A DNA stretch of 64,000 nucleotides from Williamsia sp. CHRR-6 (GTDB lineage: Bacteria > Actinomycetota > Actinomycetes > Mycobacteriales > Mycobacteriaceae): assembly GCF_018474015.1 (NCBI RefSeq), contig NZ_JAHCSG010000004.1:310001-374000 (forward strand), written 5' to 3'. Made by a program: the position numbers and the translations under genes. Below, one piece after another: positions 1 through 64,000 of this stretch. The notes under the pieces are model-generated. The model searched no databases. It was not told the origin of the DNA and worked only from the letters and a program-made list of their open reading frames with translations. How positions within the stretch are numbered: position 1 is the first letter of the stretch; each line of letters starts with the position of its first letter.

Positions 1-110
1 ATACGCAGCCCGTGCGATTCGAGGTAGCGGGGCTCGTGATCCCACCCCGGCAGGTCGACGAACCGATCGTCGGGTGTGCGATACACCTCGACCACATCGT
101 CGCCGCTCAT
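1..110 (-). CDS. Haloalkane dehalogenase-like alpha/beta hydrolase, N-terminus only
   Basis: Only the first 36 codons are inside the window; the gene runs off the left edge. The translated start contains [16 protein letters not shown], which matches the opening of haloalkane dehalogenases (DhmA/LinB type: RTPDSRFxxLxGYPF...). These enzymes hydrolyse carbon-halogen bonds with an alpha/beta-hydrolase fold. The catalytic nucleophile and triad lie outside the window, so activity cannot be judged. The ATG at 110 overlaps the TGA of the upstream terD-like gene (ATGA), which suggests translational coupling. The family call rests on N-terminal similarity only. Confidence 0.6.
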
Positions 111-685
111 TCGACGTTCACGCCGTAATCGAGTGCGATACCGCGCAATCCGCTGGCGTAGCCCTGGCCGATGGCACGAAACTTCCACTCGCTGCCACGC
201 CGGTACACCTCGCCGAACACCATCGCGGTCTCGGTGGACGCGTCCTCGGACAGGTCGTAGCGCGCCAGCTCCCGATCATCGGCACGATCGACCACGCGGA
301 TGAACGCGTTGTAGACCTGACCGAAGTTCTGTCGCAGGTTCTCTGCGTCATGGATGGTCACCGGGAACACCACCGTCTCCACGGCCGGGTCCAGCGCAGC
401 GAGGTCGATGGTGATCACCTCGTCGTCGCCGTCGCCCTCCCCGGTCCGGTTGTCGCCGGCGTGCTCGATGGCACCGTCGGGCGACTGGAGGTTGTTGTAG
501 AAGATGAAGTGTCGGTCCGAGAGCACCTTTCGGTTGGAACCGACTGCCAACGCGCTGGCGTCGAGGTCGTACCCGGCGCCATCGGTACCGCGCACATCCC
601 AGCCCAGGCCGACGCTGATCGAGCGCAGGTTCGGTGCTTCCTTGCTCAACGAGACGTTGCCGCCCTTGGCCAAACTCACCGACAT
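107..685 (-). CDS. TerD-family calcium-binding stress protein
   Basis: A 192-residue protein with the whole TerD/CABP domain. It begins [18 protein letters not shown] and contains the aspartate-rich segments GAGYDLDAS (about residues 37-44) and [15 protein letters not shown] (75-89), which bind Ca2+ in this family. TerD proteins are cytoplasmic and are linked to tellurite resistance, phage inhibition and general stress, but their biochemical role is unsettled. Length is typical. No other ter genes (terB, terC, terZ) are adjacent, so this is a lone copy followed by a hydrolase gene with a 4-nt overlap. A role in tellurite resistance specifically cannot be inferred. Confidence 0.9.
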
Positions 686-746
686 CGACTACCTCCTGCA
701 CGTCTGCGATCACCTGGGTTCCAGCGTAGTGGCAGCACCGCACTCA

Positions 747-938
747 TCAGGCTGATTGCTGATCGCCGCCCAACAGTCCCCGCTTGAGTGCCCGGTCGAT
801 GGCCTGGGCTTCGGCAGCGGGGTTCCACCGCGGTTCGAGCATGAAGCAGCAGTCGGCCTCCGTCAGGTTAAGGCCGAATCCACCCGCCTCGAGGCTGATG
901 AGGAACACATCGGTGGAACCGGCGGTGAATGTGGCCAC
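747..938 (-). pseudogene. C-terminal remnant of a SNF2/DEAD-like helicase
   Basis: The reading frame encodes [20 protein letters not shown] and AEAQAIDRA. This is the motif V-VI core of SNF2-family ATPases, normally followed by an arginine-finger segment ([20 protein letters not shown]...[17 protein letters not shown]). Everything before this core, which would be several hundred residues, is missing. After IDRA the helicase pattern (HRIGQ) is lost and replaced by an unrelated tail. The frame begins a few bases after the purU stop codon. I read it as a decayed fragment rather than a functional 63-residue protein. A short expressed peptide cannot be excluded. Confidence 0.7.
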
Positions 939-941
939 AGA

Positions 942-1802
942 TCAAGGAAAAACCACAGTTTTGTGACCCACCAGGAACACTCGGTCCTCGGCGTAGGCCC
1001 GGACCGCGCGAGCCAACACCAGACGCTCGGTGTCCTGACCGAGTTCCACCAGCTGCTCGGCGGTGTGGGTGTGGCTGACCCGAGCCACGTCTTGTTCGAT
1101 GATCGGCCCCTCGTCGAGGTCTGCGGTGACGAAATGTGCTGTGGCGCCTATCAACTTGACCCCACGCTCATGGGCCTGGTGGTACGGACGGGCACCTTTG
1201 AAGCCGGGCAGAAACGAGTGGTGGATGTTGATGGCCCGTCCCGACAACTGTGCACACAACCGATCAGACAGGATCTGCATGTATCTCGCCAGCACCACCA
1301 GGTCCACTGCGTGGCTGTCCACCAGCTCCAGGATCTGTTGTTCCTGAGCGGCTTTGGTGTCTTTGGTGACCGGCAGATGGTGGAACTCGATGCCGTCGCC
1401 CTCGGCCAGCGGCCTGGCGTCGGGATGGTTGGAGACGATGGCGCAGATGTCGATGGGCAGCATCCCGCCACGCCATCGGTACAGCAGGTCGACCAGGCAG
1501 TGGTCGTGGCGCGAGACCAGGATGAGCACCCGCGGCCGACGCTGCAGTGGCCGCACCCGCAGCCGCGCGCCGGGGTCGGCGGCGCCGGGCCGCAACGCGC
1601 CGGCCACCGCCGCATGCACCGCCACCGACTCCACGTCAGGGGTGGACACCACCGTCCGCATGCAGAAGGTGCCGGTGTCGTGGTCGGTGAACTGAGCGTT
1701 CTCCACCACGTTGGCGCCCACCTGCAACAGGCCGGCGGTGACCGCGTGGACGATGCCGGGTCGGTCCTGACAGGTCAGGGTCACCACGTGCTGGGTGCTC
1801 AC
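942..1802 (-). CDS. purU: Formyltetrahydrofolate deformylase
   Basis: A 286-residue protein with an N-terminal ACT domain (about residues 5-80) followed by a formyltransferase-fold hydrolase domain. It carries the family signatures NIHHSFLPGFKGA (from about residue 192) and TADLDEGPI (about 227-233), which supply the active-site Asn/His and Asp. It hydrolyses 10-formyl-THF to THF and formate, balancing one-carbon pools and supplying formate for purine synthesis. Length is normal. The ATG overlaps the stop of the upstream TetR gene by 4 nt, so the two are probably co-transcribed. That is an unusual partner for purU. Confidence 0.95.
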   Translation of the reverse strand: MSTQHVVTLTCQDRPGIVHAVTAGLLQVGANVVENAQFTDHDTGTFCMRTVVSTPDVESVAVHAAVAGALRPGAADPGARLRVRPLQRRPRVLILVSRHDHCLVDLLYRWRGGMLPIDICAIVSNHPDARPLAEGDGIEFHHLPVTKDTKAAQEQQILELVDSHAVDLVVLARYMQILSDRLCAQLSGRAINIHHSFLPGFKGARPYHQAHERGVKLIGATAHFVTADLDEGPIIEQDVARVSHTHTAEQLVELGQDTERLVLARAVRAYAEDRVFLVGHKTVVFP

Positions 1803-2422
1803 GACAGGGGAATGGTGGGCAGTACCGGGGGTTCTGCCCGCAGTCGGGTGAGAACGTCGCGCAGCAGCGCCTGGGCCTGCTCGGCGGTGGCCTGATCCGA
1901 GGGCACGTCGACGGCGTCGCCGTTGCGACGCTCGCCGACCAGCTCGACCACGGTGGTGGCCATGCGTGCGGTGGCCCGGCAGAACAGATCGTCGGGGTCA
2001 CGTCCCAGCCGCTCGGCGATGGCCTGCTCGAGCAGTACCCGCTCGTTCGCGAACGCCTCGTAGATGCGTGCCGCCAGCGACGGCGTCGAGGAGACGATGT
2101 CGAAGATGGCGGCGAACCGGCCCGCATCGGCGCGGGGGGTGGTCATCAACGCGTTCACCGCGTGCCCCAGCGCCACGTCGATCGGCTCGTCGGCCGGGCG
2201 GGCGCGCATCTCGGTGGCCATCTGTCCGTTGAGCTCCAGCGGTGAGGTGATCAGCAGGTCTTTGCTGGGAAAATACCGGTACAACGTGGTGGTGCCGATC
2301 CCGGCAGCCGAGGCGATCTCTTCCATGGTGGTGGCGGGATAACCCTGCTCGGCGAACAGCGTGAACGCCGTGGACAGAATCAGTTCACGCGTCGCAGCTG
2401 CCTGCATCTCCCGAAGACCCAT
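1799..2422 (-). CDS. TetR-family transcriptional repressor
   Basis: A 207-residue protein with a classic N-terminal TetR helix-turn-helix at about residues 12-58 (EIASAAGIGTTTLYRYFPSK). The variable C-terminal ligand domain has no recognisable signature. It is divergent from an MMPL transporter, and the 98-bp space between them holds a large symmetric operator. The inferred role is autorepression plus repression of the transporter, relieved by a transported compound. The downstream purU start overlaps its stop, so purU may share this regulation. Confidence 0.9.
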   Translation of the reverse strand: MGLREMQAAATRELILSTAFTLFAEQGYPATTMEEIASAAGIGTTTLYRYFPSKDLLITSPLELNGQMATEMRARPADEPIDVALGHAVNALMTTPRADAGRFAAIFDIVSSTPSLAARIYEAFANERVLLEQAIAERLGRDPDDLFCRATARMATTVVELVGERRNGDAVDVPSDQATAEQAQALLRDVLTRLRAEPPVLPTIPLS

Positions 2423-2451
2423 GTGGCCGAAGATAGCGAACGCCGACTACT

Positions 2452-2504
2452 GACTCGGTAGTGACTACCATCACGGGAAGAAAACTGGTAGTCACTACCG
2501 AGTC
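2452..2504. promoter_or_regulatory. Double TetR operator between divergent TetR and MMPL genes
   Basis: Two 19-bp arms, GACTCGGTAGTGACTACCA (2452-2470) and its exact reverse complement (2486-2504), are separated by 15 bp. Each arm itself contains a near-perfect dyad, GGTAGTnACTACC (2457-2469 and 2487-2499), with centres 30 bp apart, about three helical turns. This suits cooperative binding of two TetR dimers. The site lies between the divergent start codons at 2422 and 2521 and would control both genes. Confidence 0.85.
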
Positions 2505-2520
2505 GGTTTACGCTCCACCA

Positions 2521-4755
2521 ATGGCATGGAACCTCTTTCGACTGGGCCGGTGGTCCTTCCGGCATCGGCGCATCGTGTTGGCCGTCTGGATCGGGCTGCT
2601 GGTCGTCGGTGGCATCGGCGCATCGACCCTCGACACCAAGACCAGCGACTCGTTCACCATCCCGGGTCTCGAGTCGACCAAGGCCTTCGATCTCATCTCC
2701 GAGCGCAACGGCGGCGCCAACGCCAACACCGCCACCGCGCGCGTGCTCTTCGAGGCGCCCGAGGGCACCACGCTGACCTCCGAGGCGAACCGCAAGGTGG
2801 TCGCCGATGCCCTGGCTGCGGCCAAGACCCCCGACGTCCGATCCATCTCCGACCCCTACGCAGCCGGCTCCATCGCGCCCTCGGGCCGGGCCGCCTACGC
2901 CACGGTCACCTACTCCCAGAGCGTGATCGACCTGCCCGCCACGAACAAGAAGGCCTTGGAGAAGGCCAAGTCCGTGGCCAAACAGTCCGGGGTCAGGGTT
3001 GCCCTAGGCGGCGACGCGGCACGTGACAGAGGAGAACCACCCACCGGTGAGTTGATCGGCGTCGGTGTGGCCATCGTGGTGTTGGCCATCACGTTCGGCT
3101 CGCTGGTGGCCGCCGGGATGCCGTTGCTGACCGCCCTGCTGGGTGTGGGGCTGGGGATCTTGGCCATCACGGTCCTCGGTGCATTCACCGAATTGAGCTC
3201 CACCACATCCTCTTTGGGCAGCATGCTGGGCCTGGCCGTGGGTATCGACTACGCGTTGTTCATCATGTCGCGCTACCACAACGAGGTGGGCAAGGGACGC
3301 TCGTTCGAAGAAGCGGCCGGCCGCGCGGTCGGAACTGCTGGTGGCGCAGTGATTTTCGCCGGGCTCACCGTCATCATCGCGTTGGCGGGCTTGTCCATCA
3401 CCGGCATCGGGTTCCTGGTGCAGATGGGCCTCGGCGGTGCCTTCATGGTGGCCGTGGCGGTGCTGGTGGCCCTCACCCTGCTGCCTGCCATCCTCGGGTT
3501 CGCAGGCAAGAAGGCCGCTCGGGGTCGGATCCACGTGGAAACCGACGACCCCGACAGCGAACAGCGCACCAACGGTCGGCGCTGGATCGAGGGCATCAGC
3601 CGATTCCGTTGGCCCGCACTGGTGGTCGGCCTGCTCGCCGCGGCCGTGGTGTCGCTGCCGATCGCCTCGATGCAGTTGGCGTTGCCCGACGACGGCAGCG
3701 CACCCGCGGGCACCGACAACCGGGTCGCGTTCGACGTGATCGCCGAGAACTTCGGTCCCGGCGCCAACGGTCCGCTGGTGGTGGTGGTCGACACGGCCAA
3801 GGCGGCCAACCCCGTTCAGGCGGTGAACCAGGTGGTGGCCGAACTGGGCACCATCAAGACCGATGTCGCGTCGGTGGGTGCACCGCCCGCGCAGACCCTG
3901 CAGGCACAGCTGGCGAAAACCAACCTCGCCACCATCCAGGTCATCCCCAAGAGCGGACCGTCGGACAAAGCCACCAAGGCACTGGTGGCGACCATCCGAT
4001 CGTCGCTGCGAGATCTGCCTGGTCAGTCCGGGGCCCGCGCGCTGGTCACCGGCAGCACCGCAGTGGGCGTCGACATCTCCGACAAGTTGTCCGGAGTGTT
4101 CCCGTTGTATCTGGCCGTGGTGGTGGGCCTGGCGTTCATCCTGCTGATCCTGGTGTTCCGCTCCATCCTGGTGCCGCTGAAGGCGGCCCTGGGGTTCCTG
4201 CTCTCGATCGGCATGTCGCTGGGCGCCACCGTCGCGGTGTTCCAGTGGGGCTGGCTGGCCAGCCTCATCGGCGTGGACACCACCAGCCCGGTGATGTTCC
4301 TGCTGCCGCTGCTGCTGACCGGCATCCTGTTCGGCCTGGCCATGGACTACGAGGTGTTCCTGGTCAGCCGGATGCGGGAGGCCTACGTGCACGGCGACCC
4401 CGCCAAGCACGCGGTGATCGTCGGATTCCAGCACAGCGCGCGGGTGGTGGTGGCCGCGGCGATCATCATGCTCGGGGTGTTCGCTGGGTTCGCCCTCACC
4501 GACCAGGTCATCATCAAGACCATCGGTTTCGCACTGGCCGTGGGCATCCTGGCCGACGCTTTCCTGGTGCGGATGACCATCGTGCCCGCAGTGATGCTGA
4601 TCGTCGGCGACCGCATGTGGTGGCTACCGAGGTCCCTGGACAAGGTGCTGCCCAACCTCGACATCGAAGGCGAGACCCTCGATGCTCAGCTCGCAGCGGC
4701 CGGGCGGTCCGACGAGGACCAGGTGCTGGTCGGTTCAGCGACCGACCAGCACTGA
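2521..4755 (+). CDS. MMPL-family (RND) membrane transporter
   Basis: A 744-residue inner-membrane protein with the MMPL/RND layout: TM1 near residues 17-36, a first extracytoplasmic domain, a TM bundle, a second extracytoplasmic domain and a second TM bundle. The proton-relay Asp-Tyr pairs are visible in GLAVGIDYALFIMSRY and in GLAMDYEVFLVSRMREAY. In mycolic-acid bacteria this family exports lipids or effluxes drugs, energised by the proton gradient. I chose ATG 2521 (MAWNLFRLGRW) because an open frame from 2461 would start inside the operator. The substrate is unknown; TetR control suggests efflux of an inducer. Confidence 0.9.
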   Translation: MAWNLFRLGRWSFRHRRIVLAVWIGLLVVGGIGASTLDTKTSDSFTIPGLESTKAFDLISERNGGANANTATARVLFEAPEGTTLTSEANRKVVADALAAAKTPDVRSISDPYAAGSIAPSGRAAYATVTYSQSVIDLPATNKKALEKAKSVAKQSGVRVALGGDAARDRGEPPTGELIGVGVAIVVLAITFGSLVAAGMPLLTALLGVGLGILAITVLGAFTELSSTTSSLGSMLGLAVGIDYALFIMSRYHNEVGKGRSFEEAAGRAVGTAGGAVIFAGLTVIIALAGLSITGIGFLVQMGLGGAFMVAVAVLVALTLLPAILGFAGKKAARGRIHVETDDPDSEQRTNGRRWIEGISRFRWPALVVGLLAAAVVSLPIASMQLALPDDGSAPAGTDNRVAFDVIAENFGPGANGPLVVVVDTAKAANPVQAVNQVVAELGTIKTDVASVGAPPAQTLQAQLAKTNLATIQVIPKSGPSDKATKALVATIRSSLRDLPGQSGARALVTGSTAVGVDISDKLSGVFPLYLAVVVGLAFILLILVFRSILVPLKAALGFLLSIGMSLGATVAVFQWGWLASLIGVDTTSPVMFLLPLLLTGILFGLAMDYEVFLVSRMREAYVHGDPAKHAVIVGFQHSARVVVAAAIIMLGVFAGFALTDQVIIKTIGFALAVGILADAFLVRMTIVPAVMLIVGDRMWWLPRSLDKVLPNLDIEGETLDAQLAAAGRSDEDQVLVGSATDQH

Positions 4756-4785
4756 CCGGGGCGCTGGGTCAGCGGAATCGTTCCC

Positions 4786-5658
4786 TCAGGACTCGTCCGC
4801 GTCGTACCGGGCGCTCGTGCCGCGACCCAGCGCTGCGGCCTGCTCATCCATCGCGGGCACCAGCCGCGGGACGTGGCCGATGGTGGACCGTTCGCCCACC
4901 CGTGAGGTGACGATCGGTTTGGCCCAGCCCAGGAACCGCACCCATCCGGGCACGTACACCCGCCGCTTGCGGTTGGCCAAACCGTCGACGAACGCGGCGG
5001 CGCACTTGTCCACGGTGGTGGTCTTGTTCAGCGGCCACGGCAGAAGTGTCAGCATCTCGGCGAACGCTCCGAGGTCGTCCTTGGCGTCACGCACCATGGG
5101 GGTGTCGACCCACGACATGTGGGCGCTGCCGACCCCCACCCCGAGATAGTCGACCTCCAGGCGCAGACCGCTGGCCAGTTGCTCGACACCTGCTTTGGTG
5201 GCGGCGTACGGCGACAGCCCCGGGGCCGGCGAGAACGCGGCGAGTGAAGCCACCAGCAGCACATAGCCTTTGGACTCGATCAGCGCGGGCAGCGCGGCGC
5301 GCACGGTGTGGAACACCCCGACGAGGTTGATGTCGACGATGCGCTGGAACATGACGGGGTCGATGTTGCGGATGGAGCCGTAGGTTCCGATGCCCGCGTT
5401 GGCCAGCACCGCGTCGATGCGTCCGAACGCCTCGACCCCCCGACGCACGGCGGCCTGCATCGACGACAGATCGCGCACGTCGGCGACGGCACTCACCGCA
5501 CTGGGTCCCAGCTCGGCGACCACCTCGGCCAGAGGTCCGGCATCGACGTCGACCAGCACCACCTTGGCGCCCCGCTTCACAAGCAGACGCGCTGTCTCAC
5601 AACCGATTCCGCGTGCACCCCCGGTGATGAACACTACTTTGCCGTTCACGCTGGGCAC
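4786..5658 (-). CDS. Short-chain dehydrogenase/reductase
   Basis: A 290-residue classical SDR. The Rossmann motif TGGARGIG is at residues 12-19, NAG at 87-89, Asn111, and the catalytic Ser138-Tyr151-Lys155 set (YAATK) is present. The roughly 30-residue C-terminal extension (GWVRFLGWAKPIV...) is typical of membrane-associated SDRs that accompany lipid metabolism in mycobacteria. Substrate is unknown. It converges with the MMPL gene (31-bp gap), so functional linkage is not implied by an operon. Confidence 0.9.
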   Translation of the reverse strand: MPSVNGKVVFITGGARGIGCETARLLVKRGAKVVLVDVDAGPLAEVVAELGPSAVSAVADVRDLSSMQAAVRRGVEAFGRIDAVLANAGIGTYGSIRNIDPVMFQRIVDINLVGVFHTVRAALPALIESKGYVLLVASLAAFSPAPGLSPYAATKAGVEQLASGLRLEVDYLGVGVGSAHMSWVDTPMVRDAKDDLGAFAEMLTLLPWPLNKTTTVDKCAAAFVDGLANRKRRVYVPGWVRFLGWAKPIVTSRVGERSTIGHVPRLVPAMDEQAAALGRGTSARYDADES

Positions 5659-5700
5659 GATGATCGATCCTCTCCTCGGGCGGGCCGCTACGAGGTGGAC

Positions 5701-5838
5701 TCAACCAAACAGGTTCTTGGCGCGCAACACCAGCTCATACACACCCCAGGAGAACGGAACCAGGACCCACGTCCAGGCCACCACCAGCAGCACCACACGG
5801 GATACGGGTGTCGCAGCGGCAGGCGTCGGCTCGGTCAT
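5701..5838 (-). CDS. MFS transporter small partner protein (45 aa)
   Basis: A 45-residue protein, MTEPTPAAATPVSR then one hydrophobic helix (VVLLVVAWTWVLVPFSWGVY) and a short basic tail. Its ATG overlaps the TGA of the MFS gene by 4 nt (ATGA), so it is translationally coupled. Small one-helix proteins of this kind are found immediately after OFA-type (oxalate/formate antiporter-like) MFS genes and have been annotated as small subunits; the role is not established. I infer an auxiliary membrane subunit. Confidence 0.7.
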   Translation of the reverse strand: MTEPTPAAATPVSRVVLLVVAWTWVLVPFSWGVYELVLRAKNLFG

Positions 5839-7190
5839 CGGAGGGCCCCTTCGGCGGAGACGGATGTGACGGGTTGGTGGTGGCGCGCGGCCACCGGGCG
5901 GATCAGTTCGTTGGCGACGAATCCGATGGCCAGCAGACAGATCATCGTGACGAACGCCGGTACGTATCTCGACGTGCCCGGATCGCCGGCGTCGGCGATG
6001 GCGTTGACGATCAGCGGACCCAGCACCCCCGCCACCGACCACGCGGTGAGCAGCCGCCCGTGGATGGCGCCGACCTGATAGGTGCCGAACAGATCACGCA
6101 GATAGGCTGGGACAGTGGCGAATCCGGCGCCGTAGAAGGACAGGATGACCATCGCCGCCACCAGGAACAGCAGCTTGTTGGTGTTGGTGAACACCGACAG
6201 GTACAGGTAGAGCAGCGCGCCCACCCCGAGGTACATGCGGTAGACGTTGCGGCGGCCCACCAGGTCTGACACCGAGGACCACACGAACCGGCCCAACATG
6301 TTGGTCGCCGACAGGAAGGCCACGAAACCGACTGCGGCGGTGGCCACCGACTTCGGGTCAGTGGGGTCGGGAAAGAAGTCGGTGTAGATGCCTGAGGCCC
6401 GTTCGAGGATGCCGATGCCTGCGGTCACGTTGACCAACAGCACCACCCACAGCAGCCAGAACTGCGGCGTCTTGACCGCGTTGGCCGCCGACACCGCGAT
6501 GCTCGCCTGCGCGCCGGGGGCCGCGACGGGTGGTGTCCACCCCCGTGGTGTCCACCCGTCGGCGGGTACCCGGATGAGCACCACGCCCAGGGCCATGAAC
6601 ACCGCGTACCCCAGCCCCAGGGTGAGGAAGGTCTTGGCGATGGCGGCATCGGAGACGCCACCGAAGTGGTCGAACAGTTGGGTGGTCAGCGGCGAGGCGA
6701 TCAGCGCGCCGCCGCCGAACCCCATGATGGCGATACCGGTGGCCATGCCTGGACGGTCGGGGAACCACTTGATCAGCGTGGAGACCGGCGAGATGTAGCC
6801 CAAGCCCAGGCCGATTCCGCCGACCAGCCCGTAGCCGAGGATGACCAGCCAGAACTGGTCGAGCGCCATGCCTGCGGCGGAGATCAGCAGACCCGAACAG
6901 AAGAACGTCAGCGACATGGCCATCGCCCAGCGGGGTCCGCGGCGCTCCACCTGGGTGCCCAGCAGCGCAGCCGATAGCCCCAGCATCACGATGGCCAGCT
7001 GGAACGGCAGTGCAGTCATGGTGCCCGAGAGCCCCATGGACGCCGGCGAGGAGATGGCGGCCTTGAACACGCTCCACGCGTAGGCCTGACCGATGGCGAG
7101 GTGGATGGCCAGCGCGGCGGGCGGGATCAGCCAGCGGGACCAGTCCGGTGGCGCGACGATGCGGGAACGGTCGAGAAGGGGTACGGACAT
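5835..7190 (-). CDS. OFA-family MFS transporter (oxalate/formate antiporter-like)
   Basis: A 451-residue protein with twelve predicted TM helices. OFA-type features include the first-helix segment AIGQAYAWSVF and YISPVSTLIKWFPDRPGMATG in the TM4-5 region, the expected MFS cytoplasmic pattern. Members exchange monocarboxylates or dicarboxylates such as oxalate/formate or pyruvate; the substrate here cannot be read from sequence. The overlapping downstream 45-residue gene suggests a two-component carrier. Start ATG 7190 gives a normal N-terminus. Confidence 0.88.
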   Translation of the reverse strand: MSVPLLDRSRIVAPPDWSRWLIPPAALAIHLAIGQAYAWSVFKAAISSPASMGLSGTMTALPFQLAIVMLGLSAALLGTQVERRGPRWAMAMSLTFFCSGLLISAAGMALDQFWLVILGYGLVGGIGLGLGYISPVSTLIKWFPDRPGMATGIAIMGFGGGALIASPLTTQLFDHFGGVSDAAIAKTFLTLGLGYAVFMALGVVLIRVPADGWTPRGWTPPVAAPGAQASIAVSAANAVKTPQFWLLWVVLLVNVTAGIGILERASGIYTDFFPDPTDPKSVATAAVGFVAFLSATNMLGRFVWSSVSDLVGRRNVYRMYLGVGALLYLYLSVFTNTNKLLFLVAAMVILSFYGAGFATVPAYLRDLFGTYQVGAIHGRLLTAWSVAGVLGPLIVNAIADAGDPGTSRYVPAFVTMICLLAIGFVANELIRPVAARHHQPVTSVSAEGALR

Positions 7191-7282
7191 GTAGGCCAGT
7201 GCAACACGAACCCGATTGGGGCCGTGGCGGATTGACGCAGCCGGAGGCGGTCAAAGCGGACTAACCGCTCGAATCGGTCGGG

Positions 7283-7825
7283 CTAGGAGCGGGGGATGCG
7301 GGAGGTGAGGTGGTCAAACGCCGGCGGTGGACACAGGACCTCCGGCATGACGATCCCCATCGCCGACGTCTGGTAGGCCAAGGTCACCACACCCCGACCA
7401 CGATGTGGCTGCCGAAAGGCCTCGTACCCGACGACCGCGGTGGACATGGGTGTGACGACGGCGATGGAGTAGGCATCAAAACCCAACCCCCACACTGCGC
7501 CCGGGGCCGTGATGGAGTCCAGCGACCGTCGTATCCGCTGGTAGGTGGAGAACGGGAGCACCACCAGCAGGAGCACGAGAAACACGACCGTGTACGTGGT
7601 CGCGCGGTCGTGGGGTGTGAAGACCGCTAGCATCACGGCGATCGCGATGATGGTGATGTACGTCCGGATGGTGCTGCGGTTGGTCAGTGCGTTGAGGGTG
7701 GCTGCGCGCGCCAGTTGAGCTGTGTCGCCGGGCTGGGCGGTCCATACGTGCTGCAGAGGCGGCAAAGCCCGCACCAGCGGTTGCTGATGCGGGTAGCCGG
7801 ACGGTTGTGAGGGGTGCACCCGCAC
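7283..7825 (-). CDS. Hypothetical membrane protein
   Basis: A 180-residue protein that I do not recognise. Two adjacent hydrophobic helices (TYITIIAIAVMLAVF and VVFLVLLLVVLPF, about residues 55-95) suggest an integral membrane protein, with a soluble C-terminal half. The N-terminus is Pro/Gln-rich. It lies in the same direction as the neighbouring membrane protein (17-bp gap), so the two may form an operon. Confidence 0.6.
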   Translation of the reverse strand: MRVHPSQPSGYPHQQPLVRALPPLQHVWTAQPGDTAQLARAATLNALTNRSTIRTYITIIAIAVMLAVFTPHDRATTYTVVFLVLLLVVLPFSTYQRIRRSLDSITAPGAVWGLGFDAYSIAVVTPMSTAVVGYEAFRQPHRGRGVVTLAYQTSAMGIVMPEVLCPPPAFDHLTSRIPRS

Positions 7826-7842
7826 AACATAGCCAAGGTGAG

Positions 7843-8376
7843 TCAGGCGAGGGCGGCAACGCTGGTGCGGGTGCCGTGCAGTGCCGCGGCGCGCCCAGCG
7901 AGGATGGCTGCACGGCCCAGCACCATCGACAGCGCCCAGATGACGAAGAACGGGGCGATGACTGCGGGGGAAAGCTGCAGCGACATCAGGTGCTCACCGA
8001 ACCACTGCCGGAAGGCGGTGATATCGGTGGTGGCCCAGACGAATCCGATCCGGGCGGCGACGGCCACCGCCCACACCGCGACGAAGCCCAGCCCGCAGCG
8101 GGTCATGATCGATCCGGTCTCGCGGTCGGTGAACATGCGGGTGGTGGCCGCGGCGATGAGGGCGAACACCAGACCCAGTCCCAACGCCACGCCGTAGACC
8201 ATCATCGAGTTGTGGTCGGTGGGGGCAGTTTTCAGGTAAGCCATGCCGAAGACCCCGGCCAAGGCGATCGGCAGCACGATGTTGCGGCGACCGTAGCTGC
8301 GGGTGCCGTACTGGGTGGCCATCATGACTGCGAAGATTCCGCCGCTGATCTGGACTGCGCTGGAGAGATCCGACAT
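7843..8376 (-). CDS. Multi-pass membrane protein divergent from the two-component system
   Basis: A 177-residue protein with about five hydrophobic helices and few charged residues (MSDLSSAVQISGGIFAVMM...). I chose ATG 8376 because AAGGAG lies 7 nt upstream; a longer open frame to 8514 lacks such a site. It is divergent from a sensor kinase/response regulator pair, and the shared 179-bp region contains GGGTGG/CCACCC repeats. It may be the regulon target of that system (inference). It resembles CcdC/DUF1453-like proteins only in general shape. Confidence 0.7.
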   Translation of the reverse strand: MSDLSSAVQISGGIFAVMMATQYGTRSYGRRNIVLPIALAGVFGMAYLKTAPTDHNSMMVYGVALGLGLVFALIAAATTRMFTDRETGSIMTRCGLGFVAVWAVAVAARIGFVWATTDITAFRQWFGEHLMSLQLSPAVIAPFFVIWALSMVLGRAAILAGRAAALHGTRTSVAALA

Positions 8377-8493
8377 CGCTGACTCCTTGGTGTGTTCGGT
8401 TTCGGTCTGTTCCTGCCCGGGGCAGTGCGCCCGGCATGGCAATGAGATTGCTCGGATTCGGACGCGGTCGGATCGGCCCAGCGGTGGAGACCC

Positions 8494-8536
8494 GGGTGGA
8501 GCTTGGCTCTCCACCCGTGGGTGGAGGGCCCCACCC
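8494..8536. promoter_or_regulatory. Cluster of GGGTGG/CCACCC dyads in divergent promoter region
   Basis: GGGTGGAG (8494-8501) and CTCCACCC (8509-8516) form an inverted repeat with a 7-bp spacer. CCACCC-GT-GGGTGG follows at 8511-8524 and another GGTGG...CCACC pair runs to about 8536. The cluster lies between the membrane-protein gene (start 8376) and the sensor kinase gene (start about 8556). Binding by the linked response regulator is an inference. Confidence 0.5.
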
Positions 8537-8555
8537 GGCCGGCGATGGCAGGCTG

Positions 8556-9662
8556 ATGCCCATGTCCACTCGCCGCCGTGTGATGCAGGAAGCGTTCGCG
8601 ATCGTCATCGTGATGACCGTCGTGTGGGCGTGGCTGTCGGTGACCCCGATCGGGACGCGCGGCCGAGGACTGGTCGGACTGATCCTGCTGGTGGCGGGCA
8701 CCGCTGCGATGGCCATGCGGGCGCTGCCGGCCCGACGCTGGGAGTCACCGTGGGGCGTTGGCGCGGCGGTCAGTGCTGCGATCGCATGCGGGGCACTGTT
8801 CGGGTTCGCGCCCACCACCGCGGGTGCAGCGTTCGCGCCGATCTTCGCAGGGATGGCGGGCTACCGATTGCCCACGCGCCCAGCAGTTCTGGTGGCCGTC
8901 ATCGTGTCGGTGTCGGCGTTCGTGGCGGCCCTGGTCGAGCACCGGGCCACGCCCGGGTTGGCGCTGCTGGCGGGGCTGGCGGTGTTCGTGGGCATGGGCC
9001 GACGCGATCGGATGGAGGCGTTGCGGCTGACGGAGGAGAAGTTGGTCCAGACGCAACGGGCGGTGGAATCGGAAGGGCGGGCACAGATGTTGGCCGAACG
9101 CACGCGGGTGGCACGCGAAATCCATGACGTGTTGGCGCATTCGTTGTCGGGGGTGAACATGCAACTGAACCTGGCCGATGCGTTGCTGGAGAACGGTCGC
9201 ACCGAGGACGGTCGCCAGGCGGTTCGCGATGCGCAACAGGCAGTTTCGGACGGGCTGGCCGAGGTGCGGCGCGCGGTGTATGCGCTTCGCGATGAGCCGG
9301 TGGACCTGGTAGCGGGCATCGAGGGACTGGTGGCCGGCGATCACGAAAGCGTGACGGTGGACGGTGCGCCGGGCTGGCTCAGCGATGTGCAGACCACGCA
9401 GCTGGTTCGTATCGTGGGTGAGGCCCTGACCAATGCGCGTCGACACGCTCCCGGCGCGCCGGTGCACGTGGCTGTCGCGGGCACCGACGACCAGGTGAGC
9501 GTGGTGGTGTTCAACCAATCCGATTCGACAGCAACACCTTTTACCAAGGGAGCGGGTGTGGGCCTGGTGGGGATGGGTGAGCGCGCCGCGCAGATCGGGG
9601 CGCGTCTGCAGGTGGGGCCGGCTGACGGCGGCTGGACGGTGCGCGTGGAGTTGAGCCGATGA
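8556..9662 (+). CDS. NarL-type two-component sensor histidine kinase
   Basis: A 368-residue kinase. Hydrophobic helices fill residues 11-145, with no obvious periplasmic sensor domain. A linker helix leads to a HisKA_3 domain with phospho-acceptor His190 (VAREIHDVLAHSLSG), and the HATPase domain shows GEALTNARRHA and GVGLVGMGERAAQIGARL. This is the LiaS/DesK-like membrane-sensing type. The ATG at 8556 (or 8562) follows a weak GGCAGG; earlier in-frame ATGs would place the start inside the divergent promoter. The response regulator start overlaps its stop by 4 nt. Confidence 0.9.
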   Translation: MPMSTRRRVMQEAFAIVIVMTVVWAWLSVTPIGTRGRGLVGLILLVAGTAAMAMRALPARRWESPWGVGAAVSAAIACGALFGFAPTTAGAAFAPIFAGMAGYRLPTRPAVLVAVIVSVSAFVAALVEHRATPGLALLAGLAVFVGMGRRDRMEALRLTEEKLVQTQRAVESEGRAQMLAERTRVAREIHDVLAHSLSGVNMQLNLADALLENGRTEDGRQAVRDAQQAVSDGLAEVRRAVYALRDEPVDLVAGIEGLVAGDHESVTVDGAPGWLSDVQTTQLVRIVGEALTNARRHAPGAPVHVAVAGTDDQVSVVVFNQSDSTATPFTKGAGVGLVGMGERAAQIGARLQVGPADGGWTVRVELSR

Positions 9663-10339
9663 GCGAGCCGATCCGCGTGGTGATCGCCGATGATCAGACC
9701 ACCATCCGTGAGGCGTTGGCCATGATGTTGGACCTCAACGAGGACCTATCGGTGGTGGGGACAGCCGAAAACGGTTCGCTGCTGGTGGATCTCGTGGAGA
9801 CGGCGACGCCGGATGTGGTGTTGACCGATCTGCGGATGCCGGTGCTCGACGGGGCCGATGCCACCCGCGCGATCTTGGAGCGTCACCCGGAGTTGCCGGT
9901 CGTGGTGTTGACTACCTTCGATGACGACGAGTCGATTTTCCGGGCGTTGGATGCCGGGGCGTGTGGCTATCTGACCAAGGACGCCAACCGTCACGAGCTG
10001 GCGGCAGCCATCCGCGCCGCGGCAGCGGGACAATCGGTACTGGACCGCTCAGTGCAGCAACGTCTGATGCGTCGGGCCGCCGGGTCTACGCCCGCGCCTG
10101 CACCTGGTGCTGCTGGCGCCTCTGGCTCTCCCGAACTCGCCCAGCTGACCACGCGCGAACGAGAAGTACTGGTGCACATGGCAGCTGGATCAAGTAACCG
10201 CGAGAATGCCGCCGCATTGTTCATCAGCGAATCCACCGTCAAAACCCACATCAACAACGTCTTCGCCAAACTCGCCCTGCGCGACCGCGCCCAAGCCATC
10301 GCGTTTGCGCATCGACATGGTCTGGCCCCGGACCAATAG
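9659..10339 (+). CDS. NarL/LuxR-family response regulator
   Basis: A 226-residue protein with a receiver domain (acidic pair D11-D12, phospho-acceptor D57 in LTDLRMP, Lys near 107 in GYLTKDA) and a C-terminal LuxR helix-turn-helix (LTTREREVLVHMAAG ... SESTVKTHINNVFAKL). It is translationally coupled to the upstream kinase. A small deviation is GSSNRENAAALF, where the family usually has GLSNREIAxxLF. Likely targets are its own operon and the divergent membrane gene. A 26-bp palindrome starts 5 bp after the stop codon. Confidence 0.92.
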   Translation: MSEPIRVVIADDQTTIREALAMMLDLNEDLSVVGTAENGSLLVDLVETATPDVVLTDLRMPVLDGADATRAILERHPELPVVVLTTFDDDESIFRALDAGACGYLTKDANRHELAAAIRAAAAGQSVLDRSVQQRLMRRAAGSTPAPAPGAAGASGSPELAQLTTREREVLVHMAAGSSNRENAAALFISESTVKTHINNVFAKLALRDRAQAIAFAHRHGLAPDQ

Positions 10340-10344
10340 GGACT

Positions 10345-10370
10345 TGACCGCGTTCCGCGGAACGCGGTCA
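10345..10370. repeat. Palindromic repeat element, copy 1 (26-bp perfect dyad)
   Basis: The core CGCGTTCCGCGGAACGCG is flanked by TGAC on the left and GTCA on the right, giving 26 bp of perfect twofold symmetry. The inner 22 bp (10347-10368) are identical in all four copies in this window. In RNA it would fold into a GC-rich hairpin and may terminate the two-component operon, although no U-tract follows. It marks the left edge of the accessory island. Confidence 0.9.
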
Positions 10371-10420
10371 TCGCTACTGGACGCGGAGCCCAGGATTGTG
10401 TCCGTGGTTAGGCTGCTGAA

Positions 10421-11539
10421 GTGAGGCAATCTGAGCGCGTTGAGGCGGTTGGCCACTACTTCCTGGTCGCCACGGATGACGCGGACACCTTGAGTCCTCG
10501 CGCGACAGGCAGTCTCATCGAGGTGGGGGATGACTATCTGCGCCTACTCACTGGTGTTGCGTTTGGCCCAGTTTCGCTCACCGTCGACGTCGTCGACACC
10601 ATGCCGGAGTACAGCGAGGCGGCCGACGAGCCATGGGAGGTTGTTGAACAGACGTCGATGAAGGTTACGCAAGACATGCGTGTCCTCACCGGCGAGCTTG
10701 AGCCGGCTGACGGGTTCCAGGGCTTGGGCCTCAAGCCTGGCCGCTACACGGTGAGGGGATACGCACGAGGACGCGACGAACAATGGGACGGCATCGCTGA
10801 CGAAGCACATGAGAGATACCTCCTCCTGATCGCGCGGTCAAAGAGCCGAAGTCGGTTGCGTCAGTTGAAAAAGACCGACGCGGTATGGAGTGCTCCGGTC
10901 GCATTCCATCAAGTAAGGCAGTGGTACGAACCCGACCCGGCCAGCGATGCCAGCGCTTGGATCTACATCGGGCGAGATGCGTACATCGAACAGCAGAAGG
11001 AAACCGCGCGGATGTGGGGCGGCCGCCCGCCGGGTGACCTGGCCCGATCGATCGGGGCGCGATCGTTGGCCTACTATGACCGCGGCCTGGCCGACGCGAT
11101 CGCGCGCGCCAAAGCCGCAAAGCGAAACTCTGTCGGCCAGTGGGCGCTCCATGAGGCACTTGACGCTTCGGGGCTGCCTGAGCGGGAGTGGGCCGCCCCA
11201 TACATCGTGGCGCTCAAGGACGAGTCCCAAGCCGTGGAGATCGCATCATTTGAACAGTTCGAGGTGGTCCATAACCTCGTTGCTCGCGATCCTCACCTCA
11301 ACCACCTCAGCGTTGATCTACCCGTACCCGGCGGGCCGTCGAATGGCTACAGCGCTACCAGCGTTATCCGAGCCATCAACCAACAAGCTACGACCCGCAA
11401 TTTCGGAAACGAAGTATTTGCCAACATCGAGATGGCGATGACCTTTGCACCTGGCGGTCACCTCGACGTCATTCAGCGGCTACGGCAGCAGTTCTTTCCC
11501 CGCCTCAAGCGCGCTGACCTCTTTGAACGCTGGGTGTGA
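10421..11539 (+). CDS. Uncharacterised protein of palindrome-bounded cassette 1
   Basis: A 372-residue soluble protein that I do not recognise. It starts at GTG 10421 without a strong ribosome binding site. There is no signal peptide, TM helix or nucleotide-binding motif. The N-terminal third (about residues 1-125) is acidic and strand-rich (GPVSLTVDVVDTMPEYSE). The C-terminal half has basic and aromatic helices (RQQFFPRLKRADLFERWV). It stands alone between palindrome copies 1 and 2, next to a defence cluster. A defence or effector role is only guilt by association. Confidence 0.65.
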   Translation: MRQSERVEAVGHYFLVATDDADTLSPRATGSLIEVGDDYLRLLTGVAFGPVSLTVDVVDTMPEYSEAADEPWEVVEQTSMKVTQDMRVLTGELEPADGFQGLGLKPGRYTVRGYARGRDEQWDGIADEAHERYLLLIARSKSRSRLRQLKKTDAVWSAPVAFHQVRQWYEPDPASDASAWIYIGRDAYIEQQKETARMWGGRPPGDLARSIGARSLAYYDRGLADAIARAKAAKRNSVGQWALHEALDASGLPEREWAAPYIVALKDESQAVEIASFEQFEVVHNLVARDPHLNHLSVDLPVPGGPSNGYSATSVIRAINQQATTRNFGNEVFANIEMAMTFAPGGHLDVIQRLRQQFFPRLKRADLFERWV

Positions 11540-11673
11540 GCACCTGATTTTGCCGATCTCTGCGGAGACGTGACACCGACCGTCGGCACCGCTCACATAA
11601 CTGCGCTCAGCCCACCGGTCCTGACCTGGCCAGATGGTTGTTTCACGTTAAGGGTGTTCCCTCTGGGGGTCCC

Positions 11674-11733
11674 AGCCCGCTTCAGTGTCCAGCAACCCGA
11701 ACGGACCTCCAACCGCGTTCCGCGGAACGCGGT
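11674..11733. repeat. Direct repeat with palindrome copy 2, left flank of the RM island
   Basis: The 22-bp palindrome occupies 11712-11733. The preceding 38 bp also match the copy at 19821-19880 at a constant offset of 8,147 bp. Identity is high from CCAGCAA onward (43 of 45 positions, 11689-11733) and weaker before that (about 52 of 60 overall). Copies 1 and 4 lack this extended homology, so the pair forms true direct repeats bracketing the TIR/type I RM segment. Confidence 0.85.
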
Positions 11734-11792
11734 GAGTGGTGCCAATCCACGCGCGCTTACCTGGATGTCGCCTTAACCGGGTGTGCGCTCAG

Positions 11793-12500
11793 CTAACCTG
11801 CTGCCGCTGTTGCCACAGCGATCTTCTGCGCGACCTGCTTCATCGAAAGCGAACCGGTCGTCAAGCCGGAACGAGCTGCAAGAAGCGGGCTGATATCGCG
11901 GAGGGCATCGAAGGTGGTGTCGTGCGCTACGGGGATCACTCGGTCGGTGGAGAGAAGCGCTGAGAGCTCCTTGCCCGCCAGCCCCGACGATGATTCCAGA
12001 CCGTGCAAGAGTGCGGGCGTCACGAGGACAATGCCGGCGCGGGAATTGGCCAACCCTCTGTCGACCTCCTGGATGAGCGACGTACCAAGCGAGACGTCGT
12101 ACTCGCTGAACCACACGGTGGCTCCGTACGATTCAAGGAAGTCACACAGCTCCTTGGCTGGCCCCTCGCGGTCATTCCATGCGTGGCAGAGGAAGAGATC
12201 ACGGCGTTCGGGGTGTGCACGCGCGACGGTCTCCGCCCTTCTCACTACGGGTTCCAAAGTGCGCCACTCTGTTGCACTGAACGAGAGTGACTCTCCGCCG
12301 CGCAGACGACGCGAGTTCCCACCTGAACTCGACCGGCGACCCGCTGCGGCGACGGCGGGGTAGCCGCCGTTCCGAGCGTGCGTTGGTGGTGGTGGCGCGA
12401 AGTACGAGTCGGTTCGGCGCGTACCGCCCCGGCAAGCCGGGCACCTCGCAGCCGCGGTGGATGAACGATGGCCTTCAACTGGAGCAGTGCAACTGGACAT
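11793..12500 (-). CDS. TIR-domain protein
   Basis: About 235 residues. A TIR_2-type domain occupies about residues 99-230: DLFLCHAWNDREG (strand A and following loop), GATVWFSEYDVSLG, AGIVLVTPALL, and Glu178 in AGKELSALL at the position of the catalytic glutamate of TIR NADases. A CPAC pair at about 20-23 hints at a small zinc element, but the N-terminal 70 residues are low-complexity and the start is uncertain; ATG 12500 is the first in-frame Met before the island's hsdM promoter. It is transcribed away from hsdM. Bacterial TIR proteins commonly degrade NAD+ during abortive infection, so a defence role is likely. Confidence 0.8.
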   Translation of the reverse strand: MSSCTAPVEGHRSSTAAARCPACRGGTRRTDSYFAPPPPTHARNGGYPAVAAAGRRSSSGGNSRRLRGGESLSFSATEWRTLEPVVRRAETVARAHPERRDLFLCHAWNDREGPAKELCDFLESYGATVWFSEYDVSLGTSLIQEVDRGLANSRAGIVLVTPALLHGLESSSGLAGKELSALLSTDRVIPVAHDTTFDALRDISPLLAARSGLTTGSLSMKQVAQKIAVATAAAG

Positions 12501-12638
12501 GTTGGAAGGATGGGAACGAGTCCCGACATACACGCGCAGCGGGGAATCGCGGCCTCGCTTCGCCTTCGTCTCAGCGGGGAATAGACCATGATGATCCTGA
12601 CGCATGAACGGCACTGCTAGGAAGCAAGGGGACCAGGC

Positions 12639-14375
12639 TTGAGCAAGTTGGGAAACTTCGTGTGGGGTATCGCCGACCAGTTGCGAGGTGTGTACAAGCC
12701 CCACCAGTACGGAAACGTGATCTTGCCGTTCACTATTCTGCGGCGGCTCGACTGCATCCTCGAACCCACTCGCGATGAGGTCGCCACCCTGACGGAGAAG
12801 TTCGCGGGCGGCGCGCTGGACGTCCAGGTGAAACGCAAGACTGGTCTTGCGTTCTACAACACCAGCCCGTTCACGTTCACCACTCTGCTGGAGGATCCCG
12901 AGGGCCTTCGCGCGAACCTTGTCGACTATCTGACCGGATTCTCGTCGAACATCGATGTGTTCGAGCGGTTCAAGTTCGACAACGAGCTGGCCACCCTGGA
13001 TGAGAAGAACCGGCTGTATCTGGTGACGTCGCAGTTCGCCGGGGTCGACCTGCATCCCGACACCGTGAGCAACGCCGAGATGGGCGACCTGTTCGAGCAT
13101 CTGATCTTCAAGTTCGCTGAGGCGTCCAACGAGGAGGCCGGTGAGCACTACACCCCGCGTGATGCGATCCGGTTGATGGTCGACCTGCTGTTCGCCGAAG
13201 ACAGCATCGGGCTGATGGAGCCGGGCACGGTTCGCACCATCTACGACCCCACCGCCGGTACCGGCGGCATGCTGTCGGTGGCTGAAGAGCGACTCATCGA
13301 GCGCAATCCTGAAGCGCGCCTGCGGCTTTACGGCCAGGAGATCAACGACCAGTCGTACGCCATCTGCAAGTCCGACATGATCGCCAAAGGCCAAGACGTC
13401 GGCAACATCAAACTCGGCGACACCCTCGCCGACGACCTCTTCTTCGACCGCACCTTCGACTTCTGCATGTCCAACCCGCCCTATGGCGTGGACTGGAAGG
13501 CGTCGCAGGATTCGGTGAAACGAGAAGCGCTGGCGCAGAATTCGCGTTTCTCTCACGGTCTGCCATCGATTGGTGACGGTCAGATGCTGTTCCTGTCGCA
13601 CATCGCCAGCAAGATGCGACCGGCCCATGAGGGTGGTGGCCGCGCAGGGATCGTGCTGAACGGTTCACCGCTGTTCAACGGCGCCGCCGAGTCCGGGCCC
13701 TCGCAGATTCGGCAGTGGCTACTCGAGTCCGATCTGGTCGAGGCGATCATCGCGTTGCCCACCAACATGTTCTTCAACACCGGTATCGCCACCTACATCT
13801 GGCTGTTGGACAACACGAAACAGCCGGAACGCGTAGGCAAGATCCAGTTGATCGACGCCACCACGTTCTGGACCAAGATGCGCAAGAGCCTCGGCGCGAA
13901 AAGCCGTGAGATCGACGCCGACGCCCGCGACCGCATCCTCGCGCTGTACGACCAGTTCGATGAGGCCGACCCCGACTTCTCGAAAGTGTTCACCGCCAAC
14001 GACTTCGCCTACTGGACAGTCACGGTGGAGCGCCCGCTGCTGACCGACACCGGCAAGGTGTCCGCCGATCGCGCTGGCAACCCGAAGCCGGACCCAAAGA
14101 AGCGCGACACCGAAAACATCCCGTTCACCTACGGCGGCAACACCGACGGCGCGATGGCCAAGGCATCGACCATCAAGGCCTACTTCCAGGCCGAGGTTCT
14201 CCCCCACGTTCCCGACGCGTGGATCGACGAGAAGAAGACCAAGGTCGGTTACGAAATCCCCTTCGCCCGCCACTTCTACAAATACGTCCCACCCAGACCC
14301 CTCGCCGAGATCGACGCAGACTTGGAGAAGCAGGCCGCCAAGATCATGGACCTACTACGCGAGGTTGAGGGGTGA
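12639..14375 (+). CDS. hsdM: Type I restriction-modification methyltransferase subunit
   Basis: A 578-residue N6-adenine methyltransferase. The N-terminal HsdM helical domain (KLGNFVWGIADQLRG...) is followed by the SAM motif DPTAGTGG (residues 203-210), YGQEIN and the catalytic NPPY (279-282). Translation starts at TTG 12639, about 8 nt after AAGGGG, because no ATG/GTG precedes the conserved N-terminus. With HsdS it forms the modification complex, and with HsdR the restriction enzyme. It is the first gene of a tight operon; hsdS overlaps its stop by 4 nt. All catalytic motifs are intact. Confidence 0.96.
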   Translation: MSKLGNFVWGIADQLRGVYKPHQYGNVILPFTILRRLDCILEPTRDEVATLTEKFAGGALDVQVKRKTGLAFYNTSPFTFTTLLEDPEGLRANLVDYLTGFSSNIDVFERFKFDNELATLDEKNRLYLVTSQFAGVDLHPDTVSNAEMGDLFEHLIFKFAEASNEEAGEHYTPRDAIRLMVDLLFAEDSIGLMEPGTVRTIYDPTAGTGGMLSVAEERLIERNPEARLRLYGQEINDQSYAICKSDMIAKGQDVGNIKLGDTLADDLFFDRTFDFCMSNPPYGVDWKASQDSVKREALAQNSRFSHGLPSIGDGQMLFLSHIASKMRPAHEGGGRAGIVLNGSPLFNGAAESGPSQIRQWLLESDLVEAIIALPTNMFFNTGIATYIWLLDNTKQPERVGKIQLIDATTFWTKMRKSLGAKSREIDADARDRILALYDQFDEADPDFSKVFTANDFAYWTVTVERPLLTDTGKVSADRAGNPKPDPKKRDTENIPFTYGGNTDGAMAKASTIKAYFQAEVLPHVPDAWIDEKKTKVGYEIPFARHFYKYVPPRPLAEIDADLEKQAAKIMDLLREVEG

Positions 14376-15604
14376 GTGCCAGTGCAACCGCATGGCGGAT
14401 CCAGCGGCTTAGATATTTGCTATCAGTCGATCCTCCAGTCGCCTCCTATATACGCGATGATCCCGATCGCATGGTGTCGTTCCTCCCGATGGAGGCGGTC
14501 GGCGAAAACGGCGGTCTAGACCTATCGCGCGAGATTCGTGCCGCTGACGCGCTGGCCGGTTACACATTTGTGGCGGATGGCGATGTCCTGCTGGCGAAAG
14601 TGACGCCGTGTTTCGAGAACGGGAAGGGGTCCGTGGTCACGGGCCTAGTGGGTGGTGCAGGCTTCGCAACGACGGAGGTGTACACGCTTCGACCAGGACC
14701 TGACGTGCATGCCAGGTTCCTGGACTATTTGCTTCAATCGCGAGTTTTCCGCGCCTACGGCACAGCTCGCCTTACAGGGGCAGGCGGACTCAAACGACTC
14801 TCTGCAACCGACCTTCGCAACTTCGAAGCTCGAATACCATCGCATGGCGAGCAGGTAGCCATCGCCGACTTCCTCGACCGGGAGACGGCGCGGATCGACA
14901 CGCTCATCGAGGAGCAGCAGCGCCTCATCGATCTGCTACGCGAGCGGAGAGTCGACGCAGTTGCAGGGGCTCTCCAAGGGCTGCAGGGGCGAACACGACT
15001 GAAGTATCGTGCCATCATCCAAACCGGCGTCACATTAAACGGCGAGGGCGATCCCGCCTGGCCAGAGTGGCCCTATCTGCGAGTGGCGAATGTCCAGGTC
15101 GGGCGCGTCGATCTCACCGAAGTCAAAACGATCAGGCTGAAACCAGAGGACGCTGCAGCGAGTTCACTCCTGCCCGGTGACGTTTTGATGACCGAAGGCG
15201 GGGACATCGACAAACTCGGACGGGGTGCACTGTGGTCGGGTCACATTCCGAATGCGCTACACCAGAATCACGTTTTCGCGGTCCGCCCGGACGAGGGACT
15301 GCTCCCCGAGTTTCTCGTGTATGTGCTCGACGGCCCAGAAGCCCGCGGCTACTTCATGACCACAGCCAAGAAGACGACGAACCTTGCCTCCACGAACAAA
15401 TGGACTCTCGGCAACTTACCTCTCGCCTGCCCTTCTGTTGGAGAGCAACGTCGTGTCGTTAACTACCTTGATGAGCAGATCGAGAAGATTGACAGGCTGG
15501 TCGCCGAAGCCGAGAGGTTTATCGAACTGTCGCGCGAGCGCCGAGCTGCTCTGATCACCGCGGCAGTGACTGGGCAGATCGATGTGCGAGGCACGGCAGC
15601 CTGA
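14372..15604 (+). CDS. hsdS: Type I restriction-modification specificity subunit
   Basis: A 410-residue HsdS with the usual two-repeat plan: target-recognition domain 1 (about 10-165), a central conserved helix (IADFLDRETARIDTLIEEQQ and LIDLLRERR), target-recognition domain 2 (about 205-365) and a second conserved helix (VVNYLDEQIEKIDRLVAEAE ... ELSRERRAAL). The helices space the two half-sites of a bipartite recognition sequence, which cannot be predicted here. The GTG start is embedded in the hsdM stop (GTGA). No inverted hsdS fragments or recombinase are present, so phase-variable switching is not suggested. Confidence 0.95.
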   Translation: MSASATAWRIQRLRYLLSVDPPVASYIRDDPDRMVSFLPMEAVGENGGLDLSREIRAADALAGYTFVADGDVLLAKVTPCFENGKGSVVTGLVGGAGFATTEVYTLRPGPDVHARFLDYLLQSRVFRAYGTARLTGAGGLKRLSATDLRNFEARIPSHGEQVAIADFLDRETARIDTLIEEQQRLIDLLRERRVDAVAGALQGLQGRTRLKYRAIIQTGVTLNGEGDPAWPEWPYLRVANVQVGRVDLTEVKTIRLKPEDAAASSLLPGDVLMTEGGDIDKLGRGALWSGHIPNALHQNHVFAVRPDEGLLPEFLVYVLDGPEARGYFMTTAKKTTNLASTNKWTLGNLPLACPSVGEQRRVVNYLDEQIEKIDRLVAEAERFIELSRERRAALITAAVTGQIDVRGTAA

Positions 15605-16320
15605 TGCTGTTGGCGTTCGTCGATGAGTCCGATCAAGGCGATTTCCATTGCTTCGGTGCAGTTTTGGCCGATGAGAACGCCACGAAGCAACTCACCGAGC
15701 GGCTCAATTCCCTAATGCGCCGGGCCTGTTTCGACTATGGCATTCCACAGAACACAGAGTTCCATGCGCATCCCATGTTTCACGGTAAGGACGCTTGGCA
15801 GACGGTCGGTCAGCGCGCTCGCGCGAATTTGCACGAGAAGGTCGTCGACGCGATCGTCGAGTCGGATGTGTCACTGCTCCTTCGGCACGTCAGTCGGAAG
15901 CGGCTGGCCGACCGGCAGGATCGGAAGGGCTACCCGGAGCGATTCCCCCCAGAGCAAGTCTGTTTTCAACACGTCCTGCAACGTATCGACCGCGTCGCAC
16001 AGGCGCGGTCCACCTACGCGCTTGTCATTGCCGACGAGCGAGGCGATCGGGAACGACACCGCGAGCGATTCGCGACTTATCAGGTCGCCGGAACCCCGGG
16101 AATCTACCGCCACACAACACTGCCGCGGCTACTGGACACTGTTCACTTCGCTCCGAGTCATCACTCACGCATGCTGCAGGCTGCGGACATGTTGGCGTTC
16201 ACTTACCGAAGGCACCAGACCGTGGTGGAACCTGACCACCGCGCACAACGAATCATGGATCGGTTGTGGTCAAAGCTGCAGGACTCCGGAAAGCTGTATG
16301 AACCGGGAGGCTGGCCATGA
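15604..16320 (+). CDS. DUF3800 protein (RNase H-like fold)
   Basis: A 238-residue protein beginning MLLAFVDESD, the DUF3800 signature in which FVDES supplies acidic residues of an RNase H-like fold. VIADERGD and QAADMLAF match later family blocks. DUF3800 proteins are often found in defence islands and RM loci, and a nuclease function is suspected but not proven. The ATG overlaps the hsdS stop by 1 nt, so it is an integral member of the RM operon, inserted between hsdS and hsdR. Confidence 0.85.
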   Translation: MLLAFVDESDQGDFHCFGAVLADENATKQLTERLNSLMRRACFDYGIPQNTEFHAHPMFHGKDAWQTVGQRARANLHEKVVDAIVESDVSLLLRHVSRKRLADRQDRKGYPERFPPEQVCFQHVLQRIDRVAQARSTYALVIADERGDRERHRERFATYQVAGTPGIYRHTTLPRLLDTVHFAPSHHSRMLQAADMLAFTYRRHQTVVEPDHRAQRIMDRLWSKLQDSGKLYEPGGWP

Positions 16321-16328
16321 TGCACAAC

Positions 16329-16349
16329 AGCCCCGCACAAGGCGGGGCT
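16329..16349 (+). terminator. Intergenic hairpin between DUF3800 and hsdR
   Basis: AGCCCCGC (16329-16336) pairs with GCGGGGCT (16342-16349) across a 5-base loop. There is no U-tract. It lies in the only sizeable gap (117 bp) of the RM operon, so it could attenuate hsdR relative to hsdM/hsdS, delaying restriction until modification is established, or protect a processed transcript. The function is inferred. Confidence 0.5.
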
Positions 16350-16437
16350 GAAGGCCATGCGGGCGGCATCTCTGCGGCCTGCGTTGAAAGGCTAGCACGA
16401 CGCCCTGACGGGCCACACCCTGCAGAACGGACGGCGC

Positions 16438-19400
16438 ATGGCTCAGCACAATGAGGTGGAGTTCGAGAAGGAGATCGCCGAATACCTCGGTGCACATGGG
16501 TGGGAGTACTCACCCAACGGGCAGGGCTACGACAAGGAACGCGCACTGTTCCGCGAGGACGTGCTTGCCTGGCTTGACGAGACCCAGCCCGAGCAGCTCG
16601 CGAAGGTGATCAAGTTCGACTCGAAAGATGTTGTCAAACAGCAGGATCAGCTACTCGACCGGATAGTGAAAGTGCTCGACACGCCGCTGGAGAACAGCGG
16701 CGGGACCTTGAATCTGTTGCGTAAGGGGTTCTCTCACCTCTCGGCGAAGTTCGCGATGTGTGTGTTCCGCCCCGAGGCAACTCTGAACGAGAAGCGGAAC
16801 GCCGACTACGCCGCCGTTCGACTGCGGGTGATGCGTCAGGTCTACTTCTCCACTGCCGATAACCGGTCGGTTGATCTGGTCTTCTTCGTCAACGGGCTCC
16901 CTGTCGCGACCGCGGAACTCAAAACCGACTTCACCCAGACCGTGTCCGACGCGATGACCCAATACCGCACCTCACGGCTCCCGAAGGATCCGCAGACGGG
17001 AAAAGTACAGCCGCTGTTCGTCTCCGGTGCCCGCGCTCTGGTGCACTTCGCGGTGTCGAACGACGAAGTGTGGATGACCACCAAGCTGGCCGGCGAGAAG
17101 ACCCACTTCCTGCCGTTCAACCGGGGAGCCGAAGACGGCGGCGCCGGCAACCCAGTCAACACAAACGGCTCACGTTCTGCGTACCTCTGGGAACGCGTAC
17201 TGCAGCGCGACGCGTGGCTGAACATTCTCGGCCGCCTGATGTACATCAAGCACGAGTCGAACACCGACCCCATCAGCGGCAAGACCACCAAAACGTCGTC
17301 GCTACGGTTCCCGCGGTTCCACCAGTGGGAAGCAGTCACCGAACTCACCGCCGCCGTGACATCCGAGGGTGTCGGCCACCGGTACCTCATCCAGCACCCG
17401 GCCGGCTCGGGTAAGACCGACTCCATCGCCTGGACCGCGCACCGGATGGCGCGGCTGCAGGTGGAGAACACCAAGGTCTTCGACTCGGTCATCGTCGTCA
17501 CCGACCGCAACGTCCTCGATGCACAACTACAGGATGCGATCAAACAGATCGACAACGATCAGGGCATCGTCGTCGGCATCGACCGCGACGCAGCCAGCAA
17601 GGCCGGCGGGTCAAAATCGGGGATGCTGGCGCAGGCACTCACCGACGGCAAGCTGATCATCGTGGTCACCATCCAGACGTTTCCCTTCGCGATGGAGGAG
17701 ATCCAAAAAAACAAGGGGCTCAAAGGCAAGGCATTCGCAGTGATCGCCGACGAAGCGCATTCATCGCAGTCGGGCCAGGTCGCCGGCAAACTCAAAGCCG
17801 TCCTCACCGCTGATGAGTTGCAGGAAATCGAGGACGGCGGCGAGGTGTCCGTCGAGTCGGTGCTCGCGGCCGAAGCCAGCGAGCGCGCCGCCTCGGCGAA
17901 CATCTCCTATTTCGCGTTCACCGCGACACCGAAGGGCAAGACACTCGAGCTGTTCGGCCGCAGACCAACCCCCGACGAGGCACCCGCGCCGTTCCACGTC
18001 TACACGATGAAACAGGCCATCGCGGAGGGCTACATCCTCGACGTCCTGACCGGATACCACTCCTTCAAGCTCGCCTTTCAGATCGGGCAGAACGCCTCCG
18101 TCACCGGCGACGAAGTGGATCAGTCCGAGGCCACGAAGGCCGTGATGAAGTGGGTGAAGCTGAACCCACAGACCATCACACAGAAGGCCGCGATCATCGT
18201 CGAGCATTTCCACGCGAACGTGAGCGGCTTGCTCGACGGTCACGCGAAAGCGATGGTCGTCGCCGACTCACGCAAGGCCGCAGTACGTTTCAAGCTTGCG
18301 ATCGACGGTTACATCGCATCGAAGGGCTATGGGTACGGCACGCTGGCGGCGTTCTCCGGCGCGGTGCAAGATCCCGAGTCCGGCCCCGACGACTTCACCG
18401 AAGCCACCATGAACCCGGGCGTGCGTGACCTGCGCAGAGCATTCACCGGCGATCAGTACAAGGTCATGATCGTGGCCAACAAGTTCCAGACCGGTTTCGA
18501 CCAGCCGCTGCTGTGCGCGATGTATGTCGATCGTCGGCTGTCGGGAGTCACTGCGGTACAGACGCTCTCGCGTCTCAACCGCACTTACCGAACCCCGACG
18601 GGCATACCGAAGACCGCGGCGATGACCCAGGTGGTCGACTTCGTCAACGACCCCGCCACCATCCAGGAATCGTTCGAGCCGTACTTCACCGACGCATTCC
18701 TCGAAACCGAGACCGACCCGAACCTGGTGCATGACCTCTCGGCAAAGCTGGACACGGCCGCCATCTACACCCAAGCCGAGATCGACGAGTGCGCCAAGCG
18801 CTATCTGGAGGGCAAGGGGAACAACGCGCTGTACGGCGCCGTCGACGCAGGTAAGAAGCGGTTCGCCGAGCGGTATCAGGCGGCGCTCATCCACAACGGC
18901 GGCGAGGGGGACAAAGCCGCGCTGGCCGAGCTCGACATGTTCCGCAAGGACGTCGGGTCGTTTGTGCGCCTGTATGACTTCATGTCGCAGATCATCGACT
19001 ACGGCGACCCCGAGCTGGAGAAGAAGCAGATCTATCTGCGCGCACTCGAAGCAGTGATTCGGCCCGACAACTACACCGCACCGATCGACCTGTCGGGGGT
19101 GGTGTTGCAGCACGTGAAACAGATCGACCGCGGCCAGGTCGACATCGGATTCGGGACCAGAGTGGGACTCAAAGGGACCACCGCGGCCGGCTCCGGTGAG
19201 AAGCGCGACCCGACGATGGTCGCGTTCCAGGTGGTCCTCGATCGGCTCAACGACCTGTTCGGTTCCGAGGACTTCACCGAGAGTCAGAAGGTGTCGTTCA
19301 TCGAGTCACTCCTGCGGACACTGCTCGACAACGAGTCGCTGATCCAGCAGGCCAAGGTCAACACGCCCAAGCAGTTCACCGAGTCACCCGACTTCGACGA

Positions 19401-19551
19401 CGCTGTCACCGACGCCGTCGCCGACAACCAAGGCGCCCACCAGAAGATGAGTGACTACTTCTTCACCAACAGCCCCGGCCGCGCTCACCTCATCTCCGAC
19501 ATCGCCAAGTGGTTCTATCAGGTCGTCACGAGGGAGAGTGAAAATGCGTAA
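16438..19551 (+). CDS. hsdR: Type I restriction endonuclease / translocase subunit
   Basis: A 1037-residue HsdR. The N-terminal nuclease domain has the PD-(D/E)XK residues Asp146 (VDLVFFVNG) and Glu160-x-Lys162 (AELKTD). The SF2 motor has Walker A PAGSGKT (321-327), the DEAH box (438-441), FAFTATP and the arginine-finger region LSRLNRTYRTP. It translocates DNA and cleaves unmodified targets with HsdM/HsdS. The length is typical and no frame disruption is seen. ATG 16438 is preceded only by a weak ribosome binding site, in line with low expression of the toxic subunit. Confidence 0.96.
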   Translation: MAQHNEVEFEKEIAEYLGAHGWEYSPNGQGYDKERALFREDVLAWLDETQPEQLAKVIKFDSKDVVKQQDQLLDRIVKVLDTPLENSGGTLNLLRKGFSHLSAKFAMCVFRPEATLNEKRNADYAAVRLRVMRQVYFSTADNRSVDLVFFVNGLPVATAELKTDFTQTVSDAMTQYRTSRLPKDPQTGKVQPLFVSGARALVHFAVSNDEVWMTTKLAGEKTHFLPFNRGAEDGGAGNPVNTNGSRSAYLWERVLQRDAWLNILGRLMYIKHESNTDPISGKTTKTSSLRFPRFHQWEAVTELTAAVTSEGVGHRYLIQHPAGSGKTDSIAWTAHRMARLQVENTKVFDSVIVVTDRNVLDAQLQDAIKQIDNDQGIVVGIDRDAASKAGGSKSGMLAQALTDGKLIIVVTIQTFPFAMEEIQKNKGLKGKAFAVIADEAHSSQSGQVAGKLKAVLTADELQEIEDGGEVSVESVLAAEASERAASANISYFAFTATPKGKTLELFGRRPTPDEAPAPFHVYTMKQAIAEGYILDVLTGYHSFKLAFQIGQNASVTGDEVDQSEATKAVMKWVKLNPQTITQKAAIIVEHFHANVSGLLDGHAKAMVVADSRKAAVRFKLAIDGYIASKGYGYGTLAAFSGAVQDPESGPDDFTEATMNPGVRDLRRAFTGDQYKVMIVANKFQTGFDQPLLCAMYVDRRLSGVTAVQTLSRLNRTYRTPTGIPKTAAMTQVVDFVNDPATIQESFEPYFTDAFLETETDPNLVHDLSAKLDTAAIYTQAEIDECAKRYLEGKGNNALYGAVDAGKKRFAERYQAALIHNGGEGDKAALAELDMFRKDVGSFVRLYDFMSQIIDYGDPELEKKQIYLRALEAVIRPDNYTAPIDLSGVVLQHVKQIDRGQVDIGFGTRVGLKGTTAAGSGEKRDPTMVAFQVVLDRLNDLFGSEDFTESQKVSFIESLLRTLLDNESLIQQAKVNTPKQFTESPDFDDAVTDAVADNQGAHQKMSDYFFTNSPGRAHLISDIAKWFYQVVTRESENA

Positions 19552-19792
19552 CCGCCAGTACTGGGACGATCTAATGAACGAGGGACGTGGACTTACGCGA
19601 GAAGCGGAGGGCGAAGCCCGTGGCCTACGCGTGCCCCGACATCCCGACGACCGTGCGCGAGTTCACGAGGTTGCGCAGCGGTGGCGCGATTCGATCGCGG
19701 ACAAGCGTCATCGGGAGCGCGATCGCCCTGAGCATCAACTCCAGGACGTCACGACGCGTATCGCAGCCTGCACCCCCATGCCGACAGGGTGA
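19544..19792 (+). CDS. Small protein terminating the type I RM operon (82 aa)
   Basis: An 82-residue, strongly charged protein (MRNRQYWDDLMNEGRGLTRE ... ADKRHRERDRPEHQLQD) with helix propensity and no hydrophobic segment. I do not recognise it. Its ATG lies inside the end of hsdR (8-nt overlap) and is preceded by a good ribosome binding site AGGGAGAG, which argues for real translation coupled to hsdR. It could be an anti-restriction or regulatory accessory. The next 80 bp lead to the right-hand direct repeat. Confidence 0.5.
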   Translation: MRNRQYWDDLMNEGRGLTREAEGEARGLRVPRHPDDRARVHEVAQRWRDSIADKRHRERDRPEHQLQDVTTRIAACTPMPTG

Positions 19793-19820
19793 TCGGGCCG
19801 CGCGGCGAACCCCGGCGCTG

Positions 19821-19881
19821 AGCCCGAGACTGCGCCCAGCAAACCGAACGGACCGCCAACCGCGTTCCGCGGAACGCGGTT
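19821..19881. repeat. Direct repeat with palindrome copy 3, right flank of the RM island
   Basis: Positions 19821-19880 match 11674-11733 (about 52/60 overall, 43/45 in the inner part). The palindrome core is at 19859-19880 and extends to 24 bp of perfect symmetry (19858-19881). It lies 69 bp upstream of the HNH gene, so it serves as both the right edge of the RM cassette and the left edge of the HNH cassette. Confidence 0.88.
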
Positions 19882-19949
19882 CTGCCATTGTCATAGGGTC
19901 CCGATAGGCTGCGTTCAGTTAGAAAATCGCAGTTCACGGGGGTATTTCA

Positions 19950-21344
19950 GTGTCGGTTACAGCCATTTCTTCAACGTCGTCGGATCTGTTTGATCAGGCA
20001 GCGCCCGAAGGGTTGAGTGATCGGGAGTTGACTGATCGGGTGGTTGGGCATGCCACTCAGATCGCGGCGTTGACGGCCCGGTTCCTCGACCTGCTGCGCG
20101 TGTTCGATGAGCGGGGGGTGTGGAACGGGGCTGGTATCCGCTCGTGCGCGCACTGGCTGTCCTGGAAAACCGGGTTGTCGTTGCGGACTGCGCAGGATCA
20201 TCTGCGGATCGCCCACGCCCTGACCGAGCTACCCCTGTTGCATGCCGCGTTCGCGCAGGGTCGCCTGTCGTATTCGAAGATCCGGGCGGTCACCCGGGTC
20301 GCCACCCCCGACCGGGAAACCGAACTGGTGAACCTTGCGATCTCGGCGACCGCCGCCCAGGTGGAGCGGGTGGTCCGTTCCATCGCCCACATCGACCGCG
20401 CCCAGGATGAGTATGCGGCCGGGCGGGTCGAATCATCGGCCCGGTGGCGGTGGTGCAATGACGGGACCCTGGCGGTGACGATGCGACTGTCCCCGGTCGA
20501 TGGGGCCCGGTTCCTGGCCGGGGTGGTGCGCAGCGAATACGAACGGACCCGCACCACCGGCGACCCCGATGTCCCCATCCCCACCACCACCGGCGACGAC
20601 GGCGAGGAGGTGGTGGTGGCGGCGAAACCGGATCTGTGGCGCCATGTTCCCGCCAACATCGCTGATGCGGTGATCGTGATGGCCGATGCCGCCCGCACCG
20701 CGATCGCCATGCCGGAGTTCGCGCCCGGCGCCGAAATCGTCATCCACACCGACACCGACAGCCCCACCGATTCCAGCGTGGATGCGCATCTCGATGATGG
20801 TCCCGCTCTCACGGCCGCCGAGGTAGATGAAGCATCCTGCGGTGGTTCCACCCGCACCATCGATCACGCAACGCGGACCCGGGCGGGTCGGCGTGGGGTG
20901 GCGTTGACGTTCGGGCGTAAACGCCGTCTCCCGACTCATGCTTTGCTGCGGGTGGTGTTCGAACGTGACCGTGGTTGTCGGCATCCGGTGTGTGGCCGTA
21001 CCCGACATCTACACGCCCATCATGTGCGGTTCTGGCGTGACGGTGGCACCACCGACCCCGACAACCTGATCATGCTGTGTTCCACCCACCACCAGGCACT
21101 GCACCACGGGGTGTTCACCATCGCCGCCCACGGTAACCAACAATTCAGTTTCCACCGCCCCGACGGCACCCTCATCGACACCGCACCCACACTCGCGGTG
21201 ACCGGAGACTGGTTGCCCAACACCACACTTCGTCCCACCGCGATCACACCCATCGAACCCGGACCCCTCGACCTGGCCTACACCATCGAAGTCCTCTACG
21301 GCATCTGGGACCACACACCATCACGCCACCCGATCGCCGCCTGA
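19950..21344 (+). CDS. DUF222/HNH endonuclease-domain protein (13E12 repeat family)
   Basis: A 464-residue protein with an N-terminal DUF222 helical region and a C-terminal HNH domain: CRHPVCGRTRHLHAHH, then DNLIMLCSTHHQALH, giving two metal-site cysteine pairs and the HNH histidines. Members are multi-copy in mycolic-acid actinobacteria (REP13E12 in M. tuberculosis), and their role is unknown; mobility or DNA cleavage is suspected. The GTG start follows GGGGGT by 8 nt. The gene is bounded on both sides by identical palindromes, and the stop codon lies inside the right-hand one. Confidence 0.9.
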   Translation: MSVTAISSTSSDLFDQAAPEGLSDRELTDRVVGHATQIAALTARFLDLLRVFDERGVWNGAGIRSCAHWLSWKTGLSLRTAQDHLRIAHALTELPLLHAAFAQGRLSYSKIRAVTRVATPDRETELVNLAISATAAQVERVVRSIAHIDRAQDEYAAGRVESSARWRWCNDGTLAVTMRLSPVDGARFLAGVVRSEYERTRTTGDPDVPIPTTTGDDGEEVVVAAKPDLWRHVPANIADAVIVMADAARTAIAMPEFAPGAEIVIHTDTDSPTDSSVDAHLDDGPALTAAEVDEASCGGSTRTIDHATRTRAGRRGVALTFGRKRRLPTHALLRVVFERDRGCRHPVCGRTRHLHAHHVRFWRDGGTTDPDNLIMLCSTHHQALHHGVFTIAAHGNQQFSFHRPDGTLIDTAPTLAVTGDWLPNTTLRPTAITPIEPGPLDLAYTIEVLYGIWDHTPSRHPIAA

Positions 21345-21368
21345 CCGCGTTCCGCGGAACGCGGTCAG
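21341..21368. repeat. Palindromic repeat element, copy 4 (28-bp perfect dyad)
   Basis: The same 22-bp palindrome (21344-21365) is extended to 28 bp of perfect symmetry. It overlaps the TGA of the HNH gene and ends 2 bp before the stop codon of the convergent lipoprotein gene, so it would act as a bidirectional hairpin between them. It is the right edge of the accessory island. Confidence 0.9.
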
Positions 21369-21369
21369 T

Positions 21370-22326
21370 TCAGCGCCGGCAGGTGTCGTAGTCCGCGCGG
21401 ATTCGCTGTTCCAGATCCGCAGCGGCCTTCTCAAAGTCGGTGTCTGCGTGACGGCCATATGTTCGCGGATAGTCGCAGCTTCCTACCGACACCACGCCAT
21501 CAGCGTCTCGCTCCCAGGTCGCCACCGCTGGGCTGACACTCCAGCTCAGGCGCACCGGATGAGCCCGGTCAGCACCCAGCGACGCGATGACGCCCCGCAC
21601 ATTCGCGTCAGCGACTTCCTGGGTCCCCGCATCGATGGCCAGCTCTGTGATCAAGCCGCCGTCGACGGCAACGGAGGTGACAAGGATTGTCAACGCGCGG
21701 ATCCGACCCTCCAGTTGCCGTAGTCGCGCCGCCGCCACCGGGGTGGTAACCGTCCAGCGCGGCTGGGCGGCGCGTGCTTTCGGGCTCGCAACAATGCTCC
21801 CGCGAGCCGGACCGATTGCCGCTGCCATCGCACCCGCCACGGCACCCGCAGCATCGACCGGATCTGTGGCACCCATGATCTCCACGTCGATACGACCCGA
21901 CCGCAGAAACACCGTCACGTGATCGGCCGTCACCCGACGCTGCGCGCTGCGGGCCGTCGCCAGAACTGTCGCGGCGTTCTCGGGTGTGAGCTGCTTCTCC
22001 GATTCGACGCGAACGCCTGCACCCAGATCGATACTCACGGGGGTGGCGTAGTCATCGAAGTCGTGACCCATCAAGGTGTTCATCCGATGAACCATCGCCA
22101 CCACCTGGGCGTCGTCGGCGCCGGACATGCCGACATCGATACTCACGGTGTACCCGCTGTCAAAACCGTTGACGTAGGACACATCTGCGCTGCCCACACC
22201 AGGAACGCCCCGCAACGCTGACTCCAACTCGGCGGCTTCGGCACTCCGATCCGGCGCGCTACAACCAGCGGTGACGAGCGTGATCGCCGACACGATCAAC
22301 GCAACCGCGAACACTCGACTTCTCAT
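21370..22326 (-). CDS. Predicted lipoprotein
   Basis: A 318-residue protein with a lipoprotein signal peptide (MRSRVFAVALIVSAITLV, lipobox TAGC, Cys22). The mature part has two strand-helix repeats around segments such as SYVNGFDSGYTVSIDVGMSG and RIDVEIMG, similar in feel to other actinobacterial envelope lipoproteins of unknown function. It is anchored at the outer face of the cytoplasmic membrane. The C-terminus has two cysteines that could pair (VGSCDYP and YDTCRR). The gene converges on the HNH gene. No specific function can be assigned. Confidence 0.75.
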   Translation of the reverse strand: MRSRVFAVALIVSAITLVTAGCSAPDRSAEAAELESALRGVPGVGSADVSYVNGFDSGYTVSIDVGMSGADDAQVVAMVHRMNTLMGHDFDDYATPVSIDLGAGVRVESEKQLTPENAATVLATARSAQRRVTADHVTVFLRSGRIDVEIMGATDPVDAAGAVAGAMAAAIGPARGSIVASPKARAAQPRWTVTTPVAAARLRQLEGRIRALTILVTSVAVDGGLITELAIDAGTQEVADANVRGVIASLGADRAHPVRLSWSVSPAVATWERDADGVVSVGSCDYPRTYGRHADTDFEKAAADLEQRIRADYDTCRR

Positions 22327-22398
22327 GCACTCAGCGTCACAGCACTGAGCTGTCGGGCGACAGCGTAGAACTACGTGGCGTCCGGCGGCGGCATGCGG

Positions 22399-22788
22399 CT
22401 ATCCATACGAACGCGCGACGAAACGCACACCCTCCGGTGCCTCCAGGCTGAACCCCGAACCCCGCCCGCGGGCCACGTCGAGAACCACCTCGCCCGACTC
22501 CCAGCCGTCAGCGAACTCGTCGGCCACCAACACCGTCACCGGCGGCAGGGGGTCGGGCAGCACGATCTCACCGACCGCCACCTCACGGCTACCGGCGTGC
22601 AGGGTGCCCACCGCGTGACACATCGGGTCCGACCCGGCGCACGCCCCTCCGGCGTGATGCACCACCAGCGCACCGTGCAACTCGGTGAGCGTGGTCAGCA
22701 GGTCGCGCGCCCCGCTGCTGACCAGCACGGTGGGCGCACCCGTCGTGACGACCGGGGCGTGACGGGCGAAGTTCTCCAAAACGGACAT
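22399..22788 (-). CDS. DUF779 protein, paralogue B
   Basis: A 129-residue DUF779 protein: LTELHGALVVHHAGGACAGS, DPMCHAVG, VLDVARGRGSGFSLEAPEGV. The conserved Cys residues could bind metal. DUF779 genes regularly accompany NAD-dependent aldehyde dehydrogenases in actinobacteria (for example next to aldA of M. tuberculosis), and an accessory role is inferred. It is a diverged duplicate of the neighbouring gene: here GGACAGSDPMC replaces GGCCDGSAPMC, and the C-terminal tail after RFVARSYG is missing. ATG 22788 was taken as start because the conserved block begins just after it. Confidence 0.82.
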   Translation of the reverse strand: MSVLENFARHAPVVTTGAPTVLVSSGARDLLTTLTELHGALVVHHAGGACAGSDPMCHAVGTLHAGSREVAVGEIVLPDPLPPVTVLVADEFADGWESGEVVLDVARGRGSGFSLEAPEGVRFVARSYG

Positions 22789-22831
22789 CGGCCAATGATG
22801 AGCACAGCGGCGTCCATCCGCACATCGAGAT

Positions 22832-23248
22832 TCAGCCGGCCACCTCGGCCCCACGCCGCGGCGGGCATGCATCCAACCAAGTGTTCTCGGCCTCGTTGAA
22901 CACCCGCGACCGGGACAGGAACCGCACCCCCTCCGGCGCCTCCAGGGAGAACCCGGCCCCACGGCCAGGCACCACGTCGAGGATGAGCTGAGTGTGTTTC
23001 CACAGCTCGTACTGGTCGCCTCCAATCCAAACCCGAACGGCCGGAATGGGTTCGGGCAAGTCGATTTCGCCCAGCAGCACGTCTCGCTGGCCGACCCGGT
23101 ACTCGCCCACCGGGTAACACATGGGAGCAGACCCGTCGCAGCATCCACCGGATTGGTGGATCATGAGACCGCCGTGCAGCTCGGACAGTTTCGTCAACAG
23201 CTGCACGGCGGGCTCAGTTGCGACGACTCGTTCTGTAGCAGTCATCAC
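22832..23248 (-). CDS. DUF779 protein, paralogue A
   Basis: A 138-residue DUF779 protein: LSELHGGLMIHQSGGCCDGS, APMCYPVGEYRVG, DVVPGRGAGFSLEAPEGV. It is the canonical copy, with the GGCCDGS motif and the C-terminal extension (FNEAENTWLDACPPRRG). It lies 33 bp downstream of the aldehyde dehydrogenase gene on the same strand, so the three genes probably form one operon. The likely role is as an accessory or stability factor for the dehydrogenase (inference from recurrent gene pairing). Confidence 0.85.
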   Translation of the reverse strand: MMTATERVVATEPAVQLLTKLSELHGGLMIHQSGGCCDGSAPMCYPVGEYRVGQRDVLLGEIDLPEPIPAVRVWIGGDQYELWKHTQLILDVVPGRGAGFSLEAPEGVRFLSRSRVFNEAENTWLDACPPRRGAEVAG

Positions 23249-23281
23249 AGTCCTTTTGTGGTGGCAGTCACGCCGAGGGGA

Positions 23282-24805
23282 TCAGAAGAATCCCTTCGCG
23301 CTCTGCGCGTAGCCGACCAAGAGGTTCTTGGTCTGCTGGTAGTGATCCAGCATCATCTTGTGGGTCTCACGCCCGATGCCGGACTGCTTGTACCCGCCGA
23401 ACGCCGCGTGCGCCGGGTAGTCGTGATACGTGTTGGTCCACACTCGCCCGGCCTGGATCTCCCGCCCGGCGCGGTAGGCGGTGGCACCGTCACGCGACCA
23501 CACCCCGGCACCCAATCCGTACAGGGTGTCGTTGGCGATCGACATCGCCTCGGCGTAGTCGGAGAACGACGTGACCGACAGCACCGGGCCGAAGATCTCC
23601 TCCTGGAAGATGCGCATCTTGTTGTTGCCCTCGAACACCGTCGGCTTGATGTAGTAGCCGCCGGCCAGGTCGCCGTCGAGCTGCGCCGCCTCCCCACCGG
23701 TCAGCACCTTCGCGCCTTCCTCCCGGCCGATGTTGAGGTAGGACTGGATCTTCTCGAACTGATCGTTGGACGCTTGCGCACCCATCATGGTGTCGGTGTC
23801 GAGCGGGTTGCCCTGCTTGATCTGCTCGACCCGCTTGATGGCGTGGTCCATGAACTCGTCGTACATCGACTTCTGCACCAGCGCGCGGCTGGGGCAGGTG
23901 CACACCTCGCCCTGGTTGAGGGCGAACATCGAAAACCCTTCCAGCGCCCGGTCGAGGAAACCGTCCTGCGCGGCCATCACGTCGGAGAAGAAGATGTTCG
24001 GGCTCTTGCCGCCCAGCTCCAGGGTGACCGGGATGATGTTCTCCGAGGCGTACTGCATGATCAGGCGCCCGGTGGTGGTCTCACCGGTGAACGCGATCTT
24101 GCGGATCCGGTTCGACGAGGCCAGCGGCTTGCCCGCCTCCACACCGAAGCCGTTGACGATGTTGATGACTCCCGGGGGCAGCAGGTCCTCGATCAGGCTC
24201 ATCACGTAGAGGATGGACACCGGGGTCTGCTCGGCCGGCTTGAGCACCACCGCGTTGCCGGCGGCGATGGCGGGCGCCAACTTCCAAATGGCCATCAGGA
24301 TGGGGAAGTTCCACGGGATGATCTGACCGACCACACCCAGTGGCTCGTGGAAGTGGTAGGCGACGGTGTCCTCGTCCACCTCAGAGATCGAACCCTCTTG
24401 TGCGCGAAGGGCTCCCGCGAAGTAGCGGAGGTGATCGATCGCCAACGGGATGTCGGCGGCCAACGTCTCGCGCACCGCCTTGCCGTTCTCCCACGCCTCG
24501 GCGACGGCGATCTTCTCCAGGTTCTGCTCGAGCCGGTCGGCGATGCGCAGCAGCGTCAGCGACCGCTCCGCCACGGGCGTCTTGCCCCACGCGGGCGCGG
24601 CGGCGTGCGCGGCATCGAGAGCGAGGTCGATGTCCTCGGCGGTCGAACGAGCCACCTCGCAGAAGGTCTTACCGTTGACCGGCGAGGGGTTCTCGAAGTA
24701 TTGGCCCTTGACCGGCGGCACCCACTTGCCGCCGATCCAGTTGTCGTAGCGCGATTCGAAGTTCATGATCGCGCCGTCGGTACCGGGTTGTGCGAACACG
24801 GGCAT
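23282..24805 (-). CDS. NAD-dependent aldehyde dehydrogenase
   Basis: A 507-residue class I/II aldehyde dehydrogenase: cofactor-site [14 protein letters not shown], general-base Glu in [12 protein letters not shown], catalytic Cys in GEVCTCPSR, and the C-terminal motif [14 protein letters not shown]. It oxidises aliphatic aldehydes (acetaldehyde, propanal type) to acids. I chose ATG 24805 because GGAGG sits 8 nt upstream; the open frame extends further to 24880 without a comparable site. The partner DUF779 genes follow, and an upstream dyad plus the GAF regulator 2 kb away suggest aldehyde- or alcohol-induced expression. Confidence 0.93.
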
Positions 24806-24828
24806 CGTGTGGACCTCCATGTGAGGGG

Positions 24829-24879
24829 TTGTGATGTACACCACAAACGTACGCCGCATCACGTTGCAAGGCCGTTGCA
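24829..24879. promoter_or_regulatory. Candidate activator sites upstream of aldehyde dehydrogenase
   Basis: TTGTGATGTACACCACAA at 24829-24846 is symmetric at 16 of 18 positions. Two direct copies of CGTTGCA (24862-24868 and 24873-24879) follow at 11-bp spacing, one helical turn. They lie in the 118-bp region between the divergent aldehyde dehydrogenase and SRPBCC genes. TGT-N-ACA dyads are typical of AcoR-like activators, and a related site precedes the GAF regulator gene. Confidence 0.5.
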
Positions 24880-24923
24880 TCTGGCGCGGGCGGGATGCCG
24901 TGATCGCGAGCTACGGTGGAGCC

Positions 24924-25388
24924 ATGTCCACATCAGCAGTGACCACCATCGACGCCGGCCCGCAGATCGTTGCCCGTCAGGTCCAGGTGAACGCCCCCGC
25001 CTCAGAGATCTTCGCTCTGGTGGCCGACCCGCATCGCCACCACGAGCTCGATGGCTCGGGCACTGTCCAGGCCAAGGTGACCGGTCCCCGGCAACTGACC
25101 AAGGGCGACAAGTTCAGCGTCGCCATGAAGATGTTCGGCCTGCCCTACAAGATCACCTCGACAGCCACCCAGATCGAGCCGAACCGGGTGGTCGAGTGGC
25201 AGCACCCGATGGGCCACCGGTGGCGCTGGGAGCTCGACGAGCGCACCCCCGGCGTCACCACCGTGACCGAGTCGTTCAACTACTCCACGTCCAAGGGCCC
25301 CAAGGTGCTCGAATTGCTGGGGATGCCCAAGGCCAACGCCGGCGGCATCACCAAGACGTTGCAGAAGCTGGCTGAGCGCTTCGCGTGA
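24924..25388 (+). CDS. SRPBCC-fold (START-like) protein
   Basis: A 154-residue protein of the polyketide-cyclase/dehydrase type: VQVNAPASEIFALVADPHRH opens the helix-grip fold, WQHPMGHRWRWEL lies in the central sheet and the long C-terminal helix closes the cavity. These bind hydrophobic ligands; no substrate can be inferred. ATG 24924 follows GGTGGA. It is divergent from the aldehyde dehydrogenase and converges on a K+ channel gene, with a hairpin terminator between. Confidence 0.85.
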   Translation: MSTSAVTTIDAGPQIVARQVQVNAPASEIFALVADPHRHHELDGSGTVQAKVTGPRQLTKGDKFSVAMKMFGLPYKITSTATQIEPNRVVEWQHPMGHRWRWELDERTPGVTTVTESFNYSTSKGPKVLELLGMPKANAGGITKTLQKLAERFA

Positions 25389-25393
25389 CCGGA

Positions 25394-25418
25394 CAGCTCA
25401 CCGCAGCCGGGTGAGCTG
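25394..25418. terminator. Bidirectional hairpin between SRPBCC and channel genes
   Basis: CAGCTCACC (25394-25402) and GGTGAGCTG (25410-25418) form a perfect 9-bp stem with a 7-base loop, immediately after the SRPBCC stop and between convergent genes. A loose T-run (GGGTTTCC) follows 20 bp later. Confidence 0.65.
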
Positions 25419-25451
25419 ACGCGCTCGCACAACAGCTGGGTTTCCTTGCGC

Positions 25452-25895
25452 TCATAGCTCGTCGGGTGCGAAGCCCTTCTCCTTGAACCACTCCAGTGAG
25501 GGCAGCTCGGTCGAGTCGGCGTCGAAGAGATCCATGCGACGTCCGATGAGCCACAGCGCACCCTCCATGCGCTCTTGTTCCTCGTGGGAGAACAGGTTTC
25601 GATCCTCGACCACTGCAGCCACCACGTGGGCGGCGGCGAACATCATCAGGAAGACCGTGGTGATCATGTATGCGGCTGCGGCGATGCGGCCCAGCCCCGT
25701 CACCGGGAACTGGTCGCCGTAGCCGGTGGTCGACCAGGTGACCACGCCCCACCAGAGACTGTCACCGTAGGACTTGTCCTCGGCCACCCAGTAGATGAAC
25801 GTGGCCATCAGGTAAGTCCCCAGGATGAGACAGAACACCGGCCCGGTGCGGTTGAGTGCGGCGCGTGCACTGCTCAGGATGACGTGGTCCCTCAC
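25452..25895 (-). CDS. Two-TM potassium channel protein
   Basis: A 147-residue protein with TM1 (about 17-38), a pore loop with selectivity filter STTGYGDQFP, TM2 (about 75-95) and a short cytoplasmic tail. This is the KcsA-like minimal K+ channel architecture, which assembles as a tetramer in the cytoplasmic membrane. There is no RCK/TrkA domain; the acidic tail (DLFDADSTELPSLEWFKEK) is unlike known gating domains. The filter is TTGYGD, as in voltage-gated and KcsA channels. Confidence 0.9.
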   Translation of the reverse strand: MRDHVILSSARAALNRTGPVFCLILGTYLMATFIYWVAEDKSYGDSLWWGVVTWSTTGYGDQFPVTGLGRIAAAAYMITTVFLMMFAAAHVVAAVVEDRNLFSHEEQERMEGALWLIGRRMDLFDADSTELPSLEWFKEKGFAPDEL

Positions 25896-25957
25896 CGAAA
25901 TTCTCCTCGTTGTCGGCAGCTGACGTGCCTCACGAGTGTACGAAAGCAGTGCCGGGA

Positions 25958-26728
25958 TCAGGCTCGGATACGCGCCGCCCCGAGATGTAGATCGTCATAG
26001 GTGACCGTCCCGCCCCGATAGGTTCCCGACGGGAACAGTTGCTGCAGAGCGGGACTGCCGCTGGTTTCCACGGTGACCCGAGCCCCGGCCATGCTCAGCT
26101 TCAGTTCCGGCAGCCGCTCGATGGCCGCCAGTCCGCGGCGACCGTCCCCGTCGACCTGCTCGATCCCCACCAGGGCCGAGGCCAGTGCGGCGACAGGGCC
26201 GAACCCGGCGACGGCGGGGATACGGATCGGCCTGGCGGCGGATGCAGGCCCGGTGGTCATCGACACCGACCAGTCGGGTCCGGTTGCGGTAAAGGTGGAT
26301 TCGGCATCCGGGTCACCGGTGAAGGTGGCCAACGTCTTGGGCAGCGACCAATTCTCGCGGCCACCTCGAGTGGTGGCCGCCGAGTCGACCGGGAGGAACG
26401 GGATGTGGACCCGCACCAGCCCGTAGCGCAGGTAGACGATGGCGGCACCCAACTCGTTGTAGGTGCCCACCGGGGTGTGGCTGTAGCGCACGGCAAAACC
26501 CATGCGCCGCAACGGGATGGCTCCCGAGCGCACAGAAGGCGGCAACAGCGAGCGATCGGAGCGGTGCGCTTTGGCGGCCCAGTGGACACCCCGGCCGGCC
26601 AACCGCCACGGCGCGGGCGACCCGGTGGCCGGCAGCTGCGCATCCATCTCCGGGGAGAGCTGCGCCTCGGGCACGGTGACCGGTAGCCGCCGCCACCGCA
26701 ACTCCGACGTCGTGTTTGTCATTGGCAC
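25958..26728 (-). CDS. Acetoacetate decarboxylase-family protein
   Basis: A 256-residue protein with the beta-barrel family pattern: VGTYNELGAAIVYLRYG, and GGRENWSLPKTLATF, where the conserved PK precedes the position of the Schiff-base lysine region of true decarboxylases. Many family members are not decarboxylases and bind or convert other carbonyl compounds. It lies on the same strand as its neighbours but with separate spacing (about 40-60 bp), so operon membership is uncertain. Confidence 0.75.
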   Translation of the reverse strand: MPMTNTTSELRWRRLPVTVPEAQLSPEMDAQLPATGSPAPWRLAGRGVHWAAKAHRSDRSLLPPSVRSGAIPLRRMGFAVRYSHTPVGTYNELGAAIVYLRYGLVRVHIPFLPVDSAATTRGGRENWSLPKTLATFTGDPDAESTFTATGPDWSVSMTTGPASAARPIRIPAVAGFGPVAALASALVGIEQVDGDGRRGLAAIERLPELKLSMAGARVTVETSGSPALQQLFPSGTYRGGTVTYDDLHLGAARIRA

Positions 26729-26766
26729 AGACTAACAGGATCGTCTCATTGAGCGGTACGTGCTGA

Positions 26767-28032
26767 TCAAAGCCCTAATCGGCGGTCCAACAGCTGCACC
26801 CGGGCGGCGGCGCGCGCACCCTCGGGATGCTGCGGCCCCAGCATCGACCCCAACAGCGACCAGGCGGCGGCGTCATCGCGACCGTGTGCACACGCCGTCC
26901 AGGCCTGCAATGCCGCTCGATCCGCACCGGCCACCACCGCCGAACGCAGATCGGCCAGCACTTCTTCGAACAACTCGACCACCCCGGGCGCGTGCGAATC
27001 GGCCAGCAATCCACCCCGACCCACCACCTCGATCGCCCCGACCACGTCGCCACCGCGAGCGCGTTCGATCGCCTCGGCCACATCGGTCTCGACCGTGAAC
27101 CCCAATCGATACGGCCGCGACAGCACCGCCTCGGCGCCCAGATCTCTTCGTAGCCGCGAGATCTCCGCGCGCACGGTCACCGCGTCCACCCCGTCGTCGG
27201 ACAGGGCCAGGGCCAGTTCGTCGGTGCCGAGTCCGTGCGGGTGCGCCGAGAGCAGCAGCAAGATCTCGCCGTGGCGTGGACTGAGCCGACGCACCGATCC
27301 ATCCGCGGCGATGAACTGCGGGCCGGTGGCCGACAGCACCTCCAGGCGTGGCGTGGCACTACGCGCCAGGCAGCCGAGATCGATTCCGCCGTAACGGATC
27401 TGCATCTCCAGAGCCGCCACCACCGACCGCACGGTGGCCAGCGCGAAGGGCTCGGCGACCGCCCGGCCACCGGTCACGTCCAACACACCGATGACATGCC
27501 CGGTCACCGGATCGTGCACCGGGGCTGCTGCACAACTCCACTCCTGAACCGGTTCGGCGAAGTGTTCGGCGCCCACGATCTGCACGCTGCGATCCATCCG
27601 CAGCGCCAACCCGGGAGCGTTGGTGCCCGCCACCTCCTCCGACCACAGGGCTCCTTCGACGAAGTCGATGGCCGCAGCCCGGTCCCGGGCCTGCCGGTCG
27701 CCTTCGAGCCACAGCAGCCGGCCCACCTCGTCGGTCAGCGCCACCACCACACCGGCGTCGGCCACATCGTCGAGCAGCAACGACTGCACCAGGGGGCGCA
27801 TCGCGGTCATCGGGTGTGCTGCGCGGTAGTCGGCGAAGTCGGCCGGGGTCATCTCGGCCACTGCCGGTGAGCGTGGGTTGACCCCACGATGCAGCGACCG
27901 CATCCACGAGTCGCGGACCACCGACCGAACGACATCGTTGGCCGGACGCCCGTCACGGAAGTCCTCGTACGCGGTTCTGATACGCGCGTCCCACAGTGCA
28001 GATCCGGGTACCGGTCCGACGGACGGTGTCAT
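26767..28032 (-). CDS. GAF-domain transcriptional regulator with winged-helix output
   Basis: A 421-residue regulator of the actinobacterial AcoR-like type. The N-terminal part has the entry motif SWMRSLHRGVNP and a GAF domain (about 65-220, with EVAGTNAPGLAL and GVLDVTGG). Instead of an AAA+ sigma-54 domain it continues into a winged-helix segment (LSPRHGEILLLLSAHPHG ... VTVRAEISRLRRDLGAE ... SRPYRLG). Such proteins control aldehyde and alcohol dehydrogenase genes. ATG 28032 lies just after GGGGAG. A TGTGG-N6-CCACA dyad sits 26 bp upstream, suggesting autoregulation. Confidence 0.82.
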   Translation of the reverse strand: MTPSVGPVPGSALWDARIRTAYEDFRDGRPANDVVRSVVRDSWMRSLHRGVNPRSPAVAEMTPADFADYRAAHPMTAMRPLVQSLLLDDVADAGVVVALTDEVGRLLWLEGDRQARDRAAAIDFVEGALWSEEVAGTNAPGLALRMDRSVQIVGAEHFAEPVQEWSCAAAPVHDPVTGHVIGVLDVTGGRAVAEPFALATVRSVVAALEMQIRYGGIDLGCLARSATPRLEVLSATGPQFIAADGSVRRLSPRHGEILLLLSAHPHGLGTDELALALSDDGVDAVTVRAEISRLRRDLGAEAVLSRPYRLGFTVETDVAEAIERARGGDVVGAIEVVGRGGLLADSHAPGVVELFEEVLADLRSAVVAGADRAALQAWTACAHGRDDAAAWSLLGSMLGPQHPEGARAAARVQLLDRRLGL

Positions 28033-28057
28033 CGCTCCCCTACTGCTGACGGTCAGT

Positions 28058-28073
28058 TGTGGCGTGCACCACA
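28058..28073. promoter_or_regulatory. Dyad upstream of the GAF regulator, similar to the dehydrogenase site
   Basis: TGTGGCGTGCACCACA matches TGTGATGTACACCACA upstream of the aldehyde dehydrogenase at 13 of 16 positions, with outer arms TGTGG/CCACA. It lies 26 bp upstream of the regulator start codon. This is consistent with one protein, probably the regulator itself, binding both promoters. Confidence 0.5.
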
Positions 28074-28098
28074 TTGTGCCATGCGGCAACGGCTGTGA

Positions 28099-28968
28099 TC
28101 AGACCGTTCCCCGGGTGACCATCGCGTCGGCCACGTCGGTGGAGACCGCACCCACTCGTCGCAGGAAACGGGCGATACGGGGCATCACCTCGGGCTCGCG
28201 GTGCACCGCAGCGTGGATCAGCCACCGCGCTGCCTCTGCCGAGGTCAACGCCGGCGCCTCGGTGTACTCGGCGGTCGGGGAGATCATCGGAGTGCGCACC
28301 AACGGGAAATAGACTGTGCTGACCGCGATTCCGGTGCCACGTAAGTCAGCGGCGATGCTGCGACCGAAGACGGTCAGCGCCGCCTTGGACCCGGCGTACG
28401 CCGAGAACCGCGGCATGGTGCCCATCGGGATGCCCCAGGTGGAGACGTTGATGAAGTGTCCGCTGCCGCGTGAACGCATCCCGTCGAGGAACCCGAGGGT
28501 GAGTTGCACCGGCCCGAAATAGTTGACCGCCATGGTCCGCTCGTAGTCGTGCAGTCGATCGGTCGAATCCAGAACGCTGCGCCGGATGGACCGTCCGGCG
28601 TTGTTGATGACGATGTCGGGCACCCCATGTTCGGACTGCACGTGCTCGACGAGGCGGGCCACGTCGTCGCGGTCGGACAGGTCGGCGGGCGTGGGGTGGG
28701 CCAGGCCTCCGGACCCGTGGATGCGGTGGGCCACCAGGGCCAGCTCGTCCTCGCGGCGGGCCACCAGGATCACGTTGGCGCCGTGGCCGGCGAACAGTTC
28801 GGCCGCATCGGCTCCGATCCCCGACGATGCGCCGGTGATGAGGACGGTCGTGCCCCGAAGGTCGTCGGCGGAACGACCAGACAGCGGGCTCAGGTCTGCG
28901 GTGGTTCTGGGACGCTGCATGGCGGTGCGCACCACACGGTGCGCGAACGCGGTCACTGGATCAGACAT
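28099..28968 (-). CDS. Short-chain dehydrogenase/reductase
   Basis: A 289-residue classical SDR: TGASSGIG (45-52), NNAG (122-125), catalytic Ser176, Tyr191 and Lys195 (YAGSK). The N-terminal 40 residues before the Rossmann fold and the C-terminal helix (IARFLRRVGAVSTDVADA) resemble the reductase halves found in mycobacterial lipid or fatty-aldehyde metabolism. Start ATG 28968 was preferred over a much longer upstream frame, which would run through the divergent YccF promoter. Substrate unknown. Confidence 0.88.
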   Translation of the reverse strand: MSDPVTAFAHRVVRTAMQRPRTTADLSPLSGRSADDLRGTTVLITGASSGIGADAAELFAGHGANVILVARREDELALVAHRIHGSGGLAHPTPADLSDRDDVARLVEHVQSEHGVPDIVINNAGRSIRRSVLDSTDRLHDYERTMAVNYFGPVQLTLGFLDGMRSRGSGHFINVSTWGIPMGTMPRFSAYAGSKAALTVFGRSIAADLRGTGIAVSTVYFPLVRTPMISPTAEYTEAPALTSAEAARWLIHAAVHREPEVMPRIARFLRRVGAVSTDVADAMVTRGTV

Positions 28969-29025
28969 GCTTCGACGGTAGTTGACCCCGATGGCCGGGC
29001 CGATCGGCCCGGGCACACTGGTGGG

Positions 29026-29427
29026 ATGAAGACGATCCTGAACATCATCTGGTTGGTGCTGGCCGGTTTCTGGCTGGCGCTGGGCTACTTTCTGGCCGGA
29101 CTCATCTGTTTCATCCTCATCGTCACCATCCCCTTCGGCATCGCGTCGTTCCGCGTGGGCATGTACGCGCTGTGGCCGTTCGGCCGCACGGTGGTGCGCG
29201 ATCCCAGTGCAGGCACCCCGTCGCTGATCGGCAACGTGATCTGGGTGGTGGTCGCCGGGTGGTGGCTGGCTTTGGGACACATCACCAGCGGTATCGCCCT
29301 GTGCCTGACGATCATCGGGATCCCGTTGGGCATCGCCAACTTCAAGATGATCCCGGTCTCGCTGCTGCCGCTGGGTGCCCGGATCGTCGACTCAGATCAG
29401 CGCCTACCCGCCTACGTGGCGCGCTGA
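29026..29427 (+). CDS. YccF-domain inner membrane protein
   Basis: A 133-residue protein made of two YccF repeats: NIIWLVLAGFWLALGY ... TIPFGIASF and NVIWVVVAGWWLALGH ... GIPLGIANFKMIP. Each is a helix pair with the IPFG/IPLG turn. It is an integral membrane protein of unknown function, common in bacteria. It is divergent from the SDR gene and convergent with the barstar gene. Confidence 0.88.
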   Translation: MKTILNIIWLVLAGFWLALGYFLAGLICFILIVTIPFGIASFRVGMYALWPFGRTVVRDPSAGTPSLIGNVIWVVVAGWWLALGHITSGIALCLTIIGIPLGIANFKMIPVSLLPLGARIVDSDQRLPAYVAR

Positions 29428-29440
29428 TAGCCACACCGCG

Positions 29441-29761
29441 TCAACGAAGTTCGAGCGGAACCTGCTCGTGGGCGAACACCTCGACGATGCGCTCGAGCAC
29501 GTCGTCGTCGGCACGCGCCAGACGGGCACGGGCCGTGGCACTCTCACGCCACTCGAAGACGAACGGCCGATCCTCTGGCGTGCCGAAGCCACCACGCAGA
29601 CAGTCGGCGAGGGCATCGAGATTCGACCCGAAATACCCGCCCGGACCGTTGACCGCCCGACCGATCTCGGCGTAGAAGTCGGCGAGGTCGTGGATCACCG
29701 ACCCGTCGAGCTGGTAGCGGACCGGTTCAGTCGATTCGGGCGGGTTCGGGTCGGGGCTCAT
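29441..29761 (-). CDS. Barstar-family ribonuclease inhibitor
   Basis: A 106-residue protein with the barstar core YQLDGSVIHDLADFYAEIG and GPGGYFGSNLDALADCLRGG, including the acidic helix residues that plug RNase active sites. The ATG overlaps the stop of the upstream secreted RNase gene (ATGA), the classic toxin-immunity arrangement. The inferred role is to neutralise cytoplasmic, unexported RNase. It lacks a signal peptide, as expected for an intracellular inhibitor. Confidence 0.9.
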   Translation of the reverse strand: MSPDPNPPESTEPVRYQLDGSVIHDLADFYAEIGRAVNGPGGYFGSNLDALADCLRGGFGTPEDRPFVFEWRESATARARLARADDDVLERIVEVFAHEQVPLELR

Positions 29762-30174
29762 GCGTCGACTATCTCGCAGAAGGTCGAGTAGTGATCACCG
29801 GTGTAGTAGAAGTGCGGCGGATTGGTCAGCGGGATGCCCCCGGTGACCACGCGCCGCGCTCCACGGGTGGACGCGCCCGGGGTGATCACCGTGTACTCGT
29901 GGTAGTAGCCCGATGAGGCTTTGGGCAGCACGCCCTCGAAGTTGGAGAAGACCACGCCGTCGTTGCGCGGGTACGGGAACGGCCCACCCTGGTGGATGAG
30001 GTCGACGGTGTCGGTGGCCTGCGCAGGGAGGTTCGACAGGTAGCAGGTGCCGATGGCGGCGTTGGCCGAGGCCGGGGTGAGCATCGCTACGGAGGCAGCA
30101 GCAAGCAGTGCGGCCGCGAGCCCCACGGTGCGGGTGCGACGGACGGGGCGGCGTGAGCTGTGAGTGGTTAGCAT
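29758..30174 (-). CDS. Secreted guanyl-specific ribonuclease (RNase Sa/barnase family)
   Basis: About 138 residues: a signal peptide (twin arginines then LAAALLAAASVAML, cleavage after ASANA) and a mature domain closely matching Streptomyces RNase Sa. ATDTVDLIHQGGPFPY, the guanine-site Glu in NFEGVLP, catalytic Glu in YYHEYTVITPG, Arg in STRGARR and His in TGDHYSTF are all present. Two cysteines (GTCYL and STFCEI) are placed for the conserved disulfide. I took ATG 30174; a TTG two codons earlier is possible. It degrades RNA extracellularly at guanosine and is paired with the overlapping barstar gene. Confidence 0.92.
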   Translation of the reverse strand: MLTTHSSRRPVRRTRTVGLAAALLAAASVAMLTPASANAAIGTCYLSNLPAQATDTVDLIHQGGPFPYPRNDGVVFSNFEGVLPKASSGYYHEYTVITPGASTRGARRVVTGGIPLTNPPHFYYTGDHYSTFCEIVDA

Positions 30175-30297
30175 GCGCAAGAGTATTCCCGACCATCTGA
30201 ACGCGCGCAGCGCATCGAGATGAACGTCAGATGACGAATCTCAATGCGCTGCTTCGCGTCCCGCACTCGGGGCCGCGGCGGTGACGATGACCTGCAC

Positions 30298-30648
30298 TCA
30301 GTAGAACCGGAACAGTCCATCGGGGCTGATCGGGTCCTCGCGAACCGTCCGGAAGATGATGCCGGTGGTGCAGTCCGGCGAGGTGAACAGGGCCACCGAC
30401 ACCACTCGGCCGGAGTAGGCGTCAAGGCCGAGGTCGGAAACGCCCGCGGGCCCCGGGCGGTTCTCGTAGCACGCTGTGAGGTCGTCACCGGCAAAATCGG
30501 AACGAGCCACGTAATAGCTGCTGTAGGCGACCGGGGTGTCGACACGAATCGGGATCCGGGTGTCGGCCTGTGCCGCGCCCGGAGTGACAAATCCTGCGAC
30601 GAGCGCTGCCGCAGCACTGCCGAGCATGATTCTTGCGGTGTTCTTCAC
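30298..30648 (-). CDS. Secreted protein of unknown function (116 aa)
   Basis: The GTG start is preceded by AGGAGGT at an 8-nt distance. A signal peptide (MKNTARIMLGSAAAALVAGF, cleavage near AQA) precedes a mature domain of about 88 residues with two cysteines (TACYEN and SPDCTTG) that could form a disulfide, and an aromatic C-terminus (DGLFRFY). I do not recognise the family. It may be exported with the neighbouring RNase, but they are not an evident operon (123-bp gap). Confidence 0.75.
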   Translation of the reverse strand: MKNTARIMLGSAAAALVAGFVTPGAAQADTRIPIRVDTPVAYSSYYVARSDFAGDDLTACYENRPGPAGVSDLGLDAYSGRVVSVALFTSPDCTTGIIFRTVREDPISPDGLFRFY

Positions 30649-30811
30649 TGTTGACCTCCTCGGTAGACAGGCACCGGCGTTTGCTGTGCCTGCCCTACGT
30701 TCTACCGCTCCCCGCGCCTAGCGGCCACGCCGCTATAGAACCGTAACCGTTTGCGGCACTCCATATTTCGGTCATTCCGCCCGTACGGGACCGCGCTTCG
30801 GAAAAGACCGC

Positions 30812-32314
30812 CTACCGCAGGGATCGCACTGCATCGATGGTGTCGGCCTGCGCGGCGGTCTTGTCCGGTCGGTAGCGCACCACCCGCGCAAAGCGCAGCG
30901 CCACCCCACCCGGGTACCGGGTCGAGGTCTGTACTCCGTCGAGTTCGATCTCCACGACGATCTCCGGACGCAGATACACCGTGTGTGCGTCGCGATGTGA
31001 CTCGTGGCGAACGAACTCCTCGGTCTGCCACCGCAACAGCTCGTCGGTCAGACCTTTGAAGGTCTTGCCCACCATGATCGGTGCGCCGCCGTCGGGGTCG
31101 CGCGCACCCAGATGCAGGTTGGACAACCAGCCGGTGCGCCGTCCGTAACCCCATTCCGCGGCGATGACCACCAGGTCCAGGGTGTGTTCGGGTTTGATCT
31201 TCAACCAGCTCTTGCCGCGGCGCCCGGCCGCGTAGGTGGAGTCGAGCGCCTTGACCATCACCCCCTCGTGTCCGTCGGCGATGGCGGCATCGAAATGTGC
31301 CTGTGCAGCAACGGTATCGGGACACATCAGGGCCGGGATGCGATGGTCTCCGACCACCGACTCCAGCGCCTGCAGTCGACGCGACAGCGGCTCGTCGAGC
31401 AGGTCCATGCCGTCGAGATGCAGACAGTCGAAGAAGAACGGCGTCAGCAGCAGCTCACCCGACGCCGACCCGAACCGGCTCATCGTCTCCTGGAACGGAC
31501 GTGGGCGCCCGGAGTCGTTGAGCGCCAACGTCTCTCCGTCGAGGATGATCGACCTGCAGGGCAGGGCAAGCACCAACTCGACCAGCTCGGGCACCGAGGC
31601 GGTGATGTCACGCAGCGTGCGGGTGACCACCAGGACCTCGCGGCCGTCGCGGTGCACCTGGATGCGAGCACCATCGAGCTTGTACTCCACCGACACCTGC
31701 GGCCCCAGGGCGGCGAGCGCTGCGGAGAGCGATTCCCCCGGCGAAGCCAACATCGGTCGCACCGGCCGTCCTACGGTGAGCCCGATCTGCGCCACCGCCG
31801 CCGCGCCGTCGGTGATGGCGATACGGGCGACGGCAGGCAGATCGCCGGACAGCATGGCCGCGCGCCGAATCGTGGGCGCAGGCAGGTCTGCGGCGCGGGC
31901 GATCGCGTCGGCGGCCAGACCCTCCAGCGAGCCCTGGCGCAGTTCACCGGTCAACATCCGCACCAGCAGATCCTGTTCCTCGGCGGTGGCCGCGCCCAGC
32001 AGCTCGGAGAGCGCGGCCGCGCGGCGGGCGGTCGAACCGGTGCCACTGATCCCGGCCAGCTCCGTCAGCGCCGCTTCCACATCGGCCACCGTCAGCGCGG
32101 CCTCGGGGGCCGGCTCGGGCCGCGAGGCGACCAGGGTCTTCCAGCCCACGCCCAGGCGCCCCTGCCGCAACTCACCGGCCAGCCAGGCGACCACCGGCTC
32201 GATCTCGGGCCCCTGCGCCGATCGGATCAGCTCGGCGAACGTGTCGATCTTCGCGGTACGGGCTCGCGTCGAGGCAATCTGACGCGACGCCTCGATCACG
32301 CGGGTGAACAGCAC
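30812..32314 (-). CDS. ligB: ATP-dependent DNA ligase (LigB type)
   Basis: A 500-residue ligase with an N-terminal DNA-binding domain (about 1-190), the nucleotidyltransferase domain with the adenylated lysine Lys212 in EYKLDGARIQVHR, GETLAL, FFFDCLHLDG, EGVMVKAL, and an OB domain with SWLKIKP and the late motif YPGGVALRFARVVRYRPDK. It resembles M. tuberculosis LigB, a non-essential ligase used in repair. The GTG start is at 32314, 13 bp after a small gene on the same strand, so the two may be co-transcribed. Confidence 0.93.
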   Translation of the reverse strand: MLFTRVIEASRQIASTRARTAKIDTFAELIRSAQGPEIEPVVAWLAGELRQGRLGVGWKTLVASRPEPAPEAALTVADVEAALTELAGISGTGSTARRAAALSELLGAATAEEQDLLVRMLTGELRQGSLEGLAADAIARAADLPAPTIRRAAMLSGDLPAVARIAITDGAAAVAQIGLTVGRPVRPMLASPGESLSAALAALGPQVSVEYKLDGARIQVHRDGREVLVVTRTLRDITASVPELVELVLALPCRSIILDGETLALNDSGRPRPFQETMSRFGSASGELLLTPFFFDCLHLDGMDLLDEPLSRRLQALESVVGDHRIPALMCPDTVAAQAHFDAAIADGHEGVMVKALDSTYAAGRRGKSWLKIKPEHTLDLVVIAAEWGYGRRTGWLSNLHLGARDPDGGAPIMVGKTFKGLTDELLRWQTEEFVRHESHRDAHTVYLRPEIVVEIELDGVQTSTRYPGGVALRFARVVRYRPDKTAAQADTIDAVRSLR

Positions 32315-32327
32315 CGATACCGGTGGT

Positions 32328-32564
32328 TCAGAACGTGAAATGGGGCACCGGGACGGCGAATCCGCCCCGGTCGACGCTGATGGCCTGGTTGGTCTCGCTC
32401 ATGCCGTCGGTACGCACCAGCAGGCGGCCGTCGGCAGTCTGCACGATGACGGTGACCTGGCCGTCGGCTCCGTGCAGTTCGATCGTCTGGTCGCCGGAAC
32501 CGTCGACAGCAACACTCTGTCGCGGGTACCGATCGGTACCGAAGGTGGGGAACGATGGCCGCAT
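32328..32564 (-). CDS. Small protein (78 aa), member 1 of a local paralogue pair
   Basis: A 78-residue protein with a strand-rich central block: IELHGADGQVTVIVQTADGR, LLVRTDGMSETNQAISV. It shares the pattern G-DG-V-I-DG-VRT-GM-AI-V with the gene at 33653-33865, so the two are paralogues. GGAG lies 9 nt before ATG 32564. No signal peptide or TM is seen. I do not recognise the family. It is immediately upstream of the DNA ligase gene, on the same strand. Confidence 0.6.
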   Translation of the reverse strand: MRPSFPTFGTDRYPRQSVAVDGSGDQTIELHGADGQVTVIVQTADGRLLVRTDGMSETNQAISVDRGGFAVPVPHFTF

Positions 32565-32736
32565 GTGAGAAGCTCCGTGGATGTTTGCTATGGCACAGGT
32601 CTACGTCGCCAGGGCGGGCGACGCGTTCAGCCTAGGTTTTCGATCAGAAGGCGACTATAGCCGCTGGTGGTCGAAAGTGACGTAGTCCGAGAACATGAAT
32701 CTTTGAGACGAACCCGACAACCTGGAGTCCACGAGC

Positions 32737-33606
32737 ATGACGCGCACGACGTTCACCCTGATCAGCACCGTGATCGCAGCAGCCGCCCTGATGGTCCTCG
32801 GGCCACCCGTCAGCGCAGCCCAAGCCGCTCCGGCGTCGACTGCGACCGGATCGGGTTGTGCGCCGGTGGCGATCGTCGCGCTGCGCGGGTCGGGAGAGAA
32901 CGGCCCCGGAGTCATCATCCCGCGTCGCTACACACCGACCGTGGCGACAGCAGGCTGGGAGGGGACCATCGCGTCGCGGCTGCTGAGCGAGTTCTACCGA
33001 AGCACTCCCACCGCGGCGGGCACACCGATCGTGCAGGTGCCGGGCGGTCCCGGCGGTTACCCGGCCGTCAAGGTCTCACTCGTCGACGACGTGGTGACCG
33101 AACCGCTGCAGGCCAATCCGCTGTACCGGTCGGCGCAGGCCGGCGTGCGTCGAGCGTTGGCGGAGATGGCTCGATTCCGGGCTGCCCGACCCGATTGCGC
33201 GTCCACTCGATTCGTGCTGATCGGACACTCACAGGGGGCGATGGTGGCACGCGGGGTGGCGCTGGCCGCCCCGGAGCAGGTGGCCGGTCTCCTGCTCTAC
33301 GGCGATCCGTTCCAATTGCCCGGCCGGGCCACCACCGCCGGGCCGGGACGATTCGGCACCGGCGCTTTGCGACTGCGCTACGGCGGTCAGGCCCCACTGA
33401 TCGACCGCTTCTACCGGCTGCGGGTGCCGCTGCGGGAGGTGTGCCACCGCGACGATGCGGTGTGTGGCGTGACGCCGCTGGGGATCGCGCTGAGCATCAA
33501 GGGCTATCCGGGGCCGCACGACACCTACGCCCAGGGTGATACGGCTGCGGCCCGCGCAGAACGAGCCGCCGATGTCGCCTTCCTGCGGTCTGTGGTGCTC
33601 GGCTAG
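32737..33606 (+). CDS. Secreted cutinase-family esterase
   Basis: A 289-residue protein with a signal peptide (cleavage about residue 28-30) and the cutinase alpha/beta-hydrolase pattern. Nucleophile Ser165 is in GHSQGA, Asp is in the disulfide-bracketed CHRDDAVC, and His is in GPHDTY. Cys41 and Cys154 are placed for the second disulfide. Actinobacterial members (Culp type) hydrolyse esters, triglycerides or polyesters outside the cell. It is longer than fungal cutinase by an insertion around residues 55-110. Both neighbours (32328 and 33653) are small paralogues on the opposite strand. Confidence 0.85.
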   Translation: MTRTTFTLISTVIAAAALMVLGPPVSAAQAAPASTATGSGCAPVAIVALRGSGENGPGVIIPRRYTPTVATAGWEGTIASRLLSEFYRSTPTAAGTPIVQVPGGPGGYPAVKVSLVDDVVTEPLQANPLYRSAQAGVRRALAEMARFRAARPDCASTRFVLIGHSQGAMVARGVALAAPEQVAGLLLYGDPFQLPGRATTAGPGRFGTGALRLRYGGQAPLIDRFYRLRVPLREVCHRDDAVCGVTPLGIALSIKGYPGPHDTYAQGDTAAARAERAADVAFLRSVVLG

Positions 33607-33652
33607 GTCTGAGTTCCTGAGCTAGGTCTGTGCTGCTGGCCTGGAGATGACG

Positions 33653-33865
33653 TCAGCGTCGGATCGGCTCAGTGTGGCCGGCGGGGCGGACAGCGATCGC
33701 ATGTCCGGACTGGTTCATCCCAGCCGTACGTACCTCGATGGTGCCGTCCGGGAACTGGATGAGCGTGACCGTAGAGCCGTCGGAGCCTTGGACCTGTATC
33801 TCGACCGCGCCGGATGAGCGGTCGAAATCAACCCCGTGAGCGGTTGTCGTCGTCTCGATGGTCAT
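33653..33865 (-). CDS. Small protein (70 aa), member 2 of a local paralogue pair
   Basis: A 70-residue protein: VEIQVQGSDGSTVTLIQFPD then GTIEVRTAGMNQSGHAIAV. It is homologous to the product of 32328-32564 over about 40 residues. I chose ATG 33865, which has AGGGG about 10 nt upstream; a longer frame to 33919 is possible. It is cytoplasmic by prediction, with unknown function. It converges on the cutinase gene. Confidence 0.55.
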   Translation of the reverse strand: MTIETTTTAHGVDFDRSSGAVEIQVQGSDGSTVTLIQFPDGTIEVRTAGMNQSGHAIAVRPAGHTEPIRR

Positions 33866-33969
33866 CGTGGTGAAACCCCTGTCGAAGTGTTGGCCCCTTG
33901 GCGCTGTTCCATGTGTCAATTCGTTGACACCCGCCGCGCAGATGGCTGCGATCTCCGATCCATGCCAAA

Positions 33970-33995
33970 CGCCGGGCCCCTGGCGGGACCCGGCG
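33970..33995 (-). terminator. Hairpin after the small secreted protein gene
   Basis: CGCCGGG (33970-33976) pairs with CCCGGCG (33989-33995) across a 12-base loop, 23 bp beyond the stop codon (34019) of the minus-strand secreted protein gene. No clear U-tract follows. Confidence 0.55.
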
Positions 33996-34018
33996 CTGGT
34001 TGAGAAGGGGGCTTGTCG

Positions 34019-34363
34019 TCAGCCGGGGATGCCGAAGGCCGGGTTGGCGGTCAAGCACAGGGCGCGGGCGTTGGGCGCCGAGGTGGGGATGAAGAGCCCG
34101 ACGAGCGACCCGCCGTTGTTGGTGGGCACGTAGAAGCTGCCGTTCCAATTCTCGTAGTTGAACTGCAGGGTGGCGCGCACACCGTCGGTGACCGGCGAGT
34201 AGTCGTAGGTCAGGTTGATGCGAGTCCCGTTGTCGTTGTTCGCGTTTCGATAGCAGTAGGTCTGACCGGTGGCGGCCGATGCACTACCCGCGCCGATCGC
34301 TAACACACCCGCGATGGCAGCGGTGACCGAGACGACGGCGGCGGTGATTCGTGAAATCTTCAT
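34019..34363 (-). CDS. Secreted protein with YCYRNANNDNGTR motif, paralogue 1
   Basis: A 114-residue protein: a signal peptide (MKISRITAAVVSVTAAIAGV, cleavage after SASA) then a mature domain that opens QTYCYRNANNDNGTRINL. A second Cys lies in NARALCLT. The family is unknown to me. A paralogue with the same opening motif lies at 36884-37258, on the other strand, and together they flank the retinal/rhodopsin pair. It is downstream of blh on the same strand with a 123-bp gap. Confidence 0.75.
   Translation of the reverse strand: MKISRITAAVVSVTAAIAGVLAIGAGSASAATGQTYCYRNANNDNGTRINLTYDYSPVTDGVRATLQFNYENWNGSFYVPTNNGGSLVGLFIPTSAPNARALCLTANPAFGIPG
34220..34258. repeat. 39-bp inverted repeat, left copy
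   Basis: The reverse complement of 34220-34258 matches 36986-37024 at 37 of 39 bases. The repeat encodes the YCYRNANNDNGTR motif of paralogue 1. Its partner is in the opposite orientation 2.7 kb away, so the blh-rhodopsin segment lies between inverted copies. Confidence 0.9.
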
Positions 34364-34486
34364 GGCGACAGGTCCTTTCGGGGGGCGATTGCGAACCCGA
34401 CGCTACTCACGTTCAAGCGATAATCGATCGGCGCTCAACAATCGTTATCGCAGCACCCCGAAGTGTGACTTTCGGGCGCTGAGCCG

Positions 34487-35542
34487 TTACGCAACAGTGC
34501 GTTTGGACTTCGCAATACCCCCGAACCGGGCGCTGGGTGCCCGGTCACGAGCGCGCGTCACGCGCACCAGTTGCCTGCTCGACAACGTGGCACTGCTCCC
34601 GCCCTGCCCTCGCCGGGCCTGATGGTCCAATGCCGCCACCACACCCATGTGCGGGACCGTCAGCGCCAACAGCACCACCAGGGCCGTGCCGAGCGCCGCG
34701 GTGGGGTCGGCCGCACGGTCGATCAACACGGCCACGATCAGCATGAAGACCACTGCCGCCGCTGTGGGTGCGGCCGCCCATCGCAGCAACGCCCGCAGCG
34801 CGGATCGGGTGTCACCGGCCTGCACGCGGGTGCGCAGCGATGGATGCTCGAGCAACAGCCGAGACAGGTGGCGGACCGAGTGCCAGCCGCCGAACCACAC
34901 CGCGAACGCCACCAGAGGTGGGGCCAGGGCACCGAGCGCGGCGATCAGCGCGACGTCCACGATCAGCCCGCGATGGTGTCGGCGGGCGGCGATCACCACC
35001 GTGGCGAGCGCGGCCGCGGCCCAGAGCAGTGCGCACGCCCACCGCACCCACGGTTGGGACAGGAAGGTGTCCAGGCCGGGGCTGATGGCGTGGGCCACCT
35101 CGGCGAAGGACGACGGGTAGCGCGCCATCGGGAGCAGCAGCGCTCCGCAACCGGCCACCCCCACCAGCGCGGTCTCCCAGCGTGTCACGCCCGGCCCGAA
35201 CGCGGCCCGCGCCATCTGCGCCTCGCCGGCGGCGAAGTGCAGCAGGCTCAGCACCAGCGCTGCCACCACGGCCGGCCACCCGATCAGGGTCATCACCGCC
35301 CAGGCGACACCAGCACAACATCCATAGGCCAGCGCGGCCACCGACGGGCGGAGACCGAACAGATGCGCGGCCATCTGGTGGTCGATGGCCCCATGCGGGA
35401 GTCCGGCGGCGAGCCCGCCGACGACGAGGACCACTGCGACAACCGATCCCGCGGCGCCACCGATCAGGGCCGAACCACCGCCCACGACGACCGCGGCGAC
35501 GGCACAGGCTCGGGACACACTGATTGCGGTTTGTCTCACCAC
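34487..35542 (-). CDS. blh: Brp/Blh-family beta-carotene 15,15'-dioxygenase
   Basis: A 351-residue, highly hydrophobic membrane protein with about eight helices. The family histidines are visible: LPHGAIDHQMAAH (His50, His55, His60), GGWHSVRHLSRLLLEHP, and VPHMGVVAALDHQ near the C-terminus, which would hold the iron centre. The enzyme cleaves beta-carotene into two retinals. It is divergent from a microbial rhodopsin gene, which needs that chromophore. The carotenoid pathway itself is not in the window. The start is GTG 35542. Confidence 0.9.
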   Translation of the reverse strand: MVRQTAISVSRACAVAAVVVGGGSALIGGAAGSVVAVVLVVGGLAAGLPHGAIDHQMAAHLFGLRPSVAALAYGCCAGVAWAVMTLIGWPAVVAALVLSLLHFAAGEAQMARAAFGPGVTRWETALVGVAGCGALLLPMARYPSSFAEVAHAISPGLDTFLSQPWVRWACALLWAAAALATVVIAARRHHRGLIVDVALIAALGALAPPLVAFAVWFGGWHSVRHLSRLLLEHPSLRTRVQAGDTRSALRALLRWAAAPTAAAVVFMLIVAVLIDRAADPTAALGTALVVLLALTVPHMGVVAALDHQARRGQGGSSATLSSRQLVRVTRARDRAPSARFGGIAKSKRTVA

Positions 35543-35774
35543 TCCAGTGTCGACCTGTGCACATCGAGAGGGCGATTTTGCTTGGTAACGTTTCGGGGGA
35601 TCAACAGTAAATTAGGGTGACCATAGATCACGATTGCGGTTCTTTGTGGCGATCTAACGACTTTTTACGAAATCGGGTCCAAGCTTGGGTGACCGACTGA
35701 AGAAAATGGCCGGCGTCATAGACGGGTTCGGCCTGCGCGTAGCCAACCGTCTCCACGTTTGACGGAGGTATCTC
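35543..35774. promoter_or_regulatory. Divergent blh/rhodopsin control region
   Basis: This 232-bp region is clearly more AT-rich than its surroundings (for example 35583-35680) and must hold both promoters. I see no confident -10/-35 pair. GGTGA-N7-TCACG (35616-35632) is a loose CRP-like dyad with the wrong spacing. A strong GGAGGT (35764-35769) lies 5 nt before the rhodopsin GTG. Confidence 0.5.
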
Positions 35775-36593
35775 GTGATCCCCGATTCACTCACCCAAGG
35801 ACAATTCGACTCTGTGTACAACGTGCTGTCGCTTGCGATCGCAGCACAGCTGTTCACCGCGATCTTCTTGATCGCCGCGCAAAAGCGTGTCCTCCCCCGC
35901 TACCGGCAGGCGCTCATCGTCTCCTCGATCGTCTGTGGCATCGCGGCGTACCACTACTTCCGCATCTTCGCGTCCTTCAAGCTCGCGTTCGTGACCGACT
36001 CCGTCGGCGGCAAGGGCACGTATGTCCAGGCCAAGGGCGAGTCTTTCAACGAGGGCTACCGCTACGTCGACTGGCTGCTCACCGTTCCTCTGCTGCTCCT
36101 CGAGCTGATCGTTGTGCTGGCGCTGGCTCGCAAGCTGCAGAAGTCGCTGCTGTTCCGCTTGATCCCGGCCTCGGCAGCGATGATCGCGCTGGGCTACCCG
36201 GGTGAGATCAGCCACGACGACACCACTCGCCTGATCTGGGGCACGCTGTCGACCATCCCGTTCCTCTACATCCTCTACGTGCTGTTCATCGAGCTGACCA
36301 AGTCGCTCGACCACCAGCCCCCCGAGGTCCGCTTGATCGTGTCGCGGATGCGCATTCTGCTGTTCGCCACCTGGGGCGTGTACCCGATCGCCTACCTCAT
36401 CCCGGTGTTCGGTCTCGACGGTGGCGATGCCTGGGTGGGCAAGCAGGTCGGGTACTCGGTGGCCGACATCCTGGCCAAGTGCCTCTACGGCCTGCTGATC
36501 TACCGCATCGCACGCCTCAAGTCCTTCGCCGACGATCCCGAGTTCGCGAAGACCGAGGAGCACGACGAAAGCGCGGCACCGGCAAAGGTGTGA
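35775..36593 (+). CDS. Microbial rhodopsin, predicted outward proton pump (DTE motif)
   Basis: A 272-residue seven-helix protein. Helix C reads RYVDWLLTVPLLLLE: Asp99 (counter-ion/acceptor), Thr103 and Glu110 (donor) form the DTE motif of proteorhodopsin and actinorhodopsin proton pumps. Lys235 in ADILAK is the retinal Schiff-base lysine. His60 (AYHYF) matches the conserved proteorhodopsin His. Leu107 occupies the green-tuning position, so green absorption is expected. GYPGE in helix E resembles xanthorhodopsin/actinorhodopsin types. The GTG start is 5-6 nt after GGAGGT. It pumps protons in light, given retinal from the divergent blh. Confidence 0.95.
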   Translation: MIPDSLTQGQFDSVYNVLSLAIAAQLFTAIFLIAAQKRVLPRYRQALIVSSIVCGIAAYHYFRIFASFKLAFVTDSVGGKGTYVQAKGESFNEGYRYVDWLLTVPLLLLELIVVLALARKLQKSLLFRLIPASAAMIALGYPGEISHDDTTRLIWGTLSTIPFLYILYVLFIELTKSLDHQPPEVRLIVSRMRILLFATWGVYPIAYLIPVFGLDGGDAWVGKQVGYSVADILAKCLYGLLIYRIARLKSFADDPEFAKTEEHDESAAPAKV

Positions 36594-36615
36594 TCCGCGC
36601 AGCTCGATCCCCGCA

Positions 36616-36653
36616 CCGATGGCGCGTCCAGAAAAGTCTGGACGCGCCATCGG
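36616..36653 (+). terminator. Strong terminator after rhodopsin gene
   Basis: A perfect 17-bp stem: CCGATGGCGCGTCCAGA (36616-36632) and its reverse complement (36637-36653) with the 4-base loop AAAG, 23 bp past the stop codon. The following GTTGTGAATTGTTGT is T-rich. This would insulate the rhodopsin transcript from the downstream secreted gene. Confidence 0.85.
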
Positions 36654-36883
36654 CGTTGTGAATTGTTGTCATATTGACGGGGCAATCCGAGAAATTGAAC
36701 GGTAGTCATTCGCACCTCTGTGTGCCGGTGAAGAAATCGACACAGATGTTCCGCGCCGATCACGGGCGGGTCACGATTGTCGCGTCAGTTGTCGGAGAAT
36801 CCGACGAGCACGACAAACAGGGTTGCGATCTCGAACGGCAGCCGATGTATTCGAGTGACTATCCCCACGAAAGGTTGCCCTCG

Positions 36884-37258
36884 ATGAACATGCGACGAAC
36901 CGCCACAGCGGCGGCACTGGCGGCCAGTGCCCTTGCCCCCCTCCTGATCTCGGGCGCAGGCACCGCCGCGGCAGCAAGCGACGTCTACTGCTACCGAAAC
37001 GCCAACAACGACAACGGGACTCGCGTTCACCTGCGGAGCTTCGCCATCGGCGCCCGCAACACCGACATCATCGTGGTCGACGCCACGGCGTATCTCGAGC
37101 GTTACGCAGGTGACGGCGTCGGGTATCTCATCACCGGGTCTGGGGTTGACATCGAGGGGCAACCCGTTCGGGCCTCAGCCGGCGATGCGAACGCGATCTG
37201 CGCCGCGGTCAGTCAACGCGCCGGCTTCGGCACATACGGGATCGGCACCTTTGGCTGA
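36884..37258 (+). CDS. Secreted protein with YCYRNANNDNGTR motif, paralogue 2
   Basis: A 124-residue protein: a signal peptide (MNMRRTATAAALAASALAPL, cleavage after GTAAAA) and a mature domain opening DVYCYRNANNDNGTRVHL. The rest (FAIGARNTDIIVVDATAYLE ... NAICAAVSQRAGFGTYG) is diverged from paralogue 1, but the second Cys is at a similar place. ATG 36884 has AAAGG about 9 nt upstream. It lies 290 bp downstream of the rhodopsin gene, behind a terminator, so it probably has its own promoter. Confidence 0.75.
   Translation: MNMRRTATAAALAASALAPLLISGAGTAAAASDVYCYRNANNDNGTRVHLRSFAIGARNTDIIVVDATAYLERYAGDGVGYLITGSGVDIEGQPVRASAGDANAICAAVSQRAGFGTYGIGTFG
36986..37024. repeat. 39-bp inverted repeat, right copy
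   Basis: Matches the reverse complement of 34220-34258 at 37 of 39 bases and encodes the shared YCYRNANNDNGTR motif of paralogue 2. Differences fall at third codon positions, so both coding constraint and recent duplication or conversion could maintain the identity. Confidence 0.9.
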
Positions 37259-37285
37259 CCCACGGTGAGGGGGCGGCGTCATTCG

Positions 37286-38114
37286 TCAGCTAGACACCAC
37301 CTCCAGCATCCCGGGCGCCAGCACGTCGGCCAGGCGTACCCAGGGGATGGTGATGTCGATGCGGCCCAGCGCATATCCGCCCAGCTGATAGTCCAGGAAA
37401 TGAATCTGCATGCCCTGCGGTGAGGCGGTCCAGTTGGCGAAGTTCTCCTCGCGCGGTTCGATCCCCCCTGCGTTCGTAGCCGACGCCCGCGCGCGTTCGT
37501 GGAACCAGCTCGGCGGCGACACCTGACAGGCGGGTGAGCCCAGCGCGCAGATCGGGGAACAGGTCGCTGACGGTGATCGGCCGCGCGGTGTCGGCGTCGA
37601 CGGTCACCGTCGAGATCAACGTGCCCCCGTGGGCCGGGACCGGGATGGGCACGAAGTACACCAGCAGTTGCGAGCTGATGACACGACGGCCGATGTGCAC
37701 GGTGAAGTCGCCGGGCTGGTTCTGGGCATCGCCCCGGTCGGCTCGAGTCGGGTCGGTGATGCCCTCGACGGCCGCGCGCATGGACTCGTTGAACTCCCCC
37801 GCCACCGCAGGCGAACCCCCGGACACCTGCGGGATGGTGATGTCGTAGGTGATCGACCGGGAGTCACCGCCACGCAGCCGGGTCGGCCGGACCACGTAGG
37901 GCAGCCCGGCCTGGGCAGGCGGCGCCGATGAGGCAGCGGTGGAGGCCTCGACACCACGCGGCGCGACACTGCGCGGCACGATGCTGGTCAACGTCAACAC
38001 GCTGGTCTTCGGGGCGATGCTGCGTGGGGTGCTGTCGGTGGCGCAGCCGGTCGCTGCGAGCAGGAGCAGGCCGACGACAAGCGCAGCACCCGCGCGGGTC
38101 GATGTCGTGTTCAT
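37286..38114 (-). pseudogene. DUF3298/RsiV-like lipoprotein gene with a +1 frameshift
   Basis: The N-terminal part (from ATG 38114) has a lipoprotein signal (LLLLAATGC), then TYDITIPQVSG and VTVDADTARPITVSDLFPDL, the DUF3298 beta-sheet domain. At a run of six C (37463-37468; six G on the coding strand) the frame shifts. The rest of the domain (IEPREENFANWTASPQGM ... RIDITIPWVRLADVLAPGML) continues in another frame to 37286. Removing one G would restore ERRGIEPREENF and a complete protein of about 275 residues. This is either a real single-base insertion, homopolymer slippage or a sequencing error. Confidence 0.8.
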
Positions 38115-38178
38115 CAGACAATTGGACGTCTCGCGAGCGGCGTTGGAAAGGGTGAAAACACTCAGTCGCCCCCACAAA

Positions 38179-38219
38179 ATGTGAAGCCCCCGAGCCGGTT
38201 CGGCTCGGGGGCTTCACAT
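38179..38219 (-). terminator. Intrinsic terminator of tRNA-Leu
   Basis: A perfect 19-bp stem (38179-38197 with 38201-38219) and a 3-base loop. On the minus strand the stem is followed by TTTTG. It begins 6 bases beyond the 3' end of the tRNA-Leu gene. Confidence 0.9.
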
Positions 38220-38224
38220 CAGGG

Positions 38225-38308
38225 TGGGCGAAGGGGGACTTGAACCCCCACGTCCCATAAGGACACTGGCACCTGAAGCCAGCGCGTCTGCCATTCCGCC
38301 ACTCGCCC
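38225..38308 (-). tRNA. tRNA-Leu (CAG anticodon)
   Basis: An 84-nt class II tRNA on the minus strand. The acceptor arm GGGCGAG pairs with TTCGCCC. The anticodon loop CTTCAGG gives CAG, a variable arm is present (TGTCCTTATGGGACG) and the T-arm is GGGGGTTCAAGTCCCCC. CCA is not encoded. A tRNA-Leu beside fhaA is a conserved marker of the origin region in mycobacteria. Confidence 0.96.
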
Positions 38309-38523
38309 ATGGCGTCCGTGCTGTGGACGGGATCGACGATAACACGCATCACGGCGCCCACTAAATCGGCGACGGCGGCATGTGAGCAGGTCGGAGGCGC
38401 ACACGTGTGTGACAGGGGTGACGGGTGGGGATCTGATGGCACGACGTCGGTGCGGAATCGCTATCATCAAACGGCACGAGATACACCGCGACACGCTCGA
38501 ACGATCGGAGAGGAGGTCGTCGG

Positions 38524-39858
38524 ATGGGGATACTGCAACGCATCGAGCGCACGCTCGAGGGAGCGGTCGACGACGGCTTCGCCCGTGTGTTCGGCGGCAA
38601 GGTCGCTCCGCAGGAGATCGAGAACGCACTGCAGCGTGAGGCCGAGGACTCCTTGGAAGACCTCGGCGACGGCGCGCTGCTGGCGCCAAACAGTTATGTG
38701 GTGGTCGTCAGCGGGACCGATCACGCCGAGATGGCCGCCGAGTACGAGCTCAACCGCAAGGCCTTCTCGAAACATCTGGAACATTTCATCCGCGACAACG
38801 GGTGGCAGACATACGGTGATGTGGTCGTCGAGTTCGAGCACAGCCCTACGCTGCACACCGGGCAGTTCCGGGCGCGCGGACACGTCGACCCCGATGCTCG
38901 CCCGCGCCCACCTCATGTCGCCAACCGGGCGTCGGCGTTCGCACCGCAGCCCTCATCCACCCACAATGGTCCTCGACCGGATGCGCAAGCAGAAGTAGGA
39001 GCCTTTCCGATGACCCAGAACCCAGGACCCGACCCGCGCAGAGGCTATGACCAGGCTCGCGACCGGGGCTACGAGGTCGAACGGGGCCAGGCTCCGGCGG
39101 GCTACCCCGACGACCGCGGATACCCGGTGGCCAACGGTTACGACCCGGGCGATCACCAGCGCGGTGGCTACGACCAGGCCGGTGGGTACGCCCGCGATCA
39201 GCAGGGCTACGCAGGCGGCGGGTACGACCGCGGTGGCGCCGACTACCAGCGGGGCTACGACCAGCCCGCGGCGTACGGTCGCGAACAGGCGCAGCCGGGA
39301 TACGGGCGCGAGCCGCACGCCGACTACGACCGCGGCGGGTACCCGCCGCCCCCCGCCGACTACACCTACCCCGAGCAGGGTTACCGCGATCCCGGCTACG
39401 CCGGCGGTGCCGGTTACGACCAAGGCGACTACGACCAGGGCGGATACGCCCCCCGCGGCGGCTACGACCAGGGCTACGACCAAGGCGGCTACCCCGCAGG
39501 CGGTGGCTACGGCGGTGGCGCAGCGTATGACCAGGGATACGGCGGCGGCACCGCTGCACCCGCCTACGCCCCGGCGTCGATCACCCTGTGCCTTGAGGAC
39601 GGCAGCAACCGCACCTTCGTGCTGCGCGACGGCTCCAACGTGATCGGTCGCGGCCAGGACGCCCAGTTCCGGCTGCCCGACACCGGCGTCTCGCGGCGCC
39701 ACGTGGAGATCCGTTGGGATGGCCAGGTGGCCGTGTTGCACGATCTGAACTCCACCAACGGCACCACGGTCAACGACGTGGCCGTGAGCAGCTGGGAACT
39801 CGCCGACGGAGACCGCATCCGCGTCGGGCACTCCGACATCACGGTTCGCTTCCAATAG
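38524..39858 (+). CDS. fhaA: FHA-domain protein FhaA (DUF3662-FHA)
   Basis: 444 residues in three parts. The N-terminal DUF3662 domain (about 1-125, MGILQRIERTLEGAVDDGFA) is followed by a long Tyr/Gly/Asp/Gln-rich linker (about 150-345, repeated GGYDQ/GYD units) and a C-terminal FHA domain (about 352-444, with GRGQDAQFRLPD, SRRHVEI, NSTNGT). FhaA binds phosphothreonine on PknB-pathway proteins and, in mycobacteria, MviN/MurJ, tuning peptidoglycan synthesis. It is separated from fhaB by 165 bp, so it is probably transcribed separately from the operon start. Confidence 0.95.
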   Translation: MGILQRIERTLEGAVDDGFARVFGGKVAPQEIENALQREAEDSLEDLGDGALLAPNSYVVVVSGTDHAEMAAEYELNRKAFSKHLEHFIRDNGWQTYGDVVVEFEHSPTLHTGQFRARGHVDPDARPRPPHVANRASAFAPQPSSTHNGPRPDAQAEVGAFPMTQNPGPDPRRGYDQARDRGYEVERGQAPAGYPDDRGYPVANGYDPGDHQRGGYDQAGGYARDQQGYAGGGYDRGGADYQRGYDQPAAYGREQAQPGYGREPHADYDRGGYPPPPADYTYPEQGYRDPGYAGGAGYDQGDYDQGGYAPRGGYDQGYDQGGYPAGGGYGGGAAYDQGYGGGTAAPAYAPASITLCLEDGSNRTFVLRDGSNVIGRGQDAQFRLPDTGVSRRHVEIRWDGQVAVLHDLNSTNGTTVNDVAVSSWELADGDRIRVGHSDITVRFQ

Positions 39859-39877
39859 ACCCTTCCACCTGCGGGTT

Positions 39878-39905
39878 CGTCCCGGTGGCCACCGCCGCCG
39901 GGACG
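39878..39905 (+). terminator. Candidate terminator between fhaA and fhaB
   Basis: CGTCCCGG (39878-39885) and CCGGGACG (39898-39905) form an 8-bp stem with a 12-base, GC-rich loop, 20 bp after the fhaA stop. It has no U-tract, so the strength is uncertain. Confidence 0.45.
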
Positions 39906-40023
39906 TTGCCGTGTCAGGGGTCGACCAGGCGACATCAGTAGGTCACGTTCTGATACCGATGGTTATCTGTCGTACCCATAGGATGTGGAGCCAGGAGTTG
40001 TCGGATCAGGGAGGTGAGCCACC

Positions 40024-40485
40024 GTGCAGGGCATCGTGCTGCAGCTGACCCGCGTGGGGTTCCTCCTGCTGTTGTGGCTGTTCGTGTGGGCCATCCTGCG
40101 CACCCTGAGTCACGACATCTATGCGGCCAGCGGACAACGACTCACCCCCCGCTACGAGCGTCGTTCCCGGCGCGGCGGCGATCGACCCCGCGGCGCAGCC
40201 CGGTACCTGGTGGTCACCCACGGCGCCCTGGCCAACACGCGCATCACCCTGGGCGCCCAACCGGTGTTGGTCGGGCGCGCCGACGACTCCACGCTGGTGC
40301 TCACCGACGACTACGCCTCCGAACGCCACGCGCGTATCTCGCGCCGGGGCGACGACTGGTACGTCGAAGATCTCGGCTCCACCAACGGCACCTACCTCGA
40401 CCGCGCGAAGGTCACCACCGCGGTCAAGGTGCCGCTGGCCACCCCCATCCGCATCGGCAAGACCGTGATCGAGTTGCGCCCGTGA
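40024..40485 (+). CDS. fhaB: Membrane-anchored FHA-domain protein FhaB (FipA)
   Basis: 153 residues: an N-terminal TM helix (VGFLLLLWLFVWAIL), a short linker and an FHA domain (VLVGRADDSTLVL, ASERHARIS, LGSTNGTYLD). It reads phosphothreonine at the membrane and links kinase signalling to division (FtsZ/FtsQ partner in mycobacteria). The GTG start follows GGGAGGTG. The last 4 nt overlap the pstP start, so it begins the tight fhaB-pstP-rodA-pbpA-pknA-pknB operon. Confidence 0.95.
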   Translation: MQGIVLQLTRVGFLLLLWLFVWAILRTLSHDIYAASGQRLTPRYERRSRRGGDRPRGAARYLVVTHGALANTRITLGAQPVLVGRADDSTLVLTDDYASERHARISRRGDDWYVEDLGSTNGTYLDRAKVTTAVKVPLATPIRIGKTVIELRP

Positions 40486-41963
40486 CCCTGCTGCTGCGCT
40501 ACATCGCGCGAAGCGATCGCGGTCTGGTGCGATCGAACAACGAGGACTCGGTCTACGCAGGCGCTCGCCTGTTGGCCTTGGCCGACGGTATGGGTGGACA
40601 TGCCGCAGGCGAAGTGGCCAGCCAGCTGGTGATCGAGGCGTTGCAGCCGCTGGACGAGGACGAACCCGGCGGCGATCTGCTGAGCAGCCTTGAGACCGCC
40701 ACCCGCAACGGCAACGCGGCCATCGCCGAGCAGGTGGCCGCCGAACCCGAACTCGACGGCATGGGCACCACTCTGACCGCGATCCTGTTCGCGGGCAACC
40801 GGATCGGGCTGTGCCACATCGGTGACTCCCGGGCGTATCTGCTGCGCGATGGGGAGCTGAACCAGATCACCCGCGACGACACCTGGGTACAGACCCTGGT
40901 CGAAGAGGGCCGCATCACCGCCGAGCAGGCGCACACACATCCGCAGCGCTCGCTCATCATGCGCGCACTCAACGGCACCGAGGTGGAACCGACGTTGACC
41001 GTGCGCGAAGCGCGTGCCGGCGACCGCTACCTGCTGTGTTCGGACGGCCTTTCCGACGTCGTCACCGAGGAGACCATCGCCGACACCCTGGGTTCGGTGG
41101 CCGATCACGGGGCCTGCGCGGACCGACTGATCGAGCTGGCGCTACGCGGCGGCGGGCCGGACAACGTGACCGTGGTGGTGGCCGACGTGGTCGACGTCGA
41201 CTACGGCGACCACGTGCCCATCCGCGGCGGTGCCGCCGGCGACGACCCCGACGCCGAATACACCCCCGACCCGTCCACCGCGGCCGGTCGGGCCGCGGCG
41301 CTGCGCCCCCCGCCGGAGACGACCCGACGTCCCGTCGCAGAGCCCGAGGAGCAACAACCGCAGCGCAATCCTCGGCGTAAGTGGCTCTACATCGGTGTCG
41401 CACTGTTGTTGGTGGCGTTGGCCGTGGCCGGTGGCTTGGTGGCCCGCGCGGTCATCCGCTCCAACTACTACGTGGGCGAACACAACGGCACGGTGGTGCT
41501 CTACCGCGGGATGCAGGGATCGCTGCTGGGGCTGTCGCTGCACTCGGTGAGCCTGACCACCTGCGTCAGCGACCCGAAGGCTGCCACCCCGAGCATCACC
41601 TTCGCCGACGCCGATTCGGCGCCCAGATCCTGTGTGCCGCTGTCGGTCTCGGACCTGTCGCAGCCCAGCCAGAACACCGTGCGCGCCAGCAAGCCCAGCG
41701 TCCCGCTGAACGAGGCCAAGCAGAACGTGAGCCTGCTGTCACTGCTGCCGCTGTGTGACAACCCCACACCATCCACCGCCACACCACCTCCCGCCACACC
41801 ACCTCCCGCGATACCGCCGCCCCCAGCACCGCCCGGCGCGCCGCCGGCCACCACCCCGCGGCCCTCGAGCACCACGGCGAGCACGACCGTCTCGTCCACC
41901 ACGCCCGCACCCAGCGTCGACCGCTTCGACGAGGGTGGTCGAAAGATCTGTCGGGGTCGCTGA
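40482..41963 (+). CDS. pstP: Ser/Thr protein phosphatase PstP (PP2C family)
   Basis: A 493-residue PP2C phosphatase. The metal-binding motifs [16 protein letters not shown] (Asp35), GDSRAYL, SDGLSD and GGPDNVT fill residues 1-240. A TM helix (about 308-328) leads to an extracytoplasmic domain with four cysteines and a Pro/Thr-rich tail ([16 protein letters not shown]). It removes phosphate from PknA/PknB and their targets. The start GTG is inside the fhaB stop (GTGA). Confidence 0.95.
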
Positions 41964-43396
41964 TGTCGCAATCCGTGTCGTCGGCGATCCATCAGCCCGC
42001 CGCTCCCGCCCCGCGCCGGCCCACCGGTCGGTCCACCGAGTTGATGTTGCTGGGGTTGGCTGCGGTGCTGGTGTTCGCGGCGTTGCTCAACGTGGAGGCC
42101 GCCCAAGAGCAACAGGTCACCTGGGACCTGCTGAAGTATCTGGCGGCGTTCGTCCTGCTCTACGGGTTCGCCCACCTGATCATCCGCCGGTTCGCCCCCT
42201 ACGCTGACCCACTGATCCTGCCCTTGGTCGCGGCCCTCAACGGGTTGGGTCTGGTGCTGATCCATCGGCTGGATCTGGGCACCGGGCGCAGCGCCGACTC
42301 GCCCACCACCACCGAGCAATCCCACAACGCCGATCAGCAGGTGCTGTGGGCGGTGCTGGGGGTGGTGGTCTTCGCCGCAGTGCTGATCCTGGTGCGCGAT
42401 CACCGCACCCTGTCCCGCTACAGCTACACCCTGGGCTTGGGCGGCCTGGTGTTCCTGGCCATCCCGGCCATCCTCCCGTCGTCGCTGTCGGAGATCAACG
42501 GCTCGAAGAACTGGATCCGCACCCCGCTGTTCAACATCCAGCCCGGCGAGTTCGCCAAGATCGCGATCATCGTCTTCACGGCGTCGCTGCTGGTGTCCAA
42601 GCGTGACCTGTTCACCGTCGCCGGGCGACACGTGCTGGGGATGGATCTGCCGCGCGCTCGGGACATGGGTCCCCTGCTGGCGGCCTGGATCATCACCATC
42701 GGCATCTTCGCCCTGCAGAACGACCTCGGTGGACCGCTGCTGATCTTCTCCACCATCCTGGCGCTGATGTACGTGGCCACCGGTCGCGTCGGCTGGGTGG
42801 TGATCGGGGTGGCGTTGTTCGTGGTGGGCGCGCTGGTGGCCTACCAGCTCTTCGGTCACCTGCAGGTGCGCGTGTCGGTGTGGCGCGACCCGTTCGCCGA
42901 CTACGACGGCAACGGTTATCAGGTGGCCCAGAGCCTGTTCGGGCTGGCCACCGGTGGACTGTTCGGAACCGGGCTGGGGTCGGGCCGGCCCAACATCGTC
43001 CCGTTCGCCAACACCGACTTCATCATCGCCACCATCGGTGAGGAACTGGGTCTGGTGGGACTGACCGCCATCCTGGGGTTGTACGTGACGCTGGTCGCGC
43101 GCGGCCTGCGTGCGGGCCTGACCGTGCGTGACAGTTTCGGCAAGCTGCTGGCCACCGGGCTGTCGTTCACCATCGCGGTGCAGTTGTTCGTGGTGGTGGG
43201 CGGGGTGACCAAACTGATCCCGCTGACCGGCCTGACCACCCCGTTCATGTCTTATGGCGGGTCGTCCCTGCTGGCCAACTACATCCTGGTGGCCCTGCTG
43301 ATCCGGGTGTCCAACGCCGCGCGCGAACCCGATGCGGCCAAACGCAAGTCGGTGCCGGTGGCATTGGCACAGACGCAGGTGGTGAAGGGCCTGTGA
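41963..43396 (+). CDS. rodA: SEDS-family peptidoglycan glycosyltransferase RodA
   Basis: A 477-residue integral membrane protein of the FtsW/RodA/SpoVE family: [36 protein letters not shown], and the signature-bearing end [16 protein letters not shown] ... [15 protein letters not shown]. It polymerises lipid II for elongation or polar growth with the class B PBP encoded next. The ATG overlaps the pstP stop by 1 nt. Confidence 0.95.
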
Positions 43397-44901
43397 ACGT
43401 ACCGATCCGGCGGGTGGCCATCGCAGTGATGGTGATGGTGGTGGTGTTGCTGGCCAACGCCACCTATGTGCAGGTGTTCCAGGCCGACAAGCTGCGCAGC
43501 GACAGTCGCAACAAGCGGGTGCTGCTCGACGAGTACTCCCGGCAGCGCGGCCTGATCACCGCCGGCCAGGACGTGATCGCCCAATCGGTGCCCACCGAGG
43601 ACCGATTGAAGTATCTGCGCGTCTACCCCGAGACCGCAGCTGCCGCGTTCGCCCCGGTCACCGGCTTCTACTCGTTCCAGTTCGACAGTGCCGGACTGGA
43701 GCAGAGCTACGATTCGCTGCTCAACGGCAACAGCGACAAACTGTTCGGTCAACGGTTCCTCGACATGTTCTCCGGCCGCGATCCGCGCGGAGGCAACGTG
43801 GTCACCACCATCCGGCCCGATCTGCAGCGGGTGGCCTACGACGCGATGCGGCGCGGCTGCAACGGTGGCTGCCGCGGTTCGGTGGTGGCGCTGGCCCCCA
43901 AGACCGGTGCCATCTTGGCCATGGTGTCCACCCCGTCCTATGACCCCAACAAGCTGGCCAGCCACGATCAGACGGTGCGCGAAGCCAGTTGGGGCACCTG
44001 GGTGCGCAGCACCGGAGTCGACGCCGACCAGCCGCTGTTGAACCGCGCCATCAACGCCACCTACCCGCCCGGATCGACGTTCAAGGTGGTCACCACCGCC
44101 GCGGCCCTGTCCCAAGGCATCGACCCCGACGCGCAGCGGCTGACCGCGGGTTCGACGATCACGCTGCCCGGGACCACCGTCGGACTGAGCAACTACGGCG
44201 GGCAGACCTGCCCCGGGTCGGCCGGCGGCACCGTCACCCTGCGCCAGGCGTTCCAGTACTCGTGCAACACCGCGTTCGTGCAACTGTCGACCGAGAAGAT
44301 CACCAACCAGATCGACACGTTGACCAGTACGGCGGCCCGGTTCGGGCTCAACGACGACGCACCCGGTATCCCCCTGTCGGTGGCCGACTCCGAGACGGGA
44401 TCCATCGACGATCTCGCCGCACTGGGTCAGAGTTCGATCGGACAGCGCAACGTGCGGCTGACCCCGCTGCAGAACGCGGTGATCGCGGCCACCGTGGCCA
44501 ACGGCGGCGTTCGGATGCAGCCGTACCTGGTGGAGAAGCTGCAGGCGCCTGACCTGCGCACTCTGAGCACCACCAACCCGACCACCGTCAACGAGCCCAT
44601 CTCGGCAGCGGCGGCGGCCACGTTGACCAGCCTGATGGTCGACTCGGAGAAGAACACCACCGGTTCGGGCGGGTCGGTGACGATCGCCTCGAAGACCGGG
44701 ACGGCCGAACACTCGGCCGACTCGCAGGCCGCCGACACCCCGTACGCCTGGTACATCGCGTTCGGTCCGTCGGCCAACGCGCAGATCGCGGTGGCGGTGA
44801 TCGTGGAGAACGGGGATCGCGGCGTGCAGTCGACCGGCGGATCCACCGCGGCGCCGATCGGGCGCGCGGTCATCGAGGCGATGGTGGGAGGGTCGCGATG
44901 A
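43393..44901 (+). CDS. pbpA: Class B penicillin-binding protein PbpA
   Basis: A 502-residue transpeptidase. The N-terminal TM anchor (about 6-27), a dimerisation/pedestal domain and the transpeptidase domain carry the active-site motifs STFK (Ser228-Lys231), SCN in FQYSCNTAF and KTGT in [10 protein letters not shown]. An additional CNGGC pair (about 156-160) is present before the catalytic domain. It cross-links peptidoglycan together with RodA. The start overlaps the rodA stop by 4 nt. Confidence 0.95.
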
Positions 44902-46277
44902 GTTTGCAGAGTGGGACCACCATCGCCGATCGCTACCGGCTGATGCGACTGATCGCCACCGGGGGTATGGGTCAGGTGTGGGAGGGTCTGGACACTCGTC
45001 TCGATCGCCGGGTGGCGGTGAAGGTGCTCAAGTCGGAGTTCTCCGACGACGCCGAGTTCCTCCAGCGGTTCCGCATCGAAGCCCAGACCACCGCGCGCCT
45101 GCACGACCCCGGCATCGCGAGCATCTTCGACTACGGCGAGACCCCGGACCGCTCCGGCGGCCCAGCGCTGGCCTACCTGGTGATGGAGTTGGTCAACGGG
45201 GAACCGCTCAACGCGGTGTTGGCCCGGATGGGCCGGTTGTCCATTCCCAACGCGTTGGACATGTTGGAGCAGACCGGTCGGGCGTTGCAGGCGGCGCATT
45301 CGGCGGGGCTGGTGCATCGCGACGTCAAGCCCGGCAACATCCTCATCACCCCCACCGGCAAGGTGAAGATCACCGACTTCGGCATCGCCAAGGCGGTCGA
45401 CGCGGCCCCGGTCACCCAGACCGGGATGGTGATGGGTACCGCCCAATACATCTCCCCCGAGCAGGCCCTCGGTGAAGACGCGACGTCGTCGTCGGACGTG
45501 TACTCGCTGGGAGTGGTCGGCTACGAGTCGATCTCAGGTCGCCGACCCTTCCTCGGCGACGGCGCCATCACCGTGGCGATGAAGCACATCCGCGACACCC
45601 CGCCACCGCTGCCCGGCGATCTACCCGCCGGCATCCGGGAGCTGATCACCATCACCCTGGCCAAGGACCCCGCGCAGCGCTACGCCAACGGCGGCGAGTT
45701 CGCCGACGCGGTGGCTGCGGTGCGCGCCGGACGCCGTCCCCCGGCGCCTCGGGGCGCGATGGCGGCCGCACCGCCCCCGACGGGGAGCACCCGCGAGATG
45801 TCGGCACCCATCCCGCGCCCGGCCGGACCGCCGCCGCCCACGACCACCAGCCGTCGCCCCATCCCGGCCGCTCCCCTGCCCGACGACGGTCGATGGACCA
45901 CCGGGCAGAAGGCATTGGCTGCGGTGGCCGGGGTGCTGCTGGTATCCGCGCTGGGCTTGGTGGGATATCTGCTGCTCAGCGGGTCTGGTGGCACAGGTAC
46001 CTCGCCCACCACGCCGCCACCGGTGATCGAGACGACCGTGGTGACCAAGCAGGCCCCACCGGAGCCCACCACCACGACCACCGAGACCGAGACCACCACC
46101 ACCACGACGACCACGACGACGACGACGACCACCACCACCACGACCCCGTCGACGACCACCACCACGACTGATCCGTTCGATGGGATACCGGGCATACCGG
46201 GCGTCAGCAACCCCTTCGCGCAGCAGAACTACAATAAGAAAGCCCCCCGCGCTCCACGACCGAAGAACGGTGGCTGA
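44898..46277 (+). CDS. pknA: Transmembrane Ser/Thr protein kinase PknA
   Basis: A 459-residue kinase: glycine loop [10 protein letters not shown], Lys42 (VAVKVLK), [15 protein letters not shown], and an activation loop [17 protein letters not shown]. After a Pro-rich juxtamembrane region, a TM helix (about 336-357) leads to a short extracellular tail containing 18 consecutive Thr followed by PSTTTTTT and a Lys/Pro-rich end. It lacks PASTA repeats, as in other PknA. It phosphorylates division and wall-synthesis proteins. Its ATG overlaps the pbpA stop. Confidence 0.95.
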
Positions 46278-48178
46278 TGTCGACACCGCGTCACCTGTCC
46301 GACCGCTACGAGTTGGGCGAGACTCTCGGCTTCGGCGGCATGTCGGAGGTACACCAGGCGCGCGACGTACGCCTGCACCGTGACGTCGCCATCAAGGTGT
46401 TGCGCGCCGACCTCGCCCGCGACCCGAGTTTTTATCTGCGGTTCCGGCGCGAGGCCCAGAACGCGGCGGCGCTGAACCATCCCACCATCGTGTCGGTGTT
46501 CGACACCGGGGAGGCCGACACCCCCGAGGGCCCGCTCCCGTTCATCGTGATGGAGTTCGTCGACGGCGAGACGCTGCGCGACGTGCTGCGGTCCCAGGGA
46601 CACGTTTCCCCCCGCCAGGCAATGACCTGGATGGCGGATGTGGCTGCGGCCCTGGACTTCTCGCATCAGCACGGCATCGTGCACCGTGACATGAAGCCAG
46701 CGAACGTGATGATCGACAAGTCCGGTGCGGTGAAGGTGATGGACTTCGGGATCGCGCGAGCGATGTCTGACAGCAGTGCCGCGATGACCCAGACCTCCGC
46801 GGTCATCGGCACCGCGCAGTACCTGTCGCCGGAGCAGGCACGTGGCGAGAGCGTGGATGCGCGTAGCGACGTGTACTCGATGGGCTGTGTGCTGTTCGAG
46901 TTGCTGACCGGGCAGCCGCCATTCACCGGCGACTCACCGGTCTCGGTGGCTTATCAACACGTGCGCGAAGATCCGCCGATCCCATCGAGCATCCGCCGCG
47001 ACATCCCGCCGGCGTTGGACTCGATCATCCTCAAGGCGATGAGCAAAAACCCGGCCAACCGATACCAGTCGGCCGGGGAGATGCGCTCAGACCTGATGAA
47101 AGTGCTGGCCGGTGGACGCCCCAGCGCCCCCATGCTGCTGTCGGATGACGAACGCACCGCGATCATCGACGCGGTGCCCCGCGCGCGGTCCGCGCGGGTC
47201 GGAACGGCGTCGCATCGCCGACTCGACGAGCCCGACGACGAACCACGTTCACCGGTGGTGAAGTACTTGGCCTTCGCGACGGTGGCGGTGCTGGCCATCG
47301 CGGCGGTGGCGTTGCTGCTCACCCGCCCCTGGGCCGGTGGCGACGGCGGATCGGTTGCGGTGCCGCAGGTCTCGGGCATGTCAGCAGCGCAGGCGCGCAC
47401 CACGTTGGAAAACGCCGGCTTCAAGGTCAACCCCCTCAAGATCGCCAGCGACGACGTCGACGTGGACATGCCGATCCGTACGGCGCCTGCCTCGGGGGTG
47501 CGCGCAGACAAGGGTTCCCAGGTCACTCTCTACATCTCGAGTGGACCCGAACGCCAAGACCTACCCGATGTCACCGGCAAGACGCCTGAAGAGGCCACCG
47601 ACGCGCTGAAACAGTTGGGGTTCAGGGAGATCCGTACAGCCACGGTGTCCTCCACCAAGGAACTCAAGGGCAAGGTCACCGGGTTGTCACCGGCCATCGG
47701 TACCTCTCAGACCGTGTCGACCGCCATCACCATCCAGGTGGGCGGTGGCCCGAAGAAGGTGGCGGTGCCGTCTCTGACCGGACTCACCCAGGATCAGGCG
47801 CAGCAGATGCTCGACGAGTTGAAGCTCAAATTGGTCGCGGTACAGGGTGATTCGGACAAACCGGCGGGAACCATCATCAGCTCGTCGCCACCGGCGGGCA
47901 CCCAGGTCGACGAGGGCGCGACTGTGCAGGTGACGGTGTCCAAGGCCAACCAGTTCACCATGCCTGATCTGCGCGGCAAGACGGCACTGCAGGCGCAACA
48001 GACCCTGACCGCGGCGGGCTGGAAAGAGACCACCCTCACCCAGATCCCGCGCAACGTGGGACTGGGTAGTCCGGACGCCGACCGGGTGATCGATCAGGAC
48101 CCGGCGTCGGGCACCCTGGTCAACGACGACGCCTCGATCACGATCACCGTGGGACGCACCAGCCTGCTGCCCGGTTAG
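46277..48178 (+). CDS. pknB: PASTA-domain Ser/Thr protein kinase PknB
   Basis: A 633-residue kinase: glycine loop LGFGGMSEV, Lys40, HRDMKPAN, DFGIARA, activation loop with TQTSAVIGTAQY. A TM helix (about 327-346) is followed by four PASTA repeats (starting near VAVPQVSGM, QDLPDVTGK, VAVPSLTGL and FTMPDLRGK), which sense muropeptides or lipid II outside the cell. It is the master kinase of cell-wall growth in mycolic-acid bacteria. The ATG overlaps the pknA stop by 1 nt, and the 3' end overlaps convergent pabA by 4 bp. Confidence 0.96.
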   Translation: MSTPRHLSDRYELGETLGFGGMSEVHQARDVRLHRDVAIKVLRADLARDPSFYLRFRREAQNAAALNHPTIVSVFDTGEADTPEGPLPFIVMEFVDGETLRDVLRSQGHVSPRQAMTWMADVAAALDFSHQHGIVHRDMKPANVMIDKSGAVKVMDFGIARAMSDSSAAMTQTSAVIGTAQYLSPEQARGESVDARSDVYSMGCVLFELLTGQPPFTGDSPVSVAYQHVREDPPIPSSIRRDIPPALDSIILKAMSKNPANRYQSAGEMRSDLMKVLAGGRPSAPMLLSDDERTAIIDAVPRARSARVGTASHRRLDEPDDEPRSPVVKYLAFATVAVLAIAAVALLLTRPWAGGDGGSVAVPQVSGMSAAQARTTLENAGFKVNPLKIASDDVDVDMPIRTAPASGVRADKGSQVTLYISSGPERQDLPDVTGKTPEEATDALKQLGFREIRTATVSSTKELKGKVTGLSPAIGTSQTVSTAITIQVGGGPKKVAVPSLTGLTQDQAQQMLDELKLKLVAVQGDSDKPAGTIISSSPPAGTQVDEGATVQVTVSKANQFTMPDLRGKTALQAQQTLTAAGWKETTLTQIPRNVGLGSPDADRVIDQDPASGTLVNDDASITITVGRTSLLPG

Positions 48179-48840
48179 CCGAGTGCGGCGGCGGCCTGCG
48201 CCTCCAACGTGAGCACCAGGTCCTCGTCGACCGGGCGGCCGCAGGTGCGCAGCCAATTCGCCAGCATCCGATGCCCACCCTGGGTGAGGACACTCTCGGG
48301 GTGGAACTGGACGCCGTGGATGGGAAGTTCGCGGTGCATCATCGCCATCACGATCCCGCTGTCGGTACGACCGGTCACGATCAGCTCGTCGGGGATGGTC
48401 TCGGGCACCACGGTCAACGAGTGGTAGCGGGTGGCCACGAACGGGCTGGGCAGCCCGGCCAGCACCCCGACACCGTCGTGGAAGACCTGAGATGTCTTGC
48501 CGTGCAACAACTCCGGGGCACGTTCCACGGTGGCGCCAAACGCTGCCCCGATCGCCTGATGACCCAGGCACACACCGAGCACCGGCACCCCGGCACGGGC
48601 GGCCACCGACACCATCGGCATGGTGGCCCCAGCCCGCTGCGGGGTACCCGGGCCTGGGCTGAGCAGGATCGCGTCGAACTGTGCCGCCACGGCGTCGAGG
48701 TCGGCCAGCCGGGGATCGTCGTTGCGCCACACCTGCGCGTGCACACCCAGTTGTCCCAGGTACTGGACCAGGTTGTAGACGAAGCTGTCGTAGTTGTCCA
48801 CGACCAGCACGGCGGGCGTATCGGTGCTCACCGCGCCCAC
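48175..48840 (-). CDS. pabA: Glutamine amidotransferase, anthranilate/aminodeoxychorismate synthase component II
   Basis: A 221-residue class I glutamine amidotransferase: [24 protein letters not shown], nucleophile Cys in [10 protein letters not shown], and HGVQFHPES. It supplies ammonia to a chorismate-using partner for folate (PabB) or tryptophan (TrpE). In mycobacteria this position next to pknB is annotated trpG, and which partner is used cannot be told here. The start may be GTG 48840 or GTG 48831. Confidence 0.92.
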
Positions 48841-48932
48841 GCTACCGCCGGGGCCGCCCGGTCCTCACATCGGTTTACACAGGTGGGATACCGTGGAGGT
48901 TCACGTGTTACGGGCCCACCAGCGAGGAAGTC

Positions 48933-49223
48933 ATGCCGAAGTCGAAAGTCCGGAAGAAGACCGACTACACCATCAACCCGGCCAGCCGTACGCCGGTGAA
49001 GGTGAAAGCCGGTCCGTCGAGCACCATCTACGTCAGTGCGATGCTGGGTCTGATGCTGCTGGGCCTGGTCTGGCTACTGGTCTTCTACTTGGGCGCCAAC
49101 TCGTCGAACCTGGGCGATCCGGGCAAGGCGTTGCACTGGATGAGCCAGCTCGGAGCGTGGAACTTCCTGATCGGATTCGGCTTCATGATCGCCGGTCTGC
49201 TGATGACGATGCGGTGGCGGTGA
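48933..49223 (+). CDS. crgA: Cell division protein CrgA
   Basis: A 96-residue protein: basic N-terminus ([20 protein letters not shown]), then two TM helices ([20 protein letters not shown] and [17 protein letters not shown]). This is the diagnostic CrgA layout. It recruits FtsI and other septal proteins in actinobacteria. ATG 48933 follows GAGGAAG. Confidence 0.95.
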
Positions 49224-49257
49224 CCACCAGCGACGGTGGGAATCACATCGATGTAAT

Positions 49258-49289
49258 TCATCCACATTGGGGATAAACCCTGTGGACAA
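49258..49289. promoter_or_regulatory. Cluster of three DnaA-box-like nonamers
   Basis: TCATCCACA (plus, 49258-49266), TTATCCCCA (minus, 49268-49276) and TTGTCCACA (minus, 49281-49289) lie within 32 bp, just upstream of or at the start of the PH-domain gene. The third is a perfect actinobacterial DnaA box; the other two each differ by one base from TTATCCACA. Confidence 0.55.
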
Positions 49290-49734
49290 CTCGACGGCAT
49301 GGTCCACACCAGCGCCGATGGCGGTCGCACTACTGGGTGCCGGTGTGGTGTTGACCGGGGCGGCCGCACTCTCCGGTGCCGATCCGGCCGGTGTGGTGAT
49401 CATGGGGCTCGCCGGTCTGCTGTTGCTGGGGATGGGCGCAGCGGGTCTGTACGTGCGCCCCCGGCTCGCGATTGTCGACGAGGGCCTGGCTCTGCGCAGC
49501 CTGCGCGGGACGCGGGTGTACACGATCGGTGAGATCGTGCGGATTCGCGTGGTCAGCTTTCCCCGGTTCGGGCGTTCGGTGCCGTCGTTGGAGATCGACG
49601 TGGTCGAGCCGGACACCCCCGACGATGAACGCCTGCTGGTCCTCGGTCGCTGGGACCTAGGCGCCCACCCGCTGGCCGTGGCCGACGCCCTGCGCGGCGC
49701 CGGCTTTCCCGTCGCCGATCCCCGCCGCAGCTGA
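49267..49734 (+). CDS. PH-domain membrane protein (Rv0012-neighbourhood type)
   Basis: About 150-155 residues: two short hydrophobic helices (AVALLGAGVVLTGAAAL and VVIMGLAGLLLLGMGAAGLY) then a bacterial PH-like domain (RPRLAIVDEGLALRSLRGTR ... VYTIGEIVRIRVV ... RWDLGAHPLAV). It is conserved in this gene cluster in mycolic-acid bacteria with unknown function. Start is TTG 49267 or GTG 49282; the second would leave the DnaA-box cluster fully upstream. Confidence 0.82.
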   Translation: MGINPVDNSTAWSTPAPMAVALLGAGVVLTGAAALSGADPAGVVIMGLAGLLLLGMGAAGLYVRPRLAIVDEGLALRSLRGTRVYTIGEIVRIRVVSFPRFGRSVPSLEIDVVEPDTPDDERLLVLGRWDLGAHPLAVADALRGAGFPVADPRRS

Positions 49735-49813
49735 GAACTGCCGCCGGGTCCACTCTCACGGGGCGAGAAGCAAGAACCCCGGGCACCACGACGCCGGCAC
49801 CGTAGGGGACTTC

Positions 49814-50641
49814 TCAGCTGAGGACGGCCAGACCCAGTGCCAACACGATCAACAACCCCACGGCGATCCACCCGATGGTGTTCACCGACGGCGCGCGACG
49901 TTTGTCCGAGGACAACAGCAGCGAGGGCAGCACGACGATCCCAGCGGTAGCCGCCGCCCCGAACGCGAGACCACCCAGATGGGCCCACAGCGAGATGCCC
50001 GGGATGGTGACCGTGATGACCAGGTTGATGACGATGGTCCCGATGATGCCGCCGGGTGGGATCTTGGCGCGCAACACCACGATCAACAGCCCGCCCAACA
50101 CCCCGTAGATGGCGCCGGACGCACCGGCGGTGGCCGAGTTGGGTGAGAACAACAGGACCGCAGCACTGCCGCCGAGCAGCGACGCGACGTAGACCCCCAC
50201 ATAGCGCGCGGTGCCCAGCGCACGCTCGAGGTCACGCCCGAGGATGTAGAGGGTGAACATGTTCAGACCCACGTGGATCACCGAGAAGTGCAGGAATCCC
50301 GAGGTGAACAGACGCCAGTACTCGCCGTCGTGGACCAACGGCCCGAACAGGACGCCGTCGTAGAAGACCCGCGAGTCGTTGGGGTTCAGGTTGCCGCCGG
50401 TGCGCGCCTGTATCGCGGTGATGGCGAAGACCACCAGGTTGATCGCGATGATGACGTAGGTCGCCAACGGCCGGCGAGCGCCGAGTTGCTGCACACGCGG
50501 GGTGCGCGCGGCTGCCGCGCCTACGCAGTCCAGACAGTGCTGACCGACGGCGGCCGGGCGCAGACACTCCGGACACGCCGATCGCCCGCAGCGGGTGCAC
50601 TGCAATCCGGTGGGGCGATCGGGGTGTCGGTAACAAACCAT
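49814..50641 (-). CDS. Rhomboid-family intramembrane serine protease
   Basis: 275 residues. An N-terminal zinc-binding segment of the B-box type (CYRHPDRPTGLQCTRCGR, CPEC, HCLDC) precedes six or seven TM helices. The catalytic Ser is in TAGASGAIYG and the catalytic His in WAHLGGLAFG. It cleaves TM substrates within the membrane. It resembles M. tuberculosis Rv0110, which lies outside the mycobacterial origin cluster, so its position between ppiA and crgA is a lineage difference. Confidence 0.93.
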   Translation of the reverse strand: MVCYRHPDRPTGLQCTRCGRSACPECLRPAAVGQHCLDCVGAAAARTPRVQQLGARRPLATYVIIAINLVVFAITAIQARTGGNLNPNDSRVFYDGVLFGPLVHDGEYWRLFTSGFLHFSVIHVGLNMFTLYILGRDLERALGTARYVGVYVASLLGGSAAVLLFSPNSATAGASGAIYGVLGGLLIVVLRAKIPPGGIIGTIVINLVITVTIPGISLWAHLGGLAFGAAATAGIVVLPSLLLSSDKRRAPSVNTIGWIAVGLLIVLALGLAVLS

Positions 50642-50676
50642 CGGCGGCGCACCGCCGGGCGCCGGCTGATACGGGT

Positions 50677-51204
50677 TCAGCTGATCTCGATCTTCTCGAT
50701 GATCACGTCGTCGAGGGGTCGATCCCGGTGGTCGGTCGGGGTGGTGGCGATCTTGTCGACCACAGCCTTGGAGTCGGCATCAGCGACCACACCGAAGATG
50801 GTGTGCTTGCGGTTGAGGTGCGGGGTCTTGGTGACGGTGATGAAGAACTGCGAACCGTTGGTTCCAGGTCCGGCGTTGGCCATGGCCAGCAGGTAGGGCT
50901 GATCGAACTGCAGCTCCGGGTGGAACTCGTCGCCGAACTGATACCCCGGGCCGCCGGTACCGGTGCCGGTCGGGTCGCCGCCCTGCAGCATGAACCCGTC
51001 GATCACCCGATGGAAGACAGCGCCGTCATAGAACGGGCCACTGTTGCCGCCGGAGGCGTTGAGCGTCGAGTACTCCTTGGATCCGGTGGCCAGTCCGGTG
51101 AAGTTCTCCACCGTCTTGGGGGCGTGGTTGCCGAAGAGGTCGATCACGATGTCACCGACATTGGTGTGCAGCGTTGCGGTTGCGGTTTTCGATGGTGTGC
51201 TCAC
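50677..51204 (-). CDS. ppiA: Cyclophilin-type peptidyl-prolyl isomerase
   Basis: A 175-residue cyclophilin: FHRVIDGFMLQGGDPTG (catalytic Arg and Gln), AMANAGPGTNGSQFFIT, and HTIFGVVADADS with the cyclosporin-site region. It accelerates proline isomerisation in the cytoplasm and is a conserved member of the origin cluster (M. tuberculosis ppiA). I chose GTG 51204 (MSTPSKTATATLHTN), preceded by GGGGAC, over an upstream ATG at 51231 that overlaps the neighbouring gene. Confidence 0.95.
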   Translation of the reverse strand: MSTPSKTATATLHTNVGDIVIDLFGNHAPKTVENFTGLATGSKEYSTLNASGGNSGPFYDGAVFHRVIDGFMLQGGDPTGTGTGGPGYQFGDEFHPELQFDQPYLLAMANAGPGTNGSQFFITVTKTPHLNRKHTIFGVVADADSKAVVDKIATTPTDHRDRPLDDVIIEKIEIS

Positions 51205-51227
51205 GTCCCCATGGTGCCATGTGGTCG

Positions 51228-52169
51228 TCACCGGACAGGCACGACTCCGATGGCGGCCACCGCAGCCACCCGCACCACCGAGCTGGAGAACATCACCGAG
51301 CCGCTGCCCGGGTTGGTGATCCGCTCCCCGAGGAAACGGCCGTCGGTGTCGGAGAAGATCAGCCCGATCGAGCCGAGCCGCGGATCACTGATCTGTAGGG
51401 CGGTTCCAGGTCGACCCGCCGCGTCGGTGACCCCGCGGACCACCGTCAGCCCGGAGATCTCCTTGGCCGCGGTGAACAAGGTGTCCTGTTTGTCTGCCGG
51501 CAGGATCTCGGCGAGCTCACGCACCTGCTCCCACGCGGCGACGTCGGAGGTGGTGCCGTTCTTGCTGATGTCAGCGCGGGTGCGGGGGTCGTTGCGGATG
51601 TCGGTGATCAGGGTCTGTGGATCGTCGGTGAGCCCCTGCAGCGCCAGATACGAGCGGTCGGTCAGTGCGACCGGTGACGTGGCGGCGGTGACGGGCAGGG
51701 TGCGGGTGCCGTCGAAGGCACTGGGCGCACCCGTGGTGGTGGTGACAACCCGACCGGGTTGCGATCCGTCCGCGCGTTGCCAGCTCCGTTCGGTGAGGAC
51801 GGTCAGGCCGTTCTGTCGAACGACCTCCCGGTAGATCCACCCAGTCGGGGCCACCTGCAGCGGCGGCAGCTTCTGCGCCGAGGAGCCCGCGCGCTGAAGG
51901 ATGGTGGCGGCGTCGGCGGTGGGTGTCGTGGTCGATGATCCGAGCAGACCGGTGACCCCGAATGCGCCGGCGGCCGCGACGACCACTGCGGCGGCAGCCA
52001 CCGCCACCCGACCTCGGGTGAACACGGTGCCCGACCGGCGGGTCGCCCGCGGTGTGCTCGCCCCGAAGACCTGGCCATGGATGGCGGCATAGGAGCTCAT
52101 CGGCATGTCCGGTACATCGTCACGAAAGTGCTTCAGGGTCGCAAGGATGTCGGTGTCGTGGTTGGTCAT
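51228..52169 (-). CDS. CU044_5270-type membrane protein, probable sigma-factor partner
   Basis: 313 residues: a cytoplasmic N-terminus (about 1-52), one TM helix (about 55-75, VAVAAAAVVVAAAGAFGV) and a large extracytoplasmic domain of the CU044_5270 family. Its ATG overlaps the ECF sigma gene stop (ATGA). The topology suits an anti-sigma or signal-receiver protein, but there is no zinc HxxxCxxC motif. GAGGAGAA lies upstream of ATG 52169. Confidence 0.82.
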   Translation of the reverse strand: MTNHDTDILATLKHFRDDVPDMPMSSYAAIHGQVFGASTPRATRRSGTVFTRGRVAVAAAAVVVAAAGAFGVTGLLGSSTTTPTADAATILQRAGSSAQKLPPLQVAPTGWIYREVVRQNGLTVLTERSWQRADGSQPGRVVTTTTGAPSAFDGTRTLPVTAATSPVALTDRSYLALQGLTDDPQTLITDIRNDPRTRADISKNGTTSDVAAWEQVRELAEILPADKQDTLFTAAKEISGLTVVRGVTDAAGRPGTALQISDPRLGSIGLIFSDTDGRFLGERITNPGSGSVMFSSSVVRVAAVAAIGVVPVR

Positions 52170-52723
52170 GAGTTCTTCTCCTCGTATGAGCGTAGGAAGG
52201 TACGAGCTTGGTGAATACGTGAACGCACATGCGCCACAGTGGAATCGAGGGCAACAGCGGTCTGTTCGTAGGTGAGTTCCTCCCACGCGGTGAGCAGCAG
52301 CGCGTCACGGTCGAAGTCGCAGAGCTGGGCAAGTGCACCGGCCACGATGCGGGTGCGTCGGTCGGCGAGGTCGCGCTCGATGACCGCTCGCTCGGGGCCT
52401 TCGACCTCGGTCGGGTCGGCCCCGCGTTCGGCCAGGCTCCGGTAGCCGGTGATCTCGCGCCGACGGTGGCGGGCCAGGGTGTGTCCGGCGATGCCATAGA
52501 GCCACGGCCGAATCCCGTCGTCGGATCCGCGAAAGGAGCCGAATCCGGCCAGCGCGGCGGTGAACGTCTCGGCGGTCAGATCGTCGGCCAGGTCCGGGCC
52601 GGCTCGACGGGAGAGGTATCGGTGGATGGCTCGGGCGTGAGCGGTGTACGCGGCTGCGATGGCCTCACGAGCTCGCGCACTGTCGGGGGGCACGGGTGTG
52701 ATCCTGCCGTTGATGATGGACAC
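52166..52723 (-). CDS. ECF-family RNA polymerase sigma factor
   Basis: 185 residues with sigma region 2 (IHRYLSRRAGPDLADDLTAE ... SDDGIRPWLYGIAGHTLARH) and region 4 (LTYEQTAVALDSTVAHVRSR). It pairs with the overlapping membrane gene. This SigK/SigE-like ECF pair is inserted between tRNA-Ala and ppiA, a place where mycobacteria carry cwsA. GTG 52723 is the start. Confidence 0.92.
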   Translation of the reverse strand: MSIINGRITPVPPDSARAREAIAAAYTAHARAIHRYLSRRAGPDLADDLTAETFTAALAGFGSFRGSDDGIRPWLYGIAGHTLARHRRREITGYRSLAERGADPTEVEGPERAVIERDLADRRTRIVAGALAQLCDFDRDALLLTAWEELTYEQTAVALDSTVAHVRSRIHQARTFLRSYEEKNS

Positions 52724-52863
52724 GTCAGGTACTAGTCACCGGCGCCGCTCCAGTTGAGCGTCTCGTGGTGTGACTCGTGTCACTGTTGCCTCACCTGGCA
52801 GAGTGGAGGCGAAAGACCGGCATGCTGGCGGTCGACACCTTTCCGGCGAGAAGAGGCGAGCAG

Positions 52864-53406
52864 ATGGCAAGCACGACACAGGTCGAGTCCCAGGTACAGC
52901 CCGGGGTGGCCACAGTGGTGAAGCGACGGGCCAAGCGGTCCTTCATCGCGGTGCTGCTCGGCTACTTCGCGCCGTGGACCACGCCGTGGCGAGTGTTGTG
53001 GCGGCGCCTTCGCTCGTCGAAGGACAACTCACCGGTGCGTGACGTGGTCGAGGAGATCGGCACCCCCACGTGGTTCCCCTTCGGTACAAAGCGCTCCACC
53101 AGCACACGCAGCTCGAAGTCCAAGCACACCGCACGACCCACCCACACCGTTCTCGGCGACTTCGACGTCGCCGACATCAACAAGGCAGCGGCGGAGGTGG
53201 TCGAGTCGGCCGCCGAGGCAGGCAAAGCTGCCGCACACGCCACGACAGCAGCGGTGCGGCGGATCGACCGGAAGAAGGTGGCGATCGTCGTGGTTGTGTC
53301 CGGCGCGGTCGTCGCGGTCATCGCTGCGGTGCGCATCCAGCAGTCGCGCAGCACGCCGCCGCCGGTGGCCGCGGCTCCGCCGCGCGTGGAGGACGTACCC
53401 ACCTAG
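52864..53406 (+). CDS. Hypothetical membrane-anchored protein
   Basis: 180 residues that I do not recognise. A basic amphipathic segment near 20-50 (AKRSFIAVLLGYFAPWTTPW) is followed by a Ser/Lys-rich stretch, an Ala-rich helix (NKAAAEVVESAAEAGKAAAH) and a C-terminal TM helix (about 139-157, AIVVVVSGAVVAVIAAV). ATG 52864 was chosen because a purine-rich site (GAGAAGAGG) precedes it. It occupies the usual place of the wall protein CwsA but shows no clear similarity to it. Confidence 0.7.
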   Translation: MASTTQVESQVQPGVATVVKRRAKRSFIAVLLGYFAPWTTPWRVLWRRLRSSKDNSPVRDVVEEIGTPTWFPFGTKRSTSTRSSKSKHTARPTHTVLGDFDVADINKAAAEVVESAAEAGKAAAHATTAAVRRIDRKKVAIVVVVSGAVVAVIAAVRIQQSRSTPPPVAAAPPRVEDVPT

Positions 53407-53424
53407 AGCGGTAGCTTGTAGGGC

Positions 53425-54066
53425 GTGTATCCCGACGAACGACCCGAGGACCGACGTGGGCCCCGCCCGCCGAGCGGGCCCGCCGGCCCCGGTGCTCGTG
53501 GGGTGCCCCCGCGTCCACCGCAGGGCCCAGCGCCTCGCCCGGCTCCGCCACGTCAGGGCGCGCCGGCTCGACCGGGCCCCGCACCCCGGTCGGCCCCACC
53601 TGTCCCGCCGGCACCCCGGCCGAACCGTCCACAGCCTGCCGCGCAGACTGTGCGCCACCACGACCTACCCACGCGGGCCCATCCCCCCGAGGTGCTCAGT
53701 GGTCCCGCCGCGCACGCGAACGCCGCATATTCGCTGTCCCCGGAGCGGGATTCGATTTTCAGCGAGACCCGTGACGCATACGGCGGCCATGACGACACGA
53801 TCGACGATTCGGATCAGGACCCGGTGAACAGCTCTGCGCCCAACACGACCAACATCCTGGCGATCGTGTCGCTGGTGCTGTCCTTCTTGGGGATCACGTC
53901 ACTGTTCGGGGTGATCTGCGCCCACGTGGCCCGCCGCCAGATCCAACAGAGTCGCGAACAGGGACGCTCGTTGACCACGGCGGCGCTGTGGATCGGCTAT
54001 TTCTATCTGGCCACGCTCACACTGTGCCTGGGCGTGTACCTGGCGATCGCAGGTCAAGGGAACTGA
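53425..54066 (+). CDS. DUF4190 membrane protein with proline-rich N-terminus
   Basis: 213 residues: about 95 Pro/Arg/Ala-rich residues, an acidic segment (DDTIDDSDQDPVN), and a DUF4190 two-helix domain (LAIVSLVLSFLGITSLFGVI ... LWIGYFYLATLTLCLGVYLA). The function is unknown. It lies 18 bp downstream of the previous gene and is probably co-transcribed with it. Confidence 0.8.
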   Translation: MYPDERPEDRRGPRPPSGPAGPGARGVPPRPPQGPAPRPAPPRQGAPARPGPAPRSAPPVPPAPRPNRPQPAAQTVRHHDLPTRAHPPEVLSGPAAHANAAYSLSPERDSIFSETRDAYGGHDDTIDDSDQDPVNSSAPNTTNILAIVSLVLSFLGITSLFGVICAHVARRQIQQSREQGRSLTTAALWIGYFYLATLTLCLGVYLAIAGQGN

Positions 54067-54088
54067 GCTGATCGCAACGAAAAGATTG

Positions 54089-54161
54089 TGGAGCCTAGGA
54101 GATTCGAACTCCTGACATCTGCCTTGCAAAGGCAGCGCTCTACCAACTGAGCTAAGGCCCC
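54089..54161 (-). tRNA. tRNA-Ala (TGC anticodon)
   Basis: A 73-nt tRNA on the minus strand. The acceptor GGGGCCT pairs with AGGCTCC (with wobble), the D-arm is AGCTCAGTTGGTAGAGC, the anticodon loop CTTTGCAAG gives TGC and the T-arm is GGAGTTCGAATCTCC. It is the second tRNA after gyrA/DUF3566, as in mycobacteria. Confidence 0.97.
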
Positions 54162-54259
54162 GTGCCAGCGTCGTCCTGGCGAGGCGGGAGGCTGTGCCAC
54201 GAGGACGTGGACTGCCGGTTTCGGATCGCGATCAGCACGCCGACCACGGCAACCACCAT
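54152..54259 (-). CDS. Possible 35-residue membrane peptide between the two tRNAs
   Basis: ATG 54259 is preceded by GGGAAAG and encodes a short hydrophobic helix (MVVAVVGVLIAIRN) and a polar tail ending in PRQDDAGTGP. The stop codon lies inside the tRNA-Ala gene. Small one-helix ORFs occur near this tRNA pair in relatives, but the DLW motif of the DLW-39 family is absent. It may be chance. Confidence 0.3.
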   Translation of the reverse strand: MVVAVVGVLIAIRNRQSTSSWHSLPPRQDDAGTGP

Positions 54260-54275
54260 CACGATCTTTCCCACG

Positions 54276-54349
54276 TGGGCCTAGGAGGACTTGAACCTCC
54301 GACCTCTTCGTTATCAGCGAAGCGCTCTAACCGCCTGAGCTATAGGCCC
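54276..54349 (-). tRNA. tRNA-Ile (GAT anticodon)
   Basis: A 74-nt tRNA on the minus strand. The acceptor GGGCCTA pairs with TAGGCCC, the D-arm is AGCTCAGGCGGTTAGAGC, the anticodon loop CTGATAA gives GAT and the T-arm is GGAGGTTCAAGTCCTCC. It follows DUF3566 in the same direction. Confidence 0.97.
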
Positions 54350-54403
54350 GTGAACCGAAGCGAGGTTACCGGATCGGCGGCCTCGGACACAAAACGGGTG
54401 ATC

Positions 54404-55441
54404 TCAATCCCGGTCGGCCAGGGTCACTTCCACCCCACCGACGAGGTCGGCACTCATGTTGTAGATGAACGCACCGACGGTGGTCAGCGCGGTGAACACG
54501 ATGACGTACACCGCGCCGATCAACGCCGAGATGCCGAACACCCCACCGGCGGTCACCTCGAAGGAGTTGGTGGTGGTCGTGTCGCTGGAGGTCACCGTGC
54601 GAAACGAGCTGTTGACCGAGTCCCAGACGCCCATGCCGTCGAGCACCACGTACAACACCCCGGTGGCGATCATCCAGATGAGGAACAGCGCGATAGCCAG
54701 CACCGCAGAGATCTTGAAGGTCGACCAGGGGTCGATTCGGCGCAGCTGCACCGAGGCGCGCAGCGGACCCCGAGCCCCGCCTGCGGCTACGGCCTCCACC
54801 GCGCGGGTGGGTGCCGACTGCACCGCCGCAGGCGCAGCCTGCGGCGCATACCCGGGCAGCGGAGCCTGATCGGGTGCGGCGGGGGTAGGACCGGGTGCCG
54901 CGGGCGCATAGGCGCCAGGGTGGTGAATCGCGTCGAGATCGGGCAGATCATCGGGGATGTCACTGCGATCGATGTTGCGGGTCGGACCGTCGATCACCTT
55001 GCCCACCAGGGAGTTACGCCCGTTGGCGGTGGCCGCGGGTGGACGTGCACCCAGCCGACCCTCGGAGTCGACCTTGGCGATGGGCACCTTGGTGGTGGGA
55101 GCGGTGGCCGACGGGATCGACGGGGTCGGTGCACCCGGCGCCTTGGTGCCGGTCACCAGCGGACGCGTCGGCTCGGCGGCGGGGTTGTTGGGCTCGACCC
55201 CCGGCGCAGGGCTGCCCGTGTTGGGCAACGTCGCTCCCACCCGCTGCCAGGGCGGCTTCCCGCCCGCGCCACCGGCTTCTGACGCAGCCGACTCGGTCGT
55301 GGTGTCGGTCGACTCGGTGACCTCGGCAGCATCAGCCGACGGCTCGTCGGCACCGTGTGGACTGGCACCGTTCTGGCCGGCACCGTTCTGGGCAGCTCGA
55401 TCGGCGACTGCGGAGGCCTGTGACTCCTGGGGTGTGCTCAC
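54404..55441 (-). CDS. DUF3566 transmembrane protein (Rv0007-like)
   Basis: 345 residues: a long Ala/Pro/Glu-rich disordered N-terminus (about 1-225) and a C-terminal DUF3566 domain with two TM helices (ISAVLAIALFLIWMIATGVL and VYVIVFTALTTVGAFIYNM). It is a conserved companion of gyrA in mycolic-acid bacteria. The C-terminal domain contains a Thr/Ser loop (TVTSSDTTTTNSFE) between the helices. The function is unknown; a role in envelope or division is suspected. Confidence 0.9.
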   Translation of the reverse strand: MSTPQESQASAVADRAAQNGAGQNGASPHGADEPSADAAEVTESTDTTTESAASEAGGAGGKPPWQRVGATLPNTGSPAPGVEPNNPAAEPTRPLVTGTKAPGAPTPSIPSATAPTTKVPIAKVDSEGRLGARPPAATANGRNSLVGKVIDGPTRNIDRSDIPDDLPDLDAIHHPGAYAPAAPGPTPAAPDQAPLPGYAPQAAPAAVQSAPTRAVEAVAAGGARGPLRASVQLRRIDPWSTFKISAVLAIALFLIWMIATGVLYVVLDGMGVWDSVNSSFRTVTSSDTTTTNSFEVTAGGVFGISALIGAVYVIVFTALTTVGAFIYNMSADLVGGVEVTLADRD

Positions 55442-55483
55442 CTGCGTTCCTTCACCTCAATGGACGCACCCGCACCCACCGGC

Positions 55484-58000
55484 TCAACTGCCGGCATCGG
55501 ATCCGCCCTCGGACTCGTCTGGCTCATCAGCATTCCGAGCAATAGCCAAAAGAGTAGTTCCTTCGTCGAGGTTCATCAGGCGGACGCCCTTGGTCTGGCG
55601 TCCAGCCTTACGCACCTGCTTGGCCAGCGTACGGATCACGCCGCCGCCGGAGGTGATGGCATAGAGCTCCGCGGTGTCGTCGACGATCAGGGCACCGACC
55701 AGTGCGCCGCGACGAGTGTCGTACTGGATGGTCAACACACCCTTGCCACCACGGCCCTGCACCGGGTAGTCCTCCATCGCGGTGCGTTTGGCGTATCCAC
55801 CCGAGGTGGCCACCAGCAGGTAGGTGCCGTCGGCGACCACGTTCAACGACAGCAACTCGTCGTCGTCGTTGAACCGCATGCCCTGCACACCCGAGGTCTG
55901 ACGACCCATCGGACGCAGCGCCTCGTCGGTGGCACTGAACCGGATGGACTGTCCACGCTTGGACACCAGCAACAGATCGTGCTCGGCGCTGCACAATTGC
56001 GCGCCGACCAGTTCATCCTCACCGCGCAGGTTGATCGCGATGATGCCCCCGGATCGAGCCGAGTCGAAGTCGGTCAACCTCGATTTCTTCACCAGACCCG
56101 CTCGCGTGGCCAGCACCAGATACGGCGCGTCCTCATAGCTCTTGATCTGGATGACCTGGGCGATACGTTCCTCAGGCTGGAAGGCCAGCAGGTTCGCCAC
56201 GTGTTGGCCGCGAGCGGTGCGGTTGGCCTCGGGCAGCTCGTAGGCCTTGGCCCGATAGACCCGGCCCTTGGTGGTGAAGAACAGGATCCAGTCGTGGGTG
56301 GAACACACGAAGAAGTGCGCCACGATGTCGTCCTGTTTCAGGCCCGCACCCTGCACACCCTTGCCGCCACGCTTTTGACTGCGGTAGAGGTCGGTCTTGG
56401 TGCGTTTGGCATACCCGGTTTCGGTGATGGTGACGACCACGTCTTCCCGAGCGATGAGGTCCTCGTCGCTGACATCGCCGTCGGCGGCGATGATGCGGGT
56501 GCGGCGTTCGTCACCGAACTTCTCCACCACCTCTTTCAGCTCGTCGCGCACGATGGCACGCTGACGCTCCGGCTTGGCCAGGATGTCCTTGTAGTCGGCG
56601 ATCTCGAGCTCGATCTCGGCGAGTTCGTCGATGATCTTCTGCCGCTCCAGCGCCGAGAGCCGACGCAACTGCATCGCGAGGATGGCATCGGCCTGGATCT
56701 CGTCGATGTCGAGCAACCCGATGAGGCCGCTGCGCGCTTCCTCGGTGTTGGCCGACCGCCGGATCAACGCGATCACCTCGTCGAGGGCGTCGAGGGCCTT
56801 GACCAGACCACGCAGGATGTGGGCCCGCTCCTCGGCCTTGCGCAACCGGTATCGGGTCCGGCGCACGATGACGTCGATCTGGTGCTCGACGTAATGACGG
56901 ATCATCTGGTCCAAGCGCAGGGTGCGCGGCACTCCGTCGACGATGGAGAGCATGTTGGCACCGAAGCTGGTCTGCAGCTGGCTGTGCTTGTACAGGTTGT
57001 TGATGACGACCTTGGCCACCGCGTCGCGCTTGAGGGTCACCACGATCCGCATACCCACGCGATCGGAGGACTGGTCTTCGATCTTGCTGATGCCCTTGAG
57101 TTTGCCGTCGTTGACCTGCTCGGCGATCGATAGGATCATGTTGTCCGGATTCACCTGGTACGGCAGCTCGGTGATCACCAGTGTCGTTGCGCCGGTGCGA
57201 GATTCCTCAACCTCCAGCACACCGCGCATGCGGATGCTGCCACGGCCGGTGGTGTAGGCGTCGGTGATGCCCTGACTGCCCACGATGAGACCGGCGGTCG
57301 GGAAATCGGGGCCCTTGACGCGCTCCAGACACGCGGCCAGCGTCGTCTCTTCGTCGGCGTCGTAGTTCTCCAACGCCCAGAACACCGCGTCGGCCACCTC
57401 GTTGAGGTTGTGCGGGGGGATGTTGGTGGCCATACCCACGGCGATACCGCCGGAGCCGTTCATCAACAGGTTGGGGATACGGCTGGGCAGCACCGTCGGC
57501 TCGAGGGTCTTGCCGTCGTAGTTCGGCGTGAAATCGACGGTGTCCTCGTCGATGTCGCGCAACATCTCCATCGCCAGCGGCGTGAGACGCGCCTCGGTGT
57601 AGCGCATCGCGGCGGCGCCATCGTTCCCGCGCGAACCGAAGTTCCCCTGACCGTCGACGAGCGGATACCGCATCGACCAGGGCTGCGCCAGCCGCACCAG
57701 GGCGTCATAGATGGCGGTGTCGCCGTGGGGGTGGTAGTTGCCCATCGTCTCGGCCACCGGTTTTGCCGACTTGACGTAGCTGCGGTCGGGCCGGAATCCG
57801 GCGTCGTGCATTGCGTAGAGCAGACGGCGGTGCACCGGCTTGAGGCCGTCGCGGACCTCGGGCAGTGCGCGACCCACGATCACGCTCATCGCGTAGTCGA
57901 TGTAGCTGCGCTGCATCTCCTGCTGGATGTCGACCGGCTCGATCCGGTCGCCACCAGAACCGTCGGTGGTGCCGCCAGGAGGCAGCGTGGTGTCAGTCAT
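55484..58000 (-). CDS. gyrA: DNA gyrase subunit A
   Basis: 838 residues. The breakage-reunion domain has catalytic Tyr134 ([10 protein letters not shown]), and the C-terminal beta-pinwheel has the GyrA-box region [12 protein letters not shown]. The quinolone-resistance region reads [10 protein letters not shown]: Thr95 stands where E. coli has Ser83 and M. tuberculosis Ala90, and Asp99 is intact. No classic resistance substitution is seen. With GyrB it introduces negative supercoils. It is the second gene of the gyrB-gyrA unit, with a parS site in the gap. Confidence 0.98.
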
Positions 58001-58026
58001 CAGATCACTTTCGTTGTACGGGGCCG

Positions 58027-58042
58027 TGTTTCACGTGAAACG
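58027..58042. promoter_or_regulatory. parS: parS centromere site (ParB binding)
   Basis: GTTTCACGTGAAAC (58028-58041) is a perfect 14-bp palindrome identical to the parS core; the 16-mer TGTTTCACGTGAAACG differs from consensus only at the last base. It lies in the 53-bp gap between gyrB and gyrA, about 6 kb from dnaN, where origin-proximal parS sites are expected. Confidence 0.92.
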
Positions 58043-58053
58043 AACTGCCACCA

Positions 58054-60285
<2,232 letters not shown>

Positions 60286-60331
60286 CTAGGTCGCGGAGAC
60301 CTAAGGTCCTACGACGAGGCAGCGGAGCGGC

Positions 60332-60892
60332 TCAGCCGTAGGTGTCGCGGGGCCCTCGACCACGGATGTGCCGTTCACCTTTGCGCCACGACGGAGCCTT
60401 GGGACCGGTGATCCGCAGACTGGTGACCACGCCGTTGCCCACCGACTCGGCGATCTTGGCCAGGATCTGCGCCTGGATGAGTCGCAACTGAGTGGCCCAC
60501 GCTGTCGACTCGGCGCTGATGTGCAACACCTTGTCGTGCAACACCGTCGGTTGCGCGTGGGCCGCGATGTCGGCACCGACGATACGATTCCAGCCGGCCA
60601 ACACAGTGCCCTCACCGATGCGGGGGTCCCAGCCACGCGTGGAACTCACCCCGCCCAGCAACCGTCCCAGCGGTTGGGGATCGCGTTTGTCCGGACCCGC
60701 ACCCGACCAGCGCGTACGGCTGCGATCCCGACGTGGACGCGCCACCGAGCGTCCTTCCCCCACCGACTTGCCGGCCGCTCGCGCGGCATTGCGTGCCTCT
60801 TCCAGGGCCTTGCGTGCCAACTGGTGACCACGCGAGGATTCGCCGTCGCTGTCAGAGGACTCCCCGTCGGTGTCATCAGCAGATGTGCTCAC
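60332..60892 (-). CDS. dciA: DUF721 (DciA-like) protein
   Basis: 186 residues with an acidic/charged N-terminus and the DUF721 domain ([19 protein letters not shown] ... [20 protein letters not shown]). DciA proteins help load the replicative helicase DnaB; in mycobacteria the homologue Rv0004 lies in the same place. The start overlaps the recF stop by 4 nt. Confidence 0.9.
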
Positions 60893-62088
60893 CCCGATTC
60901 ACCTCCTGCGTTCGTGTCGGCCACGATCTGTGATCGTCGACTGCCGTCGGGATCGTCGATCATCTCCACGCTCACCCGTCGACCCGAGATCCCCTCGGGG
61001 ACATCTTCGGCGACTGCGGCGGTGACCATCACCTGTTCCACCGATTCGGCAAACGCCGCCAGCGCGATCCGCCGCTTGGCGTCGAGCTCGGCGAACACGT
61101 CGTCGAGCAGCACCACCGGCTCGGCGCCGTCGGCCCGGAGCAACTCCACCGAACCCAACCGCAGGGCCAACGCCAGCGACCACGACTCACCATGGCTGGC
61201 AAAGCCTTTCGCCACATGTCCGCCCAACAGGATGTCCAGGTCGTCACGGTGAGGTCCGATCAGACACACCCCACGGTCGATCTCCTTGCGCCGACCGGAC
61301 ACCAGACGTTCCAACAGGATCGCCTCGATGTACTCGACGTCGGCGGCCGCGTCCCCCTCAGGCCACACCTCGTCGCCGACCACCGCTCGATAGCGCAGGT
61401 CGACCGGAGGTGAATGTGGAGCCAGGCGTGCGTATTCGGCGGCAACATAAGGACTCAGAGCCCGGACGACGTCGATGCGCCCCGCGGTGACCTGCGCCCC
61501 GAAGGCGGCGAGTTGGGTGTCCCAGACATCGAGGGTGGAGATCACCGAAGCGGCCGAGTCGCCGCCACCACGCATGGCTGCGGCTGCGGTCTTGAGCAAC
61601 GCCGAACGCTGACGCAGCACCCGGTCGTAGTCGGCGCGGGCCGCCACCATGCGTGGACCCGCCAGCGCCGCCAGCTCGTCGAGGAAACGGCGCCGCTCGG
61701 CCGGCTCCCCCCGCACCATGGCCAGATCCTCGGGGGCGAACAGCACGGTGCGCAAGATGCCCACCACGTCGCGGGCTCGCCGTGATGGCGCACCGTTCAC
61801 GCTGGCGCGGTTGGCTTTTCCTGCCGTGATCTGTACTTCGACCGTCAGTTCTCGACCACGATTGACCACAGTGGCCGCAGCTGTGGCCGTGTCACATCCG
61901 GTGCGGATCAGTGCGGCATCGGTGGACACCCGATGAGAACGAAGCGCGGCCAGATAATTCAGCGACTCGATGAGGTTGGTCTTGCCGAAACCGTTGCGCC
62001 CCACGAAGATCGTCACGCCGGGACGCAGATCGAGCTGCACCTGCGACCAGGAACGGAAGTCGCGCAACCGCAACGAGCGTACGAACAC
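60889..62088 (-). CDS. recF: DNA repair ATPase RecF
   Basis: 399 residues: Walker [10 protein letters not shown] (30-38), the signature/D-loop region and Walker [17 protein letters not shown]. It loads RecA at gapped DNA together with RecOR. Order and coupling (gnd, 3-bp gap; overlap with dciA) match the mycobacterial origin region. Confidence 0.97.
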
Positions 62089-62091
62089 CGA

Positions 62092-62988
62092 TCAGCTGTC
62101 GGCGCGTTTGACCGCGTGACCGCCGAACTGGTTGCGCAGCGCCGACACCGCCTTGAGAGCCGGTGACCCGTTGTCCTGTCGAGATGCGAAGCGGGCGAAC
62201 AGCGCTGCGGAGATGACGTTGGCCGGAACCGAGTGCCGGATGGCCTCCTCGACCGTCCAGCGACCTTCCCCGGAATCGGTGGTGTAGTCAGAGATCTTGG
62301 CCAGGGACGGATCGGCCTGCACCGCCTCGACCAACAGATCCAGCAGCCAGGACCGGATGACGGTGCCATGGGTCCAGGCACGCAGCGTGCCGGGGACATC
62401 GGTGATCAGTGATTCCGCGCAGAGCAGTTCATAGCCCTCGCCGTAGGCGTGCATCAGTCCGTACTCGATGCCGTTGTGCACCATCTTGGCGTAGTGACCG
62501 GCACCGACCGGTCCGGCGTGGACGAACCCGTCGGCGCGCTCGCCCGGCGGACGCAACGCATCGAAGATCGGCATCGCGAACTCGATATCGGCCTCGGCGC
62601 CACCGGCCATCAGCCCGTAGCCGTTCTCCAGACCCCACACACCACCGGACACACCACAGTCCACGTAGCGGATTCCCTTGGCCGACAACAGGTCTGCATT
62701 GTGCTGATCATCGGTGTAGCGCGAGTTGCCGCCGTCGACGACTAGATCACCGTCGGTGAGGACTTCGGCCAGTGCCGCCACGGTGTCGCGGGTGGGGCTA
62801 CCGGAAGGCACCATCACCCACACCAGCCGGGGCGTCGGAAGCGACTCGGCCAGCTCGGCCACCGACGCGACGTCGGTCACCTCGGGACGCGGGTCGTATC
62901 CGGTCACCTCGTGTCCGGCCTGGCGCAACCGCGTCCGCATGTTGGCGCCCATCTTGCCCAGCCCGATGAGTCCGATGTGCATGCTCAC
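62092..62988 (-). CDS. gnd: 6-phosphogluconate dehydrogenase (decarboxylating), short type
   Basis: 298 residues: NAD(P)-binding GLGKMGAN (9-16), VVDGGNSRY, CGVSGGVWGLENGYGLMAGG, and the catalytic Lys/His region GAGHYAKMVHNGIEYG. At about 300 residues it is the short GndA type rather than the 470-residue enzyme. It converts 6-phosphogluconate to ribulose 5-phosphate. It lies between recF and dnaN as in M. smegmatis-type clusters. Confidence 0.95.
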   Translation of the reverse strand: MSMHIGLIGLGKMGANMRTRLRQAGHEVTGYDPRPEVTDVASVAELAESLPTPRLVWVMVPSGSPTRDTVAALAEVLTDGDLVVDGGNSRYTDDQHNADLLSAKGIRYVDCGVSGGVWGLENGYGLMAGGAEADIEFAMPIFDALRPPGERADGFVHAGPVGAGHYAKMVHNGIEYGLMHAYGEGYELLCAESLITDVPGTLRAWTHGTVIRSWLLDLLVEAVQADPSLAKISDYTTDSGEGRWTVEEAIRHSVPANVISAALFARFASRQDNGSPALKAVSALRNQFGGHAVKRADS

Positions 62989-63002
62989 GATCCTTTCGTG
63001 GA

Positions 63003-64000
63003 TCAGCCCGGCAGTCGCACCGGCATCAGTAGATAGGTGAAGTCGCTGGCGGGGGCCGCGAATGCGCCCGCAGCGTCGGCCTCGGGGATATCGCCGGTGG
63101 ACGGACGCAACACCGCGGGACGACTGGGGGTGGTGAACCCGAAATCGACCGCGGTGGTGTGTAGCGCCGCCAACCCGTCGAGCAGGTAGATGGGATTGAA
63201 GGCGATGGTCAACGGTGCCCCGTGGAAGACGACCTGCATCTCCTCCTCGGCCTTGCCCGCGTCATCACCGCCTGCGGTGAGCAGCACCGACCCGTCGGTG
63301 AACTCCATGCGCACCTGTGCGCCGCGCTCGGCCACCAGGGCCACGCGCTTGATGGCGTCGGTCAACGGCGCGATGTCGATCGTCGCCATCGACGTGTGGG
63401 AGGTGGGCAGCAACTGTCGGAACTTGGGGAACTCTGCGTCGAGCAGCCGGGTGGTGGTCTGCCGGTTCTGGCTGAGGATGCCCAGCAGCCCGTCGGAGCC
63501 CACGCTGCCCGAACCACCCAGTGCCAACGACACCGCGGCGTTGCCATCGGCACCGGCGGACTTGGCGGCCTCGGACAAGGTCTTCGCCGGGACCAGGACT
63601 GCGGCGCTACCGCCGGCGGTCGGCTGCCACGTCAGTTCCCGCACGGCCAGCCGAAACCGGTCGGTGGCGGCCAGGACGACTGCGGTGTCCTCGATCTCCA
63701 CCCGGATACCGGTCAGCATGGGCAGGGTGTCGTCTTTGCCCGCTGCGATGGCGACCTGCGCGATGGCCTCGGCGAACACATCGCTGGGGACCGTACCGGT
63801 GACCGCGGGGACGGCAGGCAGCGTCGGATAGTCCTCGACCGGCATGGTGGGCAACGAGAAACGTGAACTCCCACAGGAGATCGCGACCCGGGTGCCATCG
63901 AGGCTCACGTCGACCGGCTTGGACGGCAGCGAGCGGGTGATGTCGGCCAACAACTTGCCCGACACCAGGACCCGACCCTCGTCGGCCACCTCGGCGGAGA
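63003..64000 (-). CDS. dnaN: DNA polymerase III beta subunit (sliding clamp), C-terminal part
   Basis: The gene continues past the right edge; the N-terminal 60-70 residues are missing from the window. The visible part covers the three-fold repeat clamp domains ([54 protein letters not shown]) and the C-terminal [10 protein letters not shown], where most beta clamps end MPMRL. It tethers polymerase III to DNA. Its position predicts dnaA and oriC immediately beyond 64 kb. Confidence 0.97.

What the first reader, a model, noticed from the sequence alone, without database searches (positions are those of the whole stretch)
10345..21368. One 22-bp perfect palindrome repeated four times divides an accessory island into three cassettes
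Identical 22-bp palindromes (core CGCGTTCCGCGGAACGCG) occur at 10347-10368, 11712-11733, 19859-19880 and 21344-21365 and, by eye, nowhere else in the window. They fall exactly between gene units: after the two-component operon, after a lone unknown gene, after a TIR/type I RM operon, and after a DUF222-HNH gene. Symmetry extends to 22-28 bp at individual copies. Regular spacing at cassette borders is not expected for simple terminators. It suggests modular assembly, perhaps with the palindrome as a recombination or cleavage site, possibly acted on by the adjacent HNH protein (inference).
Basis: partly seen in the sequence, partly recalled or inferred. Interest (0 to 1): 0.75.

Follow-up and report, generated by a model that had tools for sequence, protein, structure and literature searches.

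The report
Palindromes paired with a ParB-like nuclease
The repeated palindrome looks like the recognition site of the DNA-cutting protein it surrounds, whose DNA-reading part is predicted to resemble the chromosome-segregation protein ParB, and at two places it coincides with gains or losses of accessory genes.

Summary
Four identical 18-bp cores inside perfect 22-28 bp palindromes start at 10345, 11712, 19858 and 21341. The 4.0-Mb genome holds only two more exact copies, flanking a second, 94%-identical DUF222-HNH gene. An ordinary terminator or REP is disfavoured. In 30 of 44 homologous nuclease loci (Williamsia, Rhodococcus, Frankiales, Proteobacteria and others) a CCGCGG-centred palindrome lies near or inside the gene: 40 in 81 kb near it against 6 in 388 kb farther away. 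Its arms differ between lineages and follow the protein tree (7 changes; shuffles at least 13). The protein's N-terminal domain is predicted with high confidence; its 15 best PDB matches are all ParB/Noc/Spo0J, though no E-value is significant. The window's gene has a DNA-damage (PafBC/RecA-NDp) promoter motif; 28 of 44 relatives have that or a LexA box. I infer that the palindrome is the cognate site of a ParB-like HNH nuclease. At two loci in related species, gene gain or loss abuts the palindrome, so 'modular assembly' is partly supported. Binding, cutting and mobility are unproven. Many relatives show no cassettes, and some solo palindromes are simply conserved.

The parts
10345..10370 (.). 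palindrome 1 (26 bp), five bases after the response-regulator stop
11712..11733 (.). palindrome 2 (22 bp); the 45 bp ending in it are 95.6% identical to those ending in palindrome 3 (left-end type)
19858..19881 (.). palindrome 3 (24 bp), upstream of the HNH gene
21341..21368 (.). palindrome 4 (28 bp), overlapping the HNH stop codon
19844..21364 (+). repeat unit shared (93% DNA) with G000 contig C2 (L008:6805-8328): 17-bp leader, palindrome, gene, palindrome
19950..21344 (+). DUF222-HNH nuclease gene, 464 aa; H357, H358, H381, H385 invariant and N372 nearly invariant among 39 homologues
20007..20444 (+). N-terminal domain predicted to have a ParB/Noc-like DNA-binding fold
   Evidence: weak Pfam HTH_ParB support
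20913..21122 (+). HNH nuclease domain region (residues about 322-391)
19888..19910 (+). PafBC/RecA-NDp-type DNA-damage promoter motif TTGTCATAG-N8-TAGGCT
   Evidence: consensus read
10421..11539 (+). cassette gene X, no Pfam, PADLOC or NCBIfam match; cassette G+C 0.615
11793..12284 (-). TIR-domain part of a ThsB-like gene (start not determined)
12639..14375 (+). type I RM methyltransferase HsdM
14372..15604 (+). type I RM specificity subunit HsdS
15604..16320 (+). DUF3800 protein
16438..19551 (+). type I restriction subunit HsdR
8436..10339 (+). histidine kinase and response regulator; in G003, G004 and G006 the HNH unit is the next thing found after this operon

Best explanation
The palindrome is the recognition site of the DUF222-HNH protein. 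The N-terminal part of DUF222 is a ParB/Noc-like DNA-binding domain that binds, presumably as a dimer, a parS-like palindrome of about 16 bp (general form CG-Y2-3-CCGCGG-R2-3-CG). The C-terminal HNH domain would nick or cut there or nearby. The gene is switched on by DNA damage. Sites upstream of, downstream of and sometimes inside the gene allow self-regulation and/or cutting. In Williamsia the gene with its two sites behaves as a repeated unit, and solo sites can become breakpoints at which DNA between sites is lost or replaced by other genes. The window's X and TIR/type I RM cassettes are the largest example seen. Shown here: association, lineage-specific match of site and protein, predicted fold, damage-type promoter motifs, and breakpoint coincidence at two loci. 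Inferred: binding, cleavage, mobility and cassette exchange.
For: Association: 40 CCGCGG-centred perfect palindromes of at least 16 bp in 80.8 kb near 44 HNH genes against 6 in 388 kb farther away; 30 of 44 loci have one, and 39 of the 40 fit the general form. Lineage match: palindrome type needs 7 changes on the protein tree (31 labelled of 41 rows); 500 shuffles give at least 13, mean 17. In the five Williamsia genomes with one HNH type, 28 of 28 perfect T- or C-type sites are of that type, 12 of them solo (one solo site is counted twice at two contig ends). In-gene copies in 8 of 39 proteins lie in poorly conserved linkers or tails and are read in two frames (such as APRSA and VSAET), which points to DNA-level function. 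Fold: N-domain model pLDDT 93.7; Foldseek ranks 1-15 are all ParB/Noc/Spo0J, probability 0.94-1.00; Pfam HTH_ParB hits 4 of 39 members, best E 0.0011. Regulation: a PafBC or LexA motif upstream in 28 of 44 loci; in 2004 random stretches of the same loci 0 (PafBC), 4 (actinobacterial LexA) and 1 (proteobacterial LexA). Unit: 93% identical 1.5-kb unit at two unrelated places. Breakpoints: three versions of the Tex-ABC locus; TCS locus.
Against: All Foldseek E-values exceed 0.05. Profile comparison with 30 ParB proteins is weak (E 0.017, probability 2.7%), and with the own genome's ParB alone negative. 14 of 44 HNH loci, all four Gordonia among them, have no such perfect palindrome. Agreement with the protein tree is also expected if the palindrome is merely inherited along with the gene. 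The genus pattern left only one base pair free, so other site types were not seen; G007 has one perfect site of the Rhodococcus type without an HNH match within 1.5 kb. Of 30 Pfam-DUF222 loci (best of 26 genomes and four more) none has this motif; one has a CCGCGG-centred palindrome of another shape. In the Rhodococcus erythropolis group the gene and its one palindrome sit in conserved synteny. One solo pair is conserved with no breakpoint there. In the Tex-ABC comparison the second G003 site and the G004 site are perfect over 14 bp only, and a further 14-bp palindrome inside Tex has no breakpoint. No clean empty site was found for the C2 copy. A search for HNH remnants at solo sites was uninformative.
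Confidence: 0.62

Rival explanations
1. Pure operator: the palindrome is only the autoregulatory site of the nuclease gene and solo copies are leftovers; there is no cutting or cassette function.
For: Upstream is the commonest position (24 of 44 loci; inside 5, downstream 9), and in the 10 loci with both an upstream palindrome and a PafBC motif its centre lies 13-35 bp before the motif. In the Rhodococcus erythropolis group a single upstream site is kept in synteny.
Against: Downstream and in-gene copies, solo copies matching the genome's HNH type, and breakpoint coincidence are not needed by an operator.
Confidence: 0.2
2. Homing-like or site-directed mobile element: the HNH protein cuts solo palindromes and copies its own unit, flanked by palindromes, into them. 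(This overlaps with the best explanation and goes further.)
For: Two 93% identical units at unrelated loci; palindrome (at least 14 bp perfect, one near-match counted) on both sides in 10 of 13 Williamsia copies.
Against: Vertical maintenance in the Rhodococcus erythropolis group; the same HNH locus in three species; no allele pair of HNH unit against single palindrome was found.
Confidence: 0.35
3. DNA-repair nuclease: the family takes part in a LexA-controlled repair pathway (a mismatch-repair role for 13E12 proteins is proposed in PMC4181829), and the palindrome is a regulatory or parking site.
For: Damage-type promoter motifs; the published proposal (passage).
Against: Does not account for flanking, in-gene and solo palindromes or for the repeated unit.
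Confidence: 0.1
4. Cassette recombination by a dedicated recombinase that uses the palindromes as attachment sites (integron-like).
For: Palindromes between gene units in the window; lower G+C of the two cassettes, 0.615 and 0.618 against 0.667.
Against: No recombinase among the ten proteins scanned; of 47 perfect sites in eight Williamsia genomes 22 lie at an HNH gene.
Confidence: 0.05
5. Ordinary terminators or a REP family.
For: By eye some solo copies, such as those at 10345 and in L108 and L134, lie just after genes.
Against: Only 6 exact copies in the own genome; no terminator call at the sites; copies upstream of and inside the nuclease gene.
Confidence: 0.04

Closest known systems
13E12 / DUF222-HNH family (REP13E12 of Mycobacterium tuberculosis)
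   Same: DUF222 and HNH domains over the Pfam cut-off; damage-type promoter; repeated. Passages read call 13E12 genes LexA-regulated with characteristics of mobile elements (PMC5005354) and list REP13E12/HNH/DUF222 among repetitive elements (PMC10589994)
   Different: The window's protein belongs to a divergent subfamily linked to a CCGCGG palindrome; 30 Pfam-DUF222 loci lacked the motif
ParB / Noc with parS / NBS sites
   Same: Predicted DNA-binding fold and a palindrome of about 16 bp near the gene; a parS-like GTTTCACGTGAAAC is also in this window at 58028. The site sequences of ParB and Noc are recalled
   Different: No ParB CTPase domain at E 0.001 in Pfam, whereas the own ParB shows it; fused to HNH; damage-type promoter; a different palindrome core
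ParB-CTPase fold fused to HNH (PMC12704722, passages read)
   Same: A ParB-related module joined to HNH
   Different: There the module is the CTPase fold; here it resembles the helix-turn-helix part. The terms DUF222 and 13E12 do not occur in that main text
REP sequences with RAYT transposases (recalled)
   Same: A nuclease gene flanked by clade-specific palindromes, with solo copies in the same genome
   Different: HNH instead of a Y1 transposase; few copies per genome
Free-standing HNH homing endonucleases (recalled)
   Same: HNH nuclease with a candidate site beside its own gene
   Different: The palindrome remains beside and even inside the gene, so self-cutting would have to be avoided or regulated

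Membership tests
13E12 / DUF222-HNH family | DUF222 domain over the curated cut-off | tested here: met
   29.8 bits against 24.4
13E12 / DUF222-HNH family | HNH domain with conserved catalytic residues | tested here: met
   HNH 30.5 bits against 21.4; invariant H357, H358, H381, H385 and near-invariant N372
13E12 / DUF222-HNH family | DNA-damage regulation | tested here: inconclusive
   Damage-type motif in the window copy and in 28 of 44 relatives; expression not tested
ParB/Noc DNA-binding family | ParB-type DNA-binding fold | tested here: met
   On a predicted model only: ranks 1-15 all ParB/Noc/Spo0J, probability 0.94-1.00, but E above 0.05
ParB/Noc DNA-binding family | Sequence match to ParB HTH models | tested here: inconclusive
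   HTH_ParB in 4 of 39 members, best E 0.0011, not in the window protein; hhalign E 0.017, probability 2.7%
ParB/Noc DNA-binding family | CTPase (ParB_N) domain | tested here: not met
   No match in the Pfam scan of the full protein; the own ParB matches ParB_N
ParB/Noc DNA-binding family | Binding to a cognate palindrome | not testable with these tools
   Only association and lineage match were shown
REP/RAYT system | Y1 (TnpA-REP) transposase beside the palindrome | tested here: not met
   No such match in the ten island and flank proteins scanned
Homing endonuclease | Empty allele with an intact target, filled allele with the nuclease gene | tested here: inconclusive
   No clean pair found
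Integron-like cassette system | Integrase at the array | tested here: not met
   None among the ten proteins scanned
Intrinsic terminator | GC-rich hairpin followed by a T run | tested here: not met
   No terminator-like call at any of the four sites

The most novel reading that the evidence does not exclude
A DNA-damage-induced nuclease guided by a ParB-like domain cuts parS-like palindromes at the ends of its own gene and at solo sites, and so both spreads itself and makes palindrome-bounded slots into which defence and other genes are captured, lost and swapped.
Probability: 0.33. Interest if true: 0.86.

Novelty: new variant of a known kind. Interest (0 to 1): 0.72.

Why it matters
DUF222 proteins are abundant and unexplained in this bacterial family: 26 of 31 genomes sampled have a match and two have 28 each. 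The 13E12 repeats belong to this group. A predicted DNA-binding fold plus a concrete, lineage-specific candidate site turns 'domain of unknown function' into a simple binding and cutting test. It would also be a case of a ParB-type DNA reader used as a nuclease guide, and could link DNA damage to accessory-gene turnover.

Tried and rejected
Terminator reading: no terminator-like call at the palindromes. REP reading: too few copies. Variable cassettes at L130/L139/L110 first looked like swaps, but alignment showed colinear sequence with ordinary deletions not breaking at the palindromes. Empty site for the C2 copy: the right-flank gene is conserved but the left flank is not syntenic. HNH-end remnants at solo sites: uninformative, because 94 of 206 control segments also matched; by eye the L110/L130/L139 solos resemble the HNH 3' end, which I do not rest on. 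Pfam-DUF222 loci were checked for palindromes of their own: 6 of 30 hold one or more perfect palindromes of at least 16 bp, of no common sequence. The 16-bp pattern CGYYYCCGCGGRRRCG occurs 1-5 times in 20 of 31 family genomes, mostly in non-palindromic form, against 0-2 for the control pattern; of its perfect palindromes only the two CGTCCCCGCGGGGACG sites were checked, and neither has an HNH match within 1.5 kb. Phage records gave one weak match, viral contigs two distant loci, plasmids one full-length Rhodococcus copy. An RNA-family search was not run.
Full report
Observation. The four palindromes are real, identical in an 18-bp core and beyond chance. They lie at gene borders. A whole-genome search found only two more exact copies, at C2:356821 and C2:358309, plus one 2-mismatch site. 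Those two flank a second copy of the same DUF222-HNH gene, 94% identical in protein. The two units share 93% DNA identity from 17 bp before the left palindrome to the end of the right one, and not beyond. Two of the window palindromes (10345, 11712) stand away from the HNH gene; the second carries the left-end flank.

Relatives. A scan of one genome for each of 84,980 species returned 46 loci. I analysed 44; L053 and L055 were left out as partial. 30 of 44 have a perfect CCGCGG-centred palindrome of at least 16 bp between 350 bp upstream and 250 bp downstream of the match: 24 loci upstream, 5 inside, 9 downstream, 40 sites in all, against 6 in 388 kb of the same loci farther away. 39 of the 40 fit CG-Y2-3-CCGCGG-R2-3-CG. 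The Y tract differs: TT or CT in Williamsia, TCC in Rhodococcus and several others, TTT in one Burkholderiaceae genome. On a 41-protein tree the type of 31 labelled rows (longest palindrome with arms of at least 6) needs 7 changes; 500 label shuffles never gave fewer than 13. Plain inheritance of the site with the gene would give this too. In 8 of 39 proteins a copy (at least 14 bp, up to one mismatch) lies inside the gene in poorly conserved linkers or tails, read in two frames, so the conserved thing there is the DNA.

Genus. A pattern with one base pair free (GCGNTCCGCGGANCGC) finds 55 sites in eight Williamsia genomes: 47 perfect with T or C, one perfect with G, seven imperfect (my count). 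Of the 47, 22 lie within 2 kb of one of 13 near-full-length HNH genes (one with a TAG stop), 25 do not. In the five genomes with one HNH type, 28 of 28 match it, 12 of them solo; one solo site is counted twice at two contig ends. Ten of 13 HNH copies have a palindrome on both sides (at least 14 bp perfect, one near-match counted), two only upstream, and one only about 500 bp downstream.

Protein. Pfam sees DUF222 and HNH. The full-length model is moderate (pLDDT 77.7) and already picks ParB and Noc among its first 15 matches. The N-domain alone, from 39 homologues, gives pLDDT 93.7 and pTM 0.83. Its first 15 PDB matches are all ParB, Noc or Spo0J with probability 0.94-1.00, including Noc with its site (6y93, rmsd 2.1 over 80 columns); ParB with parS (6s6h, 1.9 over 81) ranks 26. 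No match reaches E 0.001. Sequence support is thin: HTH_ParB in 4 of 39 members; hhalign against 30 ParB proteins gives a plausible register with E 0.017 and probability 2.7%; against the own ParB alone it is negative. That ParB and Noc read 14-16 bp palindromes is recalled. The HNH domain resembles those of McrA and IscB.

Regulation. The window gene has TTGTCATAG-N8-TAGGCT, 9 bp after the core of palindrome 3. The published motif is tTGTCRgtg-8 nt-TannnT (PMC5656591, passage). In 2004 random stretches, overlaps allowed, the three gave 0, 4 and 1. That M. tuberculosis 13E12 genes are in the LexA regulon is already in print (PMC5005354 and PMC4181829, passages).

Modularity. At the two-component operon, G003, G004 and G006 have one HNH unit next; G002 has one palindrome after a further stretch; G001, G005 and G007 have none of this type; the window has four palindromes with X and TIR/type I RM in between. 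The two cassettes are poorer in G+C (0.615 and 0.618 against 0.667). At the Tex-ABC locus (names checked), G006 has one palindrome and no cassette. G003 has two (the second perfect over 14 bp) around an amidase and an unknown gene. G004 has one perfect over 14 bp, followed by an HxlR and an L-PSP/RidA-type gene, and G002 has DNA 76% like these two genes with no palindrome. G000, G001, G005 and G007 have no palindrome there. These are two loci, not a survey. Against a general cassette rule, the solo pair in L130/L139/L110 is conserved with ordinary deletions between, and the Rhodococcus erythropolis group keeps one upstream palindrome in synteny.

Reading. I take the palindrome as the cognate site of the nuclease with fair confidence, cutting and breakpoint use with moderate confidence, and self-spread with low to moderate confidence.

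Print. Searches in open PMC papers for DUF222 with HNH and palindrome (1 paper, passages read), REP13E12 with palindrome (2 papers, one not opened), 13E12/HNH/mobile element (20 of 236 listed, none opened from that list), DUF222 alone (15 listed, one read in passages) and 13E12/ParB/HNH (25 of 62 listed, passages of one read) showed me no description of this site or of a ParB-like DUF222 domain. Subscription papers, including the 1999 REP13E12 description cited, were not seen.

Noticed in passing
window 11793-19551: A ThsB-like TIR domain (PADLOC E 2.7e-59) sits beside a type I RM operon that also holds a DUF3800 gene; a possible combined defence module.
   Followed up: partly
window 55484-63989 and L218:5342, 6109: Region with gyrase A and B, a RecF/SMC-type gene and DNA polymerase III beta, with parS-like GTTTCACGTGAAAC sites; the own ParB lies at L218:7020-8021.
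   Followed up: partly
L008 about 8995-9045: A short, partly tandem repeat recurs at dozens of places in the own genome.
   Followed up: no
L140 about 5470-5733: A dispersed, partly inverted repeat with dozens of matches in G003 and G004 abuts the solo palindrome.
   Followed up: no
L122 6071-7435: An HNH copy broken by a TAG stop, still flanked by palindromes on both sides.
   Followed up: no
L106 start and L109 end: Two contigs of G006 end with a 55-bp overlap containing the palindrome: assembly can break at these sites, so copies may be miscounted in draft genomes.
   Followed up: no
L134 5700-7097: Cassette with an N-acetylmuramoyl-L-alanine amidase related (about 65% DNA) to the amidase near the origin in the own genome; it may be a captured duplicate.
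   Followed up: partly
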